Source: Cyanobacteriota bacterium
GTDB taxonomy: Bacteria > Cyanobacteriota > Cyanobacteriia > PCC-6307 > Cyanobiaceae
Direction of reading: 5' to 3'
NCBI GenBank assembly: GCA_026389265.1
Contig: JAPLIE010000102.1
Span: forward strand, 1 to 35,196
Length of the DNA: 35,196 nucleotides
Part shown: one piece after another, positions 1-35,196 of the stretch
How the letters are laid out: the number at the start of each line of letters is the position of its first letter
How positions within the stretch are numbered: position 1 is the first letter of the stretch
Notes under the pieces: model-generated
Told to the model about the DNA's origin: nothing
The model's input: the letters and a program-made list of their open reading frames with translations, nothing else
Database searches by the model: none
Translations under genes and position numbers: made by a program

Positions 1-386
1 CAGCGGTCGGTCTCGCCCTTGCCATCGCCCTGCCAGGCCAGGCGCGTGTAGTGGTTGTAAACGGCCACCGCCAGCACCTTCTTGGCGTCCTCCTGGCCCA
101 CCACCTGGGCATCGAGAAAGCCGCGGATCTCCTGGGGCTTGGGCACCTGGGCCAGGGTGGGGGCCGGTTTGCTCTGTTTCTTGCTGGCCCCTTTGCGGTT
201 CGTTTCCGGGGCGGGCCGGCCGGCCGGATGGCCATGGCCTTCGACCAGCTCTTCATCGAGGATCTCGTTGCAGAGGTCGATGCACTCGTCGCAGATATAC
301 ACCCCTGGGCCGGCGATCAGCTTGCGCACCTGGTCCTGCGACTTGCCGCAGAAGGAGCACTTCAGGTGGGCATCGAACTTCGGCAT
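1..386 (-). CDS. clpX: ATP-dependent Clp protease ATP-binding subunit ClpX (5' part, runs off the left edge)
   Basis: ClpX is the AAA+ unfoldase that recognises substrates and feeds them into the ClpP chamber in the cytosol. Only about 128 N-terminal codons are present; the rest lies beyond base 1. The protein starts [15 protein letters not shown], and residues 10-40 carry the four cysteines (CxxC...CxxC) of the ClpX zinc-binding domain that dimerises and binds adaptors. A Pro/Lys-rich linker follows, then the start of the AAA+ module ([15 protein letters not shown], near residue 85). The ATG at 384-386 was chosen because ClpX proteins begin just before this [13 protein letters not shown] stretch. 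clpP lies upstream on the same strand, the usual clpP-clpX order, with a 211-bp gap that holds possible RNA hairpins. Walker motifs are outside the window, so integrity of the whole gene cannot be judged. Confidence 0.95.
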
Positions 387-554
387 CAGGCGACGGGAGC
401 GGTGACGGGCGGTGGCTGACCGGGATGGCTAGGAGGGGAGGAGGGTCAGCCTTGGAGGGCGTGGGCTTCGGGAGGGGGAGCCACCCCTGCCTTCAGGATC
501 ACCTGGAAGCGAGGGTTCGTCAGCGGTTCCTTAAGAAAGTCACCCAGGCGGGTC

Positions 555-593
555 ACCAGCGGGCTCCGAATGCAGAGCCCCGAGATCGCTGGT
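555..593 (-). other. stem-loop just downstream of clpP, in the clpP-clpX gap
   Basis: On the minus strand, right after the clpP stop codon, ACCAGC (593-588) can pair with GCTGGT (560-555), and inside it GGGCTC pairs with GAGCCC. The left arm carries a 7-nt bulge. No U-run follows, so a classical intrinsic terminator is not supported. It could be an RNA-processing or partial-termination element that sets clpX relative to clpP. A second, weaker pairing lies nearer clpX: GGCTGACC (414-421) with GGTCAGCC (444-451). Confidence 0.35.
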
Positions 594-597
594 CCGA

Positions 598-1287
598 TCA
601 GGAGGCCGAGTCGTCGACCACGCGATCGATCAGGCCGTATTCAACCGCCTCAGCGGGGGAAAGGAAGTAGTCGCGGTCGGTGTCCTCGGCGATCTTTTCC
701 AGCGGCTGGCCGGTGTGTTCGGCCATCAACCCGTTGAGGGTGTCCTTGAGAAAGAGGATTTCGCGGGCCTGGATCTCGATGTCAACGGCCTGGCCCTGGG
801 CGCCTCCGAGGGGCTGGTGGATCATGATTCGGGCATTGGGCAGGGCCAGGCGCTTGCCCTTGGTGCCGCCCGACAGGAGGAACGCGCCCATGCTGGCGGC
901 CAGCCCGTAGCAGATGGTCACCACGTCGGGGGCCACCTGCTGCATCGTGTCGTAGATGGCCAGGCCCGCTGTCACCGAACCGCCGGGGGAGTTGATGTAG
1001 ATCTGGATGTCCTTCTCGGGATCCTCGGCTTCGAGGAAGAGGAGCTGGGCCACCAGGGAATCGGCCACCTGGTCGTCGATGCCGGTGCCCATAAAGATGA
1101 TCCGCTCCCGCAGCAGGCGGGAATAGATATCGAAAGCGCGGTCGCCCCGGCCGGATTGCTCCACCACGGTGGGCAGCACACCGGGGCTGGCCACGGGCGC
1201 TGGGGTGAGGCCATTCCAGGGCAGCAATCCGGACCAGCGGCTGTGGACCGGGTGGTGGCGGAGGCCGCCGATTCCCCCGGTCAACAC
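598..1287 (-). CDS. clpP: ATP-dependent Clp protease proteolytic subunit ClpP
   Basis: ClpP is the serine peptidase of the Clp protease, degrading proteins delivered by ClpX or ClpC. The full catalytic triad is visible: Ser132 in GLAASMGAF, His157 in MIHQPLGG and Asp206 in EDTDRDYF, numbered from the start chosen here. The spacings of 25 and 49 residues match E. coli ClpP (97/122/171), so this is an active ClpP and not a ClpR pseudo-protease. The core begins near residue 38 ([23 protein letters not shown]). The start is uncertain because there is no ATG before the core. I chose GTG at 1285-1287 (229 aa); the open frame continues to another GTG at 1348-1350 (250 aa), and neither has a clear ribosome binding site. 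It is followed on the same strand by clpX and preceded by tig, a common cyanobacterial order linking folding and degradation. Confidence 0.93.
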
Positions 1288-1464
1288 AATCCCGATGGGA
1301 TCCAGCGGGCTCGCGGTGGGGGTTCGGTCGTCGGTGCGGGGATGGATCACGCGGCGGAGACTCGCAAGGCAGAATCTCCGATCAATCTATGGGCTCCGCC
1401 GCTCGGGCGGTTCCCGCCTTCCGTTGCTCGCAGCTGGTCTCAGCCGCTGGTTTCAGCAGCCGGT

Positions 1465-2961
1465 TCAGTCGTCGGCTTTCTTGTCGGCTTTGGCGGGTTT
1501 CGCGCCGACCTCCTTCTTGGAGGCACTCTCGTTGCTTGCCTCGGCCGCCTTCGCCGGGCTGTCGCCGGAGGTCTCAGCCTCCGCATCCTCAGACGCGGCC
1601 GGCGCCTTTTCCGTGACCGTGCTGTTGGCCTCCAGCCACTCCAGCAGAGCCTCGCGCAGCAGGTCGTCGGCCACGGCGGTCCGCAGGCGGGCCGGATCGA
1701 TACGGTTGCCGTCGCTCAAGCCACGGCTCACTTCCCGCAGCTTGGCTTCCAGATCCTTTTCGGCCAACTCGATCTTCTCGGCGGTCGCCAGGGCCCGCAG
1801 GGCCAGGTTGCGGCGCAGGCGCTGCTCCGCTTCCGGCCGGGAGGTGTCCACCAGGCTGCGCACCAGATCCGGGGTGAAGAGCTTCTTCACATCCATGCCC
1901 TGCTGGGCGATCTGGCCGGCGGTTTGCTCGATCAGGGCGCGCACCTCTTCCTGCACCAGGGTTTCGGGCAGTTCCACCTCCAGCTGCTCAACCAGGGCCT
2001 CCAGCAGAGCCTCATGGCGGTTGCCGCGGTGGCGCCGCTCGGCGTCCTCCTTCAGACGGGCTTCCAGATCGGCTCGCAGGTCGGCCAAGGTGGGTTGGTC
2101 GCTGGCCTGTTGGGCGAAGGCGTCGTCGAGGGCGGGCAGTTCGCGGCTTTTGATGTCCAGCAGGGTGATCTCAAAGGAGGCTCCGCGCCCGGCGGCGTCC
2201 TCCTGGGGGTAGGACTCGGGGAAGGTGCAGCTCACCGTGCGGGTCTCGCCCGTGGCCAGGCCCAGGATTCCCTCCACGAAGCCGGGGATCATGCGGCCCT
2301 CTTCCAACTCCACCTCCATGCCATCGCTGCTGCCGCCCTCGATCGCGGCACCGGTGTCGGTGAAGCTGCCGCTGAAGGCGATGCGGGCCACGTCCCCGTT
2401 GGCAGCGGGGCGCCCTTCCACCGGAACCAGGGTGGCGAGCTGGCGGCGGGACTGCTCCAGCAGCTCATCCACCCGGGCTGGGTCGTAGGTCACCGCTTCG
2501 GCCTCGGCCTTCAGCCCCTTGGTGGCCTTCAGGGTCGGGGTGGGTTCCACATCGAGCTCCAGGGTGAAGCTGAGGTCGCTGCCGGGCTCAAACCGTTCCA
2601 GCACCCCCTCGAAACCCCCTTCCAGCACCGGGCGGCTCAAGGCAGCGATCTTCTCCTGCTCCATGGCTTCGCGGAACACGCTGTCCACCAGTTCCTCCAG
2701 GGCGGTGGCCCGCACCCGCAGGGTGCCGATCTGCTGCAGAAGGACCGAGCGGGGCACCTTCCCCTTGCGGAAGCCGGGCAGCTTCACGCTGCGGCTCAGC
2801 TGTTCCAGGGCCTGGTCGTAGCTGCTGCGGCAGCGGCCGCCCGGCACCGCCACCTCCACCGCCAGGCGGCTGTTCGGGCGCGGCTGGGTGCTCACCTTCA
2901 GACCTGCGCCGGTCGGGCTGGCGGCCGAGGCGGCGGGAGCGGAGCTGGCGGCAGGACTCAT
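1465..2961 (-). CDS. tig: trigger factor (ribosome-associated chaperone and peptidyl-prolyl isomerase)
   Basis: Trigger factor docks at the ribosome exit tunnel and shields nascent chains. The ribosome-binding signature GFRKGKVP is present in the N-terminal domain. It is followed by an FKBP-like isomerase region ([15 protein letters not shown]..., with [15 protein letters not shown]) and a long helical C-terminal chaperone region ([12 protein letters not shown]...). The last roughly 50 residues are an Ala/Lys/Glu/Ser-rich disordered tail ([18 protein letters not shown]...KADKKADD), as in many picocyanobacterial homologues. ATG at 2959-2961 gives 498 aa; a TTG eight codons upstream (2985) is possible but less likely. 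The next gene on the strand is clpP. Upstream is a 468-bp divergent region shared with asd. No frameshift or missing motif is seen. Confidence 0.95.
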
Positions 2962-3429
2962 GGACGGGGCCGGTCGGCGGAGCAATCACCAATCCTAGAA
3001 AGTGGCAGTTTCGGCACCGGGGCGCGTATTGTGGGTTCGACGCACAGGCGTGTCGATATCCCCATCCGCTGCCGATCTATTTCAGGGCGGAGATTTTCTC
3101 AAAGGATGTGGTTTCAGCCCCATCCCTGCTCGCTGCAAGCCATCCGAGGTCCCCAGGGTTCGGCCAGGGCATCGGCTCCGAGATCCCTCCAGGCTCCCGC
3201 CGAGTCTGGATTCCTCCACAAGCACCACTCCATCCCTCTCTCAGCGCTCGCCCATCCCGACCCACCGTTCGTTGCAGCCGACCCCGATCTCGGCAACTCG
3301 CAGAGCTTCCGCCCCCTCATCGCATTCAGCACCGGAACGGCCGCTGAGCCAGCCAGCCCAACCCCTCATCATCGCCGGCCCCACCTCCGGAGCCCCAAAC
3401 TTCACCGCTTCCTTCTTGGTCCAGGTCCG
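2962..3429. other. 468-bp divergent gap between tig and asd, no gene seen
   Basis: This stretch separates the 5' ends of tig and asd and should hold both promoters. The asd reading frame is open right through it, but the translation is Ser/Pro/His/Arg-rich without family resemblance, as expected of unselected GC-rich DNA. On the minus strand TAGGAT (near 2993-2998) is a possible -10 element for tig, but no convincing -35 hexamer stands at the right distance. I see no strong hairpin, riboswitch or repeat. Confidence 0.5.
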
Positions 3430-4491
3430 TTGACAGCCCCATCTTCCGCACTCCAGAGCCCCGGAACCCTGCTTCCCCGACGTCCCCTGCGGGTTGCCGT
3501 GCTCGGCGCCACCGGGGCTGTGGGCCAGGAACTCCTTGCCCTGCTGGAGGAGCGCTGTTTTCCCGTGGCTGAGCTGCTGCCGCTGGCGTCTCCCCGTTCG
3601 GCCGGTCAGCAGGTGTCCTGGCAGGGCGAGAGTCTCACGGTGCAACCGGTGCAGGCCGGCTGTTTCACCGGGGTGGATCTGGTGCTCGCCTCGGCCGGGG
3701 GATCGGTGTCGCGGGCCTGGGCCCCCGAAGCGGTTGCCGCCGGGGCCGTGGTGATCGACAACTCCAGTGCTTTCCGGCTGGATCCCGACGTCCCCCTGGT
3801 GGTGCCTGAGGTGAACCCTGAAGCGGCCTTCCGCCACCGCGGTGTGATCGCCAACCCCAACTGCACCACGATCCTGCTCACCGTGGCCCTGGCTCCCCTG
3901 GCGGCCCGGCGGCCGATTCGGCGGGTGGTGATCAGCACCTACCAATCGGCCAGCGGCGCCGGCGCCCGGGCGATGGAGGAGCTGCGTCAGCTGAGCCGCA
4001 CCGTGCTGGATGGCGGGGAGCCGGAGAGCAGCGTGCTGCCCCATTCCCTGGCCTTCAATCTCTTTCTTCACAATTCGCCGCTGGAGCCGAGTGGTTACTG
4101 CGAGGAGGAGTTGAAGATGCTCAATGAGACCCGCAAGATCATGGAACTGCCGGATCTGCGCCTCACGGCCACTTGCGTGCGGGTGCCGGTGCTGCGGGCC
4201 CATTCCGAAGCGGTGAACATCGAATTCAGCGAACCTTTCCCGGTGGAGGAGGCCCGGGCCCTGCTGGCGGTGGCCCCCGGCGTGGAACTGATCGAGGACT
4301 TCGGCGCCAACCGCTTCCCGATGCCTACCGATGTGACCGGCCGCGATCCGGTGGCGGTGGGCCGCATTCGGCAGGATCTCAGTGAACCCAAGGCCCTGGA
4401 GCTCTGGCTCTGCGGCGATCAGATCCGCAAGGGGGCTGCTCTCAACGCGATTCAGATCGCCGAACTGCTCTGCAAGGAGGTCGAGGGTTGA
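3430..4491 (+). CDS. asd: aspartate-semialdehyde dehydrogenase
   Basis: Asd reduces aspartyl phosphate to aspartate semialdehyde with NADPH, the branch-point substrate for lysine/diaminopimelate, threonine and methionine. The N-terminal NADP-binding loop is GATGAVGQ (residues 26-33), the catalytic cysteine is Cys145 in [10 protein letters not shown], and the substrate-binding stretch [16 protein letters not shown] follows near residue 240. Length (353 aa) is close to the roughly 340 usual for cyanobacteria. The start is inferred: the frame is open far upstream, but similarity begins only at [12 protein letters not shown], and TTG at 3430 is the nearest plausible start, with a weak AGG upstream. 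The stop TGA overlaps the TTG of dapA, so the two are very likely cotranscribed and translationally coupled. lysC, which supplies the aspartyl phosphate, lies about 8.5 kb to the right on the other strand. Confidence 0.94.
4474..4480 (+). promoter_or_regulatory. strong Shine-Dalgarno site for dapA inside the end of asd
   Basis: AAGGAGG lies inside the last codons of asd, 7 nt before the TTG start of dapA. Most other genes here lack such a site. It is consistent with reinitiation by ribosomes finishing asd at the overlapping TGA. Confidence 0.7.
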
Positions 4492-5420
4492 CCGCCATCT
4501 CCCCTGCCGCGATCAGCACGGCGCCCAGTGCCGAGGCGCCTTTCGGCCGCATCGTCACTGCGATGGTCACCCCCTTCGCTCCGGACGGCTCGGTGAATCT
4601 CGATCTGGCCGCCCGCCTGGCCGACCATCTGGTGCGGGAGGGCTCCGATGGCCTCGTGCTCTGTGGCACCACCGGCGAATCCCCCACCCTCAGCTGGGCC
4701 GAGCAGCACGCCCTCTTCGCCGCCGTGAAGGAGGCGGTGGGCGACCGGGCCGCTCTGCTGGCCGGTAGCGGCAGCAACTGCACCGCCGAAGCCGTGGAGG
4801 CCACGGCCGAGGCGGCCGCCCTCGGCGCCGATGGCGCCCTGGTGGTGGTGCCTTATTACAACCGCCCCCCCCAGGAAGGCCTGGAGGCCCATTTCCGGGC
4901 CGTCGCCGCGGCAGCCCCCGGCCTGCCGCTGATGCTTTACAACATCCCCGGTCGTACCGGCTGCAGCCTGGCGCCGGAGACCACGGCCCGCCTGCTGGAT
5001 CTGACCAATGTGGTGGCCTACAAGGCCGCCAGCGGCACCACCGAGGAGGTGAGCCGCCTGCGCCTGCTCTGCGGTGGTGAGCGGCTGGCGATCTACAGCG
5101 GCGATGACGCCCTCACCCTGCCGATGCTGGCCGTGGGCGCCGTGGGCGTGGTGAGTGTGGCCAGCCATGTGGCCGGACCGCAGATCCGCGAGCTGATCCA
5201 GGCCTTCCTGGCCGGCGATCACACCCTGGCTCTGGCCCGGCACGAAGCCCTGTTGCCCCTCCTCCAGGCCCTCTTCTGCACCTCCAATCCCATCCCCGTG
5301 AAGGCCGCCCTGGAGCTCGGCGGCTGGCCGGTGGGTGCTCCCCGTCTTCCCCTCGTCGCCGCTGACAGCACCGTGCGTGAACGCCTCTCCTCAATCCTGG
5401 CTGCCCTGCGTCCCACATGA
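4488..5420 (+). CDS. dapA: 4-hydroxy-tetrahydrodipicolinate synthase
   Basis: DapA condenses pyruvate with aspartate semialdehyde, the first step committed to diaminopimelate (peptidoglycan) and lysine. It is a TIM-barrel class I aldolase. Visible features are CGTTGES (residues 59-65) for substrate binding, Tyr151 in [10 protein letters not shown] and the Schiff-base Lys179 in VVAYKAASG; the Tyr-Lys distance of 28 matches E. coli DapA. The start is TTG at 4488-4490, overlapping the asd stop in TTGA, and is preceded by AAGGAGG at 4474-4480, about 7 nt away. This is one of the few strong Shine-Dalgarno sites in the window and it decides the start. The first 18 residues are a Ser/Ala/Pro-rich extension. 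The arrangement delivers the enzyme next to its substrate producer. At 310 aa it appears complete. Confidence 0.96.
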
Positions 5421-5550
5421 CGCCACGGCTCCCAATGGCCCGGCGGTCCTCGCCAGTCCCTCACCATCGGTCCCCCTCAGGCCAGCCCGAACGGGTCCGA
5501 TCCCAATCCAGCACCAGTCCAGATCAAGTTTTTCACTCTCCGGTTCCTAA

Positions 5551-7450
5551 ATGAGCAATTTGAACGGATCCCAGCCCGGTAACAACGGCCAAGCCAAAGG
5601 CCAGCCCGCCCTTCGGGTGATCCCCCTCGGCGGCCTGCATGAAATCGGCAAGAACACCTGCGTCTTCGAAGAAACGGATCCGCGGCATGATCGTGACCCA
5701 CGGGCACGAAGATCACATTGGTGGCATTCCCCACCACCTCAAGAATTTTAATATCCCGATCATCTACGGGCCTCGCCTTGCCCTCTCGATTCTCACCGGC
5801 AAGATGGAGGAAGCGGGGGTGATGGACCGCACCATCCTGCAGACCGTCTCTCCCCGCGAGGTGGTGAAGGTGGGTCAGCATTTTTCGGTGGAGTTCATCC
5901 GTAACACCCACTCGATGGCCGACAGCTACACGCTGGCGATCACCACTCCTGCTGGCGTGATTGTTTTCACCGGTGACTTCAAGTTCGACCACACTCCTGT
6001 GGACGGCGAGCACTTCGACATCGCTCGTCTTGCCCATTACGGCGAGCAGGGTGTGCTGTGTCTGTTCTCCGACTCCACGAACGCTGAACTGCCGGGCTTC
6101 TGTCCGCCGGAGCGTTCGGTATTCCCCCACCTGGATCGCCATATCTCCCAGGCTGAGGGTCGGGTGATCATCACCACCTTCGCTAGTTCGATCCATCGGG
6201 TCTCGATGATTCTCGAGTTGGCACTGAAGAACGGCCGCAAGGTGGGTCTGCTGGGCCGCTCCATGCTCAATGTGATCGCCAAGGCTCGCGAATTGGGCTA
6301 CATGCGTGCCCCGGATGAATTGTTTGTGCCGATCAAGCAGATCCGCGATCTGCCCGATCGCGAAACCCTGCTGCTGATGACCGGTAGCCAAGGTGAGCCG
6401 CTGGCGGCCCTGAGCCGCATCTCCCGCGGCGAACATCCCCAGGTGCAGGTCAAGAACAGCGACACGATCATCTTCTCCGCCAGCCCGATTCCGGGCAACA
6501 CCATCTCCGTGGTGAACACCATTGACCGGCTGATGATGCTCGGCGCCAAGGTGGTCTACGGCAAGGGGGAAGGCATTCACGTGTCTGGTCACAGCTTCCA
6601 GGAGGATCACAAGTTGATGCTGGCCCTGGCGCGGCCCAAGTTCTTTGTGCCCGTGCATGGCGAGCACCGCATGCTCGTGGCCCATGCCAAGACCGCCCAG
6701 TCGATGGGGATACCGGCCGACCACACTCTGATCATCGACAACGGCGATGTGGTGGAGCTCACCCCCGATTCGATTCGCAAGGGTGATCCGGTGAAGGCCG
6801 GCATTGAGCTGCTCGATGCTTCGCGCAACGGCATCGTTGACGCCCGCGTGCTCAAGGAGCGCCAGCAGCTGGCCGAGGACGGTGTGATCACCCTGCTGGC
6901 CGTGATCACCACCGATGGGGTGATGGCGGCGCCGCCCCGGGTGAATATCCGCGGCGTGGTGACCACCGCAGATGCCCGCAAGCTCTCGATCTGGGCCGAG
7001 CGCGAGATCACCTGGGTGCTCGAGAACCGCTGGAGCCAGCTCTCCCGCAACACCGGCGGCAAAGCCCCCGATGTCGACTGGGTGGGTGTGCAGCGGGAGG
7101 TGGAGCTGGGCCTGCAGCGCCGCCTGCGCCGCGAGCTCCAGGTGGAGCCCCTGATCATCTGCCTGGTGCAGCCCGCCCCAGCCGGAACGCCGGCCTATAA
7201 GGGCCGCGCCGATGTCGAGCCGGACAACCGCCCCGCTCCCCGGGGCCGTCGAGAGGTTGGCCGTGATGGCGGTCGGGAGCCAGGCCGTGAGCTGTCTCGG
7301 GAGCTGGTGAGGGATCCCGCCCGGGTGGCCGCGGCGGCACCAGCCCCCGCAGCCGCCGCCCCTGAGCCGAAGGACACCGCCCGTAGCGCCGACGAAGCCG
7401 AGCTCTCTGGCCGGACCCGCCGCCGTCGTTCCGCCGCCGTGGCCGGCTAG
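5551..7450 (+). pseudogene. rnj: ribonuclease J, disrupted by a frameshifting internal deletion
   Basis: RNase J is a metallo-beta-lactamase/beta-CASP ribonuclease with 5'-3' exo- and endonuclease activity in mRNA decay and RNA maturation. The 5' part (from ATG 5551) reads RVIPLGGLHEIGKNTCVFE, the canonical N-terminus. Directly after it, at about 5668-5674, the family segment that should follow is missing: about 35 residues carrying the first beta strands and the VDAGLAFP motif. The downstream sequence (KKRIRGMIVTHGHEDHIGG) continues in another frame. Frame 1 runs into missense and stops at 5749-5751; the rest is open in frame 2 to 7450. The shift fits a deletion of 3n+2 nt, roughly 100-110, the length being inferred from memory of the family. 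Everything after the junction looks intact. It may be a true mutation or an assembly error, because RNase J is usually important in cyanobacteria. Confidence 0.8.
5639..7450 (+). CDS. surviving open frame of the broken RNase J gene (metal-binding and beta-CASP parts)
   Basis: This is the part of rnj downstream of the deletion, open from ATG 5639 (out of frame with the true gene until the junction) or from ATG 5687 (MIVTHGHEDH). It retains the metal-binding HGHEDH motif, the TGDFKFD aspartate motif, the beta-CASP domain (SDSTNAE... to the SGHSFQED region) and the late histidine motif VHGEHRML. The C-terminal domain ends in a low-complexity Arg/Gly/Glu then Ala/Pro tail from about base 7200 (GRREVGRDGGREPGRELSREL...), as in other picocyanobacterial RNases J. 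Without the first strands of the metallo-beta-lactamase fold the product is unlikely to fold as an active enzyme. An automated annotation would probably call this a short RNase J. Confidence 0.55.
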   Translation: MKSARTPASSKKRIRGMIVTHGHEDHIGGIPHHLKNFNIPIIYGPRLALSILTGKMEEAGVMDRTILQTVSPREVVKVGQHFSVEFIRNTHSMADSYTLAITTPAGVIVFTGDFKFDHTPVDGEHFDIARLAHYGEQGVLCLFSDSTNAELPGFCPPERSVFPHLDRHISQAEGRVIITTFASSIHRVSMILELALKNGRKVGLLGRSMLNVIAKARELGYMRAPDELFVPIKQIRDLPDRETLLLMTGSQGEPLAALSRISRGEHPQVQVKNSDTIIFSASPIPGNTISVVNTIDRLMMLGAKVVYGKGEGIHVSGHSFQEDHKLMLALARPKFFVPVHGEHRMLVAHAKTAQSMGIPADHTLIIDNGDVVELTPDSIRKGDPVKAGIELLDASRNGIVDARVLKERQQLAEDGVITLLAVITTDGVMAAPPRVNIRGVVTTADARKLSIWAEREITWVLENRWSQLSRNTGGKAPDVDWVGVQREVELGLQRRLRRELQVEPLIICLVQPAPAGTPAYKGRADVEPDNRPAPRGRREVGRDGGREPGRELSRELVRDPARVAAAAPAPAAAAPEPKDTARSADEAELSGRTRRRRSAAVAG

Positions 7451-7457
7451 ACCGGCC
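7441..7457. terminator. perfect GC hairpin filling the gap between convergent genes
   Basis: GGCCGG-CTAGA-CCGGCC forms a 6-bp perfect stem with a 5-nt loop. The loop contains the rnj stop codon (TAG 7448-7450), and the right arm ends one base before the stop of the gene on the other strand (7458). The symmetry suits a two-way transcription barrier, but no T-run follows on either strand, so classical intrinsic termination is not shown. Confidence 0.4.
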
Positions 7458-8345
7458 TCAAGGCGTCACCACCACCCGGAGCAGGCCAGCGATCAGCTCC
7501 GGGTCCTCCATCAGATCGTCCGCCTCCTCAAGGGAATCGGCTGGTGCAGGGGTCACGCCCATCTGGGTCGCTGTTCCATCCCCTCGGTGGGCTGTATGGC
7601 GTTCGCGGATGCGCGTGAGTTCAATCTCCAGCTCCTCGGCCAGTCTCGGATCAGCCTGCGCCACCTCCACCAGTTCCGGTTCCTCTACCACCTCCACCTC
7701 AAGGCTGGGCACCAACTCCCCGATGGTCGTGCCAGGCGCGGCGAGCATGCCTCCTACCTCGGTCTGGATAGCTTTCTCCAGGCGGATCGGTGCATCCAGC
7801 CAGGGGGTGGCGGCCTCGGTGATCGCTTCCGCTGCGGTGCCGGCCCGGGGAATCCATTGCCCCTGGCTATCGAGGATCTGATCCCCCAGCGGTTCCGCCG
7901 TGGGTTCGATCGCTGCTCGGGGGAAAAGTTCCTGAGCCACCCTGGGCGAAGCGGCCGCAGCAGCGGAGGCGCCAGTTGCAGTTGCTGGGGCCGTGGTGAA
8001 CATCCCAGCGGCGGCCTCGGAGGCCGCTGGCTTGACCGTCGGCTGGCAGTAGGGCAGGGCCTCCTCGGCGATCCGCCGTAGGTCCGGATCCTCCGAACCG
8101 GCGAGTAGCGCCTGGTAGTGGGGCAGGGCGGCGGCAGGGTCGCGGAGTCCGTAGAGGTGGGCGTGGCCCAGCAGCAGGTGCGCCCGGCTGGCCAGATCAG
8201 CGGTCACGGGATCGGGATCATTGCTCAGATCGGCGATCAGCTGGCCTCCCTGTTCCAGCACATCCGGCCAGCGATCTTCGGTGTAGGCCCGTTCGAGTTC
8301 CGCGTAGCGCTCGCCGGGGTCATTCGCCAGGGGGGATGGGGCCAT
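7458..8345 (-). CDS. hypothetical protein with TPR-like N-terminus
   Basis: I do not recognise a named family. From ATG 8343-8345 the product is 295 aa. Residues 1-100 are helical and resemble tetratricopeptide repeats (ERYAELERAYTEDRWPDVLEQGGQLIADL..., then LLLGHAHLYGLRDPAAALPHYQALL), suggesting a protein-interaction scaffold. Residues 105-150 are Ala/Thr/Ser-rich and probably disordered. The C-terminal part is strongly acidic (EVEVVEEPELVEVAQADPRLAEELEIEL, with DSLEEADDLMEDPELIAGLLR at the end). No signal peptide or membrane segment is seen. The frame is open to 8504, but that part overlaps tilS out of frame. With the chosen start it overlaps the 3' end of tilS by 26 nt on the same strand, so the pair is probably cotranscribed and coupled. 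It faces rnj tail to tail. Confidence 0.8.
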   Translation of the reverse strand: MAPSPLANDPGERYAELERAYTEDRWPDVLEQGGQLIADLSNDPDPVTADLASRAHLLLGHAHLYGLRDPAAALPHYQALLAGSEDPDLRRIAEEALPYCQPTVKPAASEAAAGMFTTAPATATGASAAAAASPRVAQELFPRAAIEPTAEPLGDQILDSQGQWIPRAGTAAEAITEAATPWLDAPIRLEKAIQTEVGGMLAAPGTTIGELVPSLEVEVVEEPELVEVAQADPRLAEELEIELTRIRERHTAHRGDGTATQMGVTPAPADSLEEADDLMEDPELIAGLLRVVVTP

Positions 8346-9429
8346 GGCCGGGATCGCGGATAGCGGAGAGCTGGAGAACCAGTGTGCTCCGATCCCAGCG
8401 CAATTGCCATCCGTCGGCCAGATTCCAAGCACCAGTACCCCCTTGCTCGGCGAGCCGGCTGGCGAGATCCTCCAGCGCCCGCGCCGGCTGGGCGGGAACA
8501 CCATGCAGCGTCAGCCACCGCTCCAGCAGCAGCCGCCGGTTGCCGCGGCTGAGCCTGCCCAGACCATCACGCCCGAGAACCCGGCTGCTGTCCCCTGGCG
8601 CCGCAATCAGGCCCTGCAAGGCGAGCGCCACAAGCTCATCCTGAGCGGCGAGCTCCTCCTCCAGGCGCCCGGTCAGGGCGCCGATCCGGCGGACGGCGCC
8701 GGGATGGAGAGCCTCCAGCACGGGCATCACCTCGGCCCGGACCCGATTGCGCCCGAACCGGGTGTCGAGGTTGCTGCTGTCCTCCCAGATCGGCACCTCC
8801 AGCTCGCGGCAGATCCGCCCGGTGTCCTCCCGGCTGAAGGGCAGCAGGGGCCGCACCAGCCTGATGGGCTCCCTTCGGTCGCCATCCCCGGGGCTTTCCC
8901 GTTCCCGGCCTAGCTCTGGCCCTGTTTCTGCGGTTAAGGAGCGCACGGGCTTCAGGCTGGCCAGGCCGCGCCGGTGGCTGCCCCGGGCCAGGTTGAGCAA
9001 CAGGGTCTCGGCTCGGTCGCTGGCGGTGTGGCCCGTCACCACGTGGGAGATGGCAAGGGCGGCCGCCTGGCGCCGCAGGAAGTCGTAGCGCCAGCGGCGG
9101 GCGGCCGCCTCCCCGCCGGGCGGCTCCGCGGCCTGCTCAAGCAGCAAGGGCAGCTTCTGGGTGTGGGCCCAGGCCTGCAGCTCCCCGGCCTGCTGGGCCG
9201 CCTCGGCGCGCCAGCCGTGATCGCCATGCCACAGCACCAGCCGCCAGTGGTGCAGCCGACGCAGGTCAGCCAGCAGCACGGTGAGGGCCATCGAATCCTG
9301 CCCGCCCGATACGGCCAGCAACAGCGACGACCCAGCGGGCAGCAGCTCCGGATGGCGCAGCAGGTGACGGTGCAGGCGCTGATGGTGGGGGCTCCAGCGG
9401 GTTGGAGAGGTCTCGGATGGGAGAATCAC
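8320..9429 (-). CDS. tilS: tRNA(Ile)-lysidine synthase
   Basis: TilS modifies cytidine 34 of the tRNA-Ile with a CAU anticodon to lysidine, so that it reads AUA and not AUG. It is an N-type ATP pyrophosphatase: the PP-loop is SGGQDS (residues 41-46) in LLLAVSGGQDSMALTVLL, and GHTASDRAETLLLNLARGS and WEDSSNLDTRFGRNRVR are conserved family stretches. The C-terminal region is short (369 aa total), typical of cyanobacterial forms. The start is GTG at 9427-9429, chosen because alignable sequence begins near residue 12; no Shine-Dalgarno site is clear. The DUF561 gene starts on the other strand only 23 bp away, so the promoters of both must lie within or at the edge of the opposite gene. The TPR-like gene overlaps its end. 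Confidence 0.93.
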   Translation of the reverse strand: MILPSETSPTRWSPHHQRLHRHLLRHPELLPAGSSLLLAVSGGQDSMALTVLLADLRRLHHWRLVLWHGDHGWRAEAAQQAGELQAWAHTQKLPLLLEQAAEPPGGEAAARRWRYDFLRRQAAALAISHVVTGHTASDRAETLLLNLARGSHRRGLASLKPVRSLTAETGPELGRERESPGDGDRREPIRLVRPLLPFSREDTGRICRELEVPIWEDSSNLDTRFGRNRVRAEVMPVLEALHPGAVRRIGALTGRLEEELAAQDELVALALQGLIAAPGDSSRVLGRDGLGRLSRGNRRLLLERWLTLHGVPAQPARALEDLASRLAEQGGTGAWNLADGWQLRWDRSTLVLQLSAIRDPGHGPIPPGE

Positions 9430-9452
9430 GCCAGCACTGCCGATCCGGTCCG

Positions 9453-10250
9453 ATGATGCGTTCCACCAGCCTGCCCCCGATCCTCCGGGTTGCCCTCACC
9501 AGCCGCCGGCTGCTCAAGGTGATCGCGGGTCTCACCAACTTGGATTCGGTTGCGGTGCTGAAGATCGCCCGGTCCGCCGCCGCCGGTGGCGCTGACCTGG
9601 TGGATATCGCCTGCGAGCCCGCCTTGGTCCGCGCCGTGGCGGAGGCCTGTCCCCTGCTGCCGATCTGTGTGTCGGCGGTGGATCCTGAGCTCTTCCCCGC
9701 CGCCGTGGCCGCCGGCGCCGCCATGGTGGAGATCGGCAACTTCGATGCCTTCTACCCCCAGGGCCGCGTCTTCGGGGCCGAGGAGGTGCTGGAGCTCACC
9801 CGCCGCACCCGGACCCTGCTGCCGGAGGTGGTGCTTTCGGTGACCGTCCCCCACGTGCTGTCCCTCGACCAGCAGGAGCAGCTGGCCGTTGACCTGGTGG
9901 CCGCCGGTGCCGACCTGATCCAGACCGAAGGGGGCACCAGCGCCCGACCCTTCAGCGCCGGCAGCCTCGGCCTGATCGAGAAGGCTGCCCCCACCCTGGC
10001 TGCCGCCCATGCCATCAGCCGGGCCCTGGCGGCGGCTTGCCCCAACCCCGCTCCGGTGCTCTGCGCCTCCGGGCTGTCCGCCGTGACCGTGCCGATGGCC
10101 CTGGCTTCGGGTGCCGCCGGTGTGGGGGTGGGTTCCGCCGTGAACCGCCTCAGCGATGAGTTGGCCATGGTGGCCGTGGTGCGTGGGCTGCGGGAGGCCA
10201 TCAATGCCGTGGCTCCGGCCACCGCCGTGCCTCAGCAGCGCTCGCTTTGA
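9453..10250 (+). CDS. DUF561 (Ycf23-like) TIM-barrel protein
   Basis: This belongs to the DUF561/Ycf23 family found in cyanobacteria and red-lineage plastids, whose biochemical function is not established to my knowledge. The sequence reads as a TIM barrel: LLKVIAGLTNLDS near residue 20, GGADLVDIACEP, then VEIGNFDAFYPQGRVF, VVLSVTVPHVLSLDQQEQLA, GADLIQTEGGTS and PVLCASGLSAVTVPMAL. The glycine-rich end of the barrel (GAAGVGVGSAVN) resembles phosphate-binding loops of other barrels. Length is 265 aa from ATG 9453 (a second ATG follows at 9456); the frame is open to 9402, but that part would run over the start of tilS. Many near-exact blocks, compared with my memory of marine Synechococcus homologues, suggest strong purifying selection. 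Confidence 0.88.
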   Translation: MMRSTSLPPILRVALTSRRLLKVIAGLTNLDSVAVLKIARSAAAGGADLVDIACEPALVRAVAEACPLLPICVSAVDPELFPAAVAAGAAMVEIGNFDAFYPQGRVFGAEEVLELTRRTRTLLPEVVLSVTVPHVLSLDQQEQLAVDLVAAGADLIQTEGGTSARPFSAGSLGLIEKAAPTLAAAHAISRALAAACPNPAPVLCASGLSAVTVPMALASGAAGVGVGSAVNRLSDELAMVAVVRGLREAINAVAPATAVPQQRSL

Positions 10251-10267
10251 TCTAACCAGTTGATCTG

Positions 10268-10281
10268 GCCAGGGTCCTGGC
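10268..10281 (+). terminator. short inverted repeat after the DUF561 gene
   Basis: GCCAGG-GT-CCTGGC (a 5-bp stem with a 4-nt loop if folded) begins 17 nt after the stop codon. No T-run follows, so it is a weak candidate for 3'-end formation. Confidence 0.25.
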
Positions 10282-10395
10282 TCCATCCAGCCCTGTCTGA
10301 GTGTTGCGGCAGGCCTGGTGGGGCTGGTTTACTGCGGGTTGTGCCCTGGGTCTAAGCCGCTACGGTGGAAATCGTTTCCGATTGCGAAAGCTTCC

Positions 10396-10797
10396 ATGGG
10401 CCATAGCCTCGTGTGGTTGCTGCAGTGGCCCGTACGGGCAGCCATCTTGCTGCTGATCACCCGCCTGCCGATCGGGGTGGAGATGGTGAATTTTCCGATT
10501 GCCTTGGTGTCGGCCCTGGTGATCAGCTTGGCCGGAACTTTGTTGGTTTGGCCCCTCCGCCTCATCCTGTCCCCGATCAGGATGGTCACCACCATCGGCG
10601 GACTGCTGCCCGTGGGTTTCTTGTTTGAGTGGCTGATCTCGATCCTGTTGTTTGGCTTCACGGCCTGGCTGATCCAGGGCTTCCGCCTGCGTAACGGCCT
10701 GTTCAGTGCCGCCCTCGGAGCCCTCGCCTACAGCGTGCTCTGCTTCATCGCCCTGCGCTCCCTCGGCCTGGAGGTGCCCCTGCTGCGCGGGTCATGA
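10396..10797 (+). CDS. small four-helix membrane protein, phage-holin-4 type family
   Basis: This 133-aa protein is almost entirely hydrophobic and shows four likely membrane segments: about residues 8-25 (LLQWPVRAAILLLITRL), 32-54 (FPIALVSALVISLAGTLLVWPL), 66-92 (TIGGLLPVGFLFEWLISILLFGFTAWL) and 98-122 (NGLFSAALGALAYSVLCFIALRSL). The layout, with a repeated short loop and a final helical hairpin, fits the Phage_holin_4_2 (PF04020) family, which is widespread on bacterial chromosomes and is not by itself evidence of phage. Function in cyanobacteria is unknown. ATG 10396 was chosen because the upstream 26 codons are not hydrophobic and look non-coding. It stands between DUF561 and uvrB with gaps of 145 and 175 bp. 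Confidence 0.8.
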   Translation: MGHSLVWLLQWPVRAAILLLITRLPIGVEMVNFPIALVSALVISLAGTLLVWPLRLILSPIRMVTTIGGLLPVGFLFEWLISILLFGFTAWLIQGFRLRNGLFSAALGALAYSVLCFIALRSLGLEVPLLRGS

Positions 10798-10803
10798 CCC
10801 TGC

Positions 10804-10829
10804 TCAACTCCGGATCCTCGCTGAGTTGA
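10804..10829 (+). terminator. possible terminator stem after the holin-like gene
   Basis: TCAACTC (10804-10810) and GAGTTGA (10823-10829) form a 7-bp stem around a 12-nt loop, starting 7 nt after the stop codon of the small membrane protein. No U-tract follows. It could end that transcript before uvrB. Confidence 0.3.
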
Positions 10830-10972
10830 TCCCGGCTACCAGGGCCACCTAGCCGATCTCTGCGTCTTAGCCCCTAGCCCTTGGGCCTTGGGACTATGAA
10901 GCCAGGGCTCCAGGGAGGATTTCCGGTGGCCCCAAAACCACGGCGGACGGTCGATTCAAGGACAATGGAGTG

Positions 10973-12979
10973 ATGGTTCCGTTCCAGCTCCACGCCCCCT
11001 ACGAGCCGAAGGGGGACCAACCCACGGCGATTGCCGCCCTCACCGCCGGGGTTGATGCCGGTGAGCGTTATCAGACCCTGCTGGGCGCCACCGGCACCGG
11101 CAAGACCTTTTCGATCGCCAATGTGATCGCCCAAACCGGGCGGCCCACCTTGGTCTTGGCCCATAACAAGACTCTCGCGGCCCAGCTCTGCAATGAGCTG
11201 CGGGAGTTCTTCCCAAACAATGCGGTGGAATACTTCATTTCCTATTACGACTACTACCAGCCCGAGGCTTACGTGCCGGTCTCGGACACCTACATCGCCA
11301 AGACGGCGTCGATCAATGAAGAGATCGACATGCTGCGCCACTCCGCCACCCGCTCGTTGTTTGAGCGCAAGGATGTGATCGTGGTCGCCTCGATCAGCTG
11401 CATCTACGGCCTTGGTATTCCCTCCGAATACCTCAAGGCCGCCGTGAAATTTCAGGTGGGCGAAACGCTCGACTTGCGCGGTTCGCTGCGGGAGCTGGTG
11501 AATAACCAGTATTCCCGTAATGACATCGAGATCTCCCGCGGTCGCTTCCGGGTGCGGGGCGATGTGCTCGAGATCGGGCCCGCCTATGAAGATCGGCTGG
11601 TGAGGATCGAATTGTTTGGCGATGAGGTGGAGGCGATCCGCTATGTGGATCCCACCAGCGGTGAGATTCTGCAGAGTTTGGACACGATCAATATCTATCC
11701 CGCCAAGCACTTCGTGACCCCGAAGGAGCGGCTCGAGGGGGCGATCAAGGAGATCCGAGCCGAGCTCCGCGAAAGGCTTGATCTGCTCAATCTCCAAGGT
11801 CGGCTGCTGGAGGCCCAGCGGTTGGAGCAACGCACCACCTACGACCTGGAGATGCTGGAGCAGGTGGGCTACTGCAACGGGGTTGAAAACTACGCCCGCC
11901 ATCTGGCCGGTCGCCCCGCCGGCACGCCGCCGGAATGCCTGATCGATTATTTCCCCGACGACTGGTTGCTGGTGGTGGACGAGAGCCATGTCACCTGCTC
12001 CCAGCTGCAGGCCATGTACAACGGCGACCAGAGCCGCAAGCAGGTGCTGATCGAGCACGGCTTCCGCCTGCCCAGCGCCGCCGACAACCGGCCCCTCAAG
12101 GGTGATGAATTCTGGGAGAAGGCAAAGCAAACGATCTTCGTGAGCGCTACCCCCGGCAACTGGGAGATGGCCCAGAGTGTCGGCAAGGTGGCCGAGCAGG
12201 TGATTCGCCCCACCGGCGTGCTGGATCCAATCGTGGAGGTGCGCCCCACCGATGGCCAGGTGGATGACCTGCTGGGCGAAATCCGCCTGCGGGCCGACAA
12301 GCAGGAGCGGGTGCTGATCACCACCCTCACCAAGCGGATGGCGGAGGACCTCACCGATTACCTGGCCGAAAACGGCGTGCGGGTGCGCTATCTGCACTCA
12401 GAGATCCACTCGATCGAGCGGATCGAGATCATCCAGGACCTCCGCAATGGCGCCTACGACGTGCTGGTGGGGGTCAACCTGCTGCGGGAGGGTCTGGATC
12501 TACCGGAGGTGTCTCTGGTGGCGATCCTCGATGCCGATAAAGAGGGTTTCCTGCGGGCTGAGCGCTCCCTGATCCAGACGATCGGCCGCGCCGCTCGCCA
12601 CATCGAGGGCAAGGCCCTGCTCTATGCCGATAACCTCACCGTTTCGATGGCCAAGGCCATCTCCGAAACCGAGCGCCGCCGCGCCATTCAGCACGCCTAC
12701 AACGTGAAGCACGGCATCACCCCCACCCCCGCCGGCAAGCGGGCCGGCAACGCGATCCTGTCCTTCCTTGAGGTGTCGCGCCGGCTCAACGATGATCAGC
12801 TGGAGGAGGCCGTCGATCAGGCCGAACACAACGCGGTGCCCCTCGATGCCCTGCCGGAGCTGATTCAGCAGCTGGAGGAGAAGATGAAGGCGGCGGCGAA
12901 GAAGATGGAGTTCGAGGAGGCCGCCAACCTGCGCGACCGGATCAAGGGGCTGCGCCAGAAGCTGGTGGGGAAGCGGTAA
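10973..12979 (+). CDS. uvrB: excinuclease ABC subunit B
   Basis: UvrB is the damage-verification helicase of nucleotide excision repair. It is loaded by UvrA and recruits UvrC for incision. Walker A is GATGTGKT (residues 38-45) and the beta-hairpin that inserts between DNA strands is [12 protein letters not shown] (91-102). Helicase motifs include [36 protein letters not shown] and QTIGRAARH. The C-terminal UVR domain that binds UvrC ([22 protein letters not shown]) is complete. At 668 aa the length is normal. GTG 10970 and ATG 10973 are adjacent; ATG was preferred, with AAGGA about 9 nt upstream. I see no cyanobacterial LexA box upstream. A TATGAA (10896-10901) could be a -10 element, but no good -35 accompanies it. 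It converges with lysC across a 23-bp gap. Confidence 0.97.
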
Positions 12980-13002
12980 GACTCACTGTCTGCCCTTGGC
13001 AC

Positions 13003-14823
13003 TCAGGACTGTTCGGGCGCCTCGCTGCCCTCGGCGCGGTTGAGCACCTCGCCCCCCAGAGAGAAGGCTCTATGCACCGCCTGGAGCGCCCGGATTCCGT
13101 CGGCTTCAGCCACCACGCAGCTGGTGCGGATCTCGCTGGTGGCGATCAGTTCGATGTTGATGCCAGCCTCCGCCAGGCTGCGAAACATGCGGGCCGCCGT
13201 TCCCGCCGTGCAGGCCATGCCTGCCCCCACGGCGCTCACCCGGGCGATGGCGGGTCCTTCCTCAAAGCCGGCGCCGCTCCAGCCGGCCAGCACCGGCCCC
13301 AGGGCCCGTTCGGCGCCGGGGCGGTCGTCACGCTTGAGGGTGAAGCTCATGTCACGGCTGAGTTCAGGAGCCACCCCATGGGTGCGCTCCGACTGCACGA
13401 TCGCGTCGAGGCTGATGCCGGCATCCGCCAGGGCCCGGCAGATCGCCGCTGCGGCGCCCGGCCGGTCCGGCACGCCCCGCACCACCACCTGAACCTGGTC
13501 GCGGTCAAGGGCCACGCCCCGCACGGCAGGACTGTCCGGGTTGCAGGGCCCGGCGCCGTGCCGCACCTGGTGGTCGGCCAGTTCGAAGGCCGTGGCGGCG
13601 GCCCGCAGGGCCTTGCCCCCCTGGCTCCCCTCCACCAGGCAGCTCACCTTCACCTCGCTGGTGGCGATCAGCCGCAGGTTGATGCCCAGCCGGGCCAGGG
13701 TGTCGAACAGCCGGGCCGCCACGCCTGGGCGGCCCATGATCCCGGCACCTGAGATGCTCAGCTTCGCCATACCCGCCTGGGCGCTGAGCTGGGCCCCATC
13801 CGCCCCGAATTCCTGCAGCAGCCGGCGGCAGATCGTGGTGGCCAGCTCCAGCTCGCTTTCGGCCAGGGTGAAGGCGATGTCGTTGCTGTTCCCCTGGTGG
13901 GTGGCCTGCACGATCAGATCCACATTCAGCCCCGCTTCCCCCAGGGCCTCGAACAGGCGGGCCGCCACTCCCGGCCGATCCGGTACGTGGGCTAGGGCCA
14001 ACACGGCTTGCCCTTCTTCGAGTTCGACCCCGTCCACCGGGCGACCAAGCTCCAGCCCCTCGCTGCCGATCGGCCTAGGGGCGCCGCTGGTGAGCCGAGT
14101 GCCCGGCGCCTCGCTCCAGCTGGAGCGCACCACCAGGGGCACGCCGTAGTTGCGGGCGATCTCCACGGCCCGGGGGTGGAGCACGGCGGCTCCGAGGCTG
14201 GCCAGTTCCAGCATCTCGTCGCAGCTCACCGAAAGCATCAGCTGGGCGTCGGCCACCTTGCGGGGATCGGTGGTGAGCACCCCTGGCACATCGGTGTAGA
14301 TCTCGCAGACGTCAGCGCCGAGGGCCGCTGCCAGAGCCACCGCCGAGGTGTCAGAGCCACCCCGGCCCAGGGTGGTGATCTCCGGGGTACCCGCGGCGCC
14401 GCTGCTGGTGCCCTGGAACCCCGCCACCACCACCACCTGGCCCTCCTCCAGGAGGCGCAGCAGCCGATCGGTGCGCACCTCCAGGATGCGGGCGCGGCCA
14501 TGGGCCGATTCCGTCACGATTCCCACCTGGGGTCCGGTCATTGACACCGCCGCGATCCCCTGGGCATGGAGGGCCATGGCCAGCAGGGCGATCGACACCT
14601 GCTCCCCGGTGGCCAGCAGCATGTCCATCTCCCGTCGGGGCGGATCGGCGCTGATCGCCCGGGCCAGCCCCGTGAGTTCATCGGTGGTGTGGCCCATCGC
14701 CGACACCACAATCACCAGGTCGTGGCCCTGTTCCCGGCTGACGGCGATCCGCCGGGCCACCGCCTGGATGCGTTCCACATCGGCCACGGAGGTCCCTCCG
14801 AATTTCTGTACGAGCAGGGCCAT
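13003..14823 (-). CDS. lysC: aspartate kinase with four ACT domains
   Basis: LysC phosphorylates aspartate, the first step towards lysine, threonine and methionine, and is the main feedback control point. The kinase domain (residues 1-250) carries KFGGTS (7-12), FQGTSSGAAGTPEITTLGRGGSDTSA and the TDVPGVLTTDPR segment. It is followed by four ACT domains in two tandem pairs (about 270-345, 350-415, 443-515 and 525-590), each with the DRPG or equivalent GxxG turn (VPDRPGVAARLF, GIMGRPGVAARLF, VPDRPGAAAAIC, GMACTAGTAARMF) and the INxxLIATSE type strand. Four-ACT aspartokinases are known from cyanobacteria and bind lysine and threonine for concerted inhibition. ATG 14823 gives MALLVQKFGG and 606 aa; an upstream ATG at 14901 would add a non-conserved 26-residue leader. 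Its product feeds Asd and DapA, encoded near 3.4-5.4 kb. Confidence 0.96.
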   Translation of the reverse strand: MALLVQKFGGTSVADVERIQAVARRIAVSREQGHDLVIVVSAMGHTTDELTGLARAISADPPRREMDMLLATGEQVSIALLAMALHAQGIAAVSMTGPQVGIVTESAHGRARILEVRTDRLLRLLEEGQVVVVAGFQGTSSGAAGTPEITTLGRGGSDTSAVALAAALGADVCEIYTDVPGVLTTDPRKVADAQLMLSVSCDEMLELASLGAAVLHPRAVEIARNYGVPLVVRSSWSEAPGTRLTSGAPRPIGSEGLELGRPVDGVELEEGQAVLALAHVPDRPGVAARLFEALGEAGLNVDLIVQATHQGNSNDIAFTLAESELELATTICRRLLQEFGADGAQLSAQAGMAKLSISGAGIMGRPGVAARLFDTLARLGINLRLIATSEVKVSCLVEGSQGGKALRAAATAFELADHQVRHGAGPCNPDSPAVRGVALDRDQVQVVVRGVPDRPGAAAAICRALADAGISLDAIVQSERTHGVAPELSRDMSFTLKRDDRPGAERALGPVLAGWSGAGFEEGPAIARVSAVGAGMACTAGTAARMFRSLAEAGINIELIATSEIRTSCVVAEADGIRALQAVHRAFSLGGEVLNRAEGSEAPEQS

Positions 14824-15033
14824 CGGCGGTGGATCGCGATCGGGCGATGTATTCCCGCGATTATCGGAGGCGGTGGTGGCCGGGTCCGTTGCCGATGTCA
14901 TCGGCGGCGGGCAGGGTTCAGTGGTCTTGGAGGCCGGGTCGGATCTGCATCGCCGGGCGCCGGGCGGCTGCGGTGCCGGGCGACGATCGAACGATGCCGT
15001 TGCGGTGGCTGCCAGGCGTCGGTCCGTCCGAAT

Positions 15034-16023
15034 TCAAGCGGCGGTTCCCGGCACCAGGAAGGCATCCCGGAAGGCCTCGCCGGGCTCGGCTCCTCGTTTG
15101 AGGGCCGCTTCCAGCTCCAGCACCTGGGTCAGCAGGGTGAGGAGGTGGCCGGGGCGGCGGCCCCGGAGCTGTTTGCGCATCACATAGATCCGCTTGGGGT
15201 TGGCGATGCCGGCCGCCTTGGCGATCACGGCCGTGTCCTGCTCGCCCTGCTGCTCCAGCAGGCTCACCCAGAGCCAGCCGCGGATTTGGCTGGTGAGGGC
15301 GGCCACGATCCGCAGGGCGGGCTCATTGGCGGCCAGCAGGGCATCGGCCCGGGCGATGGCCTCGGGGCCTTGGCCGGCCAGCAGGGCTTCGCCCACGGCC
15401 AGGGCGCTGGTGCTCCGCCCTCCCACCAGCGCCTCCACGGCCGCCGCTGTGAGCGGCGCCGGCTGGCCGGACTCCGGAGCGTTGGCATAAAGGGCCAGCT
15501 TCTCCAGCTCGCTGGCCAGCCGGGCGCTGTCGCTGCCGATCGCTTCGGCCAGGGCTTCAGCTGCGGCAGGCTCCAGTCGCAGGCCCAGTTCGGCGGCGGT
15601 GCGCTGCACCAGATCCACCTGACCCTCCCCATCCCAGATGGCCGGCAGGAGAAAGCTCTTCTCCTCGGCCACCTTCCGCAGGGCCTTGGTGCTGCGCAGC
15701 CGGGCATCGGGTTTGCCCGGACTCACCAGCACCAGGTGGCAGGTTTCGGGGATCAGGGTGAGGCTTGCCTCCAGCCGTTCCGCCAGTTCGGCGGGTCCGG
15801 GGCTGCAGAAGGGACTGCGCTGCAGCAGCACCAGGCGCGCCCCCGGGCCGAAGGGCGGCGTGCGGGCCTCCTCCAGGGCCTGGAGGGCCTGGCTTGTGTC
15901 GTTGCCGTCGAGCCGGCTGAGGTTGATCGAGGCCCAGGCCGGATCCACCAGCTGTCCCACCAGGCCATCCACGGCCCGGGAGCGGGCGGCCTCGTCGTCG
16001 CCCCAGTAGAGGTGGATCGGCAT
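15034..16023 (-). CDS. holA: DNA polymerase III subunit delta
   Basis: HolA is the delta subunit of the clamp loader; it opens the beta sliding clamp. The protein (329 aa from ATG 16021-16023, MPIHLYWGDDE) has the expected three-part layout: an N-terminal RecA-like fold without Walker motifs (IHLYWGDDEAARSRAVDGLV..., LVLLQRSPFC, CHLVLVSPGKPDARLRSTKAL), a middle helical lid (EALAEAIGSDSARLASELEKLALYA, the most conserved delta signature) and a C-terminal helical collar domain (LAVGEALLAGQGPEAIARADALLAANEPALRIVAALTSQIR). The absence of an ATP site is normal for delta. The frame is open to 16179 but runs into the divergent epimerase gene. The gap between the two start codons is 52 bp. Confidence 0.93.
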   Translation of the reverse strand: MPIHLYWGDDEAARSRAVDGLVGQLVDPAWASINLSRLDGNDTSQALQALEEARTPPFGPGARLVLLQRSPFCSPGPAELAERLEASLTLIPETCHLVLVSPGKPDARLRSTKALRKVAEEKSFLLPAIWDGEGQVDLVQRTAAELGLRLEPAAAEALAEAIGSDSARLASELEKLALYANAPESGQPAPLTAAAVEALVGGRSTSALAVGEALLAGQGPEAIARADALLAANEPALRIVAALTSQIRGWLWVSLLEQQGEQDTAVIAKAAGIANPKRIYVMRKQLRGRRPGHLLTLLTQVLELEAALKRGAEPGEAFRDAFLVPGTAA

Positions 16024-16075
16024 GGAGCCAGACTGGCGCAGGGCGATCATGGAGTGTCCACGGCCCCGTCGCGCC

Positions 16076-17023
16076 ATGCCCCTCACGCTCGTCATCGGTG
16101 GTGCCGGTTTCATCGGCCTCGAGGTCTCGCGCTTGCTGCTTGAGGCCGGGGGCGATGTGGTGATTCTCGGCCGTGGCAAGGAGCCCTTGGCCCTGCCGGT
16201 CGGCTGTCGCTATGTGCAGGGTGACTATGCCAATCTCGGGCTGCTGCGCACCCTTCTGACGCCGGGGTGCAATGTGGTGAACCTGGCCTATTCCACGGTT
16301 CCCAAGACGAGTTTTGGCGATCCCACCTTCGATCTGCTTTCGAACCTGCCCTCCAATGTGGCCCTGCTTCAGGAGGTGCAGCGGGCCGAGGTGCGCCGCT
16401 TGGTGATTGTGTCCTCCGGTGGCACGGTCTATGGAGCAGCCACCATGCTGCCGATCCCGGAGGATCACCCCACCAATCCGATCAGTCCTTATGGAATCAC
16501 CAAGCTCACGATTGATTCCTATGCGCGCATGTTCCACACCACCACCGATCTACCGGTGCTGATCGCCCGGCCTGCCAATGCCTATGGCGAGGCCCAGCGC
16601 ACCGGGGTGGGACAGGGTTTCATGGCCGCGGCCATCGATGCGATTCAGCGGGGCCGAGAGGTGGAGATTTATGGCCGTGAGGGCACGATTCGTGACTACA
16701 TCCATGTGCAGGATGTGGCCACCGGAATCGTGGCGGTTCTTCAGCAGGGAAAGGAGGGAAACATCTATAACGTCGGCACCGGCATCGGCGCTTCCAATCT
16801 CGATCTGATCCGCTTGCTGCAGGGCCTGGCCGATGCCGATGGTTTTTCGGTGCGGGTGAGCCATTTGCCCGAGCGGCGTTTTGATGTGGCCGCCAACGTG
16901 CTTAATTCCCGCAAGCTGGCCGACGCAAGCGGATGGGCCCCGCGGATCTCCCTCGCCGAGGGGCTGGCGGCCATGTGGAGCTATGGGTTGCAGCGCAAGC
17001 TTGAGCGGGAGCCCAGGCCATGA
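16076..17023 (+). CDS. NAD-dependent epimerase/dehydratase (extended SDR, nucleotide-sugar type)
   Basis: This is an extended short-chain dehydrogenase, most like UDP-glucose/UDP-galactose 4-epimerases. The Rossmann loop GGAGFIG is at residues 7-13, the active-site Ser region is VIVSSGGTVYG, and the YxxxK motif is YGITK; GREGTIRDYIHVQDVATGIV is the substrate-side signature of sugar epimerases. The exact sugar cannot be told from sequence. ATG 16076 gives 315 aa; the frame is open to 16022 but that part would overlap the holA start. Its stop overlaps the cobH start by 4 nt (ATGA), so the two are translationally coupled, although no metabolic link between a sugar epimerase and a corrin enzyme is obvious. 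GC content is like that of the core genes, so it is probably resident and not part of the glycan island at 21.8 kb. Confidence 0.85.
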   Translation: MPLTLVIGGAGFIGLEVSRLLLEAGGDVVILGRGKEPLALPVGCRYVQGDYANLGLLRTLLTPGCNVVNLAYSTVPKTSFGDPTFDLLSNLPSNVALLQEVQRAEVRRLVIVSSGGTVYGAATMLPIPEDHPTNPISPYGITKLTIDSYARMFHTTTDLPVLIARPANAYGEAQRTGVGQGFMAAAIDAIQRGREVEIYGREGTIRDYIHVQDVATGIVAVLQQGKEGNIYNVGTGIGASNLDLIRLLQGLADADGFSVRVSHLPERRFDVAANVLNSRKLADASGWAPRISLAEGLAAMWSYGLQRKLEREPRP

Positions 17024-17670
17024 GCCTGGCCACCACCGACTTTGATCACCCGATCTTTGTTGAGAGCATCCGCCGCATCCGGCTGCTGCTTGGGGAGAGC
17101 GCTCTGGTGGGGGTGGAGCGGGAGCTGCTGGAGCGCCTGGTTCATAGCAGCGGCGATCCCGCCATTGCCCCCTTGCTGCGCTTCAGCCCCGGAGCCTGTG
17201 CGGTGGGGCTCCAGGCCTTGGCATCCGGCGCGGTGATCCTCACGGACACCGCCATGGCGGCCAGTGCTGTGGCGCCGATGGCGCGTCGCACCTTCGCCAA
17301 TCCCGTGCATGCGGTGCTCGACTGGGCCCCCGCCACGCCACCGGTGGGGGGAACCCGGGCCGCGGCTGGGATGGAGCGGGCCTTGGCGGCCCATCCCGGA
17401 GCGGTGGTGCTGATCGGCAGTGCCCCCACCGCCCTGGAGCTGCTGCTGGAGCGGGTGGCGACAAGGGCCCTGGCTGCGCCCGCCCTGGTGATCGGCATGC
17501 CCGTGGGGTTCGTGGGTGTGGCCGAGAGCAAGCGGCATCTGGCCGCCAGTGATCTCCCCCAGATCCACCTGGAGGGCAGCCGGGGTGGGGCCGGCCTGGT
17601 GGCTGCGGCGGCCAATGCCCTGCTGCGTCATGCCTGGCTGGATCGGCAGGGCGATTTGCCGTTGGCGTAG
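17020..17670 (+). CDS. cobH: precorrin-8X methylmutase
   Basis: CobH/CbiC moves the C-11 methyl group of precorrin-8X (or the cobalt form) to C-12, giving hydrogenobyrinate or cobyrinate in the corrin ring pathway to (pseudo)cobalamin. The catalytic histidine is His42 in RLVHSSGDPAIAPLLRF. Other conserved blocks are GAVILTDTAMAASAV, AVVLIGSAPTALELLL and GMPVGFVGVAESKRHL. Length (216 aa) is normal. ATG 17020 overlaps the epimerase stop as ATGA. The stop lies 4 bp from the mutS stop on the other strand. No cobalamin riboswitch-like sequence is seen upstream, as expected for a gene coupled to the one before it. Confidence 0.95.
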   Translation: MSLATTDFDHPIFVESIRRIRLLLGESALVGVERELLERLVHSSGDPAIAPLLRFSPGACAVGLQALASGAVILTDTAMAASAVAPMARRTFANPVHAVLDWAPATPPVGGTRAAAGMERALAAHPGAVVLIGSAPTALELLLERVATRALAAPALVIGMPVGFVGVAESKRHLAASDLPQIHLEGSRGGAGLVAAAANALLRHAWLDRQGDLPLA

Positions 17671-17674
17671 GGGC

Positions 17675-20600
17675 TCAGGCGGCGTGGGGATCCGCAGGAG
17701 TACGCCGCCGGCTCAGCGGTTCCTCCACCTTTCTCTGATTCCCGGCCTGCAGCCCTACCGCCACATGGCTGTTGGCCTCGATCCGGCCCAGCACCTGGCG
17801 GGCTCGCAGCACCACCGAAGGGGGCACGCCGGCCAGCCGGGCAGCCTCGATGCCGTAGCTGCGGCTGGCGCCGCCCCGCACGACCCGATGCAGGAACACC
17901 AGCTCGTCGCCGGTTTCCTCCACCAGCACCTGTGCATTGGCCACGTTGGGCAGCAGCTCGGCCAGCTCGTTGAGCTCGTGATAGTGGGTGGCGAAGATCG
18001 TGCGGGCGCGGAGGTCGCCGGCCAGGTGTTCGGCCACCGCCCAGGCGATCGAGAGGCCATCGAAGGTGGCGGTGCCGCGGCCGATCTCATCGAGTAGCAC
18101 CAAGGAGCGCTCGCTGGCGTGGTGAAGGATGTTGGCGGTTTCGGCCATCTCCACCATGAAGGTGGATTGGCCGCTGGCCAGGTCGTCGACGGCGCCAACC
18201 CGGGTGAAGATCCGATCGGCGATGCCGAGGCGGGCGGAGCGAGCCGGGATCCAGGAGCCGATCTGGGCCAGCAGCTGCAGGAGCCCCGTCTGGCGCAGGT
18301 AGCAGCTCTTGCCGCTGGCGTTGGGTCCGGTGAGCACCAGCAGGTCGGGGGCCGGTGGGGTGGAGGAGGGATCGCTGCCGGGAGCCACGCCAGCGCCGCC
18401 CAGGGCCAGGTCGTTGGCGGTGAAGGTCTCCTCCACCAGCAGCTGCTCCACCACCGGATGGCGGCCGGCCTCGATCCGCAGCTCCCGGCCCTCCACCAGC
18501 TCCGGCCGGCACCAGCCGCCGGTGGCGGCCACCTCCGCCAGGGAGGCCAGGGCATCGTGGTCGGCCACCAGGCGGGCGGCGGCGCGAATCGGGGCGGCCC
18601 GCTCCCCCACCCGGGTGCGCAGGGCCGTGAACAGCTCGACTTCCCGCTGGGCGGCGCGGGCCCGCAGCTGCAGGATGCGCCCTTCGCGGCCCTTGAGGGC
18701 GGGCGTTACGAAGCGTTCCTCGTTGGCCAGGGTCTGGCGGCGGATCCAGTGGTCGGGCACGGTGGCGGCCCGGGCCCGGCTCACCGCCAGGAAGTAGCCG
18801 AAGCTGCGGTGGTACTGGAGCCGCAGGTTGGGGTTGCCGCTGGCGCGGCGCTCGCTGGCCTCCTGCTCGGCCAGCCAGCCGTCCTGGTCGTCGAGCTGGT
18901 TGCGCAGGCCATCGAGCAGGGGATCGACGCCGTCGTGGATCAGGCCGCCTTCGCTGAGGCTCAAGGGAGGGGTGTCGAGCAGGTGGTGGCGCAGTTCGGC
19001 CGCCAGGGCGGCCAGTTCCGGCCAGGGTTGGCTCAGGGCGCGCAGGGGTGCGCTGACGCTCTCCTTGAGCAGCCCCGCCAGCCGCGGCAGCCGCTCCAGG
19101 CCGTCGGCCAAGGCCACCAGGTCGCGGGCGGAGGCACTGCCGGCGCCGGCGCGGCCCGCCAGGCGCTCCAGATCCCCCATCGGCCGCAGCAGGCGCCGCA
19201 GGGCCAGGCGCAGGGGGCGGTGGTCCACCAGCTCCCCCACGGCCTCCTGGCGCACCAGGATCGCGGCCCGCTCCACCAGGGGAGCCTCGATCCAGCGCCG
19301 CAGGCAGCGGCCCCCCATGGCGGTGGCGGTGCGATCCAGGGCCCAGAGCAGGGAACCGTGCAGGCCGCCGCCGAGCTGGGTGCGGGTGAGCTCCAGGTTG
19401 CGGCGGGTCTGGGCATCGAGCACCAGCTGGTCGCCGGCGTGCCAGACGGTTGGCATCTCCAGGGGGATCGGGCCAGGTCCGGTGCTGCCGCCGGCGACGG
19501 CGTTTTTAGCGGGGACGGTCGGTTGCTCTGGAGCATCTGACCGCTGGGGCGGGAGCTCAAGGCCCAGCGCCGATGAACCCGGCCCAGCCGCCGTGGGCCC
19601 TGGCTGGGTGGTGTCGAGGTAAGCCAGCAGGCCGCCCGCCGCCCGCATCGCCAGGGGCAGTTCGCCGAGGCCGAGGCCATCGAGGCTGCCCAGGCGGAAG
19701 TGGCCCAGCAGGCGGCCCCGGGCCTGGGGGGCCTCAAACGGGGTGCGGGGCAGCGCCGTGAGCCGCCGGGGATCGGGGCACCAGGCGGGGGCCGGCGCTG
19801 CAGCGTCGGGCTGGCCGCCTTCCCCACCGAGGGCGGTCGCGGCAAGAGAGCTCACGACGCCCGTTTCCAGCCCAGGCCACACCACCTCGGCCGCCTCCAG
19901 TTGCAGCAGCTCCTGGTGCAGGGCGCCGCTCCCCTCCCGCTCGGTGACCCGGAACTCGCCGGTGCTCACATCGGCCACCGCCAGCCCCCAACGGCCGGCG
20001 CCGCCCAGCACTACGGCGCAGAGCCAGTTGTTGCGGCGGGCGGCGAGCATGCCCTCCTCGAGCACGGTGCCGGGGGTGAGCACCCGGGTGATGTCGCGGC
20101 GCAGCAGGGCCCCCTTGGCGGGGGTGGTCTCGAGCTGGTCGCAGAGGGCCACGCTGAGGCCGCGGCGCACCAGCTCGGCGCAGTAGCGCTCGGCGGCGTG
20201 GTGGGGGATGCCCGCCATCGGCACCCGGCCGATGCCCTTGCCGCCCTCCTTGCCGGTGAGGGTGAGCTCCAGCAGCCGCGAGAGCAGCAAAGCGTCTTCG
20301 AAGAAGAACTCGTAGAAATCGCCGAGGCGGTAGAGCAGCACCCGCTCCGGATGGGCCGCCTTGAGCTCCACGTAGTGGCGCAGAACCGGGCTGAGGGCGG
20401 CCGGGTCCACCAGGCTGTGGTGGTGCCAGCGGGGCAGGTCGGCGTCGGGTTGGGGGTGATGCGCGTCGGCGGGGTGTGTGCTTTCCCCGGGCGCAGCGGC
20501 AGAGCTGGTGCTGCCCTCGGTTTGGGCCTCTGCCAACGCTGCCCCGGCAGCTGGCTTGGTCGTTGCGCCCGCGGCCCCAGCCGCTGGCTTGGTTCTCGCG

Positions 20601-20911
20601 GCGGCTTCCACTCCATCGCCCCCTGCCTCCCCCTCCAGGCCCCGCGCCCTAGCGGCCGTGTCCCGACGCTGCCGGGGCCTGGATGCCGCATCGGCTTCAA
20701 GGAGGTGGTCGGCGTCGAGGGCTTCGGCCGGGTCGCCACTGGAATCGGCCACCTGCAGGGAGCCGGGAGCGGCAAAGCTGGACCGATGCCCAGGGGCCCC
20801 GGCAGCGCCTCCTCCAGCCGCAGGTGGCGCCTCGGCAAACAAACTCCCCTGCAGTTCAGATCCCACCAGCTCGGCAACCAGGGACAGCTGCTGTTCGGCT
20901 GGCGCCGCCAT
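17675..20911 (-). CDS. mutS: DNA mismatch repair protein MutS (MutS1) with long N-terminal extension
   Basis: MutS finds base mismatches and small loops after replication. The mismatch-wedge motif FYE is at residues 199-201 ([15 protein letters not shown]), Walker [10 protein letters not shown] at 861-869 and Walker B with the catalytic acidic pair at Asp941-Glu942 ([16 protein letters not shown]). The length of 1078 aa is much above the usual 850-900. About 170 residues before the MutS-I domain are low-complexity (Ala/Gly/Pro/Glu), including two tandem copies of TKPAAGAA at 107-128. A Pro/Gly/Ser linker at about 435-485 adds another insertion. N-terminal extensions are common in picocyanobacterial MutS, but this one is long. 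ATG 20909-20911 ([10 protein letters not shown]) is chosen because a likely promoter lies just upstream. No MutL gene is in the window. Confidence 0.95.
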
Positions 20912-20934
20912 GACACTGGTAGTGGGGGAGTTTG

Positions 20935-20964
20935 ATCTTAAGTGACCCCACTGGTGGGGTCCAA
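20935..20964 (-). promoter_or_regulatory. likely mutS promoter containing an 18-nt perfect palindrome
   Basis: On the minus strand TTGGAC (20964-20959) and TAAGAT (20940-20935) are separated by 18 nt and end about 24 nt before the mutS ATG, a credible sigma-70 type promoter. GACCCCACTGGTGGGGTC (20944-20961 on the plus strand) is an inverted repeat with 8-bp arms and a 2-nt centre. It fills the spacer and covers three bases of the -35. That position is typical of a repressor operator, though it could also be a 5' hairpin for a transcript from the other direction. The psbZ start is 150 bp further right. Confidence 0.45.
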
Positions 20965-21109
20965 CCCCGGGAGTCCGCCGCGCCCCCCGTCCCCAGCCCA
21001 CAACTTGTGAAGGAAGCCCCGATCCCTCTCTGGAGCGGCCGGGGTGCCGTGTGAGAATCCCTTCACTGCTTGGTCCGGCCGGCCCGCCAACCCCTTCCAG
21101 CACCTCCTC

Positions 21110-21298
21110 ATGCAGATCATCAACACCCTCACCGTTCTGGCCCTAGTGGTGCTGTCCTTCGCGTTGATCGTGGCGATCCCAGTGCTCTACGCCAGCAGCG
21201 AAGACAGCGGCCGCTCCAACCGACTGATCCTGATCGGCGGTGGAGCCTGGGTGGCCCTCGTTCTGCTCAACTGGGGCGTGAGTTTTTTCGTGGTCTGA
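21110..21298 (+). CDS. psbZ: photosystem II core protein PsbZ (Ycf9)
   Basis: PsbZ is a 62-residue thylakoid membrane protein at the edge of photosystem II that stabilises the core and its interaction with antenna proteins. The sequence shows two membrane helices, about residues 4-26 ([23 protein letters not shown]) and 38-60 ([24 protein letters not shown]), joined by the polar loop [11 protein letters not shown], which matches the family. ATG 21110 gives the standard PsbZ start [14 protein letters not shown]; the open frame upstream is not conserved. It is divergent from mutS (198 bp) and followed 5 bp later by ribH, with which it is probably cotranscribed. GAGAAT (about 21054-21059) is a possible -10 element, without a clear -35. 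Confidence 0.95.
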
Positions 21299-21303
21299 AG
21301 GTT

Positions 21304-21789
21304 TTGGCGGTTTTCGAAGGGCGCTTCACCGATACGGCCAACCTGCGGATCGCCGTGGTGGTTGCCCGTTTCAACGATCTGGTCACCGGCAAGCTGCTGA
21401 GCGGCTGTCTGGATTGCCTGTCACGCCACGGCATCGATACGGCCCCCACCAGCAGCCAGCTGGATGTGGCCTGGGTGCCCGGCAGTTTTGAGATCCCTCT
21501 GGTGGCCCAGCGCCTCGCCGCCAGCGGCCGCTACCAAGTGGTGATCACGCTGGGGGCCGTGATCCGCGGCGACACCCCCCATTTCGACGTGGTGGTGGCC
21601 GAGGTGGGCAAGGGCGTTTCCGCCGTGGCCCGCGACACCGGCATCCCGGTGATCTTCGGCGTGCTCACCACCGACACCCTGCAGCAGGCGCTCGAGCGGG
21701 CGGGGATCAAGAGCAATCTGGGCTGGAGCTACGCGATGCAGGCGCTGGAGATGGGGAGTTTGATGGGGGCGCTTTCGGCGGCCGGATGA
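21304..21789 (+). CDS. ribH: 6,7-dimethyl-8-ribityllumazine synthase
   Basis: RibH condenses the ribityl-pyrimidine intermediate with dihydroxybutanone phosphate to make lumazine, the penultimate step to riboflavin. Conserved blocks are [61 protein letters not shown] (catalytic His in DTPHFD) and [19 protein letters not shown]. The length of 161 aa is normal. The only start near the conserved N-terminus is TTG at 21304, 5 bp after the psbZ stop, giving [10 protein letters not shown]. An AAGG directly before it is too close to be an ideal ribosome site, so coupling with psbZ may matter. It is the last high-GC core gene before the glycan island. Confidence 0.94.
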
Positions 21790-21824
21790 TGGCGCAAGGC
21801 GATCATTGTTGAGCAGTAAAGCAG

Positions 21825-23150
21825 ATGGTTATTTATTACGATTTTTCATATCTTTATCATCGGCCAAATAATCATACCGGTATTCAACGGGTTATTCGTT
21901 GCCTGTACAGCGCCCTTAAGGAGGTATCCGCTGCTCATGAAATCGATGCAATTGTGCCCTTTGCTTTAGTGGGCGATCGTTTTATGGCAGTTTCCGACGA
22001 TTCCATTGTTCCCAAGTCTGCCCTCTCCCGGCAGGTGGAGCCTATAAGGGGCACCAAAGCATTTGTTGATGTTCATCGTCGGGACTCTTCCGACCCCAAA
22101 GCATTGGCGAAGCGGCTTTTAAATCGCGCCCGCAGCCTAAATGTTCCACCTTTGGTGCAGAGGAGTGCGCGGTATGCGATCAATTGCGTCGGTGCTGTGG
22201 GCCAAACCTTAAGCAGGTCTGATTCTGAACTGATTCCGATTAACCCGATGCCGGGGGATTGGCTGCTAACAGGCGATACAGCTTGGGATCGTTCAGAGCA
22301 GTTCTGGGGCATTGTTGACGAATGGCGGGGGAAAGGCGTGAAAGCACTTACCATCTTTTACGATGCTTTGCCTTATTTCGAGCCAAGTTTTTTCCTGTCT
22401 CGCAATGTTGATCTCTGGCGCAGCTACTTTCTGCGTGCCATTAGCTCCACCGACCTTTGGGCCGCCATTTCTGAGACAGCACGGCAAGATTTACTGAGAA
22501 TGATAGCAATTGAAGCACCTAGGACGAAACCATTTGCTATTCCATTCCCAATGGGTGTGAGCCGAGAGAGCCTTGGTTTTGATCCCGCATGGCCGATCGA
22601 AGCCCCGGCTGATTTGGATCCGTTGATTCTGTGTGTCGGCAGTCTGGATGCACGAAAGGGCCATGCCATTCTTTTGGATGCACTAGAGAAAAGTAGCAAG
22701 GCTAGGGTGCTGGTCTTTGGAAGAGATACCGGTGCTGGTGCCCAAGCCATGGCCACTAGGATTCTCAGACATCCCTTGTATGGTTCACGTTTATTTTGGA
22801 TCCGGGATGGATCAGATCGTGAACTCGCCTATTGGTATCAACAATGCTGCGCCATTGTTTGTCCATCCCGCGCCGAGGGCTTTGGTCTTCCTTTGATTGA
22901 GGCGGCATGTTATGGAAAACAAGTGATTGCTAATCGCATTCCTATTTTCGAAGAAGTTGCTTCTGCCTATGAATTGGCAGTATGCTTCTATGCAACCGAT
23001 TGCTGCGAATCGCTTGCGGCCCTGCTGGATCGATTTGCCCTTGGAGCGGAACTACAGGCAGATCTCAAGGCTGGGGTCGGCGGCACGATTCATATTCCTG
23101 ACTGGACAGTATCTGCTCGGCAATTGCTGAAGACATTGTCTCTTGCTTGA
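21825..23150 (+). CDS. glycosyltransferase, GT-B fold (family 4 type)
   Basis: This 441-aa protein is a retaining-type glycosyltransferase that probably adds a sugar from a nucleotide donor to a growing surface glycan on the cytoplasmic face of the membrane. The N-terminus (YYDFSYLYHRPNNHTGIQRVIRCL) has the GIQRV acceptor-side motif common in GT4 enzymes of polysaccharide clusters. The C-terminal donor domain shows LILCVGSLDARKGHAILLDAL and the E-x7-E motif in PSRAEGFGLPLIEAACYGKQVIA. Donor and acceptor cannot be predicted. It starts only 35 bp after ribH, yet base composition drops sharply here (the first 150 bases are clearly AT-rich), marking the left edge of the island. It faces the next gene tail to tail with a 20-bp gap. 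Confidence 0.85.
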   Translation: MVIYYDFSYLYHRPNNHTGIQRVIRCLYSALKEVSAAHEIDAIVPFALVGDRFMAVSDDSIVPKSALSRQVEPIRGTKAFVDVHRRDSSDPKALAKRLLNRARSLNVPPLVQRSARYAINCVGAVGQTLSRSDSELIPINPMPGDWLLTGDTAWDRSEQFWGIVDEWRGKGVKALTIFYDALPYFEPSFFLSRNVDLWRSYFLRAISSTDLWAAISETARQDLLRMIAIEAPRTKPFAIPFPMGVSRESLGFDPAWPIEAPADLDPLILCVGSLDARKGHAILLDALEKSSKARVLVFGRDTGAGAQAMATRILRHPLYGSRLFWIRDGSDRELAYWYQQCCAIVCPSRAEGFGLPLIEAACYGKQVIANRIPIFEEVASAYELAVCFYATDCCESLAALLDRFALGAELQADLKAGVGGTIHIPDWTVSARQLLKTLSLA

Positions 23151-23170
23151 CCGCTAGGGATTCAGATTAG

Positions 23171-24055
23171 TTAGCTGAAAAAGCCAAGACTGGCAATTTT
23201 AATTCTGCGTATCCTCCAGGGAATGCTAAGGGCAAGGTAGTGTAATTGGGCAAAGATTAATTTAAGCCATGGCGTGATATTGCTTGGTTGGTTGACCAGT
23301 TGCTTGTGTTTTAAGCGCAGTTTATTGGCCAGACCACTCGTTAGGTTGTGTCGATGCAGCCGATAGGCTGCAAGCGCTTCGGGCACATTGAAGTAGCTTG
23401 GAGTTCCTTTGCTGAATAATCGGATCCAGGCATCGTGATCTTCATGGATTACTGGGTGAAATCCTTCCCCCAATAGTTCACGACGAATCAGCATGGTCGA
23501 TAGGGGGATCGTGTTGATGTTGGTCAGTTGAGCCAGGTTTAGCCTGGCTGGTGGCGTCCTTCGTTCGATCACGTAGCCACTTTGATGATCAAAGCGGTAA
23601 TAGGATGTAGTGCAAATATCCCAGTTGTTCTGATCCAGGGCGTGCAATTGGAACTCTAGCTTTCGCGGGTGCCAAAGATCATCCGCATCAAGAAAGGCGA
23701 TCAGGGAAAAACGCGCCGCAGCTAATCCAATGTTACGGGGCCACCAGGGTCCAGGAGAAATGCCTTGTGGTCGTTGAGAACTGATTAAACGAAATCTGCA
23801 ATCTGCTGCAACAAATTTTTCTACGATTGCTCGGCCTCTATCTTCGTATGCGATCCCATCGTCGATCAATAGAGCTTCCCAGTGAGGATGGGTTTGCTGC
23901 TGAATCGAGAGGCAGCAGGCCTCCAGGAAGCCGCCAGCTAGGCGAAATGGAACGATGATCGAAACGCTGGACTGCCAAGTCAACTGGTTGCTTTGGAAGG
24001 GTAAGTTGTAGCATACCAAGGGGCATTGGATGAGCCTAGTCAAGGTCAACCCCAT
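23171..24055 (-). CDS. glycosyltransferase family 2 (GT-A fold)
   Basis: An inverting, GT2-like glycosyltransferase of 294 aa. The N-terminal GT-A domain begins at about residue 30 (SVSIIVPFRLAGGFLEACCLSIQQQTHPHWEALLIDDG), with the metal-binding DxD-type motif in LIAFLDADDLWHPRKLEFQ and a later acceptor-side EDHDAWIRLF (the ED of the catalytic base region). The first 28 residues are less conserved; the ATG at 24053-24055 is used, but an internal start is possible. C-terminal residues 245-294 are basic and partly hydrophobic, consistent with peripheral membrane contact. It is divergent from the following gene with only 28 bp between starts, so the two share a very short promoter region. Low GC, as in its neighbours. 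Confidence 0.85.
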   Translation of the reverse strand: MGLTLTRLIQCPLVCYNLPFQSNQLTWQSSVSIIVPFRLAGGFLEACCLSIQQQTHPHWEALLIDDGIAYEDRGRAIVEKFVAADCRFRLISSQRPQGISPGPWWPRNIGLAAARFSLIAFLDADDLWHPRKLEFQLHALDQNNWDICTTSYYRFDHQSGYVIERRTPPARLNLAQLTNINTIPLSTMLIRRELLGEGFHPVIHEDHDAWIRLFSKGTPSYFNVPEALAAYRLHRHNLTSGLANKLRLKHKQLVNQPSNITPWLKLIFAQLHYLALSIPWRIRRIKIASLGFFS

Positions 24056-24083
24056 GGTTGGATGTTAATTCTCTCCCAGCTTG

Positions 24084-25247
24084 ATGCACCCTATGAAAAT
24101 CGCTTTTGACATCAGTCAAACTGGGACTGCTAAGGCTGGTTGCGGATTCTACGCCGCAGCTTTGATCGACGAGTTGCTTAAGACGGCAAATGAGCATGAT
24201 TTTATGCTCCTCACCAGTTTTGGTGATTTTTTCCATGATTCTGCGATGGCGTCACCTTCTGCCAGCCGGTATAGAGGAGTTAGGTATGGACCCCGCCTAA
24301 AGAGAAGGGAAGATGCCGAGATTTTTTGGGGAGATTCTAAGCAAATTGCCACTTTGTTTACAGATTTTGATGTTTTGCATGCCAACAACTTCTGGTGTCC
24401 ACCCGGTTGGGTCCAAGCTGATGAGGCACGTCCATCCCTGATTTATACGGTTTACGATCTAAGTTTCGCCGAACACCCTGAATGGACATCAGAGGCCAAT
24501 CGGGTTGGCTGTTTTAACGGGATGTTTTATGCCTCGCTTTGCGCCGATTGGTTTGTGGCGATCTCTGATGCCACTAGGCAGTGCTTCCTGCATCATTTTC
24601 CCCATGTCGATCCTTCACGGGTAAAACTCATCTATCCAGCCTCCCGTTTCGAGCGGGATGGGCACAATGCTATAGCGGAGCCACCAAAACATCACTTCTT
24701 TGGCACAGGCGTTCCGTTTTTTCTCTCAGTAGGCACGATTGAACCTCGAAAAAATCAGCGTTTCTTGGTAAAGGCCTATAATCAATACCGTGCTGCTGGC
24801 GGATTTCCTATTCCGTTGGTCCTTGCTGGCGGCAAGGGTTGGTTGATGGATGACTTCAGCACCTTTTTATCAAGCTCTCCTTGGTCAAAGGATATTCATC
24901 TGCTCGGCTATGTTAGTGAGGCGGAACTCGCTTGGCTTTATACCCATTGCCTCGCCAACCTTTATCCGAGTCATTACGAGGGTTTTGGCTTGCCAGTTCT
25001 TGAGGGTATGGGCATGGGCGCCGTTACAGTCGCCGCGAACAGCACATCCCTTCCGGAGATTGTGGGTGATGCAGGTTTGCTGCTGGGTTGTCGTGATCTA
25101 GAAGGATGGGCTGAGGCCCTTTCCATGATTTCCAGGGAGGAAAAGATTGTTCGTGAGCTTTCGGTCGCCGCCAGAGAGCGTGCTTGCTTATTTAATTGGG
25201 CAACTAGCACGGAGGCCCTGCTGTCTCTTTATGAGCAAGCTTCTTGA
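24084..25247 (+). CDS. glycosyltransferase family 4 (GT-B fold)
   Basis: This 387-aa GT4 enzyme has a typical N-terminus (MKIAFDISQTGTAKAGCGFYAAALIDELL), a hinge with FFLSVGTIEPRKNQRFLVKAY, then GYVSEAELAWLYTHCLANLYPSHYEGFGLPVLEGMGMG, containing the E-x7-E motif, and TSLPEIVGDAGLLLG. The PRKN element after VGTIEP and the ASLPE-like donor loop are typical of the mannosyl/rhamnosyl-type enzymes of this family, but the sugar is not determined. ATG 24084 is used; ATG 24093 (MKIAF) is an equally good start, and neither has a clear Shine-Dalgarno site. Its 3' end overlaps the convergent GT2 gene by 19 bp. Confidence 0.87.
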   Translation: MHPMKIAFDISQTGTAKAGCGFYAAALIDELLKTANEHDFMLLTSFGDFFHDSAMASPSASRYRGVRYGPRLKRREDAEIFWGDSKQIATLFTDFDVLHANNFWCPPGWVQADEARPSLIYTVYDLSFAEHPEWTSEANRVGCFNGMFYASLCADWFVAISDATRQCFLHHFPHVDPSRVKLIYPASRFERDGHNAIAEPPKHHFFGTGVPFFLSVGTIEPRKNQRFLVKAYNQYRAAGGFPIPLVLAGGKGWLMDDFSTFLSSSPWSKDIHLLGYVSEAELAWLYTHCLANLYPSHYEGFGLPVLEGMGMGAVTVAANSTSLPEIVGDAGLLLGCRDLEGWAEALSMISREEKIVRELSVAARERACLFNWATSTEALLSLYEQAS

Positions 25248-26134
25248 TCGGCCGTTGGGGTGGTTGCTGGTTGGCGGGGACGCCTAAGTTCCTGAAGGTC
25301 TGCAAAGTCGAGCTTATGATTCCAATGCATCAGACTGCGCATAGTCTGGAGATAAAGAACAAATTTGAAGCGCCTTGGATGTTGGCTTCTGTCAATCCAG
25401 GCATGGGTATGGTGGTGGGCATAGGCATAAATCCATTTGAGCGGTACCCTGCCGTCATGAGCTTTGAACATCTCCCCAATCTCTTGGTGAACAGCGACAC
25501 GGTTGGATAGGGTTTTGTTGTCGGCGTAGAGGCGTGATCCAGCAAGTTTTGCAGGGTGATATTCGAATCGACAGCCAGCATCTGCAAGCCGTAGCCAATA
25601 GTTATAGTCCATGCAGTAATGCAGGCTGGCATCTAGTAAGCCAACTTTGCCAATAACTCGACGGCGAAAGAAGAGGGCTGGCTGACAAATAAAGCAAGTC
25701 TGGCGTAACTTTTCAGGATTCCATGGAATCGTCGGATATTCCTCAAATGGATGGTCGTCCACATCGATGTGGTCGGCCATTCCGTAAAGAACATCGAGAT
25801 TAGGATCTGAGTTGAAGGCCTCAGCTACTTGTTCAAATGCTCCCGGGTAGTAGATATCGTCGGAATTCAGCCAGGCAATCACGTCTCCCTCAGCACTCTG
25901 GAGGCCCTGGTTCACTGCGTCTGCCTGGCCGCCATCCGGTCGGGAGACCCAGCGGATCGAGCTTCCCGCTGCTTTAAGCACGTCTAGGGTCGTGTCACTA
26001 CTCCCTCCATCAAAGATCAGATGTTCATGGGCCGGATAGTTTTGGTTCGCAACGCTGGCGAGGGTGCGCCCGATGAAGCCACCTTGATTGAAGGAGGGTG
26101 TGATGACGCTGATCCGGAGGGGCTTTCCATTCAT
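25229..26134 (-). CDS. glycosyltransferase family 2 (GT-A fold)
   Basis: A 301-aa GT2 enzyme. It begins LRISVITPSFNQGGFIGRTLASVANQNYPAHEHLIFDGGSSD, a textbook GT2 start, and carries RPDGGQADAVNQGL (nucleotide-sugar region) and the metal site WLNSDDIYYPGAFEQV. The acceptor-side part includes HYCMDYNYWLRLADAG, where MDYxxWLRL is a signature of a large GT2 subgroup in capsule and O-antigen clusters. It is the last of four genes read leftward from about 29.3 kb. Its ATG overlaps the stop of the preceding GT4 gene by 4 nt, so it is translationally coupled to it. Its own stop lies within the convergent GT4 gene on the plus strand. Confidence 0.88.
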   Translation of the reverse strand: MNGKPLRISVITPSFNQGGFIGRTLASVANQNYPAHEHLIFDGGSSDTTLDVLKAAGSSIRWVSRPDGGQADAVNQGLQSAEGDVIAWLNSDDIYYPGAFEQVAEAFNSDPNLDVLYGMADHIDVDDHPFEEYPTIPWNPEKLRQTCFICQPALFFRRRVIGKVGLLDASLHYCMDYNYWLRLADAGCRFEYHPAKLAGSRLYADNKTLSNRVAVHQEIGEMFKAHDGRVPLKWIYAYAHHHTHAWIDRSQHPRRFKFVLYLQTMRSLMHWNHKLDFADLQELRRPRQPATTPTADQEACS

Positions 26135-27336
26135 CGCTTTGGACCGGCAGCAAAGGCTTCGACAAAGAGATCCCAGTATTGATCGGCCATGACCCCCGTG
26201 TCAGCGTATAAGGCAGCCTGGCGTAGTCCTTGTGTGGCAAGGCGGCTACGCAGGCTGGCGTCGCTGGCGAGTTGCAGCAGGGCGGTGGCGATTTCTTGGG
26301 GGTTGCCTGGGTGGAATCGCAGGGCGGCTTCGCCGACTACTTCCTGTAGGGCCGTGGTGCCGCTGCAGGCCACGGGAATACCCCGGGCCATGGCCTCAAT
26401 CACGGGCATGCCGAAGCCTTCATAGAGCGATGGAAAGACAACTGCCAAGGCATGTTGGTAGAGCCCCTCCAAGTCGTCGCTGCTGAGGAAGCCTGGAAGC
26501 ACAACCGACTCCTTGAGGTTGAGGACAGACGCAATACTTCTTAGATTTTCAACTCGGCCTTGGCCGTCACCGGTGCAGACCAGTTGTAAATCTTCTGGTA
26601 AGCCTTGTTGGCGGGCCATTGCAAAGGCGGTCAGTAGCATTTCGTGGTTTTTATGCGGCCATAGATTGGCGGGATATAGAAAGAAACGGCCGGACACCAC
26701 CCCGCACGGAGGATGGGCGACGACTTTAGGAGCACGATGGTGTGCTAATTGATGCGGGATCGTGCGGATCCGATCGGGATCAACCCCATTGTTTGTGGCA
26801 ACTCCGCGTGAGAAATCGGAGACCGCTGCGATGCGACTGGCTTGTTTGGCCATTCTTCTAAAATTGATGAGTCGTTCTTCCCGTTCTTTAGAGTTGAAGA
26901 AGTTCGGATAGGCTTGCACCTGGAGGTCATGAAAGGTTGAAACTATTGGCACTCCGGGCCGCTCTAGAAGCGTGGGTCCAAAGGGGCAATAAAGCAGGTC
27001 GGGTTTAGCGGAGTTATTCGGTATGGCCTGCCAAAGGCGTTTGAGTAGTTTCAGGCCACGTTGGCGGATGGAGTGGAGTTTTCGGGAACCCAAAAGACGG
27101 GAATTGACGCCGGTTTCTGAGTTAGAGCCATCTAGAACTTTGAACAACAGGTTTGGTTTTGTCATCGTCGCCACCTCTGCAAACACAGCCTGCCTGACCA
27201 CGGCGGTAAAGCTGGCGGCAGGCTGGCGATCACTCAATTCTTTGAGCAGGGCCAACATGAAGGGCTTGGCTCCACCATTGATACCTCCAGGTAAGAGTGG
27301 TGTGAGATCCACCAGGATCTTTTGTGGTTGGTCCAT
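26131..27336 (-). CDS. glycosyltransferase family 4 (GT-B fold)
   Basis: This 401-aa GT4 protein has the N-terminal GGINGGAKPFMLALLKEL loop, a mid-region DLLYCPFGPTLLERPGVPIVSTFHDLQ with the typical THD-like motif near the active site, AAVSDFSRGVA (acceptor/donor hinge), then RFFLYPANLWPHKNHEMLLTAF and FPSLYEGFGMPVIEAMARGIPVACSGTTALQEVVGEAALRF with the E-x7-E motif. The PANxWPHKN element occurs in a subgroup often found with mannose or rhamnose polymers, but donor identity stays open. GC (about 55% by eye) is higher than in the first island genes. The ATG at 27334-27336 lies 28 bp after the previous gene on this strand, suggesting one transcript with its neighbours. Confidence 0.88.
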   Translation of the reverse strand: MDQPQKILVDLTPLLPGGINGGAKPFMLALLKELSDRQPAASFTAVVRQAVFAEVATMTKPNLLFKVLDGSNSETGVNSRLLGSRKLHSIRQRGLKLLKRLWQAIPNNSAKPDLLYCPFGPTLLERPGVPIVSTFHDLQVQAYPNFFNSKEREERLINFRRMAKQASRIAAVSDFSRGVATNNGVDPDRIRTIPHQLAHHRAPKVVAHPPCGVVSGRFFLYPANLWPHKNHEMLLTAFAMARQQGLPEDLQLVCTGDGQGRVENLRSIASVLNLKESVVLPGFLSSDDLEGLYQHALAVVFPSLYEGFGMPVIEAMARGIPVACSGTTALQEVVGEAALRFHPGNPQEIATALLQLASDASLRSRLATQGLRQAALYADTGVMADQYWDLFVEAFAAGPKR

Positions 27337-27364
27337 GAGATATGCATCATTGAACTTGATGTGT

Positions 27365-28327
27365 CTAGTTTAGTATGGTGCCGCAAGTGATCAAAGGCAG
27401 CATCGGTGCCATCCGCTCTGGGCGGTGGCGCCACGCCTCGATCTGCTGCTCACTAAGCTTGCGCATTGTCCTTGAGTTTGTGATCAACTCTTTGAGGGCA
27501 TGGGCTTGTTGTTCAGCCGAGAATTGACGCCAGTCTAGTTCCGCAATGTCGAGCCAAAGGGGCCATTCGCCAAGGACAGGTACGCAGCAGCCAGCCAGCA
27601 GTGCCTCCGCTTGTGCAAAGCCGAACGACTCATAATCTGCAGGCAGAAAGAGGACGCTTGCTTGTCGTAATTCTTGTTGTACCTGATCGTCATCGACACC
27701 AACTCTTAGCGTAAGATTATCAGGCATGGGACCTTCCGGCTCGGTGGGCACCAAGGCCAAGGCCGGCAGATTGGTCATGACGATTAAGTCTAGAAATAGG
27801 GGCCAGCCCTTCTGGGCAACGGGCCTTCCAAGGTACACAACCGCAAAGGGCCGCGGCTGAAAAGACGCGCCTTGCTGGCTGGTTTCCACTTCTGTGGGCC
27901 ACGTTTGTCCGTGCTCTATGGAAAAAGGAAGGCTAATAACAACGCACCGGCCCGAATCGAGATGCAATCTTTCTGCCTCGGAGAGTGCGCAAATCGTTAT
28001 TCCTATTTTTTGGCTTAGTCGCAGAGCCTTAGCGGCAATTCTGGCCTTGCCCTTATGGCGGACATGGCCTGCAGGATGGAAACAGGGAATCCATATCACA
28101 GATTGTCCTCGCAACCTGGCTCGAATGGCAGTTCGATAAGCCCATGGACTGCTGCAGCCCAGTATAATCAGGGCTGTCAATTGCTTCGGTACGGGCGAGC
28201 CGGCCTTGATGATGCTTGTCGTATAGCCTCTATGGAGCAGTTCGGCTTCGAGTAGATTCTTGAGCGTTTTAATGCCGCCGATGTTGGTAAAACCGTTTGG
28301 CTCTCCGATCAGGCCTATGTGTGCCAT
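27365..28327 (-). CDS. glycosyltransferase (GT-B, family 4-like, divergent)
   Basis: A 320-aa protein best read as a diverged GT4 enzyme. It starts MAHIGLIGEPNGFTNIGGIKTL. The middle has SVIWIPCFHPAGHVRHKGKARIAAKALRLSQ and a switch-like ITICALSEAERLHL. The donor domain shows FAVVYLGRPVAQKGWPLFLDLI and LPADYESFGFAQAEALLAGCCVPVLGEWPLWL, in which E-x7-E is kept but the surrounding residues differ from the island's other enzymes. It is shorter than typical GT4 enzymes (350-400), the N-terminal domain being reduced. ATG 28325-28327 was chosen over a TTG ten codons upstream. It lies between gmd and the next GT4 gene on the same strand, with gaps of 38 and 28 bp. Confidence 0.75.
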   Translation of the reverse strand: MAHIGLIGEPNGFTNIGGIKTLKNLLEAELLHRGYTTSIIKAGSPVPKQLTALIILGCSSPWAYRTAIRARLRGQSVIWIPCFHPAGHVRHKGKARIAAKALRLSQKIGITICALSEAERLHLDSGRCVVISLPFSIEHGQTWPTEVETSQQGASFQPRPFAVVYLGRPVAQKGWPLFLDLIVMTNLPALALVPTEPEGPMPDNLTLRVGVDDDQVQQELRQASVLFLPADYESFGFAQAEALLAGCCVPVLGEWPLWLDIAELDWRQFSAEQQAHALKELITNSRTMRKLSEQQIEAWRHRPERMAPMLPLITCGTILN

Positions 28328-28365
28328 GGGTAGAAGTTGGTCTATTGCTAATGGCAAGTTATGAT

Positions 28366-29322
28366 TTAAAGAATTCTATCTTCGAGCATGCGCTGAACAA
28401 TATCTGGCAATCCAACTTCTGCTCGCCAATTCAGTTCGGATGAAATGAGGGCTGGATTCATTGCTGAATACCGAAGGTCACTTGGCCGCAGAAGAGTGTC
28501 ATCGCTGATCAGGTATTTCTCTGGATTGAGATTGGCGCACGCAAATGCATGTCGCACAAAATCGTTTAAAGAGTTGGTTTTCCCGGTGGCAATTAAATAA
28601 TCCTTGGCAATGGTTTGTTGCAGCATCGCGTGCATCGCCACGACATATTCTTGGGCCCATCCCCAGTCCCGCCAGATATCGAGATTGCCAAGCCGTAGTT
28701 CTCGTCGATCACCTCTGATGATTTCCCGAACTGCTGCGATGATTTTCATCGTTACGAAGCGATTTGGCCGAAGCGGTGATTCATGGTTGGCGAGAATGCC
28801 TGTGCAGCAGAACATACCATACGCCTGTCGATAATTCGCAACTTGCCAATATGCGGTGCTTTTGGCTACAGCATATGGGCTGCGCGGATGGAAGGCTGTT
28901 TCTTCGCTGGCTGGTTCGCCGTTGGTGTCTCCGAAGCATTCTGAGCTACCTGCGCTGAACATTCGTGTCGGTGCGCCAAGATAGCGCAACACTTCAAGGA
29001 AGTTGAGCGTTCCCCCAGCGATAGACTCCATGCATTCAACCGGTTGTTCGAAGGATAAGCCTACACTTGTTTGACCAGCAAGATTATAAATTTCAGTAGG
29101 TTCAATGGAAGAAAGGGCCTTTAGAACACTGCGGAAGTCGTTTGGGGCAATCGAAATGACCTCTACATCTTGGAGGATGCCAATACGGCGGAGCCGGGTG
29201 GTGTCACAAGTTTGGGCATCCCGGCTGCTACCGATCACCCTGTATCCGGCATTCAGCAGGTGATGGGCTAGATAGGCCCCATCTTGGCCAGTAACGCCAG
29301 CTATTAGAGCGGTTTTAGTCAT
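28366..29322 (-). CDS. gmd: GDP-mannose 4,6-dehydratase
   Basis: Gmd converts GDP-mannose to GDP-4-keto-6-deoxymannose, the precursor of GDP-L-fucose, GDP-D-rhamnose and related deoxy sugars. It is an extended SDR: the nucleotide loop is GVTGQDG (residues 9-15), the active-site region is MFSAGSSECFG, and the YxxxK pair is Tyr150 and Lys154 in SPYAVAKSTAYW. Family blocks NHESPLRPNRFVTMKI and LRLGNLDIWRDWGWAQEYV are nearly perfect and separate it from generic epimerases. At 318 aa it is slightly shorter than many Gmd proteins. No GDP-fucose synthase or GDP-4-keto-6-deoxymannose reductase gene is in the window, so the final sugar is unknown. It is probably the first gene of a leftward operon with the three glycosyltransferases beyond it. 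Confidence 0.93.
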   Translation of the reverse strand: MTKTALIAGVTGQDGAYLAHHLLNAGYRVIGSSRDAQTCDTTRLRRIGILQDVEVISIAPNDFRSVLKALSSIEPTEIYNLAGQTSVGLSFEQPVECMESIAGGTLNFLEVLRYLGAPTRMFSAGSSECFGDTNGEPASEETAFHPRSPYAVAKSTAYWQVANYRQAYGMFCCTGILANHESPLRPNRFVTMKIIAAVREIIRGDRRELRLGNLDIWRDWGWAQEYVVAMHAMLQQTIAKDYLIATGKTNSLNDFVRHAFACANLNPEKYLISDDTLLRPSDLRYSAMNPALISSELNWRAEVGLPDIVQRMLEDRIL

Positions 29323-29732
29323 GGGCGCTTTTGCACTATTGGGGATGCAAGGCTAGACCTTGATGCAGTTTGAGCCACCAAGGTTTTCACTTGACCTAGC
29401 CGCCACTGGGCAAGCGTTGGATCATGGCTCAATTGTGGAATAACGAATCGCAAAACACTCGTGTGTCGTCTTCCTGAGAACATGTTAAGGGCATACCTTG
29501 TCGAGGCATGAGCCAGGCTTTTGTTTGCGTCTCGCCATCGGTGGTTGATCCATTCTGCTCCTAAGCACCCCCTGCAGCCCGCTCGACAGGGTCGTCCTCC
29601 GTCCACGTCGTCTTCCGTCAAGGTCCTCCTCACGGGGATTTGACCATGGGCACCCCGGTCGTGCATGATGGCGTTGATGAGGCGCTTGCTGCCCCATCAG
29701 CGGAAGCCTGCCTGATCAGGCTCCTGCAAACT
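29323..29732. other. 410-bp gap between gmd and tRNA-Gly, no recognisable gene
   Basis: This holds the upstream region of gmd and the left flank of tRNA-Gly. Two short open frames exist on the minus strand (29319-29666, 115 codons, overlapping the gmd start; and 29485-29697), but neither resembles a family I know and their composition is Arg/Gly-rich. It may be decayed DNA from an earlier insertion beside the tRNA gene, although I cannot identify a transposase remnant. The half nearest gmd is lower in GC than the half nearest the tRNA, so a composition change occurs within the gap near 29,500. Confidence 0.4.
29705..29722 (+). other. small hairpin/palindrome 10 nt upstream of tRNA-Gly
   Basis: AGCCTG (29705-29710) pairs with CAGGCT (29717-29722) around a 6-nt loop, and CCTGATCAGG (29711-29720) is itself a perfect palindrome. 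It lies just before the tRNA 5' end. Possible readings are a protein-binding site, the end of an upstream transcript or a remnant of a recombination site. Confidence 0.3.
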
Positions 29733-29804
29733 GCGGATGTAGCTCAGTGGTAGAGCATCTCCTTGCCAAGGAGAGGGTCGAGAGTTCGAATCTCTTCATC
29801 CGCT
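29733..29804 (+). tRNA. tRNA-Gly (anticodon GCC)
   Basis: All four arms fold. The acceptor stem GCGGATG pairs with CATCCGC and the discriminator base is T29804. The D arm is GTAGCTCAGTGGTAGAGC, and the anticodon stem TCTCC/GGAGA encloses the loop TTGCCAA with anticodon GCC. The T arm is GAGAGTTCGAATCTC. The gene does not encode CCA. Its last nine bases overlap the 3' end of the GNAT gene on the other strand. It sits next to the lower-GC glycan island; tRNA-Gly genes are frequent integration targets, though no duplicated 3' end was found within the window. Confidence 0.97.
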
Positions 29805-30338
29805 TGTTTTCTGGTTTCCCTGGCGGTAAACCACCAGCAGTTGCTGGCCATGCTCGCCGCAAAATCCCAGCTTTTCGTAAAATCCGCTGCTATTGGTGGT
29901 CATCAGGTAGACCCGTTCGCTGGTAGCCACCGGGGGGCTGGCCAACAGGGCCTGCACGATCCTGCGGCCCAGGCCCCGTCCCTGGTGTTCCTCGGCTACC
30001 ACCACATCCCACAGCACCGCGCGGAACACCCCATCGCTCGTGGCCCGGCCGATGCCCACCAGCTGTCCCTCCTGCCAGGCGCTCACCACGCTGCAGCTCC
30101 CCAGCAGCATGCGCACCAGGGCCCCGCGGCTGCGCCCCTGGGCCCAGAAGCTGTGGTTGTCAAAGAGCTTCCGCACCTGGTTGATCGCAAGCAGCAGCCG
30201 CAGCGGTAGGCGGCCGTGATGCACCAGCTGGATCGCAGCGATGGCATTGCTCTCAGGCCCAGCGGCCATGGCGGCGTTGGCCTCGGGGTTGATCTCGGGG
30301 TTGGTGATCTTGTTGCTGGGAACGCTGGGGCTGGACAC
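29796..30338 (-). CDS. GNAT family N-acetyltransferase
   Basis: A 180-aa acetyltransferase of the GNAT fold, likely acting on a small molecule or protein amine with acetyl-CoA; the substrate is unknown. The acetyl-CoA binding motif A is VVVAEEHQGRGLGRRIVQALL (QGRGLG pyrophosphate loop, about residues 115-135), preceded by strand LVGIGRATSDGVFRAVLWDV and followed by VYLMTTNSSGFYEKLGF. The stop codon and last two sense codons lie inside the tRNA-Gly gene, so the C-terminus is partly encoded by the antisense of the tRNA acceptor arm. The start is unsure: GTG 30336-30338 gives this length, but a strong hairpin begins directly upstream of it; the internal ATG at 30267-30269 (157 aa, MAAGPESNAIAAIQL) keeps the whole fold. 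Confidence 0.87.
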   Translation of the reverse strand: MSSPSVPSNKITNPEINPEANAAMAAGPESNAIAAIQLVHHGRLPLRLLLAINQVRKLFDNHSFWAQGRSRGALVRMLLGSCSVVSAWQEGQLVGIGRATSDGVFRAVLWDVVVAEEHQGRGLGRRIVQALLASPPVATSERVYLMTTNSSGFYEKLGFCGEHGQQLLVVYRQGNQKTSG

Positions 30339-30377
30339 GGATTCAGGGGGCGGCCGGCTCGTCGGACCCCCGAATCC
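30339..30377. other. strong hairpin directly upstream of the GNAT reading frame
   Basis: GGATTC-A-GGGGG (30339-30350) pairs with CCCCC-GAATCC (30367-30377): eleven base pairs, one bulged A and a GC-rich 16-nt loop. It directly abuts the GTG candidate start of the GNAT gene (30338), where it would hinder ribosome binding. No T-run follows on either side. It lies in the 275-bp divergent region between GNAT and secA and could be an RNA regulatory hairpin or a protein-binding site. Confidence 0.45.
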
Positions 30378-30613
30378 TCGCCCCCGGGCGGATCAATCCA
30401 CCGGGCGATCCTGATCACGCCCCCACTCCCAGCGGGCTGGCCGTGCGGGTTCGCCAGGCTCCCGGGGCGCTGTGAGCTTCTTTCGTACGGCGCTATCAGG
30501 CCGGCAATCCACCCCGTGTGAACCGGCAGAACCCTTGCGCTACCTCACGTTTTGGCCCATCGGTGGCTTCTTTGCAGTGGTAAGCTGGCCGAATTCGGTT
30601 GGTTGTTCCCCCC

Positions 30614-33475
30614 ATGCTCAAGCTGCTGCTGGGCGATCCCAATGCCCGCAAGCTGAAGCGTTTCCAGCCGATCGTTTCGGATATCAATCTCCTCGAGGAG
30701 GACATCGCCCCCCTCTCCGACGACCAATTGCGTGGTCTGACGGCCGAATTCCGCCAGAAGCTCGAGATGGCCCGCGGTGTGGGCGGCAGCAGCGAGGCCA
30801 TCGTCGCCCGCGAACGCAAGCTCCTCGATGAGCTCCTGCCCCAGGCCTTCGCCGTGGTGCGTGAGGCCGGCAAGCGAGTGCTGGGCATGCGCCACTTCGA
30901 TGTGCAGCTGATCGGCGGCATGGTGCTGCATGAGGGCCAGATTGCCGAGATGAAGACCGGCGAAGGCAAAACGCTTGTGGCCACCCTGCCGGCCTATCTC
31001 AATGCCCTCACCGGTCGGGGGGTTCATGTGGTGACGGTGAACGACTACCTGGCCCGCCTGGACGCCGAGTGGATGGGCCAGATCCATCGCTTCCTGGGGC
31101 TATCGGTTGGCCTGATCCAGCAGGATATGGCTCCGGGTGAACGGCAGCGCAATTATGCATGTGATATCACCTATGCCACCAATTCTGAGTTGGGCTTTGA
31201 TTATCTTCGTGACAATATGGCCACCGATTTCGCCGAGGTTGTGCAGCGAGACTTTCATTATTGCGTGATCGACGAGGTTGATTCCATCCTTGTTGATGAA
31301 GCGCGCACGCCCTTGATCATTTCGGGTCAGATTGAGCGTCCCCAGGAAAAGTATCGGCGCGCCTATGAGATCGCAGAGCAGCTGGCTCGTTCCGCGGAAA
31401 TGGGCAAAGATGGTATCGATCCCGAGGGTGACTACGAAGTTGATGAAAAACAGCGTAATGTTACCCTAACCGATGAAGGCTATGCCGCCGCTGAACGGCT
31501 TCTCGGCGTCGATGACCTATACAACCCAGCCGATCCCTGGGCCCATTTCGTGCTGAATGCTCTCAAGGCTAAGGAGCTGTTTGTGAAGGATGTGAACTAT
31601 ATCGTGCGCTCCGGTGATGCCGTGATCGTGGATGAATTCACCGGCCGGGTCATGCCTGGCCGCCGCTGGAGCGATGGCTTGCATCAGGCGATCGAGGCCA
31701 AGGAGGGATTGGAGATTCAGCCGGAAACCCAGACTCTGGCCAGCATCACCTATCAGAACTTCTTTCTGCTCTATCCCCGCCTAGCCGGCATGACCGGCAC
31801 GGCGAAGACCGAGGAGGTGGAGTTTGAAAAAACCTATAAACTAGAGGTTACTGTTGTGCCCACAAATCGGCCGCGATCCCGTGCCGATTGGACCGATCAA
31901 GTGTATAAGAATGAAACGGCCAAGTGGCAGGCTGTTGCTTCCGAAACGGCCCAGATCCATTCCAGTGGCAGACCTGTGCTGGTGGGAACCACGAGTGTGG
32001 AGAAATCGGAGCTGCTCTCCGCCCTGCTGGCTGACCAGCAGGTGCCCCACAACCTTCTCAATGCCAAGCCCGAGAACGTGGAACGGGAGGCTGAGATCAT
32101 TGCCCAGGCCGGCCGGGCCGGCGCGGTGACCATCGCCACCAACATGGCGGGCCGTGGCACCGACATCATCCTGGGTGGCAACAGCGATTACATGGCGCGC
32201 TTGAAGTTGCGCGAGGTGCTGTTGCCCCGCTTGGTGCGGCCCGAGGAGACAGGCCACCTGCCTCCAGTTCCCCAGCGCGCGCTAGCTGGCGGAGGCGGTT
32301 TCGCTGGCTCGGCCCCGGATCCCTACAAGGCCCCCAGCGAGGCGAAGGCCCTCGGCACCCTCTATCCCTGTGCCCTCCTCCAGGCCACGGAGGACTCCCT
32401 CAGCAGGCTGGGTCGTGAGCTCGTGGAGGCCTGGGGCGACCGGGCACTTACCGTGCTGGAGCTGGAGGACCGCATCGCCCAGGCGGCCGAGAAGGCTCCC
32501 ACCTTTGATCCCGAGATCCAACGCATCCGGGAGGTGATTGGCCAGGTCAAGGCGGAATACGAACAGGTGGTGAAGCAGGAGGAGGAGCAGGTTCGCCAGG
32601 CGGGTGGTCTGCACGTGGTCGGAACCGAGCGGCATGAGTCCCGCCGGGTTGATAATCAGCTGCGCGGCCGAGCAGGTCGCCAAGGTGACCCTGGCAGCAC
32701 GCGCTTCTTCTTGTCACTGGAAGACAACCTGCTGCGCATTTTCGGCGGAGAACGGGTGGCCGGGCTGATGAATGCCTTCCGGGTGGAGGATGACATGCCG
32801 ATCGAATCGGGGATGCTGAACCGTTCGCTCGAGGGGGCTCAGAAGAAGGTGGAAACCTACTACTACGATATTCGCAAACAGGTGTTCGAATATGACGAAG
32901 TGATGAACAATCAGCGTAAGGCTGTCTATGCAGAGCGTCGCCGGGTTCTCGAGGGTCGAGGCCTGAAGCAGCAGGTCATCGGCTACGGCGAGCGCACAAT
33001 CAACGACATTGTGGATGCCTATGTGAATCCCGACCTACCTCCCGAGGAATGGGACCTGGAGCAGGTGGTCAGCAAGGCCAAGGAGTTTGTTTATCTGCTG
33101 GAGGATCTCAAGCCAGAGCAGCTTCAGGGCCTCTCTCTCGATGAGCTCAAGGCGTTCCTGCAGGAGCAGATGCGCAATGCCTACGACATCAAGGAGGGCC
33201 AGGTTGAGGAGGCCCGCCCAGGATTGATGCGTGAAGCCGAGCGCTTCTTCATTCTGCAGCAGATCGACACCCTCTGGCGTGAGCACTTGCAAGCGATGGA
33301 TGCCTTGCGGGAATCGGTGGGCTTGCGCGGCTATGGCCAGAAGGATCCGCTGATTGAATACAAGAATGAGGGCTACGACATGTTCCTCGACATGATGATT
33401 CAGATGCGTCGCAACGTGATCTACTCGATGTTCATGTTCCAACCTGCTCCCAGCCCTGAGCAAGTCGTCGTCTAG
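30614..33475 (+). CDS. secA: preprotein translocase subunit SecA
   Basis: SecA is the ATPase motor that pushes unfolded proteins through SecYEG in the plasma and thylakoid membranes. The Walker A-type motif MKTGEGKT is at residues 113-120, the DEVD Walker B at 220-223 ([22 protein letters not shown]), and the second nucleotide-binding domain carries [34 protein letters not shown] and [18 protein letters not shown]. The helical scaffold ends with [34 protein letters not shown]. The zinc-binding tail (CxC...) of proteobacterial SecA is absent; the protein simply ends [12 protein letters not shown] Pro/Gly-rich insertion ([28 protein letters not shown]) lies near residue 550. ATG 30614 ([10 protein letters not shown]) gives 953 aa. 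Its TAG shares one base with the next gene's GTG start. Segments near 31,140-31,480 use noticeably AT-richer codons than the rest. Confidence 0.97.
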
Positions 33476-34224
33476 TGGAGCCCGTTCTTGAGCTGCGGGA
33501 TGTTTGGTTGCGCATCCCAGTGGCCACCTTGGAAACCAGGAGCCTTAAAAAGGTATTGATCCGCTCCGTCACCGGGGGGGCGCTGCGCAAGTCTGGATCG
33601 GGCGCCGAAATCGAGGCCCTAAGGGGCATTAGTTGCACGATTTACCACGGTGAAAGGATTGCTCTGATTGGCCACAATGGTGCTGGCAAGTCCACCTTTT
33701 TGCGTCTCGTCTCTGGCATTTATCAGCCCACCAGTGGTCTTTTTCGAGCCTATTGCCCGGTGTTTCCGATGATCCAAAAGAGCTTCATCACCAGTCCTGA
33801 TCTCAGCGGTATGCAGGCGGCAAAGGGGCATTATTTGTTGATGCATGGTAATTTACTCGGCTTTGATGCTTTCATTGAGGACGTGATTGATTTTTCTGGT
33901 CTCGGCGATTTTATTCATTTGCCGATGAAGGGTTACAGCGAAGGCATGGGTGCCCGCTTGCTCTTCTCGATGCTCACCGCATCCCAGCATGATTGCTTGG
34001 CAATGGATGAGGGTTTTGGTGCTGGTGACGCCCGTTTCTTTGAGCGCGCCCAGCGACGTATGGAAGACTTCATTGGTTCAGCTGGTACCTTATTGCTTGC
34101 AAGCCACGCAAGTGAGCTCTTGCGGCAGTTCTGTACCCGTGGGCTGGTCTTTCATCAGGGCCAGATTGTATGCGATGCTTCTTTGGAGGAGGCGTTGACT
34201 TATTACCATGAACACTGCATTTAA
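33475..34224 (+). CDS. ABC transporter ATP-binding protein, polysaccharide export (Wzt/TagH-like)
   Basis: The ATPase of an ABC exporter that moves a lipid-linked or finished polysaccharide across the plasma membrane. Walker A is GHNGAGKS (residues 66-73), the signature motif is the variant YSEGM (154-158) typical of the polysaccharide-export subfamily, Walker B is CLAMDE (174-179) and the switch histidine lies in [13 protein letters not shown]. About 50 residues precede the core ([10 protein letters not shown]..., then [24 protein letters not shown]), the subfamily layout. The protein ends after the ATPase domain at 249 aa, so the sugar-binding extension of some Wzt proteins is missing. The start GTG at 33475-33477 shares a base with the secA stop; no ribosome site is visible, so coupling to secA is likely. 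The permease gene overlaps its 3' end by 17 nt. Confidence 0.9.
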
Positions 34225-34993
34225 ATCTTTGCACTATGCCTGGCGCACTCGTCGCGCCTGGTGGTTTACGGCCACAGCCCGCACCAAAGCTCGTTTTGCT
34301 CGCACTGCGCTAGGGAGCTTTTGGCTTGGTCTCTCTAACCTTTTTTCGATTGCGGCCCTGGCGCTCGTCTATGGAACGGTCTTTAAAGTTCAGGATTTTC
34401 CCCGCTACGTCGTCTACTTGGGAACAGGCTTGGTGATTTGGAACGCCATCGCTGCAGCACTAAGCTCTGCCCCTAGCTTGTTTGAGTACAATGCTGGCCA
34501 CTTGAAGAATACCAATTTAAACCCAATATTTTATACTCTTGAAGAGTGGGCTTTCCAGGTTCAATCCTTTGCCCAGTCCTTTGGACTTGTTCTGGTAGTG
34601 TTGTCATTTTATCAACCTACTCTTTTGTTGCATCTGTTTTCTGTGGGCTTGCTTCCCTTGCTTAATGTTATCTTATTCCTTTATTGGCTGCCGCTGCTTC
34701 TTTGCCTTTCAGGGGCGCGGTTTCGCGATTTGTTCCAGCTTGTTCCCATCATTATTCAGCTAGTGTTTCTCCTTTCTCCTATTCTCTATGAAAAGGAAAG
34801 TCTGGGCACTATGGCTTGGACTGCAGACTACAACGCCCTTTACCGTATTTTGAGTCCTCTCCGCCACGCCTTGATTCATGGCGAGTTAAAGGTTGGCCAG
34901 TCTTTCCTGATCCTCGCAGTTAATGTGGCGGGTATCTGGATCTCCCTCTTTCTGCTGGAGCGGCAACGACGCTATTTACCCTTCTTGGTTTGA
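34208..34993 (+). CDS. ABC-2 type polysaccharide export permease (Wzm/TagG-like)
   Basis: The membrane partner of the ATPase encoded just upstream. The 261-aa protein shows about six membrane segments: [30 protein letters not shown] (about 31-60), [19 protein letters not shown] (72-90), [18 protein letters not shown] (115-132), [29 protein letters not shown] (136-165), [20 protein letters not shown] (173-192) and [18 protein letters not shown] (234-251). The N-terminal amphipathic [19 protein letters not shown], which leads into ALGSFW, is the coupling region of ABC-2 polysaccharide exporters. The ATG at 34208 is inside the ATPase gene, so translation is coupled. From here the DNA is AT-richer than secA. 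137 bp separate it from a transposase start. Confidence 0.9.
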
Positions 34994-35130
34994 GTTCTAC
35001 CCTCACATTTTCAATCATGCCCTATAAATTGAAGTTCAATCTAACTACCCTGGATCCCCCTCTGCCAGGAAAGTTGACGTCTCTCCATCCCGACCATTTT
35101 CACCACCAGGGGGCTTGATGGAGCCATTCA

Positions 35131-35196
35131 ATGCGTCGTTACAGCGAGACCGTAAAAGCTGAGGTGAAAAGGCGTATGGGCCCACCGCAGCGACAA
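35131..35196 (+). CDS. transposase, N-terminal fragment (runs off the right edge)
   Basis: Only 22 codons are visible, MRRYSETVKAEVKRRMGPP and on, resembling the helix-turn-helix start of IS3-type OrfA transposases that I recall from freshwater cyanobacteria; the family is a tentative call. Upstream, a GC-rich block starting TGGATCCCCCTC at 35051 may be near the element's left end, but its partner repeat lies outside the window. It follows the ABC permease by 137 bp and is consistent with mobile DNA next to the exporter. Completeness cannot be judged. Confidence 0.6.
   Translation, partial: MRRYSETVKAEVKRRMGPPQRQ

Follow-up and report, generated by a model that had tools for sequence, protein, structure and literature searches.

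Is the RNase J gene (rnj) of this Cyanobiaceae bacterium broken in the living cell, or only in the draft assembly from which it is read? The stretch of DNA analysed here, called the window below, is 35,196 nt long and is an entire contig (C189 of assembly G000) in a draft genome of 3.49 Mb and 214 contigs, 95.4% complete and with 3.0% contamination. Upstream of rnj and on the same strand lies a DHDPS-family gene (4488-5420), named dapA from its Pfam domain, and downstream on the opposite strand lie an ORF (7458-8504) that matches no Pfam family and then a PP-loop gene (8320-9429), which we take to be tilS. An earlier note had described rnj as broken by a deletion just before its catalytic motif and had left a recent loss, a compensated loss and an assembly error as explanations.

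Frame 1, read from the rnj start codon, encodes MSNLNGSQPGNNGQAKGQPALRVIPLGGLHEIGKNTCVFE and then continues as ETDPRHDRD... to a stop at 5749-5751; the downstream frame carries KRIRGMIVTHGHEDH and the rest of the RNase J domains (Table 1). The Pfam Lactamase_B match of the downstream ORF starts at profile position 41 of 196, and of the metallo-beta-lactamase domain Pfam and NCBIfam detect the later part only. The beta-CASP (PF22505), RMMBL (PF07521) and RNase J C-terminal (PF17770) domains all score above their Pfam cut-offs, and the NCBIfam model TIGR00649 is matched with 534 bits against a cut-off of 400. Of the features by which an RNase J, an RNA-degrading enzyme of the beta-CASP metallo-beta-lactamase type, is recognised, the HxHxDH motif (here HGHEDH) and these three domains are therefore in place; the frame that should run unbroken between the N-terminal strands and HxHxDH is interrupted at the junction, and the conserved Asp strand VDAGLAFP, presumably MBL motif 1, is absent.

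Table 1. Features of the interrupted rnj locus (positions in the window).
Feature	Position	Strand	Description and basis
5' fragment of rnj	5551..5669	+	Canonical through Glu40; ATG at 5551
Junction, 107 nt of G023 absent	5669..5670	+	Alignment with G023 DNA; pattern found in this genome only, of 42 in the genus
3' part of rnj, shifted frame	5670..7450	+	Rest of metallo-beta-lactamase domain, beta-CASP, RMMBL and C-terminal domain; Pfam and NCBIfam
Mechanical ORF, 603 aa, ATG out of rnj frame	5639..7450	+	11 residues unrelated or junction-spanning, then RNase J from Lys77
HGHEDH motif, retained	5699..5716	+	Sequence; aligned with solved RNase J

The reference for the size of the gap was the closest genome found (G023, locus L003), whose rnj encodes one uninterrupted 668-aa protein with 98% identity. 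The alignment with its DNA holds to the left and to the right of 5669/5670, and positions 1374-1480 of its locus, exactly 107 nt (3 x 35 + 2), have no counterpart in the window. The gap takes the third base of Glu40, codons 41-75 and the opening base of Gln76; had the lineage of the window already carried GAA for Glu, losing codons 41-75 and two bases of the Gln76 codon would give the same junction. The missing stretch codes for YGDDLMLVDAGLAFPSDGMHGVNVVLPDTSYLREN together with parts of the adjoining codons, and with G023 as the stand-in for the lost bases the homology between the breakpoints is 0 or 1 nt. This comparison bears out most of what had been read from the letters of the window, namely that rnj is canonical through its first 40 codons and leaves its frame after Glu40, that the net loss is of 3n+2 nt with the proposed arithmetic of Glu and Gln codons, and that a stretch of about 35 residues containing VDAGLAFP is gone. 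The placing of the deletion just before the catalytic motif holds in that the gap precedes HGHEDH, but the conserved Asp strand is removed as well.

Identity to G023 is level over the junction (0.964, 0.970 and 0.952 in successive 500-nt bins, gaps uncounted). The rnj gap is one of 27 indels that separate the window from G023 over 21.7 kb, and none of the 26 others shifts the frame within the Pfam domains of tig, dapA, the tilS-like gene, uvrB, aspartate kinase or the epimerase; elsewhere than in those six genes there are several whose length is not divisible by three (among them those at 431, 10234, 14924, 15024 and 17671). The contig thus does not look generally error-ridden by this comparison. 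A reference-free scan for frameshifts by codon usage, run on 243 kb of this genome (the window and a further 207.8 kb drawn from 20 of the 214 contigs) and on 428 kb of G023 as a control, was set aside as a measure of assembly error, as it missed rnj, its positive control; it made 9 candidate calls in this genome and 15 in G023, in samples that share too little DNA for a direct comparison.

The same alignment yielded observations away from rnj. At position 16007, immediately before an NAD-epimerase gene, G023 has 34 extra nt, which appear to be two added copies of a 17-nt unit starting AGAGGTGGATCGG and would represent variation in copy number. The window is colinear with the compared part of G023 contig C4, which runs to the contig end, as far as about position 21,765, and in the remainder (21765-35196) the sole further match to that contig is an inverted and 100% identical tRNA-Gly(GCC) gene at 29732-29805.

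The segment that the window lacks is present in all of the relatives' loci tested. Among 111 sequences, consisting of the window, its own copy (L002) and 109 relatives' loci drawn from 29 of the 38 matched genomes (this one excluded) and the best 80 of 255, only the window and its copy are without the segment in frame. All 109 loci carry it in frame and without gaps; when a stretch of 1,500 nt is compared letter for letter, 92 of them are distinct and 17 are duplicate records. The octamer reads VDAGLAFP in 94, VDGGLAFP in 7, LDAGLAFP in 4, VDAGLSFP in 3 and LDAGLGFP in 1, with the Asp kept in every case, and by alignment the strand has its counterpart in two RNase J1 sequences of solved structure. 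The seven relatives with VDGGLAFP are L037, L088-L091, L096 and L099. Across the genus, an RNase J match was found in 40 of the 42 genomes searched, with this one counted. Of the 41 others, 37 have a single match with one open frame through the segment and two have partial matches at contig ends (G016, starting at contig base 1, and G047, ending one base before the contig end); no RNase J match was found in the incomplete genomes G001 (83% complete) and G048 (88%; about 30 contigs). Relatives that are at least 90% complete have a match in 34 of 34 cases, this genome excluded, and in 32 of 32 in the genus-wide search. Intact relatives with the same junction did not turn up: of the 42 genomes, the junction pattern, searched with up to three mismatches, occurs in this one alone.

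Outside the gap, the gene shows no decay. Codons 1-39 differ from G023 by one synonymous and no nonsynonymous change. Past the junction, the two genes are separated over the first 517 codons by 64 synonymous changes and 2 nonsynonymous ones (dN/dS 0.009); the tail past codon 517 is looser (dN/dS 0.18). When the changes in the 517 codons are polarised with 11 outgroups, 32 synonymous and 2 nonsynonymous fall on the window branch and 30 synonymous and no nonsynonymous on the G023 branch, with 2 synonymous unassigned. In a calculation that used 30 synonymous changes, about 91 nonsynonymous ones would be expected had the window branch been neutral throughout, and the neutral part of that branch, counted from the divergence from G023, has a 95% upper bound of about 7%. 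Judged from these counts, the rest of rnj is under strong purifying selection. The near-absence of nonsynonymous change and the small neutral share therefore mean that the break, if real, is recent; the earlier note had taken the lack of decay to suggest a recent event or an error. That both nonsynonymous changes lie on the window branch slightly favours a real loss, if anything, and two events say little.

A second source of the activity was sought in the same genome. No second RMMBL-family gene was found in it, the single one being the broken rnj, and a compensated loss thus gains no support from another RNase J; of the two backups that had been proposed, only RNase E is represented, by one RNase E/G gene. 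Among the 40 of 66 first-look candidates that were scored, no other place in the assembly held the missing segment. The only hit besides the rnj start was a match of 42 bp at 83%, rejected as a chance match, which sits in a stretch translating to ALLLVDACQSLP of a gene that looks to us like sufS.

Taken together, these observations make it probable that the 107-nt gap and the frame change are an artefact of assembly or consensus and that the organism's rnj is intact. A false join or chimeric consensus in the draft contig would have dropped the 107 nt; the organism would carry an ordinary, working rnj, and the gap, we infer, would be absent from the living cell. An artefact is likelier than biology because the gene is undecayed, is reported to be essential elsewhere, and is broken in one draft but whole in the relatives looked at, and the fragmentation and contamination of the draft and the restriction of the junction to one genome in 42 are consistent with it. 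Against it stand the lack of any breakpoint repeat longer than 1 nt to explain a collapse, an identity to G023 that stays level through the junction, and the undisturbed frames in the Pfam domains of the six genes checked. Most short-read assemblers also need some molecule that carries a junction, which counts against an artefact. That a deletion really and recently occurred, perhaps in only some of the population, accordingly keeps an appreciable minority share of the probability. The form of it that ranks next after the artefact, a very recent deletion in some cells or chromosome copies that was taken as the consensus while intact copies keep the function, assumes polyploidy and is rather unlikely; it fits breakpoints without repeats and a gene otherwise undamaged, with the loss taking up no more than about 7% of the branch. 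What speaks against it is that, within the candidates scored, the assembly yielded neither a second, intact copy nor a piece of the segment, although assemblies often omit the alternative allele.

What is described for Synechocystis bears on these readings in different ways. There, RNase E and RNase J coexist, deletions of rne and rnj could not be brought to full segregation and both genes are called essential, and partly segregated rnj disruption strains grow (PMC7283877), the last of which agrees with a deletion in a subpopulation. By analogy, we infer that rnj may be essential in this organism as well. Reported essentiality (PMC7283877), the matches in all sufficiently complete relatives and the undecayed remainder of the gene all weigh against a recent loss that is fixed, with RNase E and other nucleases covering the work of RNase J; such a loss is improbable, even with a single RMMBL gene found, an RNase E/G gene present and clean breakpoints. 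A real and recent loss of RNase J in a picocyanobacterium of the free-living Cyanobium type is likewise improbable. Least probable is a functional shortened RNase J that arises by frameshifting or by initiation within the gene, at ATG 5639 or beyond. The downstream frame stays open over 609 aa and keeps HGHEDH, but residues 41-75 are missing by either route, their Asp is kept throughout the relatives' loci and aligns with the corresponding strand in the two solved RNase J1 sequences, and the junction occurs in none of the 41 other genus genomes. Neither route would restore a normal enzyme, because the missing piece holds the VDAGLAFP strand, and a programmed frameshift or internal start was set aside with 35 codons missing either way.

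In the simplest reading the gap is an error of assembly or a mutation that is very recent, and no new biological system. The case is mainly a warning that a gene-presence table built from this draft would list RNase J as lost or truncated. A deletion shown to be real and fixed would put the reported essentiality of RNase J in cyanobacteria to the test, and a true loss would be an experiment of nature on whether RNase E can by itself sustain cyanobacterial RNA turnover. Compared with bacterial and cyanobacterial RNase J, the rnj of the window differs in the absence of 107 nt and residues 41-75 and in its changed frame. It resembles those enzymes (TIGR00649; solved structures 6k6s, 3zq4 and 3bk1) in having one rnj gene, HGHEDH and the beta-CASP, RMMBL and C-terminal domains, and its post-junction part is 98% identical to the cyanobacterial RNase J of G023.
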